Below the pieces are notes generated by a model that saw nothing but the letters and a program-made list of their open reading frames with translations, made no database searches and had not been told where the DNA came from. Positions 1 to 42,217 of a stretch of DNA of 42,217 nt are shown here, piece by piece. Numbering within the stretch: the first letter of the stretch is position 1; each line of letters begins with the position of its first letter. The stretch is from Planctomycetes bacterium GWF2_41_51. GTDB taxonomy: Bacteria; Planctomycetota; Phycisphaerae; Sedimentisphaerales; UBA12454. The translations under genes were made by a program, and so were the position numbers. Location: assembly GCA_001825665.1 (NCBI GenBank), contig MHXZ01000008.1, forward strand, positions 1 to 42,217, given 5' to 3'.

Positions 1-76
1 CATCTCATAAGACTGTATAAAGGATAACTGTTATAATACAAGGGAAGAAATAATTGTCGTTGGAAGGAAATTATAG

Positions 77-969
77 TTGACGCCAGACACTCCTGTGTGA
101 GGAGCGATAAAGGAACGAAAAATGAAAATAAAAGAAGTCATTGTTTCAATCCACGCTCCTGTGTGAGGAGCGATCAAACCTGCCGAATCTCTTCTGGCGT
201 TATTTTACGTTTCAATCCACGCTCCTGTGTGAGGAGCGATGCCTGCTGTTTTGGTCTTAATTATATAATCTTCGTTTCAATCCACGCTCCTGTGTGAGGA
301 GCGATAGACCGTATATGTTGGAATAAAATTACAAGATGGTTTCAATCCACGCTCCTGTGTGAGGAGCGATGTTGGATTTGCGGTTTCCGGGAATTGTAAA
401 AATATGTTTCAATCCACGCTCCTGTGTGAGGAGCGATCTTCTTCTCTGGCCAATTCAACCTTAAGATTGTTTGTTTCAATCCACGCTCCTGTGTGAGGAG
501 CGATGCTGGGCCAAGCTTGAGGCGGCGGAGGTATTTGAGTTTCAATCCACGCTCCTGTGTGAGGAGCGATTCGATAACTGGCTTGAAACTCCACAGGTTG
601 ACCCGTTTCAATCCACGCTCCTGTGTGAGGAGCGATCGATTGTTGCCACAAAGGTTTCAGAGACTACAGGCAGTTTCAATCCACGCTCCTGTGTGAGGAG
701 CGATTCTGCATACCAATGAATACCAATAGAATTCTTTGTGTTTCAATCCACGCTCCTGTGTGAGGAGCGATATCGCATAAAGCTTTAATCCAATTACCTT
801 GATGCGTTTCAATCCACGCTCCTGTGTGAGGAGCGATGTTTTTTTCGACAAACCTATATCTCTGCCGCTCGGTTTCAATCCACGCTCCTGTGTGAGGAGC
901 GATGGAAGATCCCGATCGGGTCGGGACGCCGCCTTTTGTTTCAATCCACGCTCCTGTGTGAGGAGCGAT
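77..969 (-). CRISPR. Type I-C CRISPR array, 14 repeats and 13 spacers
   Basis: Thirteen identical 32-nt repeats start at 143, 209, 274, 339, 406, 473, 539, 605, 673, 740, 806, 872 and 938 (plus-strand form begins GTTTCAATCCACGCTCC and ends GAGGAGCGAT). A fourteenth copy at 77-108 keeps only its right 19-20 bases. Spacers are 33-36 nt and all different. The repeat carries the 5-bp inverted pair GCTCC/GGAGC and, read on the minus strand, ends GGATTGAAAC, as in the I-C (Dvulg) repeat family. The degenerate copy marks the old, leader-distal end, so the array is read leftward from the leader at 970-1153, the same direction as the cas genes. I saw no spacer matching the rest of the window, by eye only. 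Confidence 0.98.
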
Positions 970-1153
970 GCTCTACTTATAACATTCTAAATTAAAGGAA
1001 CTTAAAATGCAATACCCGCTGACTTGTTATTTTAATAAATAAATTATACTTTAAAATAATTGGATTGCTCATAATTAACTTGTAAAAGAGCACTTATGAA
1101 AATCGCGAACCTCCTACAAAAAATGGCATCACTTTAGGTTCGCGAATAAATTT
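970..1153 (-). promoter_or_regulatory. CRISPR leader with a conspicuous hairpin
   Basis: An AT-rich stretch between cas2 and the newest repeat, where a I-C leader is expected. It contains a TATAAT hexamer on the minus strand (1043-1048) and a perfect 10-bp inverted repeat, TCGCGAACCT at 1103-1112 and its complement at 1136-1145, with a 23-nt loop. The hairpin sits next to the cas2 stop, so it could end or attenuate the cas transcript, or be an architectural leader element used in spacer acquisition. The leader call rests on position; the role of the hairpin is inference. Confidence 0.7.
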
Positions 1154-1444
1154 TTAGACTATTAACTCCCCTTGGGGGTCATATGCTTGCTTAGCTCCAA
1201 CATGCTCTATGCGTCGTTTCCAGTTACTGCCGAGAAAATAAAAACGCAAGCTATCGGTCTCAGGGTTGATAATATCGACCAGTTTCGTTCTAAGTTCGAC
1301 CCATTGTGCCGGATCAACGAGACATTCAAATACAGAGTTTTGAACACGTTGGCCTCGATTTTCGCAAGTTTTTGCTACATGCCTAAGACGTTTTCTTGAA
1401 ATTGCCGTTTCGGTATTAACATCATAAGTTATAAGTACCATCAT
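1154..1444 (-). CDS. cas2: CRISPR-associated endonuclease Cas2
   Basis: A 96-residue protein of normal Cas2 size, opening MMVLITYDVN with the conserved strand-1 aspartate (D8). Its ferredoxin-like fold forms the dimer that bridges two Cas1 dimers in the spacer integration complex. The open frame extends upstream into cas1, but GGAG at 1455-1458 lies 10 nt before the ATG at 1442-1444, which begins exactly where the family begins, so I chose that start. It follows the cas1 stop by 17 nt and is the last gene of the operon before the leader. Confidence 0.93.
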   Translation of the reverse strand: MMVLITYDVNTETAISRKRLRHVAKTCENRGQRVQNSVFECLVDPAQWVELRTKLVDIINPETDSLRFYFLGSNWKRRIEHVGAKQAYDPQGELIV

Positions 1445-1461
1445 ATTTAATATTCTCCATT

Positions 1462-2493
1462 TTACCGCCACAAGAAGGGCGGGTAACCTTCAAGTTCACC
1501 TCGAAGAAAGCGAGCCATTAACATTGCCTGAACATGGGGCAATAATCCTATATCAATTTTTTCCTGAATAAAGGGATGTGTTATCTCATCTCGTTTTCGT
1601 TGCTGCCACGCAACAAGGACCTTCTTACGAGTTTCATCATCCATCATAACTGCTCCTGATTCCGTCTTTGTAAATCCTTTTGCCTGAACCTGCTGACGAT
1701 TTATCAATGAGAGCACAAGTCTGTCAGCCAAATATGCCCTGAATTCTTCCATAAGGTCAAGAGCCAGGCTTGGCCTGCCCGGTCTGTCACGGTGTAAAAA
1801 TCCTGCCGCTGGGTCAAGTCCAACCGCTTCCAACGCGCTTTGGCAATCATGAACAAGCAATGTATAAACAAATGAAAGCAAAGCATTAACGTTATCTAAA
1901 GGTGGACGACGATTCCTGCTGCAAAAATTAAAATCATTTTTGTTAGCTGTTATCAAATGGTCAAAACGGCTAAAATAAACATCCGCAGCTTGTCCTTCGA
2001 TACCGCGAATTTCATCAAGATCGATACATTTATTTGCCTGTTCAATACTTCCACCCAGATGACCGATAGCAATATTAACATCTGCATGAAAATCATGATC
2101 AGGTTTATCTCGCAAAACTCGCTGCAAAACAACTCGACTGTTAGCGATTTTAGCTGTAACAATAGCAGAAGCGATTTGCCCGCTGGATTTCACACAATCA
2201 GAACGCCGAAACTGCTCCTTACGCAACAAAATATTACCATTCACCCGTCCATGAACCCTGGCGAGAAATTTGCCATACTCAGTAAGGAATGAAACAGTCA
2301 CATTATTTTCACCGCACAACCCCATCAAAAATGGACTTGCGGTAACATTGCCGAAACAGACAATCCCGCCCAGCGTATGGATCGGAACCCGCAATAAGCT
2401 TTGATGATCGGCAGAGACTTCAACCGTATCGCTGTTTTTGGAAAGATATGCTCCCTGTGTCGTAACAAATAATGTATTAAGTAAACGTTTCAT
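1462..2493 (-). CDS. cas1: CRISPR integrase Cas1 (type I-C)
   Basis: A 343-residue Cas1, the metal-dependent integrase that inserts spacers at the leader end of the array. Metal ligands are visible: E166 in IRGIEGQAA, H234 in GFLHRDRPGRPSLALDLMEE, and an acidic residue about 12-15 positions later (D246/E249). The N-terminal beta domain and the alpha-helical catalytic domain are both present and full length. Its ATG overlaps the cas4 stop by 4 nt (ATGA), implying translational coupling of the adaptation genes cas4-cas1-cas2. Confidence 0.97.
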   Translation of the reverse strand: MKRLLNTLFVTTQGAYLSKNSDTVEVSADHQSLLRVPIHTLGGIVCFGNVTASPFLMGLCGENNVTVSFLTEYGKFLARVHGRVNGNILLRKEQFRRSDCVKSSGQIASAIVTAKIANSRVVLQRVLRDKPDHDFHADVNIAIGHLGGSIEQANKCIDLDEIRGIEGQAADVYFSRFDHLITANKNDFNFCSRNRRPPLDNVNALLSFVYTLLVHDCQSALEAVGLDPAAGFLHRDRPGRPSLALDLMEEFRAYLADRLVLSLINRQQVQAKGFTKTESGAVMMDDETRKKVLVAWQQRKRDEITHPFIQEKIDIGLLPHVQAMLMARFLRGELEGYPPFLWR

Positions 2494-3158
2494 TCGATCA
2501 ATCCCTCATCATTTCCAGCTTTCGACAAATAGTAATCAACTTTTTTGTTTAGACCTGTCGTCTTTGGCATACAAACGCCAATTAAAGAACAATTTTTACA
2601 TTTCTGTTCATAATCAGCCCTTGGTGTATTTTTGTTCTCAAACATCTGATGAACACTTTGAACTATATTTTCAGTCTGCTGGCGCAATTCCTGTGTGAAT
2701 TCAACCTCGGTCCTGCGTCTCGGCCGCTGATAATAAAACGCACCATGAGAAATTTCAGTATTCAGCATTTCTTCAAGACACATTGCCTGTGCGCAAAGCT
2801 GAACGCAGTCGCTATTGTCTTTCTTTGGTTTGCCGCGTTTATATTCGACCGGAAAAGGCTGCCAGAGATTATTTGTCCCCGGCAGCACAATTCCCCTATC
2901 ACTTTTATGAAATTCAACTACATCTGCCTGCCCAACCAGACCAAGCCGAAACGATACCAATCTAAGCCCGCGAACGATTCGTGCATCGCCTGCAAACTCG
3001 GCATCAGATTGATGTACCTTTTCATGCAGTACCCTGCCCTCGGCTGTTAGTTGGTTTTCTATCCAGATTTGTTCAAGATGAATAAGCCCGCACTGCCGTT
3101 TGCAAAACAGCCAATGCTGCAACGCAGATATAGAAATTAACTGATCTTCAGTAAACAT
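2490..3158 (-). CDS. cas4: Cas4 RecB-family exonuclease
   Basis: A 222-residue stand-alone Cas4. It trims and helps select PAM-bearing prespacers for Cas1-Cas2. RecB-nuclease motifs are present in order: a GRVLHEKVH helix, the GQADVVEF aspartate, PVEYKRGKPKKD (motif II/III) and the QLCAQAMCLEE helix. Cysteines C19 and C23 near the N-terminus plus CKNCSLIGVC near the C-terminus fit the 4Fe-4S site of the family. It directly abuts cas7 and overlaps cas1 by 4 nt. Confidence 0.95.
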   Translation of the reverse strand: MFTEDQLISISALQHWLFCKRQCGLIHLEQIWIENQLTAEGRVLHEKVHQSDAEFAGDARIVRGLRLVSFRLGLVGQADVVEFHKSDRGIVLPGTNNLWQPFPVEYKRGKPKKDNSDCVQLCAQAMCLEEMLNTEISHGAFYYQRPRRRTEVEFTQELRQQTENIVQSVHQMFENKNTPRADYEQKCKNCSLIGVCMPKTTGLNKKVDYYLSKAGNDEGLIE

Positions 3159-4156
3159 TATGACACAGTCATTTTATTAACATCCAATTCCTCTACGTTG
3201 ATGGTTGAGGGGATTCCTTCCTTATCAATCGAAATGGGATAGAATTTCATATCTCTTGCCTTTTCAGGCTTGTCCACTTCTTTGTCAGGTTCGAATGCCA
3301 CCTTAAGACGGTCTAAGGTTTTATGTACAGGTTCGTCCCCATCTTTTGAAGTATGTGAGAAAAAAACAACCTTTTGCACAATCATTGACCCGATAGGTCT
3401 TGCGGTGCTTTCATCGCCTTGGAATAGAGTTCTTACTGCTTCTTTGAGTAGTTTCAAGTCCTCTTCTGAAAATCCGGTTCCCCTTTCCCCCTCTGCAAGT
3501 CTAGCACTAATAGACCCTTTAGCAACATACACAGAAAATAGTACCCTTTTTTTTCGACCCATTTCAGTTTGCTTTTCTGGTTTTAGGGAATCAAACTTCG
3601 TCGGACATATACGGGTTATATTGTCATCTTCAATAACTATAGGTACAACACTTTTTGCGTACTGAATGCTTACGGGACCACGAATTTGACTGACTTTAGA
3701 TTTTGATTTCCCAGATTTGTTTTTAGTTGTTTTCTTTTCTTCCTCCTCTTCGCTGTCAGAATCGCTTGTCAAAACACCACCAAAAGCTCTTATATCAAAA
3801 AATTTATCACATAAACGCCGTTTCTCATAATTTGCTTTATCTTTGTCTGTTTTTAGTTCACTGTATTCTTTTTCTTTTCTTATTATATCAATTGCATTCC
3901 CAAGTGTTTCCCGTAGATATGTTCCCGAACGGACCCAGATGTCATATCCATTTTGAAGTTCTTGCATTGCCTCAATTCGATTTCTAATCTTTCTTTTCAA
4001 ACACACGTCTGTGATATATCCTCCACGAGTGTAATTGTCCATTCGTGGCCTATTATCGTAACCAGGATCCCCATTTGGGTTGGCGTTTTCAACACTGAAA
4101 ACCATAACAAAATCAATACGACTCTTAATTAGATTTTTAGAAATATCAATACTCAT
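3158..4156 (-). CDS. cas7: Cas7 (Csd2), type I-C backbone subunit
   Basis: A Csd2-family RAMP subunit that forms the crRNA-coating filament of the I-C Cascade. The N-terminal strand DFVMVFSVENANPNGDPGYD, the RAFGGVL segment and IRGPVSIQYAKSV are characteristic. Upstream in-frame ATGs exist (4214-4216, 4160-4162). The SD AAAGGA (4165-4171) is spaced best, 8 nt, from the ATG at 4154-4156, giving 332 residues and avoiding overlap with cas8c. Between RAFGGVL and IRGPVS there is a low-complexity insert of Ser/Asp/Glu followed by Lys/Ser, longer than usual, probably a surface loop. Confidence 0.94.
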   Translation of the reverse strand: MSIDISKNLIKSRIDFVMVFSVENANPNGDPGYDNRPRMDNYTRGGYITDVCLKRKIRNRIEAMQELQNGYDIWVRSGTYLRETLGNAIDIIRKEKEYSELKTDKDKANYEKRRLCDKFFDIRAFGGVLTSDSDSEEEEEKKTTKNKSGKSKSKVSQIRGPVSIQYAKSVVPIVIEDDNITRICPTKFDSLKPEKQTEMGRKKRVLFSVYVAKGSISARLAEGERGTGFSEEDLKLLKEAVRTLFQGDESTARPIGSMIVQKVVFFSHTSKDGDEPVHKTLDRLKVAFEPDKEVDKPEKARDMKFYPISIDKEGIPSTINVEELDVNKMTVS

Positions 4157-4172
4157 GACCATAATCCTTTCT

Positions 4173-6179
4173 TTATTTATTATTTTGTAATTCGATATTG
4201 TTATTACTTTCTTCAACTTTCGGTCTCAATTCTCCGCGCTGGTGCCAATAGCCCAACATAAAAGCAAATTGATCTACGCCACTTTCTGGCAAAACATCTC
4301 CTTTTTCACTATCACTACCATTCAACTTGATCTTGTCGAATATCTCTTTAAGCCATTCGCTGTCCGTCTTGTATATATCATAGCAGAGACAATTTCTATA
4401 AAGTTGTACCAGTGTTTGTCTGGGCATATCTATAGCTGCTGAGAACAATTTGTCAGATAAAGTTGGTCCCCAGTTCCTACCTCGTTTTTGGATATTCTCA
4501 CATACAGCAAATAATCTTCCAGTGAGATAGCCAGAATCAGTTAATTTAATATCTATTCCCATATAATAATTTTCCTTTCCAATAATTGTTGTTAAATAAT
4601 GTCGAGCACATCCTGCTGCTATGGCAAGAAGTTTCAAATATTCGACGCGTTTTTTCCTCGATTGTTCAAGATGCTTATCTTTTATAGCTTTCTGTATTAT
4701 CAATTTACATAAATCAGCGGGTAGTGGCTGACCCGTCATAATCACCTCAATGACTTCTCTATCCCATACCAACCGTGTTTTTTTTTCAGATCTTATGCCA
4801 GCAGCAGATAGTATATCCATTAACGTAGGACAGAACTCACGAGCGTTGTCCTTTCTATCCAGATATTTATTTGGTATCATTACTTTCGTACGGTTAATAA
4901 ACAAATCTGTGTTGTCATCAAGAAGCCCCATAGTACCTGTATAACTTCCAATAATTGCGTGCCTGCCCTTTCGCCGCAAGAGAAGTGAAAGTAAATAAAA
5001 ATGCTTTTCTCGATAATCTGCTTTTTGCCCATTTCTAAAATTTTGCAAAGTTTTAATTAAATCACCAGTATAAGCCAATATTTTTCCTTTGCTTGTTTTT
5101 GCTTTTCCCCTTTTGAAATTACTTTTTTGTCCGTGAGGCTCGACAAGTTCATAACCACTCTTATCTAATATTTGATTATTTGATGATGTTTGATTGATCC
5201 ATATACAATTTACCGTTTCCTCAAAGTGGACAGAGGAATTATCAATCAGCCATTGCAAAGCTTTTGAATATTTCTCGGCCTCTTCAAATCCAATCTGAGC
5301 AGGAAGAGCACTGCCATCTTCTTCATCTTCCTTTTTGCCGGGTTTTCCTCTGTACGTTGCACTTAAATGAGCACAATATGTCGCTGCATTATTGAATGAG
5401 ACAAGACTGGCACCTTTGATCTTCGGGTGAAGTATGCGAGCAGGTTTTCGTTCACCATTTATTAAGCTAGTGATCCACCAATCCCCCTTTTTTTCTTGCA
5501 ACATCCTCCATGCTGTTTTTATGTGAGACAGTGCATTAACAGGCTTTCCAGAAGAACCTATTTGTTCGACAACCCATCGCATATTAATTTTTGAGGCATT
5601 TTGCTCCCATTTATTTCTGTCTGTATCAAAGAGTTTATTTTTCTTGCCGTCCAAGAGCTTGCTTTTTAATAAATCCTCAATGTGTTTCCAAACGGCTTTA
5701 AGCTTCTCCTCATCAGAAAGAAGTTGTTGTATCAATTTTATTTCGTGTGAAGAATTGACGGCATACATATCGTTTAACTGCCTTAAGTATGATTTGTGTC
5801 TCAATTTTCCCGGTGATTCGTCTTTTCTAATATCTATTTTTAGCTGCTTTTTGTTTGTTTCCTTTTTTTTATTAGGAGCAAGCTGGCCAAAAAGCCATGA
5901 GCAATTATCTACTATACCATGTGGAGAATCATTTCCGCTTGATCGACAAGCAGATTTTTCAGTAACAGGACAATCCAAATCTATACACGGATCATCTTTC
6001 GATTTTTTTTTGCCATTTTGAGAATCCTTAGGTTTTCCGAGCCAGTTCACTCGTCGGAAAGAACCATCATGACTCAAGACGATTTCTACCCACACTTCCA
6101 AGCTATTAAAATACGGGTCAGGCACAGGGACATTACATTCCTTCAGCACATCGTATTGTTTGATAAGTTCAGCGATCAT
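4173..6179 (-). CDS. cas8c: Cas8c (Csd1), large subunit of type I-C Cascade
   Basis: About 668 residues, the signature protein of subtype I-C. It recognises the PAM, opens the target duplex and recruits Cas3; in this subtype an internal translation start commonly also yields a small subunit (Cas11c) from the 3' part of the gene. Typical features are the short N-terminal motif IAELIKQYDVL, the GKENYYMGIDIKLTDSGYLTGRLF region and the C-terminal LGYWHQRGEL. Start: AAAGGAGG is followed by GTAATGATG. The second ATG (6177-6179) has 7-nt spacing and the first 4 nt, so the start is uncertain by one codon. It overlaps cas5 by 11 nt. Confidence 0.93.
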   Translation of the reverse strand: MIAELIKQYDVLKECNVPVPDPYFNSLEVWVEIVLSHDGSFRRVNWLGKPKDSQNGKKKSKDDPCIDLDCPVTEKSACRSSGNDSPHGIVDNCSWLFGQLAPNKKKETNKKQLKIDIRKDESPGKLRHKSYLRQLNDMYAVNSSHEIKLIQQLLSDEEKLKAVWKHIEDLLKSKLLDGKKNKLFDTDRNKWEQNASKINMRWVVEQIGSSGKPVNALSHIKTAWRMLQEKKGDWWITSLINGERKPARILHPKIKGASLVSFNNAATYCAHLSATYRGKPGKKEDEEDGSALPAQIGFEEAEKYSKALQWLIDNSSVHFEETVNCIWINQTSSNNQILDKSGYELVEPHGQKSNFKRGKAKTSKGKILAYTGDLIKTLQNFRNGQKADYREKHFYLLSLLLRRKGRHAIIGSYTGTMGLLDDNTDLFINRTKVMIPNKYLDRKDNAREFCPTLMDILSAAGIRSEKKTRLVWDREVIEVIMTGQPLPADLCKLIIQKAIKDKHLEQSRKKRVEYLKLLAIAAGCARHYLTTIIGKENYYMGIDIKLTDSGYLTGRLFAVCENIQKRGRNWGPTLSDKLFSAAIDMPRQTLVQLYRNCLCYDIYKTDSEWLKEIFDKIKLNGSDSEKGDVLPESGVDQFAFMLGYWHQRGELRPKVEESNNNIELQNNK

Positions 6180-6906
6180 CATTACACCTCCTTTCAAATT
6201 GCTGTTTTATGACTGTTTTGTCGTCTGGATGCGGATAATCAAGAACACCATTTTGTACCACTGCATGAAAAAATATTGGCGTATCTGTCCCATTTTCACC
6301 AGTCCCCCAGTCCCAACTATGAAACATCAACCCTATATCCATTGTTAATCCCGTTTGACCTATTTGCTTCCATTCTTTACGTTGTTCTTCCACAATAGCA
6401 TCGAATTTTTCTTGTGGTTTTAACTCAGAGTATTTTCCATTAATTGGTTCTACAATGGCAGTACATTCCCGCAATCCCAAAAAAACATCACGGCGACCGC
6501 CTATCTTCAATGATCGATAAAAAACATCGAGATGCTTGCCAAGATTTTCGTCTTCAGGTGTTTTACCTGACCAATTAAAAAATGCTTCAATTATATAATG
6601 TACATTATAAAGATATGTCTGCATCTTTTGCATTCTCTTCTCAGATGCAACAAATGGTTTCAATGTAATAATCGGGTCTTTTACTTCATTAACCATAATG
6701 CTTTGATATCTGATGGGATTCAATATAAGAACCCGTTGCGGTACCCAGTAAAATGCTGGTTTTGCGTATATCGAACGAAGAACGCCCGAAATAGCACCAA
6801 ATGTTGGAACGGGGTATGTAAATCTCTCTATTCGTAGATCATGTCTGGTGAATAATGCACGTTCTGCGTGAATACTAAAAACAATTAGTGGTGATGCTTT
6901 ATTCAT
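6169..6906 (-). CDS. cas5c: Cas5c, crRNA-processing subunit (type I-C)
   Basis: A 245-residue RAMP protein. In I-C systems, which lack Cas6, Cas5c cuts the pre-crRNA within the repeat and stays on the 5' handle. The N-terminal motif RIERFTYPVPTFGAISGVLRSIY is the Cas5 hallmark (aromatic-P-x-P-x-x-G-A-x-x-G-x-L). The downstream VHYIIEAFFNW and HLDVFYRSLKIGGRRDVFLGLREC segments fit the Cas5d subgroup. No cas6 is present, consistent with this role. The ATG overlaps the cas3 stop by 4 nt. Confidence 0.95.
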   Translation of the reverse strand: MNKASPLIVFSIHAERALFTRHDLRIERFTYPVPTFGAISGVLRSIYAKPAFYWVPQRVLILNPIRYQSIMVNEVKDPIITLKPFVASEKRMQKMQTYLYNVHYIIEAFFNWSGKTPEDENLGKHLDVFYRSLKIGGRRDVFLGLRECTAIVEPINGKYSELKPQEKFDAIVEEQRKEWKQIGQTGLTMDIGLMFHSWDWGTGENGTDTPIFFHAVVQNGVLDYPHPDDKTVIKQQFERRCNDDR

Positions 6907-9260
6907 ACAATATAATCCTCCATTGAAAGTTCATCTGGCCCTATAAGGCCTGTTTCGCCATAACATTTTTCATTTATAAGAATAAGCCAACCGCTTTTAC
7001 TTTTAAATATAAAAGAATTAAATTTTGGAAGTGAATCTTTGAAAACTTGTACCGAGTATCTTCCGGCCAGCTTATATTCATCAAATCCTAATTCGTCTCC
7101 TTGGTAAAGCATTTTGACAAGAGACTTTCCTTCATCACCATATGGCACAATAACAGAGACCGTGTCTTTTTCAATTATTCGGAAATCTTGAGAAATTGTT
7201 GTAAATGCCACATCAGAACCTTCCTCCAGCTTTCGAGGCGATGCGAGCCGAGCAATAATATCTTTTGAATCCATTTCAGAAGCACGGCTCCAGTACATTC
7301 TTTTAAAATATTCCTCAATTGCTTTAAGACCAATGGGATCTTTTTCAGTTTTCGTAAGTGCTATATTGCTATCAAGAGCTGAAAGAGTATCAATAGCTAT
7401 ACGTTGCGATTCAATTATATCTCTAAGATCACCGAGATTTTCCTCGGCTTCAAAAAAATATACCTGTCCAAGCTGAGTCATCTTACCCTCCCGATTACAT
7501 CGTCCAGCCGCTTGAGTAATAGAATCAATTCCAGCAATTGCTCGAAATACAACATCAAAATCAAGATTTACACCAGCTTCAACTATTTGCGTGCTAACAA
7601 CAATTGGTGTTTTGGACTTTACCTTACGACCATAAAATGCTAACAATTTGACAATCTCAATAACATCTTTTCGGTGTTGTGGGCACATACTCGTTGATAA
7701 ATGCCATAAGCTATCTTCCAAATCTTCTTTCTTTTTCAATTCTTTAAATATTGTTTTAGCATTTCTTTTTGTGTTGACAATGCATAAAATGCTTTTATTT
7801 TCATAGGCTTTTTCTGCTACTCTTTCAGAAATATCAATCGCAGAAAGAGCCTTATCAGATTCTATTGGATGCACTTCGACGCGTTTAAGAATGGTGAAAT
7901 ATTTATGGGGATACTTTACTATTGAACGAATGTTTTTGATTCCGACCCTATGGTTGTCAGTTTTTTTTGCGTCTAACCGTTTTGAATCAAAAATTGGCTG
8001 TGTTGCTGTGCAAAATACAACTGTGCAGCCATAGTTAGTAACCAGTTCTTCAAGTGCCCACATTATCGCTTTCAGATAACGAACAGGAACATTTTGTGCC
8101 TCATCAAGAATTATAACAGACCGTCTAACTGAATGCAGGCGCCTACACCAACTGGGCTTTGCGGTATAAAGTAATTCAAAAAATTGGACACTTGTAGTTA
8201 CAACTATTGGGCTGCTCCAATTCTCAGCCAGTAGTTTACTGGCTAGTGTCTCCTTTACTGGTTCTATATTGCTATGGTGTTCGAGTACATTAATCGTTCT
8301 ATTATCAGAATCCAAAATCTTGCGGAACACGTCTGCATTCTGTTCGATAATTGTAGTATAAGGCATAACATATATCACTCGTTCCATACCATGTTGTGCA
8401 TGATGCAGTGCAAATCGTAAACTTGCCAGAGTTTTTCCACCTCCAGTTGGAACAGTAAGTTCAAAAAAACCCGGCTTGCTTTTAGCAGTATCCTTACATT
8501 GTTGCGAAACTTCCTTACGTACCTCATTCACTATGCCACTTGATGAAAGAGTTATGAGATGATCTTCTAATCTTTTTTGTAGTACTTGTAAAGAATCTGT
8601 CTTTATAGCTGTTCTAATTCTCCATTGTTCGGGATTACCTGCTCTTTCTGAATCTAATCTATCAGCATCCACGAGAGCACTAAAAAGCATCCTTATAGCA
8701 AACTGAAGTGAAAATGCATCACGGCCTGAAAAAATACCATCTGAATCTATCCATCGACAGATAAATTCCACTTCCTCATTTTTGATAATATTATCAACCA
8801 ATTCCTCAATCCGTTGAGTAATCTCCGGTCCAATATTGGAAACGTATGGCTCAATTTTTTTTGCGAGGCGATTGTCAAGAGATGCGCCATTTCCTGTCCC
8901 AACACTATTGAGCAAACCAGCATGATGCCCTACAATGGTATGCGCAATGATACGTCCAACCAGTTCAGCAATCCTTTGTACCTCACTATCACCAGTTTGT
9001 TCGGCCTTTTTACGAAGAATACTCATTATCAGTTGTGCACCCGCCGAAGAATGATCCGGTTTACCTGGAAAATCCTCATCTCCATCTTCCTCAGTATTCA
9101 TTTTAAGGGATTTCTGAAAAGCTATTGAATACTTTCCAATATCATGAAGCATTCCAACAGTTTCTCCATAAGTGCCGTTGTCTGAAAGATGAAAGGCTTT
9201 TTTGGCAACTTCAAGCAGATGGTTTTTGAGTTCCTGTCCTTTTCTCGCCATAAATTTCAT
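6903..9260 (-). CDS. cas3: Cas3 HD nuclease-helicase
   Basis: A 785-residue interference effector that unwinds and degrades Cascade-bound DNA. HD nuclease: H14 (LKNHLLEVA), H39-D40 (MLHDIGK), DHSSAGA near 69-75 and GHHAGLL near 111-117. SF2 helicase: Walker A VPTGGGKT (270-277), DEAQ box (386-389), CTATQP (motif III) and QAAGRCNREG (motif VI). All catalytic motifs are present, but the N-terminus is short: it begins MKFMARKGQELKNHL and lacks the usual YYAH...W segment. That segment instead occurs in the separate coupled ORF at 9257-9418, whose stop overlaps this start (ATGA). Confidence 0.95.
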   Translation of the reverse strand: MKFMARKGQELKNHLLEVAKKAFHLSDNGTYGETVGMLHDIGKYSIAFQKSLKMNTEEDGDEDFPGKPDHSSAGAQLIMSILRKKAEQTGDSEVQRIAELVGRIIAHTIVGHHAGLLNSVGTGNGASLDNRLAKKIEPYVSNIGPEITQRIEELVDNIIKNEEVEFICRWIDSDGIFSGRDAFSLQFAIRMLFSALVDADRLDSERAGNPEQWRIRTAIKTDSLQVLQKRLEDHLITLSSSGIVNEVRKEVSQQCKDTAKSKPGFFELTVPTGGGKTLASLRFALHHAQHGMERVIYVMPYTTIIEQNADVFRKILDSDNRTINVLEHHSNIEPVKETLASKLLAENWSSPIVVTTSVQFFELLYTAKPSWCRRLHSVRRSVIILDEAQNVPVRYLKAIMWALEELVTNYGCTVVFCTATQPIFDSKRLDAKKTDNHRVGIKNIRSIVKYPHKYFTILKRVEVHPIESDKALSAIDISERVAEKAYENKSILCIVNTKRNAKTIFKELKKKEDLEDSLWHLSTSMCPQHRKDVIEIVKLLAFYGRKVKSKTPIVVSTQIVEAGVNLDFDVVFRAIAGIDSITQAAGRCNREGKMTQLGQVYFFEAEENLGDLRDIIESQRIAIDTLSALDSNIALTKTEKDPIGLKAIEEYFKRMYWSRASEMDSKDIIARLASPRKLEEGSDVAFTTISQDFRIIEKDTVSVIVPYGDEGKSLVKMLYQGDELGFDEYKLAGRYSVQVFKDSLPKFNSFIFKSKSGWLILINEKCYGETGLIGPDELSMEDYIV

Positions 9261-9418
9261 GGTAGAAACCTTCCCTCACCTGCATCGAAAGCTGAAGCAA
9301 AAGCTTTTGCTAATTCAGCAGTTGCCAATAAGTGATTTTCTAATAATTGCCAATGTTCGCCTTCTTCAAGTAATTTACCATCGGGGTCTGTATGTGCGTA
9401 ATAATTTTTATCTGCCAC
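9257..9418 (-). CDS. 53-aa leader ORF resembling a Cas3 N-terminus
   Basis: A GTG start (9416-9418) lies 6 nt after a strong purine-rich SD (AGAGGGGG), and the ORF ends TGA at 9257-9259, overlapping the cas3 ATG. The product begins VADKNYYAHTDPDGK, continues HWQLLENHLLATAELAKAF and ends EGRFLP. This is the classic I-C Cas3 N-terminus (YAH...W..L..HL..TAELA..FA) stopping just before the HD motif. The following cas3 has its own version of the same helix (GQELKNHLLEVAKKA), and the two show no obvious DNA similarity, so this is not a recent tandem duplication. It may be a remnant of a replaced cas3, a split N-terminal subunit, or a translational coupler. Confidence 0.6.
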   Translation of the reverse strand: MADKNYYAHTDPDGKLLEEGEHWQLLENHLLATAELAKAFASAFDAGEGRFLP

Positions 9419-9600
9419 AGATTTCCCCCTCTGCGCGGATATTTGAAATGAACATCCTGTAAAATTTCTGCCTCATCCTTAATCTCTCACAAACCATAAT
9501 CAAACCAAATACCTTTCCGATCAAAAATTATTATTAAGAAAGGGTCTTAGGTTTGACTTGTCCTCAAAGACAGCGTCGGTTCCAACCCGAACCAATGATA

Positions 9601-9630
9601 ACTATAAGATGAACTTTCAACTATTGTCAA
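9601..9630 (-). promoter_or_regulatory. Sigma-70-type promoter of the cas operon
   Basis: On the minus strand TTGACA (9625-9630) is followed after 18 bp by TATAGT (9601-9606), a near-consensus housekeeping promoter reading toward the cas3 leader ORF. The start of transcription would be near 9594, leaving an untranslated leader of about 175 nt before the GTG at 9418. It lies 47 bp from the left dif-like site and outside the segment bounded by the two sites. Confidence 0.65.
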
Positions 9631-9677
9631 CAAGAAACTTTACTTTCCATAGTAAAAATGCTATATTAATACCAAAA

Positions 9678-9705
9678 GGTTCATAAAAGGTGTGAAATCT
9701 GAACC
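9678..9705 (+). repeat. dif-like 28-bp site, left copy
   Basis: Twenty-eight bp with an 11-6-11 layout: left arm GGTTCATAAAA, centre GGTGTG, right arm AAATCTGAACC. The outer six bases of the arms are inverted repeats (GGTTCA/TGAACC). It matches the copy at 9898-9925, in opposite orientation, at 23 of 28 positions including the whole centre. The arms also form a 10-bp hairpin (9674-9683 with 9700-9709) followed by a T run on the plus strand, so a terminator is an alternative reading. The layout is that of tyrosine-recombinase core sites such as dif, and a recombinase gene lies 250 bp away. Confidence 0.55.
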
Positions 9706-9897
9706 TTTTTTTATTGTCATTTCAAAAACATTTCCCAAAAAATCGTCGATAAAATAATTTTTTTTACTTTTTTTGATTTTTCCCATCACCACAAACAATT
9801 CACTTTTCAAAGAAACTTCTTTCCATAATTAAGGCCACTGCAAAGCCATATCTCCTTTAAAACAAAGAATTTAAATAGCTCTGTCTTTGTCAGGAAA

Positions 9898-9925
9898 CGT
9901 TCACATTTCACACCATATCTGAACC
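9898..9925 (-). repeat. dif-like 28-bp site, right copy, inverted
   Basis: Read on the minus strand: left arm GGTTCAGATAT, centre GGTGTG, right arm AAATGTGAACG. It is the inverted partner of the site at 9678-9705 and ends 20 bp before the start signal of the recombinase. The 192 bp between the sites are very AT-rich, with T and A runs and no gene. Inverted orientation with identical centres would permit inversion of the intervening segment. Alternatively both sites are operators for an autoregulating protein. Confidence 0.55.
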
Positions 9926-9959
9926 ATGCTGAAAGGAGCGCAATTATGACTAAAAAAAC

Positions 9960-10589
9960 ATGAAAGAAGGCGGTTGGGTACTTGAGCCGGATAAGTACCT
10001 CAGTAAAGAGCAGGCAAGCAGATTGTTAGAAACAGCCGAACACATGGCCAGGTTTGCTACAGCCGAAGGCAGGAAAACAGCTATCAGAGATTACTTCGTT
10101 ATCCATCTTGCATTATCGACAGGTCTGCGGGTGATGGAGATAGCAGCTTTAAAGTGTAGCGATTTATTTTTGAATGAAAGGGTATCCTCGGTGCTGGTAA
10201 GGAAAGGTAAAGGAGGCAAGAAAAGATTAGTCTATTTCACCGGGCCATTAAGAAAACACTGCGGTCAATATCTAAAGTGGAAACAGCAGCTTGGCGAATC
10301 TTTAGATTCGGAAGCGCCGCTGATTGTTTCAACGAATACAGAAAAACATATGACAACCAGGGCATTGCAGAAGATTTTTAAAAGATCTGCAAAAAGGGCG
10401 CAAATAGAATCGCATTACTCGATTCATTCGGCTCGCCATACATATGCTTGTTTTCTTTTAAAAGCCAGCAACTGGAATCTACGACTTGTGCAAAAACAGT
10501 TAGGGCATTCAAGAATTACGACCACTCAGGTCTATGCAGATGTAATGATGCCTCAAATGGAAAAAGCATTAAACAAGATGTATTGGTAA
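9960..10589 (+). CDS. Tyrosine recombinase, catalytic domain only
   Basis: A 209-residue protein with a complete tyrosine-recombinase catalytic set: R57 (STGLRVMEIA), K84 region (RKGKGGKKR), H156-x-x-R159 (HSARH), H183 (LGHSRITT) and Y192 (QVYADV). The N-terminal core-binding domain of ordinary integrases is missing, so it is Xer/integron-like but short. Start: a good SD (GAAAGGAG) precedes an ATG at 9946 that opens only MTKKT-stop, overlapping this ATG as ATGA. A -1 slip on the seven-A run (9952-9958) would instead give MTKKN fused in frame to MKEGGWVLEP. So the gene is either coupled, slippage-expressed or carries a one-base frameshift. Confidence 0.88.
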   Translation: MKEGGWVLEPDKYLSKEQASRLLETAEHMARFATAEGRKTAIRDYFVIHLALSTGLRVMEIAALKCSDLFLNERVSSVLVRKGKGGKKRLVYFTGPLRKHCGQYLKWKQQLGESLDSEAPLIVSTNTEKHMTTRALQKIFKRSAKRAQIESHYSIHSARHTYACFLLKASNWNLRLVQKQLGHSRITTTQVYADVMMPQMEKALNKMYW

Positions 10590-10627
10590 TAAAACATTAT
10601 TAACTTTTTTTTAAGGAGAATCAGATT

Positions 10628-11047
10628 ATGAAGAAAACTTTAATTATCAGCACAGTATTATTTGCGGCAGCGACTGCAGTGTTTGCCCTCGGAGGCAAAA
10701 GCGGAGATAGAAGCGCAACAGGGCGTATCTCCGATTTAAAGGTATCCGGCCCTATGTGTTCTGTAAATGGCAGAACTGAAAACGGCAGTTTATGGCTGGC
10801 ATATACTGTTCACTGGAGTGATGGTTATGAAAGGGATTATACACCGATTGAAGTTGAAGGCAGTTTTTCAAAAACTCTTTCATTTCAACTCCGTCCTCAG
10901 GGACTTGACGAGGTCACAGTTTGCTTATGGCGATACAAAGTATCTGCTGACAGATGCGCAGAAGATAATGGCGGCAGAGCATGTCAATTCTGCCAGAAAA
11001 ATGGTTTTCACATGGAAGACCGTGTAGACCGCAAAGTAGGCAGATAA
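10628..11047 (+). CDS. Small exported protein, unknown function
   Basis: 139 residues with a clear signal peptide (MKKTLIISTVLFAAATAVFA, cleavage near residue 20) and SD AAGGAG 7 nt before the ATG. The mature part is hydrophilic and contains paired cysteines (CAEDNGGRACQFCQKNG), suggesting disulfides or metal binding outside the cytoplasm. It follows the recombinase by 38 bp and ends at a strong terminator, so the two may share a transcript. No family recognised. Confidence 0.75.
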   Translation: MKKTLIISTVLFAAATAVFALGGKSGDRSATGRISDLKVSGPMCSVNGRTENGSLWLAYTVHWSDGYERDYTPIEVEGSFSKTLSFQLRPQGLDEVTVCLWRYKVSADRCAEDNGGRACQFCQKNGFHMEDRVDRKVGR

Positions 11048-11055
11048 TCAAATGT

Positions 11056-11086
11056 AGGAGCAGGTTAGTACGCCTGCTCCTTTTAT
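11056..11086 (+). terminator. Intrinsic terminator
   Basis: Perfect 8-bp stem GGAGCAGG (11057-11064) and CCTGCTCC (11073-11080) with an 8-nt loop, followed by TTTTATT. It ends the transcript of the recombinase and small exported protein. Confidence 0.9.
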
Positions 11087-11119
11087 TAACTCAATTATAC
11101 GAATTTGAAAGGGAAAAGG

Positions 11120-11989
11120 ATGAGAAAGAGAAAGGTGCTGCTTACAATCGTTTTTATTGCTTTGGTTAGTCCTCAGGTAAATGGTGTGGGTATTTTTATG
11201 GGGCGTCAAACATTTGTCATTCCTGAAAACGGAAGGCTTAATGAAAATATTACCTATTGGCTATTTCCACCTCAAGGGCAATACTCTACATTTCAACCAC
11301 TTGCTCCTATGGGGTTGAATACGACCATTACCGGTTGCAATGCTGTAGCAGGAATTGAATACCGTGACGATGGTTCTCTGTTTATCGACTGGGATGCGGC
11401 CGGAAATCCTTCATCAATAGACGCTTATGTCAGTGTCAGTTCACCGGATAACTGGCAATGTCCTGCCGAAGCAGGCGGTGACAGGTATATAGATAATTTA
11501 GTATTTCATAGTGAAGGATTTGGTTCCGTGACAATGGGGGTTTTTTCGCAGATTGCCCTCTATCGCAATTACGCCCCGAAGGCATCTTTGCAGAGCTTAG
11601 CAACTACTGAATTGGCTGTCAGTATAGGCTTACAGTTCGAAGATAAAAATTTATCATGGTGGGCTAACAGTGCTGAGCATCCTTGGTTTTCGTATAGCAT
11701 TGATTGGGATGGCGATGGTTCAATAGACCAAACCGGAACAGCTACATTTAATGAAGAACCTGTGCCTGACTCGCAATATCCAACTCTTTCCAGATGGACA
11801 AGTGGTATTCAGATAAGTACGCTTCAACTTGATCATCTCTATGATGCAGTGGGAAACTACAACGCAACATTAATATTAAGTGACTCTATGGAAACAACAA
11901 CATGGCAAATTCCTATCGAAGTGATTCCAGAACCGGCTACGCTTCTCTTATTCGGATTTGGAGTCTATCTAATTAAACGACGTAGATAA
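11120..11989 (+). CDS. PEP-CTERM sorting domain protein with PKD-like domain
   Basis: About 289 residues. N-terminal signal peptide (MRKRKVLLTIVFIALV) and a C-terminal PEP-CTERM signal: IPEPATLLLFGFGVYLIKRRR region with the PEP motif, a hydrophobic helix and an Arg cluster. Such proteins are cut by exosortase and delivered to the cell surface or matrix. The C-terminal third has a PKD-like beta domain (HLYDAVGNYNATLILSD) and a calcium-loop-like DWDGDGSID. A TTG at 11105 is possible, but the ATG at 11120 has AAAGGG with 6-nt spacing. The presence of PEP-CTERM is one of the best hints to a planctomycete host. Confidence 0.9.
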   Translation: MRKRKVLLTIVFIALVSPQVNGVGIFMGRQTFVIPENGRLNENITYWLFPPQGQYSTFQPLAPMGLNTTITGCNAVAGIEYRDDGSLFIDWDAAGNPSSIDAYVSVSSPDNWQCPAEAGGDRYIDNLVFHSEGFGSVTMGVFSQIALYRNYAPKASLQSLATTELAVSIGLQFEDKNLSWWANSAEHPWFSYSIDWDGDGSIDQTGTATFNEEPVPDSQYPTLSRWTSGIQISTLQLDHLYDAVGNYNATLILSDSMETTTWQIPIEVIPEPATLLLFGFGVYLIKRRR

Positions 11990-12037
11990 TTGCATATAGA
12001 ACAAATTACTGTCGGAACTAATGATTCACCATATTTT

Positions 12038-12084
12038 AATACTGCCGAACCCAAACTCTCAGGTACGGCAGTATTTTATTTATT
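12038..12084 (+). terminator. Intrinsic terminator after the PEP-CTERM gene
   Basis: Perfect 10-bp stem AATACTGCCG (12038-12047) and CGGCAGTATT (12066-12075), 18-nt loop, then TTATTTATT. It lies between convergent genes and may serve both strands. Confidence 0.9.
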
Positions 12085-12150
12085 ATAAATCGGATATCAT
12101 TAGATACGGTTCGATAAATTCGCCATGCAATAACTTTTCAAATAACAAAT

Positions 12151-12570
12151 TTATACAGTATGCTTTTTCAAAATAAGTTTTTCATGCTTACCATCAAAAG
12201 TTATCTTAAATTTTGAAAAGAATTTATTTCTGCCTAAGATGATCGGACATGAATCATCGGAACTGACAAGGATAGGAATCTTAAATTCATGCTCTTCATG
12301 GTTTTGCCTCAGAGTAATACTGACATCAGATTCAATGCATTCAATTTTACCGCCAAAGCCAAATGAGTCTTGCTTTGGCCCTGTCAGATCTAAATTCAAT
12401 ACTTCCGCCAGACCCTTTGGAATCACAGAACAATCCGCCCCTGAGTCAACCAACGCGATAACATCCATCTTTAAATTTGAATTGCCTTTAAAGCATACCG
12501 GAATCGATGGCGTTTTAACTTTGGATCCTTTTTTCCCCGGGAGGATTTTATAGTGATATATCAAGGCCAT
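12151..12570 (-). CDS. Retropepsin-like aspartic protease
   Basis: 139 residues with the retroviral-type catalytic motif ALVDSGADCSVIP (D42 region), then a flap-like segment GFGGKIECIESDVSI and the C-terminal hydrophobic-hydrophobic-G motif CPIILGRNKFF typical of single-domain retropepsins, which act as homodimers. No signal peptide is visible, so it is probably cytoplasmic. It starts one base after the stop of the DUF5678-like gene, so the two are co-translated, a pairing seen widely in bacteria and archaea. Physiological substrate unknown. Confidence 0.88.
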   Translation of the reverse strand: MALIYHYKILPGKKGSKVKTPSIPVCFKGNSNLKMDVIALVDSGADCSVIPKGLAEVLNLDLTGPKQDSFGFGGKIECIESDVSITLRQNHEEHEFKIPILVSSDDSCPIILGRNKFFSKFKITFDGKHEKLILKKHTV

Positions 12571-12571
12571 T

Positions 12572-12775
12572 CTAAAGAATCATTGTCCCTTCCTCAGGAA
12601 CCCTTGCCAAAAGAAACTTTTTGTCAGGACATTTCTCTTGAGCCTCACTCACAATCTTTTTAATATCTTCACCGGAAGCAATTACATGTTCATCACACAA
12701 AATAATCCATTTTCCTTTATACTTTTCCAAATTCGCGGTCAAATAAGCAGAATAATTCTCATCGTTCCTGGCCAT
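12572..12775 (-). CDS. DUF5678-like small protein
   Basis: 67 residues: MARNDENYSAYLTANLEKYKGKWIILCDEHVIASGEDI... and ...KFLLARVPEEG. The pattern NLE.Y.GKW...(V/I)ASG.D...I...A......F.ARVPE matches the small DUF5678 domain commonly encoded next to retropepsin-like proteases. A TTG at 12793 could add six residues; I chose the ATG because the family begins shortly before ENY. No function is known. It may be a substrate or partner of the neighbouring protease. Confidence 0.75.
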   Translation of the reverse strand: MARNDENYSAYLTANLEKYKGKWIILCDEHVIASGEDIKKIVSEAQEKCPDKKFLLARVPEEGTMIL

Positions 12776-12823
12776 ATGGAATATAGGATTCAAATGTTTA
12801 TAAATCTTTCAGTTGGGTATGTC

Positions 12824-12958
12824 CTAAATTGCTTGATAACTTAGTTGCCTGGATCTAAAGCCCGCTTTTGTCTTTTCCTCCACTTGAGCAATCAAATCCT
12901 CCACTGTTTTAATTACACTTTCCAGACTTTCTTCATGGGACGATGTTTTGTTTTCCAC
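12824..12958 (-). CDS. Possible 44-aa small protein
   Basis: GTG-started ORF (VENKTSSHEESLESVIKTVE...) with a charged helical composition unlike random translation, lying 48 nt upstream of the DUF5678-like gene on the same strand. No strong SD is visible. The plus-strand frame across the same DNA (12845-13216) is rich in Cys/His/Phe and looks like a shadow. It is either a small operon member or the remnant of a larger gene. Confidence 0.35.
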   Translation of the reverse strand: MENKTSSHEESLESVIKTVEDLIAQVEEKTKAGFRSRQLSYQAI

Positions 12959-13364
12959 GTCTATAAATCATGGCCATTGCTTAAAAGCATTAAACTGATT
13001 TACAACCCACAGAGCAAATCAGTTCAATCGTTTAAATATTATTTTCCCTCGCAAATCTATCCTTTAGAACAAATTCGGCTTTACGCCAAAATCGCTCAGC
13101 ACCATTCGTGCTTACAAACCACCAACTACGCACATATATTTATCAAAAATATATGTAAAAAACAACACTCCAGAAACTTGGCGATTCAAACACACAGCAA
13201 AAAGGTTAGGAAATAACCTGCTGTAACGGACCTACCGTAAAAACTCATTCTTAGTTGGAACTGTTTTTGAAATTACATTCCAAACAGATATTTCACGTTG
13301 AAATACCTGTGAAGTACGTTTTCCATTAGTCAAACCATTAATTAACTTTTAGGAGACTCCGCAA
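12959..13364. other. Gene-free spacer with a palindrome
   Basis: About 400 bp between the divergent protease pair and the small-gene run. I see no convincing gene. It holds a 10-bp inverted repeat ACATATATTT (13132-13141) and AAATATATGT (13147-13156), which could be an operator or weak terminator. The promoter of the downstream run (13365 onward) should lie here, but I cannot pick out a good -35/-10 pair. Confidence 0.4.
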
Positions 13365-13787
13365 ATGCAAAACCAACAAGAAATCACGAGTATCAACTAT
13401 TTTCTATCGAAAACCGGGCCGGTAATCATTTATTCGTTGAAATCATTTCTTCAAGCTGCTGGCATTGAAGTAGAAGAAAAAGGCAATGGATTGGATACGG
13501 TTTTTCAAATCCAAGTCGGTAAAAAAGAACTTCAGCTTTATCTGGGCAATCTGCTTCTTGAAATCGCAACTATTGACAGGGATGAAGCACCATTGCGATT
13601 TGATGAAGGTCTTCTGGATTTTGATTACTTCCTCAGCAAACTATCCAAGGTAATTGAAAGCAAGTTACAAATCCTATTTAAACTGCTTGAGCACGAAGAT
13701 GTTGACAAGGCAATGGAAAGTATCACCGAATTGACTTCAAATTATGAAAGAATATGTATTTTAAAGCTGGATAACCCACAATCCTAA
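13365..13787 (+). CDS. Unknown protein, first gene of the Ubl-associated run
   Basis: 140 residues, mostly alpha/beta with alternating hydrophobics and no signal peptide; SD TTAGGAG 8 nt before the ATG. No family recognised. It opens a run of same-strand genes (13365-18448) that ends in the ubiquitin-like conjugation cassette; gaps are mostly 10-130 bp, so co-transcription is likely, though a partial terminator lies at 16004-16048. Confidence 0.75.
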   Translation: MQNQQEITSINYFLSKTGPVIIYSLKSFLQAAGIEVEEKGNGLDTVFQIQVGKKELQLYLGNLLLEIATIDRDEAPLRFDEGLLDFDYFLSKLSKVIESKLQILFKLLEHEDVDKAMESITELTSNYERICILKLDNPQS

Positions 13788-13847
13788 ATTTACACATTGT
13801 GTCATTTTCAATTTTATTAACATTAATTTTTTCTGGAGGATAAAATT

Positions 13848-14126
13848 ATGGTTGCACCAATCGGTAATTCAAGCAAAAAGGTCATTAAATTATTGCCTCA
13901 GGAACAAGAGGGCAAATACATGTTCAGTAGCCAATTCGTCTCAACACGCCACGCAATCGACAAATTCGGCGAGGCAGTAATTATAGCCGCCCACATCATT
14001 TTGTTAAAAGCTGTTAAAGAAAAAGGTGGTTTAGATTATCTGCAGGTCCTTGAAATCGACGGCCAGAAACTCTGGTTCATCGATGATGTTGACCACGTAA
14101 CGGCACTGCTGCCGGAAGATTATTGA
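13848..14126 (+). CDS. Unknown 92-aa protein of the Ubl-associated run
   Basis: Begins MVAPIGNSSKKVIKLLPQEQEG after SD CTGGAGG. The C-terminal half (VLEIDGQKLWFIDDVDHVTALLPEDY) looks like a beta hairpin plus short helix. No TM segment, no cysteines. Function not recognised. A 6-bp hairpin CACCTG/CAGGTG follows in the 125-bp gap to the next gene. Confidence 0.7.
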   Translation: MVAPIGNSSKKVIKLLPQEQEGKYMFSSQFVSTRHAIDKFGEAVIIAAHIILLKAVKEKGGLDYLQVLEIDGQKLWFIDDVDHVTALLPEDY

Positions 14127-14251
14127 CAACTGGTAAAGCGGCAAAGTTTACACATCAATAATGACAGCACCTGATTCAATGCCGCCTATATTGCAGGTGA
14201 TGGATTGTAACAATTGATTAAAGCAAAAAAAGAAATGAAGGGAGAAAAATT

Positions 14252-14440
14252 ATGAACAAATTTATTAAGATAACCTCCGGCTTTGTTGTGCAGGAATTTA
14301 AAAAGAATCCTGCCGGCCAGTTTGTATGTACAGGCCAGGCATTTATCGCAGGCGACCAGGTGGATTATGAAGATGAAAACGGCAATTCAATAAGTCCTCC
14401 TCCTGATCACCTGTACCAGCAATTCAAAATGGTTCTATGA
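14252..14440 (+). CDS. Unknown 62-aa protein of the Ubl-associated run
   Basis: Begins MNKFIKITSGFVVQEFKKN and has a compact beta pattern (GQFVCTGQAFIAGDQVDYED) ending in PPPDHLYQQFKMVL. SD GGGAG precedes the ATG. Its end overlaps the next gene region: ATGATGG follows directly. Size and pattern suggest a small beta domain, possibly a binding or adaptor protein. No function recognised. Confidence 0.7.
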   Translation: MNKFIKITSGFVVQEFKKNPAGQFVCTGQAFIAGDQVDYEDENGNSISPPPDHLYQQFKMVL

Positions 14441-14451
14441 TGGAGGCAAAT

Positions 14452-14673
14452 ATGTACGATGAAATATTTGAGAAAGTCAAACGTCAAAGTTCAATCTGTA
14501 GGAAATTGCGAAGGATGGCACATGAGGCTAAAGGACTTAAAGTTCCTCTGCCAACTTTACCGCTTAAAAACTGGTTTGATGGCACAATTCTAAATCCGGA
14601 TGCTGAAGTATTTTTTGAAGCATATGATTTATCAAAACTGCTTCAATATATTGCGGATATTGGTTTGGAATAA
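14452..14673 (+). CDS. Unknown 73-aa protein of the Ubl-associated run
   Basis: Begins MYDEIFEKVKRQSSICRKLRRMAHE. I chose this ATG because GGAGG (14442-14446) lies 5 nt before it; an upstream ATG pair (14437, 14440) overlaps the previous stop. Basic helical N-terminus and acidic, leucine-rich C-terminus (LSKLLQYIADIGLE). No family recognised. Confidence 0.65.
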   Translation: MYDEIFEKVKRQSSICRKLRRMAHEAKGLKVPLPTLPLKNWFDGTILNPDAEVFFEAYDLSKLLQYIADIGLE

Positions 14674-14692
14674 AGGAAAGTGAGGTAAAACA

Positions 14693-14887
14693 ATGGAAGC
14701 AATTGAAACGCTGCAAGAGTTGGAAAAGCTGTTTTCAGAAACAATGTTGTGTGAATTTGCCGATAATGAAACTGCGCCGGGCAACAGGCTGATAGTTGAA
14801 CATCTAAGACAAAAAAATTACACAAACAAGCAAATAGCAACTTTACGGTCAGTTATTTTTATGGATGCAAGGCGTAACGGCTGGTAA
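14693..14887 (+). CDS. Unknown 64-aa protein of the Ubl-associated run
   Basis: Begins MEAIETLQELEKLFSETML; predicted all-helical, with KNYTNKQIATLRSVIFMDARRNGW at the end resembling a small three-helix domain. SD GTGAGG lies 8 nt before the ATG. No family recognised. Confidence 0.65.
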   Translation: MEAIETLQELEKLFSETMLCEFADNETAPGNRLIVEHLRQKNYTNKQIATLRSVIFMDARRNGW

Positions 14888-14945
14888 ATCAACTCCATAT
14901 ATTATTTTTATAATAATAACCTATTTTAAACAGAAGGAAGATTTT

Positions 14946-15227
14946 ATGTCTAAAAATATTTACACAATACTCCTTAAAGAACAATGTGCTGATACACTAT
15001 TGCCTTCTGAAATAAAGGTAAAAATCTTATCAGAAGGCGGTCAGATATGGATCCAGCCGGATGGTTTCGGCGGAAAATGTGCGATGGATGGCGAAGGTTA
15101 TCCAATTGGCATTGAAATCTGGCAAGGCAGGCTTCGTCTAATAATATTCGACGACATCAACAGTGAAGATCCGCAGATAATTGACTTGGAAAATGCCAGA
15201 GAAACTTGCCGGCTGGATAATGATTAG
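14946..15227 (+). CDS. Unknown 93-aa protein of the Ubl-associated run
   Basis: Start chosen at 14946 (MSKNIYTILLKEQC) because AGAAGGAAG lies 5 nt upstream; the frame is open further 5' without a start signal. Beta-rich with glycine turns (EGGQIWIQPDGFGG, GEGYPIGIEIWQGRLRLIIF). Ends in an acidic tail. The fold could be a small beta sandwich. No family recognised. Confidence 0.7.
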   Translation: MSKNIYTILLKEQCADTLLPSEIKVKILSEGGQIWIQPDGFGGKCAMDGEGYPIGIEIWQGRLRLIIFDDINSEDPQIIDLENARETCRLDND

Positions 15228-15254
15228 TGTTTCTTTAAAATTGAAAGGGAAATC

Positions 15255-15548
15255 ATGCCCAAAATAAAAAATCAAATCAATATCGCAAAGATAATCTACT
15301 ATGCTTACTCACACGCGGATTTACTGCCAATCGACTCTGAACAAGATTGCCGGGATTTGGATACTTTATTGGCAAAAGTAATCAATGAAGACATCGGCGA
15401 TGGATTGTTTAAATTTATCGTAACTGAAATTGTTGAAGGCGGTGAAGGAAAAATAACAGGCGCAATAGTTGTAATGGAAAAGGCAAAAAAAGATGTGGAA
15501 ACTGTATTGCGTGCTCTTCAAGAAGCGTTAATCAAAGCAAGAATTTAG
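15255..15548 (+). CDS. Unknown 97-aa protein of the Ubl-associated run
   Basis: Begins MPKIKNQINIAKIIYYAYSHAD after GAAAGGGA. Helical N-terminus, then LFKFIVTEIVEGGEGK and a long C-terminal helix (KAKKDVETVLRALQEALIKARI) that could mediate oligomerisation. No family recognised. Confidence 0.7.
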   Translation: MPKIKNQINIAKIIYYAYSHADLLPIDSEQDCRDLDTLLAKVINEDIGDGLFKFIVTEIVEGGEGKITGAIVVMEKAKKDVETVLRALQEALIKARI

Positions 15549-15615
15549 AACCACACAAGCATTGTAGCTGTCAAATCATAAGTATAAATCTTTAAACACA
15601 AATGAAAGGAGTTTT

Positions 15616-15705
15616 ATGCTAACTGAGAAATACTGCGCACGCAGTCCGCCTTTAAAGGGAATAGTTAAGAGTGAAAAGTTAATAGTAAAAAATAACAAAA
15701 CATAA
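15616..15705 (+). CDS. Possible 29-aa ORF before the Ubl gene
   Basis: ATG preceded by AAAGGAG with 4-5 nt spacing, opening MLTEKYCARSPPLKG, ending TAA at 15703-15705, 23 nt before the Ubl gene. The SD is as good as its neighbours', but the length is too short to judge coding potential. It might be a leader peptide for the Ubl gene. Confidence 0.3.
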   Translation: MLTEKYCARSPPLKGIVKSEKLIVKNNKT

Positions 15706-15728
15706 ATATTTTTGAAGGGAAAATTAAA

Positions 15729-15983
15729 ATGAGAATACTTTTTATCAACAACGCAGGAACCGGCTATGCTGATCATCTTGAAATTGGCGAAGGCACAACA
15801 GTCGAGCAGTTCTTCAAAATCAAAATGCCGAATCAGAATGAAGCAGATTATCTGATTCGCGTCAATCGCCAGCCCGTCTCAAGAGATTACATAATTCAGG
15901 AAGGTGATCGTGTTACTTTTACACCTCAGAAAATCGAGGGCGCGCGAGATAATAAGCCGGTTGTTATCTGCGCAAAACGATAA
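15729..15983 (+). CDS. Ubiquitin-like beta-grasp modifier (ThiS/MoaD-type)
   Basis: 84 residues with the beta-grasp pattern: strand-turn-strand MRILFINNAGTGYADHLEI, helix TTVEQFFKIKM, strand ADYLIRVNRQPV, then GDRVTFTPQKIEGA, which is nearly the ThiS/MoaD C-terminal consensus (EGDRV...P.K.EGA). A 12-residue extension RDNKPVVICAKR follows, and there is no Gly-Gly terminus. The role as conjugated modifier is inferred from the E2, JAMM and E1 genes that follow at once. The tail may be removed by the JAMM protease, or conjugation may not use a diglycine. SD AAGGGA. A terminator follows directly. Confidence 0.85.
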   Translation: MRILFINNAGTGYADHLEIGEGTTVEQFFKIKMPNQNEADYLIRVNRQPVSRDYIIQEGDRVTFTPQKIEGARDNKPVVICAKR

Positions 15984-16003
15984 TTTAAATTGGCAATATT
16001 TCC

Positions 16004-16048
16004 AGGCATCTGTTTGTCCTTTTGATGAGCAGATGCCTTTTTATTTTG
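16004..16048 (+). terminator. Intrinsic terminator/attenuator between Ubl and E2
   Basis: Perfect 9-bp stem AGGCATCTG (16004-16012) and CAGATGCCT (16030-16038), 17-nt loop, then TTTTTATTTT, ending only 13 nt before the E2 start codon. It lies inside an otherwise unidirectional operon. This suggests that most transcripts stop after the modifier gene, so Ubl would be made in excess over E2, JAMM and E1. Confidence 0.85.
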
Positions 16049-16060
16049 GAAAGGAAAAAT

Positions 16061-17083
16061 ATGGATAACAGATTATTATTTAAAATATCCCTGTTAATTT
16101 CACAAAAGCTCACTTCTCTTGAAAAGAATACATCTATTGAGCTTCTCGAAAGATTAACAAAATTGGCAGAACATTTTAGAGATATGACACAGGAATCGAG
16201 ACGAATTGCTCTTGCACTAAACAGAAATTGGCTTTTTTCAGCTAAGAGATGCCGGGAGAATTTAGTCAGGATACTCGACGAGATTCCATACAAGATCGAA
16301 ACAATAAAACAGATCAGCAATAAAGATGACCAGGAAGGGACTCCTATCGTTTCGTTAATTTTTGCTGAATTAACGCAAATCAGGCAGGAATTTTCAGATG
16401 CTGATTTCAATAGTGATAAACGAATCATATCCGTTGTAACAAAACCTGTAACTCTCGAAGATATTTATCTTGGTCCTTTCCGGATAGAACTCTACATTGA
16501 TAAATTGTCAAGCCTATACAAGGAAAGCCCATATTATTGTATCGCATTAGAACCTAATCCTGCCGCAAATAACGGTGAAGTTACACACCCACACGTAAGT
16601 GGCGAAACACTATGCGAAGGTGAGGGCTATGTCGCAATAAGAGCAGCGTTGGAGCAAGGACGAATGTATGACTTTTTTACGATAGTAAACAATATTCTCA
16701 ACACTTATAGCCCTGACAGTCCATATGTAGCCTTGGACGATTGGTTCGGCGGAGCAGACTGCTATGATTGCGGATCAAGTATTAGTGAAGACGATTCGTA
16801 CTACTGCGGTTTTTGCGGCAGAGTATTCTGTTCAGAATGCAGCAGTTACTGTAGGTCGTGCGAGGAATCGTGTTGTCTTGGTTGCGGTGGTCATTGTCCG
16901 AATTGCGAAGAATTCATCTGCAAAAATTGTCTAAAAGTATGCCAGGAATGCGGTGAGCGTTATTGTAATTTATGTATGGAAGATAGTATTTGTGAAACAT
17001 GTAAAGAACAAAATGAAACAGAAGAATTGGAGAATACAAATGAAACCGATGGAAAACAAGATAATTTCAAAATGGCAGGCTGA
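16061..17083 (+). CDS. E2-like conjugating enzyme fused to a Cys-rich zinc domain
   Basis: 340 residues; start chosen at the ATG after GAAAGGAAAAA (an upstream frame crosses the terminator). Residues 1-120 are helical and unknown. Residues 125-225 fit a UBC fold: the HPHV motif (176-179) followed by GETLC with C185 as candidate catalytic cysteine, then helices ending FFTIVNNILNTYSPDSP, matching E2 topology (HPN...C...I..IL). Residues 234-314 hold about ten CxxC pairs in 80 residues, a binuclear treble-clef/RING-like or B-box-like array that could act as a built-in E3 or substrate reader. The acidic C-terminus overlaps the JAMM gene by 44 nt. Fusion of E2 and zinc domain is visible; the E3 role is inference. 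Confidence 0.85.
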   Translation: MDNRLLFKISLLISQKLTSLEKNTSIELLERLTKLAEHFRDMTQESRRIALALNRNWLFSAKRCRENLVRILDEIPYKIETIKQISNKDDQEGTPIVSLIFAELTQIRQEFSDADFNSDKRIISVVTKPVTLEDIYLGPFRIELYIDKLSSLYKESPYYCIALEPNPAANNGEVTHPHVSGETLCEGEGYVAIRAALEQGRMYDFFTIVNNILNTYSPDSPYVALDDWFGGADCYDCGSSISEDDSYYCGFCGRVFCSECSSYCRSCEESCCLGCGGHCPNCEEFICKNCLKVCQECGERYCNLCMEDSICETCKEQNETEELENTNETDGKQDNFKMAG

Positions 17084-17792
17084 TGAGAAAAGGCCTGTTC
17101 TAAGATTCAGCCCGTATGCATGGGCAAAACTGTTATATTTCAGAGATAAAGGCAGAACTGAAATCGGAGGCTTTGGAATTACTGAAGCCGGTGATTTGCT
17201 TCATATTACTGACTTTATAACAGTCAAACAGAATGTAACTTCAATCAGTGTGTCTTTCGAAGATAATGCCGTTGCTGATTTGTTTGACCAACAGGTTGAT
17301 ATGGCTAAAAGGCCGGAGCAATTCGCAAGAATCTGGGTACACTCTCATCCCGGCGACAGTCCTGAACCAAGTCTCACGGACGAGGACACTTTTAAAAGAG
17401 TTTTTGGGTCTTGCGATTGGGCGTTGATGTTCATAATAGCCAAAGATGATTCTGTTTATGCAAGGCTTTCTTTCAATACAGGCCCTAAAGCTCAAATAAT
17501 GCTTCCTGTCAGAATTGATTTCACAAGAGAATTTAATGGCACTGAAGTTGCTTTCTGGGAAAAAGAGTTCAAGGAAAATATTCAGCCAATAGTCTTTAAT
17601 AGTATTATTGACAAGAAAAAAGAATCTTCAACTATTCAGCCGAGTATATGCGAATTCGATGAACCGATTTTGCCGACAGAATGGCTGGAAGAATTCGAAA
17701 GAATGGAGCCGGCAGAACGCCAGTTTATCATCGATGAGCTTTCGGTAAGGCCGGAACTTTGGAATCAGGATGAGGGGGTGATGTATATATGA
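17040..17792 (+). CDS. JAMM/MPN+ metalloprotease (deubiquitinase-like)
   Basis: 250 residues. The JAMM zinc motif is complete: E41 (TEIGGFG), H101-S-H103-P, S111 and D114 (HSHPGDSPEPSLTDED), so it should be an active Zn isopeptidase. The expected job is removal of the modifier from targets and/or trimming the C-terminal tail of the Ubl precursor. The C-terminal 100 residues are an acidic extension of unknown role. Start: GGAG 7 nt before ATG 17040; the frame is open further upstream but only as overlap with the E2 gene. Its stop overlaps the E1 start (ATGA), so the two are coupled. Confidence 0.9.
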   Translation: MKPMENKIISKWQADEKRPVLRFSPYAWAKLLYFRDKGRTEIGGFGITEAGDLLHITDFITVKQNVTSISVSFEDNAVADLFDQQVDMAKRPEQFARIWVHSHPGDSPEPSLTDEDTFKRVFGSCDWALMFIIAKDDSVYARLSFNTGPKAQIMLPVRIDFTREFNGTEVAFWEKEFKENIQPIVFNSIIDKKKESSTIQPSICEFDEPILPTEWLEEFERMEPAERQFIIDELSVRPELWNQDEGVMYI

Positions 17793-18448
17793 GTAATGAC
17801 GATAGATATTCAAGACAAAAAGGTATTGTGCCGGCAGAAAGAATTTCTCAATGCAAAGCTACGGTAATTGGTGTCGGCGCTATCGGCAGACAAGTTGCCC
17901 TGCAGCTTGCCGCTATTGGAGTTCCATGGCTTCAGTTATTCGACCACGATAGAGTGGAATTAACCAACATCGCAAGTCAGGGCTACTTTGAAGAAGACCT
18001 TAATCGGTTCAAGGCGGATGCGACAGCCGATCTATGCTGGCATATAAACAGCCAATTGGAGATTGACCCTCATACAGAAAGATTCCGCAGGAGTATAAAA
18101 ACCGGAAATGTTGTATTTTGTTGTGTGGATAGTATTGCCACAAGGCAGTTGATATGGGAATCCGTTAAGAACAGAACCAGTTGTTTTATCGATGGAAGAA
18201 TGGCTGCTGAGGTACTCAGAGTTCTTACGGCCTGTGATGTCAAATCGCGGGAATATTATCCAACCACACTATTTACTTCTGAGCAAGCTTATACTGGCTC
18301 CTGCACCGCAAAGACAACGATTTATTGCGCCAATATCGCGGCAGGTCTGATGATAAGTCAGTTTACAAAATATCTGCGAAATCTGCCTGTTGAAGCGGAT
18401 ATACAGTTTAATCTATTGGCAAATGAAATAAGCGTCGAACAGTGTTAA
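17789..18448 (+). CDS. E1-like ThiF/MoeB-family adenylyltransferase
   Basis: 219 residues, an adenylation domain only. The nucleotide loop GVGAIG (28-33) is followed by FDHDRVELTNIASQGYFEEDL (52-71), the E1 signature with Asp, Arg, Asn and Gln positions, and CCVDSIATR (111-119). C172 in GSCTAKTTIY is a candidate thioester cysteine. The zinc-binding CxxC pairs of ThiF/MoeB are absent. It would adenylate the Ubl C-terminus and pass it to the E2. It is smaller than most E1 proteins. Coupled to the JAMM gene and followed by a terminator. Confidence 0.9.
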   Translation: MSNDDRYSRQKGIVPAERISQCKATVIGVGAIGRQVALQLAAIGVPWLQLFDHDRVELTNIASQGYFEEDLNRFKADATADLCWHINSQLEIDPHTERFRRSIKTGNVVFCCVDSIATRQLIWESVKNRTSCFIDGRMAAEVLRVLTACDVKSREYYPTTLFTSEQAYTGSCTAKTTIYCANIAAGLMISQFTKYLRNLPVEADIQFNLLANEISVEQC

Positions 18449-18450
18449 AT

Positions 18451-18491
18451 AAGGCTTGGCGATGGTTAAATGCTGTCGCTAAGCTTTTTAT
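18451..18491 (+). terminator. Terminator of the Ubl conjugation operon
   Basis: Imperfect stem AAGGCTTGGCGA pairing with TCGCTAAGCTTT, loop about 12 nt, followed by a T run, directly after the E1 stop. Beyond it a palindromic TTTTTTGATCAAAAAA and two AAGCAATATT direct repeats fill the space to the convergent gene. Confidence 0.75.
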
Positions 18492-18656
18492 TCTGCAAGC
18501 AATATTTTTTTTTGATCAAAAAATTAAGCAATATTGCAAAAGAGTTTTTCAGAAAAGTGAAGATAAAAATTTCTCTCAAGATTAATTTTACCTGTGTTGC
18601 TTCCCCTTTTTTATACAATCAAAGTATTTTAGTTCTATAACTAATAAATATGCAAG

Positions 18657-19487
18657 TTACATAAAAATAAGTACTATAGTGAGTACAACCAAAACTACCG
18701 TAAGTATTAAAAGATATAATGTTAAATTCCTGGTCTGGCTTGTTACATGAGTAATTTTTTCATTCACTCTTGAAATATAATTAAGCTCGACATCCTTTGA
18801 TAATACGTTTATAGAATCCCGGGCATTATTGAAAACATCCAGTAGTGATTGCCAATTATTTATATCATTTTTAAACGAATTAATAAAATTTAAAGCATAT
18901 ATCATTTCGCCATGAGCTTTGGTAACTAAATTAGCTGTTTGATTAATTTTGGTCTCCAATTCAATTGATCGCCTAATTCTTTTATGGTATTCAACTATTT
19001 TTGCTAGATATTGTTTTAATATATCACCAATCGCGTTTTTTTTGTCAATTGATTCAACAGGTGATAATAGTAAATCTTCGTGTTGAGTGTGATGAGTATG
19101 AGAATGGTAAATATTACGAACGATGATGAAAGCTTGTTGAATTATGTCTTTTTTGTAAGTTTCTTCCTGAGCGGAAAGCAATTCCAGTTTTACGATTCCG
19201 TCCTTCATGATTTCACAGGAAACATGAGCTTTGACTCTTTTATCCTTGTCAATAAACAGAACATCTTCAACTTTGTTTTTTTGAATAGAAATAATTATTT
19301 CTGCTTTTTTTCTATCAACATCATCTGTCGCTTTAAACCATCTATAGTATTCAGCTTTCTTTGAAAGTAGGGCATCAATTTTTTCGCTATCTGAATCATT
19401 TAGCTTAGTGGCAATCTCTGACAGAATAAACAAAGGATAAAAATCAAAAAGAATTTCACCTGTTAGAATAGGGATCCATCCGTACAA
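18657..19487 (-). CDS. Tail-anchored coiled-coil protein, unknown function
   Basis: 276 residues. Soluble N-terminal part, a long helical region (about 160-250: YLAKIVEYHKRIRRSIELE..., SLLDVFNNARDSINVL) and a single C-terminal membrane helix (about 254-275, LYLLILTVVLVVLTIVLIFM) with no residues after it, so a tail anchor. A His-rich stretch HSHTHHTQHED (near 129) could bind metal. No family recognised. Thirty-four nt downstream of a small gene with which it probably forms a two-gene operon. Confidence 0.75.
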   Translation of the reverse strand: MYGWIPILTGEILFDFYPLFILSEIATKLNDSDSEKIDALLSKKAEYYRWFKATDDVDRKKAEIIISIQKNKVEDVLFIDKDKRVKAHVSCEIMKDGIVKLELLSAQEETYKKDIIQQAFIIVRNIYHSHTHHTQHEDLLLSPVESIDKKNAIGDILKQYLAKIVEYHKRIRRSIELETKINQTANLVTKAHGEMIYALNFINSFKNDINNWQSLLDVFNNARDSINVLSKDVELNYISRVNEKITHVTSQTRNLTLYLLILTVVLVVLTIVLIFM

Positions 19488-19521
19488 TGAAAAATCTCCA
19501 TCTTTAAAGTTTTAAAAATTT

Positions 19522-19719
19522 TTAATATAAAAGTTCTTTGCCCAATTTAGATAGTATAGCAGTTGGGTACATCTCATCGAAATTAAACCCGCGTTCAACT
19601 ACACCAATCAACGATAGTCTATCAATGACTTTTCTGTCTTCTTCTTCTAATCGCCTTCCATTTTCATATTTTCTTAAAACATTGGCTTCATATTTTTCAA
19701 ATACAGGTTTTTCTTCCAT
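19522..19719 (-). CDS. Small winged-helix-like protein
   Basis: 65 residues, MEEKPVFEKYEANVLRKYENGRRLEEED... and ending FDEMYPTAILSKLGKELLY. The pattern of helices with LIGVVE and a final .A.LS.LGKELL resembles the wing and last helix of small winged-helix proteins. SD GAAGGTGA upstream. It could regulate or partner the tail-anchored protein. Assignment is weak. Confidence 0.6.
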   Translation of the reverse strand: MEEKPVFEKYEANVLRKYENGRRLEEEDRKVIDRLSLIGVVERGFNFDEMYPTAILSKLGKELLY

Positions 19720-20715
19720 CTGGATATTTCACCTTCTTTCAATAAACAAAAGTATTTAAAAATGTATTCATCGCAATATTTTAAATGAAAAATTTGAAAA
19801 AATCATCTATTTTTCGTTTCAGATTTGTCAACGAGGGTTGATATGGTTTCTCCTAGCCAAAGCTAATTCCATGCTTGCATAAATCCATTTCTTAAGAACA
19901 TCTAATTCCAATTCTAAACATTATATTTTGGACCGTCTTTCTTTCCAGCATTATAAATTATAACTACTTAAGGTCAATTGTTCAAATATATTTAAATTTA
20001 AGTTTAAATATTTTCAAGCTGTAACTATTGCGATACCAATAGCTTACGAAGAAGTGCTTTTTGGGGTAAAACTTTTTTTATGAATTTGAATATTGTACAA
20101 ATTTAAATAAGCAATTTTACACATTTTTTTGAAAGAGACTATTATAGGCAAACATTCGAAAAGTGCATTTAATTTGATTCCATAAAACTGCTTTTGATAG
20201 CTCTTTTGTTCGTTTACCTTAAGCGTTCTTACTCTATCATAATTGAATGTTTTCATCTCCTCAATAATCAAGTTTTTCCCTAATAATTTAGCTTTTATTT
20301 TTATTCAATCTGACAAGCAGCACAGGCGTTTTATTGTTCAATAATCCAAAATCGAGTTATTTTTACATCATGTAAATGGAACTCTTTAATTTTTTTAATG
20401 TCATCATATTTCGTTACATTATGACTGAAACCATTTTTTGACACCTTTTGAGACGGTCCCCAACTTTTTTATTATTGAACGTCTTTTATAAGCTTAAACT
20501 GATTCAATGATTTTTCCCGCAAAACAGCGCAACATATAAATACTGTCAATTCCTGCTCTATGTATCATCGTAAATTAACAAAAAAGATACCCCCACGAAA
20601 TCACACAATGCTATCAACTCCGGTTGGGGCGTGATATGGTTTTGTGATTTTAGGGGGGTATGTTTTTGTAAATCAGTTCAAATATTATAAGCTATTTGAA
20701 ACTGATTAAGACATC
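19720..20715. other. Nearly 1 kb without a convincing gene
   Basis: Very AT-rich and gene-poor. A 75-codon minus-strand frame at 20044-20271 has no proper start signal and I do not call it. The stretch contains the palindromic TTTAAA cluster near 19987-20013 and, at its right end, the long inverted repeat described separately. It is probably a junction between island modules. Confidence 0.5.
20580..20667. repeat. Long imperfect inverted repeat before the second recombinase
   Basis: Left arm 20580-20616 and right arm 20632-20667 pair over about 36 nt with a few mismatches, including A-runs/T-runs, GATACCCCC with GGGGGGTAT, AAATCACA with TGTGATTT, and TATCA with TGATA; the loop is about 15 nt. 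It ends 48 bp before the recombinase start. It could be a recombination substrate, a folded single-strand site, a MITE-like element or a regulatory hairpin. Confidence 0.75.
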
Positions 20716-21894
20716 ATGAAAATAGACCCATATAAACACAAAGAAGTTTTTCTAAAATGGAAAGACAAAACCACAGGCGACATAAATGGAATAAGCAAAA
20801 TCAATTCTGACATCATCCTTCAATACATCTCGGACATGGAAAATGGCCTGAATGTTTCCTCCAAAAGCATGAAAGGGCCGAGAAGTTTCATTCGGCTAAA
20901 TAATCTTAGGCAACGAATGGTTTTCCTTGCAAAGTACATTGAACAGCACTGCAATATCAATCTTGTTGATTTAAGTGAAGAGCAGATAATTAAATTCTTT
21001 AATGCAATGCGAAACGGCACAATCAAAAGATTGGATGGAAAATGTTATAAGTCCGTCGTGGACTTCGTAAAGCCGTTCAAAGCGTTTTGGCATTGGCATA
21101 TAAAGGTTAATAAAAAGAAGGGTATCGGAATAAAAGATATAACAGAAGATATCGATGTTTCAAATTCTAAACCTAAGTGGGTATATTTATCGCAGGAACA
21201 AATAAAAAGATTGTGTGACAATGCTAAACTTGAATATAAAGTTCTGATTATGTTTTTGTATGACACCGGCATTCGTAGTCCAACGGAACTGCTCAATATT
21301 CAGGCCGCTGACATATACGAAGACTTTAAAAAACTTCATATCCGCCAGGAAATCGCCAAAAAGGGTAGTTTCGGAAGAAAGATCAACCTGATGCTTAGTT
21401 CTGATTTATTAAAACAATACGTCCAGGATAAAGGATTGCAAAATAATGATCAGCTATTCGAAATTTCACCAATTGTTATTAATCAATATTTGAAACGTTT
21501 GGCAAAAAGAGTCTTAGGCGAGGGTATGAGTCTGGCGGGCGAGAAATATTCCAATTTGACTATGTACGATTTAAGGCATTGCTCCTGCTGTTACTGGCTG
21601 CCTCGTTACAAATCGGAATCTGCCTTAAAATATCGTTTCGGCTGGAAGAAGTCTGATAAAATTCACTATTATTCTGAACTGCTTGGTATGAAAGACACAA
21701 TCACCGAAGAAGATATGCTTATTGATCTTACTAAAACTGAAATAGAAAAAAGACTCCTGAAAACTGAACAGGAAAATGAAATACTGAAAGAAAAACTACA
21801 AGCTTTTAATACCGATGTCATCCAACTTAAAGCCCTGATGCATATCTATATATCCAAAGTGAAGCAGTTTGAAGATTTACAACCCGGCTTATAG
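20716..21894 (+). CDS. Atypical tyrosine recombinase with C-terminal coiled coil
   Basis: 392 residues. N-terminal SAM-like core-binding domain (about 1-145), catalytic domain 150-325: R187 (YDTGIRSPTELL), LRHCSCCYWL with R287-H288, and Y318/Y319 (KIHYYSELLG). The first His of the HxxR box is Y284, and the usual LGH is replaced by FGWKKSD with W310, a pattern known from archaeal-type integrases. Residues 335-390 form a heptad coiled coil (TEIEKRLLKTEQENEILKEKL). No strong SD before the ATG. It may move one of the island's sub-modules. Confidence 0.85.
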   Translation: MKIDPYKHKEVFLKWKDKTTGDINGISKINSDIILQYISDMENGLNVSSKSMKGPRSFIRLNNLRQRMVFLAKYIEQHCNINLVDLSEEQIIKFFNAMRNGTIKRLDGKCYKSVVDFVKPFKAFWHWHIKVNKKKGIGIKDITEDIDVSNSKPKWVYLSQEQIKRLCDNAKLEYKVLIMFLYDTGIRSPTELLNIQAADIYEDFKKLHIRQEIAKKGSFGRKINLMLSSDLLKQYVQDKGLQNNDQLFEISPIVINQYLKRLAKRVLGEGMSLAGEKYSNLTMYDLRHCSCCYWLPRYKSESALKYRFGWKKSDKIHYYSELLGMKDTITEEDMLIDLTKTEIEKRLLKTEQENEILKEKLQAFNTDVIQLKALMHIYISKVKQFEDLQPGL

Positions 21895-21916
21895 GCTGGT
21901 ATACCTGCTAAGCCGG
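21884..21916 (+). terminator. Hairpin overlapping the recombinase stop codon
   Basis: Perfect 8-bp stem CCGGCTTA (21884-21891) and TAAGCCGG (21909-21916), 17-nt loop, with the stop codon in the loop. No long T run follows, so it is a weak terminator or an mRNA-stabilising 3' hairpin. Confidence 0.6.
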
Positions 21917-21969
21917 ATTGTCGAATCTCTTATTTATCACAAAAAAAAGAGTTTTATGTCAGTATTATT

Positions 21970-22167
21970 TTACGGCATTCTTTTGGGGACGTTTGGCAAA
22001 TTGCTGAGATCGAAGTAGCTGCTAATACATTCTTCGCAGCAAAAGAACAAGGTCTTGTCTAAAGGCACAAAGCCCTTCATTCCGATGACACCCTCGTCGA
22101 TCTTTGTTGCGTCAACACCTACGTCGAGTTCTCGCTGGCAGTTTGCGCATATTATTTGGTTTTCCAT
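21970..22167 (-). CDS. Small zinc-ribbon-like protein
   Basis: 65 residues with CANC near the N-terminus and FFCCEECISSYF later: two CxxC knuckles about 35 residues apart, as in small treble-clef or zinc-ribbon proteins. Begins MENQIICANCQREL and ends with a basic PKRMP tail. Its family resembles short YHS/MYM-type zinc proteins, but I cannot assign it firmly. Convergent with the recombinase. Confidence 0.7.
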   Translation of the reverse strand: MENQIICANCQRELDVGVDATKIDEGVIGMKGFVPLDKTLFFCCEECISSYFDLSNLPNVPKRMP

Positions 22168-22307
22168 AGTAATATTTGAAAAACTGGTTTAAAAGCAATT
22201 GAACTGAATTGCCAGGCAAAATTTGTTAGAAATTGAAAATCAAAAGTTATTTAAAGTCTAATAGAGTACTACTACCCCTGAATGACACTACTGTCAGGTG
22301 GTGACAT

Positions 22308-22313
22308 TATAAT
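22308..22313 (+). promoter_or_regulatory. Possible -10 box for the HTH-HerA operon
   Basis: TATAAT about 120 bp before the double-HTH gene, preceded by an imperfect inverted repeat (CCTGAATGACA/TGTCAGG, 22278-22298) that could be an operator. The -35 element is poor, so the promoter call is tentative. Confidence 0.3.
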
Positions 22314-22435
22314 TCGTGCAAACACAGAGCAAATCAGTTCATTTGCTAAAAAGGATAGTGTTGTTTTGGAGTAACCAATTGGCTCATTGCAGGTCGTCTG
22401 ATCTGCGTGAGAAGACATTAGCCGGCTAGTGCATT

Positions 22436-23014
22436 ATGATAATGCCTAGCAAAGTATACGAATGGATAAGGAATGAAGAAAGTCGAAGGGAGATACTGAT
22501 GACGATAGCCCAGCCTTTAACCGGCAAGCAGATCGGCAAAAGAACAAGTATACCCGCAGATACTTGTAGCTATATCGTAGCAAAGCTCGTGGCCAGGGGG
22601 CTGTTGACCTGTCTCAATCCAGGGGCAAGGAACAGCCGATTATACTGGCTCACCGACTTTGGCATACAATGCCGCAAAAGGCTTCATCAGGATTTGGCCC
22701 TGGTATGTGAAGAATACGACTTACCCAACGTAGACTGGTCGCTATATGGCTGGTTATGCTTTAGCCATCGTTCTATTGTGATGAAAACATTAGCATCGCC
22801 AATGCAGCCATCTGAAATCAGGAGAATGATAAGAAAGAAAAAGGCAGGAATGAAGATTAGTGCCAATAATATCCGGGATGTTATAAAATTATTACTGGAA
22901 AATGGAATCGTACGAAAAGTATTTCTCAGAAAGAAAGTTCATCCAAGGTATGAATTAACAGATTCAGGACACAGATTCCGTGAGCTTCTTATCAGGTCTG
23001 AAACGACTTTTTAA
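22436..23014 (+). CDS. Protein with two winged-helix domains
   Basis: 192 residues with an internally duplicated winged helix: REILMTIAQPLTGKQIGKRTSIPADTCSYIVAKLVARGLL with LYWLTDFG (about 15-75), then SIVMKTLASPMQPSEIRRMIR with NIRDVIKLLLENGIV and YELTDSG (about 110-185). MarR/ArsR-like fold, with no effector domain visible. It is the first gene of a three-gene plus-strand operon ending in the HerA-type ATPase, so it may be its regulator or DNA-loading subunit. No clear SD at the ATG. Confidence 0.8.
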   Translation: MIMPSKVYEWIRNEESRREILMTIAQPLTGKQIGKRTSIPADTCSYIVAKLVARGLLTCLNPGARNSRLYWLTDFGIQCRKRLHQDLALVCEEYDLPNVDWSLYGWLCFSHRSIVMKTLASPMQPSEIRRMIRKKKAGMKISANNIRDVIKLLLENGIVRKVFLRKKVHPRYELTDSGHRFRELLIRSETTF

Positions 23015-23059
23015 CAATACAGTTTAATTTTATTAATAGCCGTTCCCATATTGACGGAT

Positions 23060-23452
23060 ATGTCAAAATTTAGAAAATCTTTAGAAGAGAAAGCCGAGTT
23101 CCTGACATCAGTGCCCAAGCGAGAACAATGGGACAAGTCAATCCCATCAATAGTTCGTAGGGAAATAGCCTTGACGGTCGAACAGATCAAGCGTTTGAAA
23201 GAAAAGCACGATGAGCAATTCCTTCGTTTACTTCGCATCGAGTGTTATGTGGATACCGATTTGATGCAGCTTGAACAGCGTATACCCCGGTATGCCCCTT
23301 ATCATTTTCCGGAAAAGGAAAAATTGAAGCAGCGATTATTTGAGATTGAAAAAGAGCGTCGGAATTTAAGTCTAAAACTGGAGGAGAAAACGCAGGGGCT
23401 TGAAGATAAATTGTTGTCGTTGATAAATAAACATCAGCAGCTTGATATTTAA
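23060..23452 (+). CDS. Coiled-coil accessory protein
   Basis: About 130 residues, highly charged, with long heptad-like helices (VEQIKRLKEKHDEQFLRLL, LKQRLFEIEKERRNLSLKLEEK). Starts MSKFRKSLEEKAEFL; a TTG nine bases upstream is possible. The last base of its stop codon is the first base of the next ATG (TAATG), so translation is coupled to the HerA-like ATPase, with which it probably forms a complex. Confidence 0.75.
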   Translation: MSKFRKSLEEKAEFLTSVPKREQWDKSIPSIVRREIALTVEQIKRLKEKHDEQFLRLLRIECYVDTDLMQLEQRIPRYAPYHFPEKEKLKQRLFEIEKERRNLSLKLEEKTQGLEDKLLSLINKHQQLDI

Positions 23453-25392
23453 TGATGAATATTGAAAAAATCGCCGCCAAACTTAAAACGCTCATCCCAG
23501 ATAGAATCCCATACTGGCTTAAGACAAGAGAACTCGCTGACCCGGAATTAAAATCATTGATTGAAAAACAAATCATCTCTACCGCCTACAAAACCTTCGG
23601 CGATTTCCACGATAAAATCCTTCTTTCGCTCCCACCCGAAAACAAATCTAACGGTTCATTAAATTTCGGAACGATTCTCTATGATAAAGAAAAACACCCC
23701 TTCGGAATCTCTAATACCGAACTCCTACAAAACATGGGTATATTCGGGCGTAGTGGAAGCGGAAAAACCAACTTTGCCTTTCATATTATCAAACAGCTTG
23801 ATTCTCAAAAAATTCCCTACCTCTTTTTTGACAATAAACGAACGTTAAGGCATCTGATCCCAGGATTAAAAAATAAGGTAAATGTTTATACACCCGGCAG
23901 GTCATTGTCTAAATTAAGCTTTAATCCATTCGTAATCCCGCCGGGACTGGAAAATTCTGTCTATATCAATCAGCTTGTAGATGTTCTGGCAAATGCTTTT
24001 ACTTTAGGTGATGGATCAAGAAGTATATTACAGAAAGCAATTTCTGCTTGTTATCGACAAGGCAACCATCCTCCTCTTGTAAAAGATGTTATAATGGAAA
24101 TCGAAAAAATAGAATCAAAGGAGCGAGTAAGGGGTTGGAAGATTTCAGCATTGAGAGCACTTGAAACTTTAAATTTCTCAAACATCACAACAAACAGAAC
24201 TTCACAAGAAGAATTAATGCAAAACTTAATTGAAGGAAATACAATTATTGAATTGGACGGCCTTGGCGATGGGGCAAGAAAATTTTTAATTCCAATATTG
24301 TACCAATGGATTTTTCAGGTTAAACTATGTTCTCCTGTCAGGGAAAAACTGACGATGGCTGTATTTATAGATGAAGCCCACTTGATATTTGACAACCGTT
24401 CAAGCGGGACATTAATGGAGCGTTTGCTAAGACAGACGAGGGAATTAGGAATCGCCACGGTTGTAATGGACCAAACGCCAAGTTTAATGTCCAAGGTCGT
24501 ACTAGCAAATTGCTATACTAATGTTTTCCTGAATTTAGTAAGTGCAAGCGACCTTAGTAAAGCCGCCTCAGTTTGCCTGTTAGATCCTGACGAAAAAAAA
24601 TACTTCAGTATGTTGCCGGTTGGGCAGGGAATTATAAAACTTCAGGATAGATGGATGCAGCCATTTCTTGTTAAGTTTCCTTTGATGGATATTCAGAAAG
24701 GGGCGGTCACTGATGAAGTATTATTGAGGTATTTCAACGAAATATCCTCGAAAACCACACATTCCCCCCGGAAGATGTCTGTACCGCCTGCATTTGACGG
24801 ATTCCCGCGGATTCCCTTCGATGTTATACTCGAAAAACCAGCTTTGCAGATGCTTTACGATATACTTACACACCCGCAAGATGGTGTAAGACATCGCTAC
24901 AGGCGTTTAGGCATCAGCGATAAGAAAGGACATCAGACTAAGGAAACGCTACTAAATCAGGGATGGATTGAGAGCCAGACTGTTGAGTTAGGCCGCACAA
25001 GAAAGATTATATTAAGGCTTACTAAACAAGCTAAAGAGACACTTGGGCTGGATACTGAAACACCTGAATATGGTTCCCTTGTACATGAATATTGGAAGCG
25101 TTTCTATGGACAGAAATTAGAACGTCAGGGCTATAAAATTGATTTCGAAGTTCCTCGAATATCTGGCAGAGTGGACGTTGTCGCCAAAAAAAAAGATGAA
25201 AAACTCGCCATCGAAATTGAGACCGGCAAATCCAATTTTATCCGGAATGTGCAGCAGGATTTAGCTGCCAGATATGACAAAATTATTGTCGTCGCAACTG
25301 ACAAGTCCGCTTTCGATAAAATCGAAAAGAAGCTGATCGAAGCCGGCCTTTTAATTCCCAGAAGGGTTGAACTTGTATTGGCAGCGAAATAA
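23452..25392 (+). CDS. HerA-type ATPase fused to winged helix and nuclease-like domain
   Basis: 646 residues. HerA/FtsK-superfamily ATPase (DUF87-like): Walker A GRSGSGKT (99-106), Walker B AVFIDEAH (303-310) and a conserved arginine-rich RLLRQTRELGIATVV (324-337). Residues about 465-535 look like a winged helix (HPQDGVRHRYRRLGISDKKGHQTKETLLNQGWI). The C-terminal 90 residues fit a PD-(D/E)XK fold: GRVDVVAKKKDEKLAIEIETGKS with D575, E588 and E590. HerA ATPases are hexameric DNA translocases; fusion to a restriction-like nuclease suggests a DNA-processing, transfer or defence machine. The third acidic position is EIE rather than ExK, so activity is uncertain. Confidence 0.85.
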   Translation: MMNIEKIAAKLKTLIPDRIPYWLKTRELADPELKSLIEKQIISTAYKTFGDFHDKILLSLPPENKSNGSLNFGTILYDKEKHPFGISNTELLQNMGIFGRSGSGKTNFAFHIIKQLDSQKIPYLFFDNKRTLRHLIPGLKNKVNVYTPGRSLSKLSFNPFVIPPGLENSVYINQLVDVLANAFTLGDGSRSILQKAISACYRQGNHPPLVKDVIMEIEKIESKERVRGWKISALRALETLNFSNITTNRTSQEELMQNLIEGNTIIELDGLGDGARKFLIPILYQWIFQVKLCSPVREKLTMAVFIDEAHLIFDNRSSGTLMERLLRQTRELGIATVVMDQTPSLMSKVVLANCYTNVFLNLVSASDLSKAASVCLLDPDEKKYFSMLPVGQGIIKLQDRWMQPFLVKFPLMDIQKGAVTDEVLLRYFNEISSKTTHSPRKMSVPPAFDGFPRIPFDVILEKPALQMLYDILTHPQDGVRHRYRRLGISDKKGHQTKETLLNQGWIESQTVELGRTRKIILRLTKQAKETLGLDTETPEYGSLVHEYWKRFYGQKLERQGYKIDFEVPRISGRVDVVAKKKDEKLAIEIETGKSNFIRNVQQDLAARYDKIIVVATDKSAFDKIEKKLIEAGLLIPRRVELVLAAK

Positions 25393-25393
25393 A

Positions 25394-25819
25394 TCAGGAC
25401 ATCTTTCCAAGATTCATATCCATTCTATGTCGCTGAATTTTCCGAAGTTTACCCTCAAGGGCCTGCTCAATTTTCTCGATAATCATCTCCTGCCATGGCC
25501 CTCTCATGGTCGATTCAATCAGGTAAATCCCATTAATACCGGCCTCTTGATACACCTTCATTTTGTGGGCAATCTGTTCGTTATATGAACTATCACCATT
25601 CATCCCAAAATATTCCAAAATCATTCCATATTCCGGCAATTTGAAATCAGGGTACCAAATTTTTGTCTTCCCTCTATCAATAATTGCCAATGGATATTCA
25701 TATTGATATGCAATCTGCTGCATCTCAAAGAACTCTGCTATTTCTCTTTCACCTTTACTTTTGAATGAAGAATATTTATCGAAACTTGTCGCCTCCGCAT
25801 TATGCGCATAATAAAACAA
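25394..25819 (-). CDS. Vsr-like PD-(D/E)XK endonuclease
   Basis: 141 residues, compact nuclease fold: SKGEREIAEFFEMQQIAYQYEYPL (E26 helix), IWYPDFKLPEYGMILEYFGM (D58, E69) and a helix AHKMKVYQEAGINGIYLIE. This is the arrangement of very-short-patch-repair-like and related small nucleases. It converges with the HerA-nuclease gene with one base between the stops, so the two are either a functional pair on opposite strands or an insertion boundary. Confidence 0.8.
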   Translation of the reverse strand: MFYYAHNAEATSFDKYSSFKSKGEREIAEFFEMQQIAYQYEYPLAIIDRGKTKIWYPDFKLPEYGMILEYFGMNGDSSYNEQIAHKMKVYQEAGINGIYLIESTMRGPWQEMIIEKIEQALEGKLRKIQRHRMDMNLGKMS

Positions 25820-26057
25820 GCTGGACTATTTATACTTTTATATACTCAAGACCGTGGTTTCTGTTGTTCCGCTTCATATTGTTAAATTAGGCAGCTTTAA
25901 CAGTTAACTCTTTTTAATGCAGGCACTTAAGTTCTTTGCTGATGTTCCGTTTCCAGGGGCTTTATCCACTCTCCCATAACTTACACACTCCCAAAGCATA
26001 CCCTATTCCCCCCAAACACCGCCGCTTCCTATATCCGCCCGTTCCCAAAAACCACAC

Positions 26058-26318
26058 CCGCCCGCGACAACGATCGCGGGCGGCCTTAGCCCCCCAAGAC
26101 TACCACTCCGCCAAGTCAATAATATATCCGGTTTCGAAGAAACCCAATCTGCCCTTCGGGCTCATAATAATCCGGTCTCCGAAGAGACCTTATCTGCCCC
26201 TTGCGGGCTTCAATAACTCGACTTCCCCAGAAGTCCCAAAACCGCACAGACCAAAACTATAGTTTCAACGAAACCCCATCTGTTCCACCATACCCAATAT
26301 CAGAGTTTTACAAAACTC
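26058..26318 (-). ncRNA. Tandem hairpin array with covarying stems
   Basis: Six stem-loops in a row: 26058-26083 (10 bp), 26130-26144, 26174-26189, 26220-26235, 26262-26274 and 26303-26318 (5-6 bp each), the last five spaced 41-46 nt. Stem sequences differ (GGTTTC/GAAACC, GGTCTC/GAGACC, GACTTC/GAAGTC, GTTTC/GAAAC, GAGTTT/AAACTC) but pairing is kept, which indicates selection for structure. On the minus strand, loops include TTCG, and two linkers carry extra GCCC..GGGC hairpins with GCAA or GAAG loops. Linkers share AGAT or AGGT before the main hairpin and an ATTATT/ATATT run after most. Strand is inferred from the tetraloops. No known RNA family recognised. Confidence 0.6.
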
Positions 26319-26353
26319 CCACCTGTCTCATCAAGACCCAAAAACATATAAAT

Positions 26354-26401
26354 AAAAAACTTAAATGGTTAGCTGAAGAATTCAGTGCCTTTTATGATTT
26401 T
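26354..26401. repeat. Dispersed structured repeat, copy A
   Basis: Shares with copies B and C a left part AACTTAAATGGTTAGCTGA and a right part GTGCCTTTTATG..TTTTT, which pair with each other. In this copy the tip is CTGAA-GAA-TTCAG. Lies just after the hairpin array. Confidence 0.6.
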
Positions 26402-26459
26402 TATCAAAATAACCCTCTAATATCGCATATTAAATAACCGCTTGCGTCAAACACCAAAA

Positions 26460-26518
26460 GCCCAAAAACCTTAAATGGCTAACTGAGCAAAGCGAAGTGC
26501 CTTTTATGTTTTTTGGGC
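26460..26518. repeat. Dispersed structured repeat, copy B
   Basis: Same core as copy A (CCTTAAATGGCTAACTGA ... GTGCCTTTTATG) but with a longer outer stem GCCCAAAAA/TTTTTTGGGC and a different tip (GCAAAGC). Variation in tip and outer stem with conserved core argues for a folded element and not simple duplication. Confidence 0.6.
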
Positions 26519-26624
26519 GTGCTTGAACTGCCCCAAGTCTATAACATCAACATCCCCGAAACTGCAAAAAACATCCTTCACCAACTTAAACCTTCCCGTC
26601 CGCACACACTTAACCGCCAAAAAA

Positions 26625-26661
26625 AGAAAAAGCCGGGATTTTAACCCCGACTTAAAAAAAA
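26625..26661 (-). terminator. Intrinsic terminator of the small-gene run
   Basis: On the minus strand AAGTCGGGG, a short AT loop, then CCCGGCTTTTTCTTTTTTT: a GC stem followed by a long T run just after the stop of the 26665-27060 gene. Confidence 0.8.
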
Positions 26662-26664
26662 CTA

Positions 26665-27060
26665 CTAATTAGCCTTCCTTTCTAACAACTTGATATACCG
26701 AAGATCCAAATCATGTTCCAATTCTTCAAACAGCTCCTTATCTTTGCTATCAAGAAAACACCTTCCAAAATTCGTAACACAATTATACTCCAACAGCCTA
26801 AACCGTTCGATCAACTTCTTGAACGACATCTTCGAATAATCCGAAACTTCAATTTTCGGAATCTCCAAAACAATCTTATCCGAATCATTTTGGTGATAGT
26901 TGTATTCGTAAGCTAACCGATTACAAAGACCAACCCGCACCATAAATTGCATAAGCACCTCAGCGCTAATATCAACAATCGAATCATCTCGAGTCACAAT
27001 GTCTGCCAAATTGTTATATATTTCGCTAAACTCCTCATCCGTAAAATATATTACGCTCAT
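26665..27060 (-). CDS. Unknown 131-aa protein
   Basis: Begins MSVIYFTDEEFSEIYNNLADIV; acidic, largely helical, with no TM or signal. Last gene of the minus-strand small-gene run; its ATG overlaps the stop of the 43-aa gene (ATGA). No family recognised; size and setting resemble small phage or plasmid accessory proteins. Confidence 0.7.
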   Translation of the reverse strand: MSVIYFTDEEFSEIYNNLADIVTRDDSIVDISAEVLMQFMVRVGLCNRLAYEYNYHQNDSDKIVLEIPKIEVSDYSKMSFKKLIERFRLLEYNCVTNFGRCFLDSKDKELFEELEHDLDLRYIKLLERKAN

Positions 27061-27188
27061 TCTTCACGTTTAAACAGACACACCCGTAATCCATCGAAAT
27101 TCCAAATAAACTTTTTATCTTCGAACAAAAGTTCGTTCAATTCCTCTTCAGATATCGGAATGTTCAATATATCCTTGCTTGTTTCCAT
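27057..27188 (-). CDS. Unknown 43-aa protein
   Basis: METSKDILNIPISEEELNELL... after a perfect AGGAGG with 7-8 nt spacing, ending in TGA that overlaps the next ATG. Acidic helix followed by a short WNFDGLRVCLFKRE strand pair. The strong start signal and coupling make it a real gene despite its size. Confidence 0.65.
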   Translation of the reverse strand: METSKDILNIPISEEELNELLFEDKKFIWNFDGLRVCLFKREE

Positions 27189-27235
27189 TTTATTACCTCC
27201 TGTAATTTAGTTATTACGTTTATAGTTCGCCAACT

Positions 27236-27276
27236 TTTCCCGAAAGGGAAGAACCCCCAAAAAATAACGGGTTCAT
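27236..27276 (-). other. Two small hairpins upstream of the 43-aa gene
   Basis: TTCCC-GAAA-GGGAA followed by AACCC...GGGTT, then an AT run. They lie between the 88-aa and 43-aa genes and may be a terminator/attenuator; similar small hairpins punctuate every gap of this run. Confidence 0.45.
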
Positions 27277-27318
27277 TTAAAAATTTAAACAAAACTAAAT
27301 AGCCTCTGCTCAAAGCCT

Positions 27319-27585
27319 TTAGCAATTCTTGCTTTGCTCAATCATATCTGAAGCTTCTTTCTTCGTGATTGAATCGCTAAACTCAACCCCTAAATCCTTC
27401 AAATAATTTTTCTGCTTTTCAGTTGCTAACTCATCATCCTTAGCTTCTGCTATAATCTTTGACCTTTTGTCTTTTCCGATTTCCTGCAAAATCGCAATTG
27501 CAACATCGTCGTTGCTGGTCTTCTCCTGAATAGCTTCGTATAGTTCAACATATTGGATTATACTTTTTTTTATTTCTGTTTTCAT
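27319..27585 (-). CDS. Unknown 88-aa protein
   Basis: Start at MKTEIKKSIIQYVELYE after AAGGAGG (the frame extends upstream through hairpins without a start signal). Helical. The C-terminal segment LATEKQKNYLKDLGVEFSDSITKKEASDMIEQ resembles a short helix-extended-helix motif (TEKQ..YL..LG......T..EAS..I) found at the ends of many phage and plasmid DNA-processing proteins. Function unknown. Confidence 0.7.
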   Translation of the reverse strand: MKTEIKKSIIQYVELYEAIQEKTSNDDVAIAILQEIGKDKRSKIIAEAKDDELATEKQKNYLKDLGVEFSDSITKKEASDMIEQSKNC

Positions 27586-27613
27586 GTTTTTTCCTCCTTG
27601 CATTTTACTTTTT

Positions 27614-27666
27614 AAAGTGGTTTTTTCCCACTTCCCAAAAAAGGGAAATCTCAAAAAAAAGAGATT
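27614..27666 (-). other. Three consecutive hairpins with oligo-T or oligo-A loops
   Basis: In minus-strand order: ATCTC-(T8)-GAGAT, TTCCC-(T6)-GGGAA and AAGTGG-(GAAAAAA)-CCACTT, together filling the leader just before the AAGGAGG of the 88-aa gene. Stems differ but the loop style is constant. Could act as a 5'-leader regulatory element or mRNA stabiliser. Confidence 0.5.
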
Positions 27667-27675
27667 AAAAAAATA

Positions 27676-28021
27676 TTATTGTTTCAGGCCTTCAAGTTCT
27701 CGCTTGCAACTTTGTTTGAGATTTTCAAACCCTTCGATTAATGCCTTGTGAATATGTTTGAATTTTTCCTTGTTAACACTTAAAGGGCCTGATTTGTACA
27801 CATCAAAAAGCATGTGGTCGGGGATTCGCCCGTGTTCTTCATTGTTATAAACTACGGTGCAATTGGTCTCGTTGCATATCCTTATAATTTCAATAAAAAA
27901 AATTAATTCTCATATGAATTTTCGGAAATTTTTGAGGTTAAGTAATAGAAGACCGCAATTTTATTGGAGTAACGGGCTTGCCGTAAACAGTTACGATCTG
28001 CTTGGCACTTTTCTTTACCAT
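27676..28021 (-). pseudogene. Decayed small gene (stop plus frameshift)
   Basis: An ATG at 28019-28021, overlapping the stop of the 28015-28398 gene, opens MVKKSAKQIVTVYGKPVTPIKLRSSIT and stops at 27938-27940. The frame resumes with MRINFF at 27913 and is broken again at an eight-A run (27895-27902, plus strand), after which another frame reads IEIIRICNETNCTVVYNNEE... to a stop at 27676-27678, with clear coding character. One reading is a gene broken by a stop and an indel; another is two tiny genes, the second expressed by slippage on the homopolymer. Confidence 0.45.
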
Positions 28022-28398
28022 CCTTCCAAATTGATCTGACCAGCTTCAAGAAAGCCGTCATCTTCCAGGCAGCTAATCGAATAGTTCACTTTATTCCAGT
28101 TTTCCCGGTTATGGTCAAATTTAATTATGTAATTGTACTCTTGCCTGCTTCCCTCGTCAGTCGCATACAAACCGCCGGTTCCTTCTTTAAATTCATTGAC
28201 CAGCAAAAGCGCAAAATCGCCGACACCGTTGAATTGCAGTTTGCCTTCGATTCTGCTGAACCCATTGACAAAAGTGCCTTTATGAAAGAATTCTTTAAGT
28301 TGCTGTCCCCAGCCGTCCGGGTAACCGTCATACTGCTTATATAAGGCAAGCAGCAATTGCCCATCTTCATATATTCTGGTAGTACTTGTCGTTCCCAT
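28015..28398 (-). CDS. Unknown 127-aa protein
   Basis: Start at MGTTSTTRIYEDGQLLLALYKQ, 7 nt after the stop of the preceding gene; an upstream frame only overlaps that gene. Segments QYDGYPDGWGQQLKEFFHKGTFVNGF and GVGDFALLLVNEFKEGTGGLYATD recur in small proteins of phage-like and plasmid regions, as far as I recall, but have no known function. Alpha/beta, no cysteine motif, no membrane segment. Confidence 0.65.
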   Translation of the reverse strand: MGTTSTTRIYEDGQLLLALYKQYDGYPDGWGQQLKEFFHKGTFVNGFSRIEGKLQFNGVGDFALLLVNEFKEGTGGLYATDEGSRQEYNYIIKFDHNRENWNKVNYSISCLEDDGFLEAGQINLEGW

Positions 28399-28405
28399 TT
28401 TTTTT

Positions 28406-28969
28406 TCAAAGCTGCTCACATTTATCCAGAGCAGCTTGGATTCGTTTAATTTTTTCCAGACCCCTTCGCCGCATATCGGCAAGGTTCTCTTTGCACTGAG
28501 CCATCGTCTGTTTGTATTCTTTTATGCCCAGACTTAAGCACGGCTGTGTGCAGACCCCTAAAGCCATTTCATCAGGAATCCTCTGACCTGCCAGTATATA
28601 GGCATAAGCTATCGACTGGCTAAGATCCATTCCTCCGCCGCACAGAGCGAGAAAAACCTCGCCTGTATCCTGGTTTTCCATAACGGTAAGACAGGTTTCT
28701 TTTACAACTCTTAAAATCTTCTCGTCATCGGGCAACCCGTACAACGGATAACTGTAATTTATTATTGGGTCGCAGTCATCTTCGCTGAATCCGCACTGCT
28801 CACAATATCCGCTGTATCGCATATTTGTTTCCCTGTTTGCCTCGTTGGAATCATTGTCCTGCGTTTTATGTCGGCAACTGTCTTCAGCAATCTGCCTACC
28901 GTGATTTATCCACTTATCAGGGCTCTCTTTGAATTCATCGTACCAATCAATGAAATGTGCTATGTTCAT
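28406..28969 (-). CDS. Unknown 187-aa protein with CxxC
   Basis: Begins MNIAHFIDWYDEFKESPDKW. Contains GYCEQCGFSEDDC (near 54-66), a possible zinc knuckle, then a central segment with a Gly-rich turn FLALCGGGMDLSQSIAYAYIL and a basic helical C-terminus. Two bases separate it from the stop of the upstream gene. No family recognised. Confidence 0.7.
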   Translation of the reverse strand: MNIAHFIDWYDEFKESPDKWINHGRQIAEDSCRHKTQDNDSNEANRETNMRYSGYCEQCGFSEDDCDPIINYSYPLYGLPDDEKILRVVKETCLTVMENQDTGEVFLALCGGGMDLSQSIAYAYILAGQRIPDEMALGVCTQPCLSLGIKEYKQTMAQCKENLADMRRRGLEKIKRIQAALDKCEQL

Positions 28970-28970
28970 T

Positions 28971-29255
28971 TTAATCTAAATCATCTCCGTATTCTTCATA
29001 TGGCAAATCTTCCATACAAGTCCACTGGGTTTTTATTTTAGCATTAGGATTTATTTTCTTTAATGCATCATATATTTCCTTGTGAGCTTCTTCTTCGCTC
29101 ATCCCCCCATAAAGTTTCCCCTCGCCGTCAAAAGTTGCTTCACTTTCCCATGAAACAGTTTGTCCTTCCCAGCCGAATTCTTCAGAGCATACTTTCTGAA
29201 GTTGCTCTTCGGTAATCCCTGTGGTTACAACAAACAATCTATAACATCTGCTCAT
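28971..29255 (-). CDS. Unknown 94-aa acidic protein
   Basis: Begins MSRCYRLFVVTTGITEEQLQKVCSEEFGWEG and ends in an acidic tail (PYEEYGDDLD). Alpha/beta with the pattern of a small ferredoxin-like fold. No SD as strong as its neighbours'. Function unknown. Confidence 0.65.
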   Translation of the reverse strand: MSRCYRLFVVTTGITEEQLQKVCSEEFGWEGQTVSWESEATFDGEGKLYGGMSEEEAHKEIYDALKKINPNAKIKTQWTCMEDLPYEEYGDDLD

Positions 29256-29284
29256 TTTGGTTTTAATTCAATAATTTAAGTTGT

Positions 29285-29318
29285 GATTTTTTCTTCACAG
29301 AAAAGAGAAGAAAAAATC
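29285..29318 (-). terminator. 12-bp hairpin in the small-gene run
   Basis: Perfect inverted repeat GATTTTTTCTTC (29285-29296) and GAAGAAAAAATC (29307-29318) with a 10-nt loop, just upstream of the 94-aa gene on the minus strand. A related GATTTTTT...AAAAAATC hairpin lies near 30080-30109 upstream of the 113-aa gene. AT-rich stems with T runs suggest attenuators or weak terminators. Confidence 0.5.
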
Positions 29319-29359
29319 GTTTTTCAAAAGATCAAGACAGATAAATTTATTTTGCTAAC

Positions 29360-29488
29360 TCAATTCAGAAGTTCTTTATTTTTCAATATCGCAACTTCTG
29401 CTGCCATTAAGAATGAGTTTTTCTTTTTCGGATTTTTCATTCTTTCAATCAATACTTCAATTTCTGTTTTTCGTTTAAATAAAATCAT
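29360..29488 (-). CDS. Unknown 42-aa basic protein
   Basis: MILFKRKTEIEVLIERMKNPKK... with its ATG overlapping the stop of the 29485-29721 gene as ATGA. Helical and lysine-rich, ending AILKNKELLN. Too short for automated calling, but coupled translation and composition support it. Confidence 0.55.
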   Translation of the reverse strand: MILFKRKTEIEVLIERMKNPKKKNSFLMAAEVAILKNKELLN

Positions 29489-29721
29489 TTAATTTGTGAT
29501 AAATCCAAGTTGTATATATAGTCGTCAATCGCATCTTTTTCATCATCGGTTAAATCAATATTTCGATCTATCAATTCCCAACCGTCTTCATAGCAACAAT
29601 CCAAAGTATCATCGTAACTTCGCCAAAATGAAATCTCTATATCCTTATTATTTACTTCTAACTCCAGGTAATAGTATCTGATTTGCGAAGTTAGTTTTGC
29701 ATCTATTTGTTTTATTTCCAT
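29485..29721 (-). CDS. Unknown 78-aa acidic protein
   Basis: Begins MEIKQIDAKLTSQIRYYYLELEVNN; beta strands followed by an acidic helical end (LTDDEKDAIDDYIYNLDLSQIK). Overlaps the upstream 113-aa gene by 10 nt and the 42-aa gene by 4 nt, so the three form one translational unit. No family recognised. Confidence 0.65.
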   Translation of the reverse strand: MEIKQIDAKLTSQIRYYYLELEVNNKDIEISFWRSYDDTLDCCYEDGWELIDRNIDLTDDEKDAIDDYIYNLDLSQIK

Positions 29722-30053
29722 TTTTCAATATAGTTTTTAAATTCCTGGAAGACCTCAGTCATTGCCGTATTTAGGTCGTGATAACCACTTGCACTATATA
29801 CTCCCTTGCAAAAATGATCAAAAAATCTTTCTGCATCCTGACCAGCTTCAAAGTATGTTGAATAAAAACCCTCGATATTATAGTGTGCAATATAACCACA
29901 ATGCAAATGCAGATGCTGATATAATCTTTTTGTAAAATGCTCTCTTTTAAGACCGTTCTTCAGGAAAGTTTTCCAGTTCTGCAGAACAAGCTGCTTTTCG
30001 CCGGCTGTCATAAACGCTGCATCCGCAAATATATTGTTATTCTCTGTTTTCAT
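29712..30053 (-). CDS. Unknown 113-aa protein
   Basis: Begins MKTENNNIFADAAFMTAGEKQLVLQNWKTFLKNG; helical, with a His-rich segment LYQHLHLHCGYIAHYN (about 44-60) and a globin-like helical feel but no firm match. Overlaps the next gene. Function unknown. Confidence 0.65.
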   Translation of the reverse strand: MKTENNNIFADAAFMTAGEKQLVLQNWKTFLKNGLKREHFTKRLYQHLHLHCGYIAHYNIEGFYSTYFEAGQDAERFFDHFCKGVYSASGYHDLNTAMTEVFQEFKNYIEKWK

Positions 30054-30163
30054 CTTTATATAAATATTTTAATTTGAGATTTTTTTCACGCGAGTTAGGA
30101 AAAAATCGATATGGTTTTTTATTTTGCATATAGATTCAGTTGAACAAGTCCTTTCCCAGGTGA

Positions 30164-30242
30164 ATTACTGATGCTGAAAGCATAACAGTAATACGCCAAA
30201 ATTTGCACGAACGATAGTGAGTGCCTTTTTTGCAAAATTGGC
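30164..30242. repeat. Nested hairpin plus structured repeat copy D
   Basis: First hairpin 30164-30192: ATTACTG/CAGTAAT enclosing ATGCT-GAA-AGCAT. Second element 30195-30242: GCCAAAATTTGCA pairing with TGCAAAATTGGC around CGAACGATAGTGAGTGCCTT, sharing the GTGCCTTTT core of copies A-C. Both lie in the gene-free gap between the 207-aa and 113-aa genes. Confidence 0.5.
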
Positions 30243-30261
30243 ACAGCCCCAGCTATAAAAA

Positions 30262-30284
30262 AGGGAAAAGGGCTAAAAGCCCTT
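30262..30284 (-). terminator. Intrinsic terminator of the 207-aa gene
   Basis: On the minus strand the 7-bp stem AAGGGCT/AGCCCTT with a 3-nt loop is followed by TTCCCTTTTTT. It overlaps the stop codon of the gene at 30283-30906. Confidence 0.75.
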
Positions 30285-30906
30285 AGTTAAAAATTATTTC
30301 TCCCGCGATATCAAAGTGTCCATTCTCCCACGCATCAGTGCTTAATGGATAGGCATCAAAGAACCTTTCGTTTTCTTCTTTTGCTCTATCAACCATTGTA
30401 CGGATTTTGAAGATAGCCAAAACTTCTTTATCCGTTGCACAATATTGTTCCTGAACTTTCTGCTTAATTTTGCCTAATTCTTCCCAAAACTCTGAAAAAT
30501 CAGTATCGTTGCACATTTCTTCAACATCTTCAAGAAAACTCATCATTTCCAACTGGGACACATAATTTTCTGTCGGCTTTGTTTTTGCCTGTGAAAAATC
30601 GGCAAGTTCCGACTGCTTATTTTTCTTTGAAGAAGAATTTTCCTGAATTGTCTGGCGAATTTCCGTTGCCTCTTTTTTAAAAAGAATTGCATTTGCACCT
30701 TTTACAAACCACTGTCCCTGTGATTTAATGAGGTCAAACTCTCTGCAAAGGTTTTCTGCCTGCATATCAAAATCAAGCTCTTCAGTAGCATACTTAAAGG
30801 CAAATGCCCAGCATTTTTTGTAGTCATCTCCAAGCTCTTCTTCCATAGCTGCTCTGGTTATTTTAACAGTCGAATAGTCATCGATTTCCTGTATTTGTTT
30901 TTCCAT
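30283..30906 (-). CDS. Unknown 207-aa protein
   Basis: Begins MEKQIQEIDDYSTVKITRAAM after AAGGAGG; acidic and helical, with a low-complexity polar linker (ENSSSKKNKQSELADFSQAKTKPTEN, about 90-115) between two domains. First gene of the minus-strand small-gene run. No TM, no recognised family. Confidence 0.7.
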   Translation of the reverse strand: MEKQIQEIDDYSTVKITRAAMEEELGDDYKKCWAFAFKYATEELDFDMQAENLCREFDLIKSQGQWFVKGANAILFKKEATEIRQTIQENSSSKKNKQSELADFSQAKTKPTENYVSQLEMMSFLEDVEEMCNDTDFSEFWEELGKIKQKVQEQYCATDKEVLAIFKIRTMVDRAKEENERFFDAYPLSTDAWENGHFDIAGEIIFN

Positions 30907-30960
30907 TTTTCATTTCCTCCTTACATCTTTTAGGCTCTCTGAATTCATTACCTTTTGAGT

Positions 30961-31050
30961 CCAAGGAACCTTGGGCTTTACTGAAAGGAAAGTCTCCCCC
31001 GTGAGGACAAAGTCCGAACTTTGCCAGACTAAGCGGGTTTCGCAAGAAAC
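30961..31050 (+). ncRNA. Candidate structured RNA
   Basis: Within a 357-bp gene-free gap: hairpin CCAAGG-AA-CCTTGG (30961-30974), a longer stem AGTCT...AGACT enclosing CAAAGT-CCGA-ACTTTG and flanked by GGAAAGTC, then GTTTC-GCAA-GAAAC (31037-31050) with a GNRA loop. The order and GNRA loop favour the plus strand. The GGAAAGTC start is faintly like RNase P RNA, but the rest does not fit. Function unknown; it may be a leader of the KAP NTPase gene. Confidence 0.45.
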
Positions 31051-31051
31051 A

Positions 31052-31093
31052 GAAAACTTAAATGGTTAGCTGAAAGCGCCTTTTATGTTTTTT
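31052..31093. repeat. Dispersed structured repeat, copy C
   Basis: Core AAAACTTAAATGGTTAGCTG ... GCGCCTTTTATGTTTTTT, nearly identical to copies A and B some 4.6 kb away, with a shortened tip. It directly follows a GTTTC/GAAAC hairpin, like the array elements at 26130 and 26262, so repeat and hairpins may form one composite element. Confidence 0.6.
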
Positions 31094-31263
31094 AGGGAAG
31101 GAGGCTGTTTGGTGTTCCCATTTTTGAGTTATTTTTGAATTCCATGAAGTAATTTGTAAGGTCTCTGGGTAGAGACGAAAGAAATAATTTTGTTTATAAA
31201 CAAGAGTTTTTCGGGTATGATATAAGAGAATCAAGATGAACCTTTTTGACCATAGGAGATATC

Positions 31264-34200
31264 GTGGATAAAAAAGAAATTACAATTATGGATGATAATG
31301 CAACAAGAAAACAAAAATTCACCTTTCTTCCGGATTTCCCAACTTGTAGCGATGACTTTGGCTGTCATAAAAGGATAGCAGATAGTATCGCATATCAGAT
31401 TAGTTCCGATGAAGAAAGCAAAATAATAGGCCTTGAAGGACCGTGGGGCAGTGGAAAATCCAGCATAATAAAAATGCTTGAAAAAAAATGGGAAGGAGAT
31501 AAAAATATAAAAGTTTTTACATACGATGCTTGGGAGCACCAGGGAGATCATTTAAGAAGAGCATTCCTTGAAGAGTTAATAAAATCTTTAACAAAGGAAG
31601 ATTGTAAATGGCTTGAAAATTGTCACAGTGACAAATTCTCTATTGAATCCTGTGAGAGAAAATGTACGAAAAATAAACGGGAAGCTTGTCCCGATTATGT
31701 TGTAAATAATCTTAGACAAAGATATGAATATAACGTCGTAAATACAGAACCTCATATTAGCAAGGGTGGAATAATATTTGGCATAGCAACTTTATTAATG
31801 CCAATAGGGTTGGCGGCATACGAAAGTAATAAGTGGTACATTAAAACAATTTCTTTGTTATTGATGCTTGCTCCTGCATTAGTTGTTTTTTTCAAAATTC
31901 TATGGCTTCTAAAAAACAAAAAAAATGTAAACAATTTATTGGGTGATTTCTTTGGCAAATCAGAAGAAACCGCAAAATATACTACCCAAAAAACACCCGA
32001 ACCAACAACCATTGAATTTCAGGAATATTACTGGAATTTGCTAAACAAAGCGTTAGAAAATAAAGAAAGAAGATTAGTAATTGTTGTTGACAATCTTGAC
32101 AGGGTTGATTCTGACGATGCTTTGAAGATTTGGTCAACATTAAAAACTTTTCTGGATGATAAAAAACCTGCTGGTGTAGACGATAGGATCTGGGTGATAG
32201 TGCCATATGCCCATGATAAAATTGACAAACTTTGGACACAAAATGGCGATAAAGAATTAGCTCTGCATTTTAAAGAGAAGACTTTTCAAATTAGATACCA
32301 TGTGCCAGAGCCTTTAACCTCAAAATGGGAAGATTATTTTCATAATAAATTGACAGAAGCTATTGAAATCAACAACAAAGATATTCATAATTGCATTTTT
32401 AATATCTTTAGAATAATTGCATTGCCCAAATATAAGAATATTCCAACACCTCGCGAAATGAAGATTTTTATTAACCGAATTGTATCACTCGCATTTTTAT
32501 TTTACGAAACAAAAGACGCATCGCTAGAAGAAATCGCCCTTTACGCGGCTTTTGAATTAGCTCATCCAGATAAATTCCAACAATTAGCAACAACAGAAAT
32601 TGAGAAGGAAAAGGTCATTACGCAAATTGCAGGTTCTGATTTTAGAAGAGGTTTGGCTGCAATACATTACGGAGTTAAGAGGGAAGAAGCAGATGAGGTG
32701 ATATACAAGCCAATTATCGAAGAATGTATAAAATCTGGAGACTGCGAAGAACTTACACCAATGCTGAATTCCCCAGTTGCACAAACGGTCTGTAGAAACT
32801 ATCTACATGATATTGCATATTGCTGGCAAAATTTGAGTGAATTTTTGAGTGCATCTGAAGCTTTAAGTGATTTCGAACCAGAGAATAGCTCTTGGAATAT
32901 AACGCAGTGCTTTGAAACACTTTCCCACCATATGTTAACAAATGTAAGCTTTGATAGTTTTAAACCAAAGGGAAGTTTGACAAATTCTAACGTTTTAGAT
33001 TTAATCAGGATTATGGCATTTTGCCCGGATATCAGCAACAAAATAATTGACAGACTTAGCATTACTTTGACAAAAGAATATTTTGGTGAAAAAGCCAAAG
33101 ATGAAATATTCATTGAAGCTACATCTGAGCAAATAAACGAAAAACTAAGTCAATGGGTCTCCGCGGTAATACCGATAGTGAAGCATATAGAAAATAAAAA
33201 TGAGGACTCAACTATAAGGTTATACCTTGGAAAATCGGAACATTACGCTACTTTAATTGGTTTTGTTCATAGTCAGGATATAGAATTAATAAAATACTTC
33301 TGTCCGAAAGCAAGAGTTAAAAAGGATTATTTTAACGCATGTATTGCTGAAATAAAATCTGGAACTATAACCCCCCGATCTGTCAAAATCATTGAGAGCA
33401 TACTCAAAATGCAAGTTGTAGATGACACAGACAAAGCTTTAATAGCTCAGGGCATAACACCAGCGTATTCGAAATTTAACGCTGAACAAATATCACTGAT
33501 GTACGACATTTTGTATCAAAATCGAAAAATAGAATATTTCAAAGAAGAATTAGAAAAGTTAGTTACGGGAAATTTGGCATTTAATGTTTTAAGTAAGTTT
33601 GTGAATACGCCAATTGCAGCCGCTCGATGTCTTATTAACATATTTTTATTTTCAAAAAATCTTCCGGCCAATATCTCTCCGCCCTTCCAGGATGTACTTA
33701 ATGACCCAAAGGAAAATGTGATCGCTGAAGTCAGCAAAACAATTCATACATATAATATATTTGAAGATATTTGCAATTCTTTGAGTGACGAAATAAAGGT
33801 ATCAAAATGCTGGGGAGAGGTTTTGAGAAGTTTTGTGAGCAATAAGGATCTAATTTCCAACATCATTGTGAAAATATTTCTTGCTGATCATAGTTGCATT
33901 AAGAATCATCTTGATATGCAGTTTGATAATGAGGATAAAAAAGAAAATTATTATGATATTCTTGTAAAATATTTAGCCAGAAAAGGCTTATTGGGTGAAT
34001 TAGAAAAAAAACCAATTAGTTCAGATTTCGGCAAAACATACTATCTAATCATTTCAGATGATGAAATTGATACCAAAAAACTAGAAAAAAAAGTATGTGA
34101 AGAATTCGAGCATGTTAAAATCGATATATGGTATGAAGAACTATGTAACGAGTCGAGCTATTATGGATTTCTGGATATAATTATTGAGCTAATAGACAAA

Positions 34201-35076
34201 GAGCACAATCTTAGCCTTGGTGACAAATTTACAGATGCTCTTATCAAACATGCAAAAGCTCTAATGAATCATGAAGAAGATGTAGAAGAAGTAGGAAGTT
34301 TGGCAAATTCATGGGACAAATTGCTACAAGCTTTGTCAGATTCATACAGAGATAAGTTCAGAGAAGAATTATTGGAGGTTGTCCTTGCAAATGATGGTTC
34401 AATACTTTCTTTACCAGAAGTTTATAAAGATGAGATTAAAATAGTTCTGAAGAATCTGGATAATAAGCCAATTATGAAGACTCATAGAAAAGATTTTATT
34501 CACCATCCCTGTATAAAAATCGTAGAAAATAAAAACTTAAAAGAATTAGATTGGATGTTTGACATTCTATGCTCTGACAAAAAATTATTAAAAGAGGCTC
34601 AAAAAAGTCATCGCGAAATTATAAAGGATAGCCTTAAGGATTTCCTGTTTGAAGAATATAACAAGGAATCTAATGAAGATAACGAATCAGGCAAAATTGA
34701 AAAAATAATAATCCAAGATATTGCTAAACAATTGGGAATAAATTTAGAAAAACAATCCCTGGATAATGAACTTCATCATTTATTAATTAATAATAAATGG
34801 ACACTTTTTTACAATCCAAATAAGCCTAATGCTTTCAAGCCAATGGTTTTCGGTAAAGGCGGAGAAATCATAGCAGGCAAAAACAACAATGAATCGTCAT
34901 GGAGAATTCCGGATGGGCATTTAGAAATGGTCAATTCCGAAGGTAAAATTCATAGTCGTTTTATATTTGATAAAAAAACTATGAGATTCAATCATACCAA
35001 TGATCCGGATACCTGCTCAGTATCAAGAGATTCTATTAAAGATCAATATATGATTTTAAATGAGGGAACAAAATAG
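31264..35076 (+). CDS. Large KAP-family P-loop NTPase with two membrane helices
   Basis: About 1270 residues from a GTG with AGGAG 5 nt upstream (an ATG 24 nt later is an alternative). KAP domain: Walker A GPWGSGKS (59-66), two transmembrane helices inserted before Walker B (about 168-185 and 192-214), and Walker B VIVVDNLDRVDSDD (272-285), as in KAP NTPases. Cysteines at about 114, 120, 130, 134 and 142 precede the helices. The rest is a long alpha-helical repeat region, ending in a beta-rich module (SWRIPDGHLEMVNSEGKIHSRFIFD). KAP NTPases include the phage-exclusion protein PifA, so a defence role is plausible but inferred. Single-gene unit. Confidence 0.85.
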   Translation: MDKKEITIMDDNATRKQKFTFLPDFPTCSDDFGCHKRIADSIAYQISSDEESKIIGLEGPWGSGKSSIIKMLEKKWEGDKNIKVFTYDAWEHQGDHLRRAFLEELIKSLTKEDCKWLENCHSDKFSIESCERKCTKNKREACPDYVVNNLRQRYEYNVVNTEPHISKGGIIFGIATLLMPIGLAAYESNKWYIKTISLLLMLAPALVVFFKILWLLKNKKNVNNLLGDFFGKSEETAKYTTQKTPEPTTIEFQEYYWNLLNKALENKERRLVIVVDNLDRVDSDDALKIWSTLKTFLDDKKPAGVDDRIWVIVPYAHDKIDKLWTQNGDKELALHFKEKTFQIRYHVPEPLTSKWEDYFHNKLTEAIEINNKDIHNCIFNIFRIIALPKYKNIPTPREMKIFINRIVSLAFLFYETKDASLEEIALYAAFELAHPDKFQQLATTEIEKEKVITQIAGSDFRRGLAAIHYGVKREEADEVIYKPIIEECIKSGDCEELTPMLNSPVAQTVCRNYLHDIAYCWQNLSEFLSASEALSDFEPENSSWNITQCFETLSHHMLTNVSFDSFKPKGSLTNSNVLDLIRIMAFCPDISNKIIDRLSITLTKEYFGEKAKDEIFIEATSEQINEKLSQWVSAVIPIVKHIENKNEDSTIRLYLGKSEHYATLIGFVHSQDIELIKYFCPKARVKKDYFNACIAEIKSGTITPRSVKIIESILKMQVVDDTDKALIAQGITPAYSKFNAEQISLMYDILYQNRKIEYFKEELEKLVTGNLAFNVLSKFVNTPIAAARCLINIFLFSKNLPANISPPFQDVLNDPKENVIAEVSKTIHTYNIFEDICNSLSDEIKVSKCWGEVLRSFVSNKDLISNIIVKIFLADHSCIKNHLDMQFDNEDKKENYYDILVKYLARKGLLGELEKKPISSDFGKTYYLIISDDEIDTKKLEKKVCEEFEHVKIDIWYEELCNESSYYGFLDIIIELIDKEHNLSLGDKFTDALIKHAKALMNHEEDVEEVGSLANSWDKLLQALSDSYRDKFREELLEVVLANDGSILSLPEVYKDEIKIVLKNLDNKPIMKTHRKDFIHHPCIKIVENKNLKELDWMFDILCSDKKLLKEAQKSHREIIKDSLKDFLFEEYNKESNEDNESGKIEKIIIQDIAKQLGINLEKQSLDNELHHLLINNKWTLFYNPNKPNAFKPMVFGKGGEIIAGKNNNESSWRIPDGHLEMVNSEGKIHSRFIFDKKTMRFNHTNDPDTCSVSRDSIKDQYMILNEGTK

Positions 35077-35199
35077 AGAAATCGTTAATGTAAATTATAG
35101 CTTGCCTATGATACCGCATTTTGCAGAGAATGTTTTTTGGGCTTAGGGTGTGGCTTTGGGCAAACAATAAAAGTTGTGGCCGGGGACCAAAATAAATTT

Positions 35200-36141
35200 T
35201 CAAATCCGCTTCCAAAGAAAACATCTATAAGCTCTATTATATGATTTATCTGCTATAACATTCTCTGAATATATAACATCTTCTCTTTCTAAAAGCAGTT
35301 TTGCAGTATTTTCTGCAGCACCAATAATTTGTTCTCTGGTATAGACTCGTGAAACAATAGTATTGTTTGGATCAGTAATGAAATGTCCTTCATGGTACTT
35401 TTCCTTGAGCCAACAATAATATTCATCTGACTCATCAAATGTAACCAGAAATAAACATCCACCTATTTTAGAAATTTCGGCCAATTTTTTAAAATATATT
35501 TTAAAACTGTATAGTTTTAAAATATTCACAGAGGATGTAATATCCATTATAACATCAAAAAAGTTTTCTCGAAACGGAAACCTTTCTGTCATCCTGTGAA
35601 TTTGAAGATGTATTTTATTTTCTAACCCGTACTTTAAAGCCTTTTCTTTAAAAATATTAAGAGGTTCTTCTATAATGTCTGTACCAAAAATTTCAGCTCC
35701 ATTCTTTGCAAATGGTAAACTGTTCCTGCCGACGCCGCATCCTATATCAAGAATTTTTAGAGCAACTGTGTCACTATTATTATTATCTAAGTAGTTTATA
35801 AGAATAGAAAGCGAAGGCGAAGGTTTTAAAGCCTTAGTAGATGTATATGTGCCTTTTTTTAAATATTCTTGCCGCCAAAACTCATTCTGTCTATCAAGCT
35901 GATAAAATTGATTAATTTGACCAATGTAATTTTTGCGCATATAATTGAAGAACTTAATAATTGCACTTGTTTTGTAATCTAAAAACGTCATTTTACTTAC
36001 TGGGCAGAATGTTCTCCTATTAAAATATAGGGTCAAATCAGCATATATGCCATCACGAAGATATACACGATTACCATATTTTTTAGTTGATGCGATTATC
36101 ACTTGTGTATCATTGAGATATCCGGGGTCAAGATTAATCAT
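35200..36141 (-). CDS. DUF4416 fragment fused to a SAM methyltransferase
   Basis: About 314 residues from the ATG opening MINLDPGYLNDTQVIIAST. The first 75 residues (INLDPGYL, RVYLRDGIYADLTLYF, LDYKTSAIIKFFN) are the C-terminal half of a DUF4416 protein. The rest is a class I methyltransferase: ILDIGCGVGRNSLPFAKNG (motif I), EIFGTDII and FDVIMDITSSVNIL. Substrate unknown. The frame is open to 36354, but upstream of about 36190 it is only antisense to the hsp70 remnant, so the DUF4416 part is 5'-truncated at that junction. No SD is evident. Confidence 0.7.
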   Translation of the reverse strand: MINLDPGYLNDTQVIIASTKKYGNRVYLRDGIYADLTLYFNRRTFCPVSKMTFLDYKTSAIIKFFNYMRKNYIGQINQFYQLDRQNEFWRQEYLKKGTYTSTKALKPSPSLSILINYLDNNNSDTVALKILDIGCGVGRNSLPFAKNGAEIFGTDIIEEPLNIFKEKALKYGLENKIHLQIHRMTERFPFRENFFDVIMDITSSVNILKLYSFKIYFKKLAEISKIGGCLFLVTFDESDEYYCWLKEKYHEGHFITDPNNTIVSRVYTREQIIGAAENTAKLLLEREDVIYSENVIADKSYNRAYRCFLWKRI

Positions 36142-36187
36142 CCGAGGATGACCTGGTTTTTGGGTATCCCTAAAAACTTGTTCTATT

Positions 36188-37710
36188 TTGGCAGTATTGG
36201 ATAGAAGCACAGGTATTGTTAAAGTTTTGCCGGATTTAAATGGAGATACTATTGTTCCATCAATAGTTTCTGTCGCCGGTGATAAGCCTGTTGTAGGCAG
36301 ACCTGCAAAACAGGATAAGTTCTTCAGCCCTGAAATGGTGGCAGAGCAGTTCAAAAAACTTATGAGCGAAGTAAATGAAAATGGTAACCTGTTGCGGTTA
36401 TAACTTCGCCGGATGGAACAGAATATACACCTGTTATGTTCTCAGCTGAAGTATTAAGACACCTCAAAGAAAGTGCTGAAAAGATTGAGGGTTGTGAATT
36501 CAAAAGGGCTGTTATCTCAGCACCGGCTTATTTTGAAGAGCGTGCGCGTCAAAGAACAAAAGACGCCGGGAAGATTGCAGGCTTTGCAGAGGTTTATATC
36601 ATAAGCGAGCCTGTTGCTGCTGCAACTTATTATGGCCTGACCAAGGGGAAGGATATGACAATCGCAGTTTTTGATTTTGGCGGCGGAACGTTTGATATTT
36701 GCATTTTGGAAATAAAAGATGGTAATGTTAATGTGCTCGCAATAGCTGGTGACCCGGAGTGCGGCGGCTCAAATATTGATGAATCAGTTTTTCAAAAACT
36801 CAGAGAATTCTGTAAATCAAAAGGAAAGATACTTGATAAGGAAAAAGATTTTGCAGAATGGCTTGAACTCCTGGATTCCTGCAAACAGGCAAAAGAGATG
36901 CTCTCTCAAAAAGACAAGACTTTGATTCCTATAAAAATCAAAGATGAAAGAACCTCTATGGAATTAACCTATGATATGCTTAAACAATGCTCTGCGGATG
37001 TAATTAAAATCCTTAGAGATTGCTGCAAGAAAGCATTGGAAAAAGCGGGTTTAAAGGCATCTGATATTGATAAGGTGCTTACAGTCGGAGGAAGCAGCCG
37101 TCTAAGATTTGTTCCTGAGATCATAAAAGATGTCTTTGAAAAAGAACCTATCGGCGATGCCGATCCTGCCTTGACTATAGCAATGGGCGATGCAGTTATC
37201 GGTGCGGTGCATTTCGCTGAATCTGATGATAAAATAATGGTAGAAGGAAAAGAATATTTACCATCAGCAATAAAGATTCAGCAGATAGCTGCCAGAGATT
37301 TATGTGTAGCTGCCGTTCGTAAGAGAAAACAAGGCGATACTAATCTATATAATTCACCCCTTATCCCTGCCGGCTCTAAATTGCCTTTTGAAGCAAAAGA
37401 GTATTTTAGCCCGATCGAAAGCAGGACTACTGCCGTTTCAGTTAAACTAATCGACGGTCCTCCCGGTGAATTGTCTGATAATTTTACACCTATTGAAGAA
37501 GCTGAAGTTATGGTTCAGCCGACAGATGCAGTTAATAATAACGACAGAATAGAATTTACAATTCGCATGGACGAAGAAGGTCTGGTGGATATGAAAGTCA
37601 GAGACAAAATTTTGAATAAGCCTGTCCCTATTAAATTTAAATTTCATGCCGGTTTGTCCGACACTCAAATTAATGAAATGAAAACTCAATTAGAAACCAG
37701 ACACAAATAG
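36188..37710 (+). pseudogene. Hsp70/DnaK homologue, 5'-truncated and frameshifted
   Basis: Homology starts at AVLDRSTGIVKVLPDLNGD and lacks the first strand with GIDLGTTNS (phosphate 1). About position 36388 one base is missing (AACCTG where AACCCTG would restore the frame): the first frame ends NENGNLLRL, and the correct one continues PVAVITSPDGTEYTPVMFS. From ATG 36436 a 424-residue frame runs to the end with FDFGGGTFD (phosphate 2), GGSNID and VGGSSRLRFVPEI (adenosine motif), plus a short substrate-binding domain. Full ATPase function is unlikely. It could still be expressed as a fragment, or the indel could be an assembly error. Confidence 0.8.
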
Positions 37711-37721
37711 GAGGTCAAAAA

Positions 37722-38405
37722 ATGAAAATTATATCGTCTTTAATGAAAGTTATAGATTGCTTAAAAGAGCCAGGCATTACAGAAGAATATGGTTTGAAGT
37801 CAAGCAGTTATTTGCCGGTTGTTAATACAGCAAACGCCGCCAGAGATACAATTATAGTGACGGATGAGTCATTCAGTATGGAAAATGATGATTTCAAACC
37901 GACACGGCTTGATGGCGCAATTGAGGCCGGTATTCAATATGTTAATTCCAGAGATAATCCTGATGATAGGGTAGCTGTGGTTGGTTTCAGTACTGAGGCA
38001 AATATAGTATTGCCGTTAACAAGTATCAAAAACAAAGGAAAAATTGTTGAAGCAATGCGCTGTTTGAGAATAGATGGAGGAACAGATATCAACGAGGGCC
38101 TTAAAGCAGCAGTAGATATTTTCAACAGAGAAACCATCAATTCTCAAAGATATGTTATTTTGCTCACTGATGGTCATGGCGGCCAACCTCTTGAAACATC
38201 TGCGATACTTAAAAACCAATATTATGCGGTTATTGAAGTGGTTGGTATTGGCGGTACACCCATGGTGGTTAATGAACCGTTACTTCACGATATAGCCACT
38301 ACCGATGCAGATGGATTTACTCATTATCGATTTATCAAGGATTCAGTCAGTTTAAAAAAACATTACAAAAATCTTGCTACGGCTCTGGAATGGAAAGGAA
38401 TCTAA
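37722..38405 (+). CDS. VWA-domain protein with intact MIDAS
   Basis: 227 residues after a strong GGAGGT. Von Willebrand A fold with metal-ion-dependent adhesion site: IIVTDESFSM (DxSxS), GGTD (Thr) and VILLTDGHGG (Asp). It lies 11 bp after the hsp70 remnant and 1 base before the J-like gene, so the set is an operon. A cytoplasmic location is likely. VWA plus chaperone-type genes suggests metal-dependent assembly of a protein complex. Confidence 0.88.
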   Translation: MKIISSLMKVIDCLKEPGITEEYGLKSSSYLPVVNTANAARDTIIVTDESFSMENDDFKPTRLDGAIEAGIQYVNSRDNPDDRVAVVGFSTEANIVLPLTSIKNKGKIVEAMRCLRIDGGTDINEGLKAAVDIFNRETINSQRYVILLTDGHGGQPLETSAILKNQYYAVIEVVGIGGTPMVVNEPLLHDIATTDADGFTHYRFIKDSVSLKKHYKNLATALEWKGI

Positions 38406-38406
38406 A

Positions 38407-38754
38407 ATGACTGAAACAGAAGCTTGTAAATTATTAGATATAAGCATTTCTGCGAGTTTTGCCAGAAAACAGCAGGCGTACCGAAAGATACAAAGAAAAT
38501 TGCAGTTGAGTATTGCTCCGGGCAATCCCCAATCAGAACGTAAAAAAGCGTGGAAGCAATTAACACAATTGGCCAGCGCATGGCATGTTTTAAAAGAGAC
38601 AAATAATAGTAAGCCGTTTGTTAGAATGATGCCCAAGACACTTGCGCAATCATGGCAAACACTTGCTTCGCGAATACCTGTTCCAGAGCCTGTAATTGTT
38701 TTCCTTGTGATTATGGTAACTATATTAGTGATTATTGGATTATTCAAACTATGA
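38407..38754 (+). CDS. Membrane-anchored degenerate J-domain-like protein
   Basis: 115 residues; start chosen after GGAAAGGAATCTAAA. The N-terminal 75 residues have J-domain helix spacing (KQQAYRKIQRKLQLS - APGN - SERKKAWKQLTQLASAWHVLKE), but the essential HPD tripeptide is replaced by PGN, so it cannot stimulate Hsp70 in the usual way. One C-terminal TM helix (PVIVFLVIMVTILVIIGLF). Position beside the Hsp70 homologue supports the J-like reading. Confidence in the fold is moderate. Confidence 0.65.
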   Translation: MTETEACKLLDISISASFARKQQAYRKIQRKLQLSIAPGNPQSERKKAWKQLTQLASAWHVLKETNNSKPFVRMMPKTLAQSWQTLASRIPVPEPVIVFLVIMVTILVIIGLFKL

Positions 38755-38769
38755 AAGGAAGAATTAAAA

Positions 38770-39057
38770 ATGAACCCACTAAATTATTTATTAGGATGTT
38801 TCCTGTATTTTATCTGTGTCGGTCTTGATATTGCGATGTTCTTTTTGCAGATAAGACTGATTCAGAACTGGAAAACTGTTAGCTGGCTGGTGCCGTTTGA
38901 TAATGCCGGCAAATTTCTTGTCGATGCGATTTCAATGAAAGTATCTGGATATTTGAAAACTCAAAACCAACTGTCGGAAAGAGGAAAACTTATTATCGCG
39001 CTGATTGCTTTTGCGTTGTTAAAAATAATTCTTGTTTCAGTTATTAATGCAAAATGA
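38770..39057 (+). CDS. Small membrane protein with two TM helices
   Basis: 95 residues, SD AAAGGAAG. TM helices at about 5-28 (LLGCFLYFICVGLDIAMFFLQI) and 73-92. The loop WLVPFDNAGKFLVDAISMKV resembles a conserved patch in small YggT-like proteins, but the match is weak. Part of the VWA/J-like operon. Confidence 0.65.
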   Translation: MNPLNYLLGCFLYFICVGLDIAMFFLQIRLIQNWKTVSWLVPFDNAGKFLVDAISMKVSGYLKTQNQLSERGKLIIALIAFALLKIILVSVINAK

Positions 39058-39070
39058 AAGGACAATAACC

Positions 39071-39433
39071 ATGCCAGACGCTATTGCTACAATTCTTTTA
39101 GTTGCCGTTTTTATAATACTAATGGTGGTCATATTTAATGCTGTAAAATCGACTTTTAACTTTAGCAGATTTGGAAATCTCATTATGGCCGTATGCGTAT
39201 CCACATTGGCAGTAATTGGAATGAACCGATTTTTAAAAGGTTCTGAGATAGTTATCTTGTTGCCTTATGCAGCATTGGGCATAACTATTCTTTCGATACT
39301 ATTGCTTTTATTTATTGGGCGGCAAAAAAACAAAATAATGCTATTGTTCCCATGGCAACGGACTAAAAAAATATCTGAATTTGAAAAAGAGATTTCTGAA
39401 ATACACAACAGACATCGAAGAAATGACCATTAA
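39071..39433 (+). CDS. Membrane protein with three TM helices
   Basis: About 120 residues from MPDAIATILLV after GAAAGGACAA. TM helices at about 4-25, 35-54 and 58-78, then a basic cytoplasmic tail (WQRTKKISEFEKEISEIHNRHRRND). Last gene of the hsp70-VWA-J-like set; probably forms a membrane platform with the previous protein. Family not recognised. Confidence 0.65.
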   Translation: MPDAIATILLVAVFIILMVVIFNAVKSTFNFSRFGNLIMAVCVSTLAVIGMNRFLKGSEIVILLPYAALGITILSILLLLFIGRQKNKIMLLFPWQRTKKISEFEKEISEIHNRHRRNDH

Positions 39434-39517
39434 TTATAATGCGTTAAACACCCATAATAAAAAGTTAATAAAATGGAAATCAGATAATACAATCGACTGT
39501 GAATAACTGATCCCGAT

Positions 39518-39772
39518 ATGGAAAACAAAATTTTGCAAACAGATATAGTCCTTGCTGAAAAACAAAAATTCTTTTCTGACTTAATGACAGAGGGAGAATT
39601 GATATTATTTCTTAGAGTTCCGGAAATCAGTAATTCAGAAGATTATCATAATGTTATTGAAAATCTCAAACGTATGCACGGGTTGCCAAGAATTCATATA
39701 TGTGGAAAAGCCCTTTATCCGAGAGAGGCCATTTTGGAATGGGTCAAAACCAAAACAATTGCCGAAAAATAA
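39518..39772 (+). CDS. Excisionase-like helix-turn-helix protein
   Basis: 84 residues with a MerR/Xis-type winged helix: FLRVPEISNSEDYHNVIENLKRMHGLPRIHICGKALYPREAILEWVK, the arrangement (helix, turn, recognition helix, R-x-x-x-x-A-L/I-x-x-W) of recombination directionality factors. It precedes the integrase by 84 nt on the same strand, as expected for an excision control pair at an island end. Confidence 0.75.
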   Translation: MENKILQTDIVLAEKQKFFSDLMTEGELILFLRVPEISNSEDYHNVIENLKRMHGLPRIHICGKALYPREAILEWVKTKTIAEK

Positions 39773-39855
39773 TATTTGCGCTTTCCTTCATCGTCGCTAT
39801 AATTAGGGCTGGATCGGTTTTGCTAGTTGTAGCTCGGCAGAAAGGAGGTAATTTT

Positions 39856-41073
39856 ATGAGCAAACAACTGGTAAACTTAAGAAATAGGCTTTCGCGTGAT
39901 AGGAATAGGATTACTTATTTCCTTGATTTCATCGATGAGCAAGGCAAGAGACAAAGGCTTTCTCTTGGGCATAGCAACAAACGATTAGCGGAAAAGCAGC
40001 GAGCCGAAAAAGAACATGAATTACTTAGAGGTGTTGTTACACCCGAATCAATGAAACTCAGCAAGTTTATGGAAGACAGTCTTACGAAAACTGGTAAACA
40101 AATCAGGCAAAGCTCTAAAATAGAATATGAAAGAGCAATGAATCACTTTATTGATGCTGTCGGCAACATTGATTATCAATTTGTTACGCACAGGCATGGT
40201 GAGCATTTTTTGCAATATGCTCTCGATAAAGGTTGGAGTAAGGCCACTGTCAAGAAACGACTGCGTGAAATTAGCAGGTTCTTTCAGGTTGCTGTGCTTC
40301 GAGGTCAACTTGATGAAAATCCATTGAGAAATGTAAAAGCTCCAAAAGCCCCTAAGAAAAACATTCGCATATACTCCCTTGATGAATGTCGCAGGATGCT
40401 AAAGACGGCAACAGAATATAAAGGGCAAGATGGCTTAAACTGGGCCTTGCTAATCACTCTCGCCTTGACGACTGGTATGCGGAAAAGCGAAATACTGAAT
40501 GTTGTTTGGGACGACATTGACTTTGAGAAAATGACTATAGATGTTCAGGCCAAAAAAGAGACTGAATATACCTGGCAGTGGGATGTCAAGGATTCTGATT
40601 ACAGAACTTTGCCGCTTACCGAACAGGTAACACAGGTGCTAGCTGATCTTCAGACAAATTATCCGGCCTGCCATCCTTATGTTTTAATTCCTCCTGCAAG
40701 ATATGACCGTATTCAACACCTTCGAAGGCAAGGAAAATGGGATACAGTTAGTGCAAGACTTAAGATAGTAAATAATTTTACTCGCCAATTTAGTGAAATA
40801 CTAAAATTGGCAGCAGTCAAGCACGGCACATTCCACGACCTGAGAAGAACCGCCTTGAGCAATCTGATTGCCGAGGGGATTAGCGAATACCACGTAATGA
40901 AAATTGCAGGGCATGCCAAGTTTTCGACAACCCACGAATTTTATCTTGAAGTTACAGGCGATGTTTTGTCTCAAACAAGAAAAGCTGTCGAAAAAGGACT
41001 TGTGCAGAATTTGGCACACATTTGGCACGCACCCCATTCCGAAGAGGTCTCGGTAAAAAATAAAGCCTCGTAA
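39856..41073 (+). CDS. Island integrase (tyrosine recombinase)
   Basis: About 405 residues from ATG after AAAGGAGG. N-terminal arm-binding region (RNRLSRDRNRITYFLDFIDEQGKRQRLSLG), core-binding SAM-like domain, and a full catalytic domain: TTGMRKSEILNVVW (Arg I), HDLRRTAL (HxxR), GHAKFSTTHEFYLEV (His and Tyr). It points toward, and ends 28 bp from, the 3' end of tRNA-Asp, the usual geometry of a tRNA-integrating island. The frame upstream of 39856 overlaps the excisionase gene and lacks a start signal. Confidence 0.93.
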   Translation: MSKQLVNLRNRLSRDRNRITYFLDFIDEQGKRQRLSLGHSNKRLAEKQRAEKEHELLRGVVTPESMKLSKFMEDSLTKTGKQIRQSSKIEYERAMNHFIDAVGNIDYQFVTHRHGEHFLQYALDKGWSKATVKKRLREISRFFQVAVLRGQLDENPLRNVKAPKAPKKNIRIYSLDECRRMLKTATEYKGQDGLNWALLITLALTTGMRKSEILNVVWDDIDFEKMTIDVQAKKETEYTWQWDVKDSDYRTLPLTEQVTQVLADLQTNYPACHPYVLIPPARYDRIQHLRRQGKWDTVSARLKIVNNFTRQFSEILKLAAVKHGTFHDLRRTALSNLIAEGISEYHVMKIAGHAKFSTTHEFYLEVTGDVLSQTRKAVEKGLVQNLAHIWHAPHSEEVSVKNKAS

Positions 41074-41095
41074 GTGTTTAGCTTACAAGGCTTTA
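41061..41095. terminator. Shared terminator between integrase and tRNA-Asp
   Basis: Stem TAAAGCCTCGTAAG (41061-41074) and CTTACAAGGCTTTA (41082-41095) with one mismatch. On the minus strand six T residues follow, so it terminates the tRNA transcript; it also overlaps the integrase stop. Confidence 0.8.
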
Positions 41096-41100
41096 TCTAA

Positions 41101-41174
41101 CGAGGCCGAAGGGGCTCGAACCCTCAACCTTCGGATCGACAGTCCGATGCTCTAGCCAATTGAGCTACGGCCCC
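41101..41174 (-). tRNA. tRNA-Asp (anticodon GTC)
   Basis: A 74-nt cloverleaf without encoded CCA: acceptor GGGGCCG/CGGCCTC with one G-T pair, D-arm GCTC/GAGC, anticodon arm TCGGA-CTGTCGA-TCCGA with GTC, T-arm GAGGG-TTCGAGC-CCCTT, discriminator G as usual for Asp. It is the likely attachment gene of the island, with the integrase at its 3' side. I found no second copy of its 3' end in the window, so the other att site lies further left. Confidence 0.95.
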
Positions 41175-41499
41175 GAAACTTATTGAACGTACTAAAATAA
41201 TCATTAAAAAAAGTTTGTCAAGCTATTTAAAACCTTTTTTTGACGTTAGTTAGATGTTTTTTTATGGAAAAAGCACGTATTTTGGGACTATCAATACACA
41301 ATATGTTGTATCCTGCCTTATTTGCCTAAATAGCGGTTTCGGCACCAATTAAATTAAGATAAACAGGCCTGATAATCTGCGTTAATAGGGCTAAAAACGC
41401 AGTTTTAAAGCTATTATTGGGTTTTTAAATTTAAATAAAAAAAATGAAACTTTTTTAAAGTTTTGATTTTCATACAGACGATATCAGTATTGGAAGTAG

Positions 41500-41607
41500 T
41501 AAATAGTAAGCCGTTAAGGAATGACGGGACACAACATATAGGGGTTCGGTAGGGCGAACAGCCAAGACCCCTGAGTTAAGCCGGGAAAAGGGATTTTGAC
41601 GGCCTAA
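41500..41607 (+). ncRNA. Structured leader RNA, possibly a c-di-GMP-I (GEMM)-like riboswitch
   Basis: Three stems: CCGTTA/TGACGG with a GGAA-containing loop (41511-41527), followed by GGGACACAAC; GGGGT/ACCCC (41541-41571) enclosing TCG/CGA and followed internally by CAGCC; then GCCG..AAAA/TTTT..CGGC (41580-41603) before the SD. Hairpin-GGGAC(A/G)CAA and a downstream GGG..CAGCC..CCC hairpin recall the GEMM class, and the downstream gene is flagellar-type, a common c-di-GMP target. Key GEMM positions are not all matched, so the class is uncertain, though a structured leader seems likely. Confidence 0.4.
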
Positions 41608-41634
41608 GTTGAAAATGTGAAAGGTTTGAGCGGA

Positions 41635-41925
41635 ATGGAACAAAGTAAAATCAACAAATTTTTTCCCAGAAAAAGATTAACTTCGAATCAAAATGGATTT
41701 GAAAAATTGAATTCCATAGACGATTTAAGCACGGAAGAAATTCTGCAAGCACCTGCCAAGACACCACTTGGGCAACTTCTTGAAAAGATAGCAGAACTGC
41801 CGGAAGTCAGGTATGAAAAGATATCGACAGTACGGCGACAAATCTGTATGGGCGAATATCAGCTCGATGAAAAACTCGATGCATCTATAGATATGCTGCT
41901 GGAAGAACTCATCGTCGAAAAGTAG
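41635..41925 (+). CDS. flgM: FlgM-like anti-sigma-28 factor
   Basis: About 96 residues. The C-terminal half (VRYEKISTVRRQICMGEYQLDEKLDASIDMLLEELI) matches FlgM (D.RVEKI..IR..I..G.Y.VD...IA..ML), the part that binds sigma-28. The N-terminus is basic and variable. Several starts are possible (GTG 41617, TTG 41626); I chose the ATG, which leaves AAAGG about 10 nt upstream. It lies outside the island on the chromosomal side of tRNA-Asp and would control late flagellar genes. Confidence 0.7.
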   Translation: MEQSKINKFFPRKRLTSNQNGFEKLNSIDDLSTEEILQAPAKTPLGQLLEKIAELPEVRYEKISTVRRQICMGEYQLDEKLDASIDMLLEELIVEK

Positions 41926-41951
41926 ACCTCCAAAATACCAATCTAAATTTA

Positions 41952-41996
41952 AAAGGACTTACGGCCGGTCAATCTGCTGTAAGTCCTTTATTTTTG
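41952..41996 (+). terminator. Intrinsic terminator after the FlgM-like gene
   Basis: Perfect 11-bp stem AAAGGACTTAC (41952-41962) and GTAAGTCCTTT (41979-41989), 16-nt loop, then ATTTTTG. The rest of the window to 42217 shows no convincing gene. Confidence 0.9.
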
Positions 41997-42217
41997 GGCA
42001 AAATTTCAGATTTATTCCACATTTCCTTTTTCACGTAAATAAAGGACTTATGAACGGTTTTTAACACACAAGCTTCTGATTGGCAAATACTTATGACGAA
42101 TTTGCGAAAAATGAACAATTTTGCAAAAATTTGACAATTCTGTTCGGCACTATAATTGCTAAAGCCCCTTATATGGCTCATTTATGGTGCAATCAGTTAT
42201 TTACAAAGATTAGTTGC

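What the first reader, a model, noticed from the sequence alone, without database searches (positions are those of the whole stretch)
15729..18448. Compact bacterial ubiquitin-like conjugation cassette: Ubl, E2-zinc fusion, JAMM, E1
Four same-strand genes encode all classes of a ubiquitin pathway in under 3 kb: a beta-grasp modifier, an E2-like protein with HPHV...C185, a JAMM protease with E41/H101/H103/D114, and an E1-like adenylyltransferase with GVGAIG and DHDRVELTN. The last two overlap by ATGA and the E2/JAMM genes by 44 nt. Related bacterial operons (Bil-type antiphage systems, PRTRC and other E1/E2/JAB operons) are known. This version differs in its short E1 without CxxC zinc pairs and its E2 fused to a Cys-rich domain. 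It sits in an island with CRISPR-Cas and NTPase/nuclease genes, so defence is a fair inference.
Basis: partly seen in the sequence, partly recalled or inferred. Interest (0 to 1): 0.9.

Follow-up and report, generated by a model that had tools for sequence, protein, structure and literature searches.

The report
Mobile ubiquitin-like protein-tagging gene cassette
Four adjacent genes encode a complete bacterial version of the ubiquitin tagging pathway, and the same four-gene set, in the same order, turns up in mobile islands of planctomycete bacteria and in dozens of large phages, probably including the crAss-like phages of the human gut, so it looks more like a tool of mobile elements than a simple host defence.

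Summary
In detail: 15729-18448 holds Ubl, E2, JAMM and E1 genes on one strand, with all catalytic residues intact and the stated overlaps. The doubtful part, the E2, is confirmed. An AlphaFold model of residues 92-232 (pLDDT 91) matches ubiquitin-conjugating enzymes in all 50 listed VIA-align rows. The order Ubl-E2-JAMM-E1 is unbroken in 33 planctomycete loci (five copies in this genome) wherever contig ends allow, and in effectively all of 34 IMG/VR contigs. Ten of 20 tested contigs carry a terminase. The four proteins co-diverge.

It is not Bil, PRTRC or CBASS: the E2 has HPH upstream of its Cys and carries its own RING-like zinc array, the E1 is a single ThiF-type domain, and the Ubl ends in Lys-Ile-x-Gly-Ala plus a variable tail. 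A homologous cassette probably sits in crAss001-type phages beside primase.

Best explanation: a Ubl-conjugation system carried by mobile elements, with JAMM maturation/deconjugation and an E3-like domain built into the E2. It often travels with an AAA+ ATPase and DUF3150 protein or sits among phage replication genes. Defence is possible but not favoured. Substrates are unknown. New variant of a known kind; interest 0.8.

The parts
15729..15983 (+). Ubl, 84 aa beta-grasp modifier; conserved end K68-I-E-G71-A72 then a 12-residue variable tail
   Evidence: Pfam ThiS E 1.6e-4; alignment of 13 relatives shows G71 invariant and A72 nearly so, followed by tails of different length
16061..17083 (+). 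E2, 340 aa: N-terminal helical region (3-86), UBC domain (about 92-230; H176-P-H178, catalytic C185), C-terminal array of nine CxxC pairs (234-314)
   Evidence: AlphaFold pLDDT 87 full length, 91 for the domain; PDB matches of the domain are E2s; zinc array weakly matches TFIIH p44 RING and FYVE in a profile search
17040..17792 (+). JAMM/JAB isopeptidase, 250 aa; E41, H101, H103, S111, D114
   Evidence: Pfam Prok-JAB 1.8e-6; best solved relative archaeal Rpn11 6fjv, E 5e-4
17789..18448 (+). E1, 219 aa ThiF-type adenylyltransferase with invariant C172
   Evidence: Pfam ThiF 4.4e-23; relatives among solved structures are UBA7, ThiF and Citrobacter BubCD; alignment
15255..15548 (+). small conserved upstream ORF (97 aa), same strand, possibly the same transcription unit
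   Evidence: homologues upstream of Ubl in L015 and L017
14865..15227 (+). small conserved upstream ORF (true start probably at an internal ATG)
   Evidence: homologues upstream of Ubl in L015, L016, L017, L019, L020
14437..14673 (+). small conserved upstream ORF (78 aa)
   Evidence: homologues in L015, L016, L017
14252..14440 (+). small conserved upstream ORF (62 aa)
   Evidence: homologues in L015, L016, L017, L019
13848..14126 (+). small conserved upstream ORF (92 aa)
   Evidence: homologue in L014; by eye shares its LLPEDY end with the ORF before Ubl in Pirellulaceae-type loci
13365..13787 (+). small conserved upstream ORF (140 aa)
   Evidence: homologues in L014 and L015
20716..21894 (+). 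tyrosine recombinase downstream, probable mobility gene of the island
   Evidence: Pfam Phage_integrase 3.2e-7; other integrases or serine recombinases lie near other copies

Best explanation
A ubiquitin-like conjugation pathway carried by mobile elements (integrative islands and large phages). Proposed steps: (1) JAMM trims the variable tail to expose Gly71; (2) the short E1 adenylates the Ubl and takes it as a thioester on C172; (3) it passes to C185 of the E2; (4) the zinc array fused to the E2 acts as a built-in E3, so no separate E3 gene is needed; (5) JAMM also removes Ubl from targets. Targets are probably the element's own or the host's DNA-handling proteins. Where present, the co-inherited AAA+ ATPase with its DUF3150 partner would extract or remodel modified proteins. 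The tag is unlikely to be read by a proteasome here, because no proteasome-family subunit was detected in this genome. Shown: gene set, predicted fold, conservation, distribution, neighbours. Inferred: every chemical step, the substrates, and the benefit to the element.
For: UBC fold of the E2 with invariant HPH and Cys. Invariant E1 adenylation residues and Cys. Intact JAMM motif, closest solved relative archaeal Rpn11. Ubl ends at a conserved G-A followed by tails of variable length, and some phage Ubls are tandem repeats with internal KVEGA or GG junctions, as expected if JAMM processes them. Constant order Ubl-E2-JAMM-E1 and co-divergence. Five copies in this genome but patchy, 15 of 392 phylum genomes; the window's E1 groups with E1s of other genera rather than with its own paralogues, at modest support. 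Terminase on 10 of 20 cassette-bearing viral contigs. AAA ATPase in 17 loci including four viral contigs; its neighbour is DUF3150 in phage L083, and the Pirellulaceae equivalent matches that profile best of 33. In some phages the cassette adjoins SbcC-like, ResIII-type helicase, DnaB-like or primase genes. No proteasome subunit found (PF00227) in the own genome or five related carriers.
Against: No biochemistry; substrates unknown. The replication-module link is clear for crAss-like phages and L075/L077/L078 but not for every phage and not for the window. Planctomycete copies are not in tailed prophages, as far as the one terminase family tested shows, so their role may differ. The single Gly-Ala end is unusual for a conjugated Ubl, and conjugation is not proven for this family.
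Confidence: 0.58

Rival explanations
1. Anti-phage defence, Bil-like: the island's cassette tags proteins of an invading phage and blocks infection or virion assembly.
For: Same four activities as Bil; type I-C CRISPR genes beside the window copy and one other, with single Gabija and AbiE-like matches in the sampled flanks; patchy, multi-copy distribution; mobile elements, phages included, often carry defence against competitors.
Against: The same cassette is carried by dozens of phages and lies in replication modules of some; no recurrent defence partner among 33 loci; Bil-specific motifs absent.
Confidence: 0.24
2. Counter-defence or host takeover: phages and islands use Ubl conjugation to inactivate host proteins.
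For: Phage carriage; duplicated Ubl and E2 genes in some phages (L079).
Against: Association with AAA+/DUF3150 or DNA-replication genes points to a housekeeping role of the element; no direct evidence for host targets.
Confidence: 0.1
3. Sulfur-carrier or cofactor chemistry (ThiS/ThiF-like), not protein conjugation.
For: Ubl and E1 are of the ThiS/ThiF superfamily.
Against: A UBC-fold E2 and an Rpn11-like JAMM are always present; no rhodanese or biosynthetic gene stands out among the shared neighbours; the Ubl lacks a terminal GG in most loci.
Confidence: 0.05

Closest known systems
BilABCD anti-phage operon (BilA Ubl, BilB E2, BilC JAB, BilD E1)
   Same: Same four activities in a compact operon with JAB processing of the Ubl (described in PMC11354881)
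   Different: BilB uses a CEHH motif with residues after the Cys, BilD has two adenylation domains plus a Cys domain, BilA has two Ubl domains; here HPH before the Cys, a 219-aa single-domain E1, one Ubl domain, and a zinc array on the E2
Iyer 2006 operon type 6d / PRTRC cassette (that 6d corresponds to PRTRC is my own recollection)
   Same: Stand-alone Ubl, JAB, E1 and E2 genes, sporadic in bacteria (PMC1779556)
   Different: 6d E2s lack the upstream His and have a conserved His after the Cys; PRTRC ThiF model scores 33.7 bits against a cut-off of 144.75
Tri-ligase Ubl systems with prokaryotic RING E3 (Burroughs 2011, cited in PMC7159879)
   Same: E1, E2, RING-type component, JAB and Ubl together; related systems reported in planctomycetes
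   Different: There the RING is a separate gene and the Ubl is fused to the E2; here the zinc array is fused to the E2 and the Ubl is free. The 2011 paper could not be read here, so whether it lists this exact family is open
CBASS Cap2/Cap3 (Iyer type 6b operons)
   Same: E1/E2 chemistry plus JAB
   Different: There the E1 is fused to the E2; here E1 and E2 are separate genes with the JAMM between them
Caldiarchaeum subterraneum Ub/E1/E2/RING/Rpn11 operon
   Same: JAMM's closest solved relative is a 26S N11-like archaeal protein (6fjv); full Ub-like set (PMC5654768, PMC6043591 listed)
   Different: Separate small RING gene; the zinc array here is part of the E2

Membership tests
Ubiquitin-conjugating enzyme (UBC fold E2) | UBC fold with catalytic Cys after an HPN-like motif | tested here: met
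   Domain model: Z 7.7, rmsd 3.5, 120 residues to UBE2S, and all 50 listed VIA rows are E2 enzymes; Foldseek top matches are E2s, E 0.026 for UBE2A; HPH...C185 invariant
JAMM isopeptidase | E...HxHP...S..D metal motif | tested here: met
   E41, H101, H103, S111, D114 invariant in the close family; 51 of 52 loci keep HxHP...S..D
E1-like / ThiF adenylyltransferase | GxGxxG nucleotide motif, Asp/Arg/Lys adenylation residues, catalytic Cys | tested here: met
   ThiF 4.4e-23; invariant GxGxxG, D, R, K and C
BilABCD | BilB CEHH motif | tested here: not met
   C185 is followed by EGEGYVAIRAA without the E/H/H pattern; His lies upstream (motif from PMC11354881)
BilABCD | BilD with inactive plus active adenylation domains and a Cys domain | tested here: not met
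   219 aa, one ThiF domain at 17-199; the PADLOC BilD model matches only positions 202-317 of 453
PRTRC | PRTRC ThiF family score above curated cut-off | tested here: not met
   33.7 bits against 144.75
Iyer type 6d | E2 lacking the upstream His, with a conserved His after the Cys | tested here: not met
   H176 and H178 upstream of C185 are invariant; definition
CBASS type II | E1-E2 fusion | tested here: not met
   E1 and E2 are separate genes in the planctomycete loci
CBASS type II | adjacent CD-NTase | tested here: inconclusive
   none seen among the best PADLOC matches of 74 flanking proteins (top 25 families shown only)
Tri-ligase Ubl system (Burroughs) | separate RING gene and Ubl fused to E2 | tested here: not met
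   zinc array is part of the E2 protein, Ubl is a separate gene
RING / treble-clef E3 domain | cross-brace two-zinc coordination | tested here: inconclusive
   profile hits to TFIIH p44 (5.4e-4), FYVE and RNF4 RING are weak; metal geometry not tested
Protein-conjugating Ubl | isopeptide conjugates in cells | not testable with these tools
   needs biochemistry

The most novel reading that the evidence does not exclude
Large phages, including crAss-like phages of the human gut, and planctomycete islands carry a homologous, complete ubiquitin-like conjugation pathway that modifies DNA-replication or recombination proteins of the element or host; that is, phages use ubiquitin-type signalling for their own life cycle rather than only being its target.
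Probability: 0.35. Interest if true: 0.93.

Novelty: new variant of a known kind. Interest (0 to 1): 0.8.

Why it matters
Bacterial ubiquitin-like operons are so far discussed mainly as anti-phage weapons. This family is spread across phages and integrative islands, has an E2 of classical fold with an E3-like zinc array built in, and has Ubls with a Gly-Ala end that probably need processing. If conjugation is shown, phage-encoded ubiquitin-like signalling becomes testable in laboratory systems such as crAss001 and Bacteroides phage DAC15, whose genes are annotated today as thiamine biosynthesis, metalloprotease or hypothetical. It also bears on whether E2s with fused zinc domains arose in mobile elements.

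Tried and rejected
Plasmid (PLSDB) and phage (INPHARED) tblastn with the window E2 found nothing; the E1 reached phages. Full-length E2 structure search was dominated by coiled-coil matches from the N-terminal helices, so the UBC domain was modelled alone. Direct HMM search of crAss-like proteins with the E2, JAMM and Ubl profiles was not significant; profile-profile comparison against ten crAss gene families, six of them controls, was used instead. HK97 capsid Pfam PF05065 was not found on the viral contigs; terminase was. A DUF3150 Pfam search of carrier genomes found nothing, though nothing rang in the control genomes either. Several paper searches were ill-posed or unproductive; the key 2011 and 2024 papers are not held. 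Considered and set aside: ThiS/ThiF sulfur transfer; proteasome-coupled degradation (no proteasome-family subunit detected in this genome); prophage origin of the planctomycete copies (the one terminase family searched, PF03237, was not found in seven of the nine carrier genomes tested; in the other two, G143 and G000, it lies far from the cassette or on another contig).

Full report
What is there. Window 15729-18448 (+) encodes a ThiS-type Ubl (84 aa), a 340-aa protein with a C-terminal Cys-rich array, a JAMM protein (250 aa) and a ThiF-type E1 (219 aa). Pfam recognises all but the 340-aa protein.

Is the 340-aa protein an E2? Yes. In 22 homologues H176, P177, H178, C185 and G187 are invariant. 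An AlphaFold model of the full protein (pLDDT 87) shows a long helical N-terminus, an alpha/beta domain and a Cys-rich tail. The domain modelled alone (residues 92-232, pLDDT 91) matches E2s from Foldseek rank 1 (UBE2A, E 0.026), and all 50 listed VIA-align rows are E2s (best Z 7.7, rmsd 3.5, 120 residues, UBE2S). The scores are modest but no other fold competes. The zinc array (nine CxxC pairs) gives weak profile matches to TFIIH p44, FYVE and RNF4 RING; calling it an E3-like domain is an inference.

Other components. The JAMM's best solved relatives are archaeal and eukaryotic Rpn11. The E1 resembles UBA7, ThiF and BubCD, keeps its adenylation residues and an invariant Cys, C172, and lacks CxxC pairs. 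The Ubl is conserved to K-I-x-G71-A72, after which 0 to about 30 variable residues follow. In L075, L077 and L078 the Ubl is a tandem of several domains with KVEGA- or GG-type junctions in the one inspected most closely, L077. A JAMM that trims tails and splits tandems fits this; it is not shown.

Distribution. This genome holds five E2 copies; 6 of 40 relatives and 15 of 392 phylum genomes have at least one, up to five in one genome. All 33 planctomycete loci show Ubl-E2-JAMM-E1 on one strand, except that one contig ends before the E1. Scans of IMG/VR with the E2, E1 and JAMM profiles gave 34 distinct contigs of 18-191 kb by my count. In the last scan 23 of 31 loci hold all four genes within 4 kb of the E1; seven of the other eight are the same contigs as earlier, wider loci in which all four were seen, and the remaining contig ends just before the JAMM gene. 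Two terminase families hit 10 of 20 tested contigs at E 1e-3 or better, so many are real phages. Terminase PF03237, the only terminase family searched there, was not found in seven of nine carrier genomes tested; in G143 it lies far from the cassette and in G000 on another contig. So the chromosomal copies sit in islands, many with tyrosine or serine recombinases nearby, rather than, as far as this shows, in tailed prophages.

Shared history. Distances of the four proteins correlate across 49 loci (r 0.67-0.81, 0 of 2000 permutations). In the E1 tree viral rows also fall inside both bacterial groups, and the window's E1 pairs with other genera rather than with its own paralogues (support 82-89, none starred).

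Companions. Pirellulaceae-type loci share DUF1257-, DUF2997-, AAA+ ATPase- and DUF3150-like genes upstream; the AAA+ gene also accompanies the cassette on four viral contigs, two of them with a DUF3150-family protein (for one, its homologue for the other), and the bacterial partner matches that profile best of 33 (E 2e-5). Loci closer to the window carry DUF2958, in some a GHKL ATPase, and small unknown ORFs instead. Viral contigs L075, L077 and L078 have the cassette between SbcC-like and ResIII-type helicase genes, followed by DnaB-like and primase-like genes (primase by sequence inspection only).

Named phages. The E1 finds 84 phage records, among them crAss001 and other Steigviridae, the Flavobacterium Fpv1 group and 227-kb Xanthomonas/Erwinia phages. 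In seven crAss-like loci the order is primase, unknown, unknown, JAMM-type metalloprotease, ThiF-type protein, unknown, then uracil-DNA glycosylase where annotated. Each of my four profiles picks the syntenic crAss gene as its best of ten (E1 1e-32; Ubl, E2 and JAMM about 0.001-0.003), aligning HPHV...LCEG with HSHV...PCxG and the JAMM motif. I regard the crAss cassette as probable; E2 and Ubl there rest on weak profile scores plus gene order. No held paper links crAss-like phages with such a system, and PHROGs lists the E1 family as unknown.

Function. Conjugation is likely (about 0.8 by my judgement). The role is less sure: service to the mobile element (0.58), host defence (0.24), host takeover (0.10), sulfur chemistry (0.05). 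No proteasome-family subunit (PF00227) was found in this genome or five related carriers, although some Pirellulaceae-type carriers have one, so proteasomal degradation is unlikely in this host. CRISPR neighbours occur at the window and one other locus.

Known systems. It shares its parts list with Bil, type 6d/PRTRC and tri-ligase systems but fails defining features of each; see the membership table. Whether Burroughs 2011 already lists this family could not be checked. Hence new variant of a known kind, with the phage carriage as the surprising part.

Noticed in passing
window 1154-9260 (-): Type I-C CRISPR-Cas genes (Cas3c and others) beside the island; another genome's copy (L021) also seems to adjoin type I-C genes. 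Probably incidental.
   Followed up: partly
window 12151-12793 (-): Retropepsin-like protein with a small partner gene; the same pair lies near another copy (L022 8118-8742), and a retropepsin-like gene is annotated near the E1 in Dulem virus 41.
   Followed up: partly
window 23452-25819: HerA-like ATPase with a nearby nuclease-like gene on the opposite strand; relatives of the ATPase lie near copies in L001 and L024, of the second gene in L024 and L020.
   Followed up: partly
L001 7186-8238; L020 10995-12179: Orc1/Cdc6-like AAA ATPases downstream of the cassette in two bacterial loci.
   Followed up: no
L079 96-4458: Phage locus with two Ubl genes and three E2-like ORFs in a row, and a 1333-aa ORF containing the JAMM.
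   Followed up: partly
L075, L077, L078: Tandem-repeat Ubls; L075 also has a second E1-like gene at 23-655.
   Followed up: partly
L048 8982-9836: Second, apparently degenerate E2-like gene between Ubl and E2.
   Followed up: no
L093 3725-6017 (Flavobacterium phage Fpv1): JAMM-like gene appears split in two by an endonuclease ORF on the other strand.
   Followed up: no
L091 2298-6708 (crAss001 gp79-gp76): Probable homologous Ubl-E2-JAMM-E1 cassette annotated as hypothetical, metalloprotease and thiamine biosynthesis.
   Followed up: yes
L080 JAMM 7205-8002; L082 E2 6441-7187: Exceptions that lack the expected JAMM or HPH...C motif.
   Followed up: no
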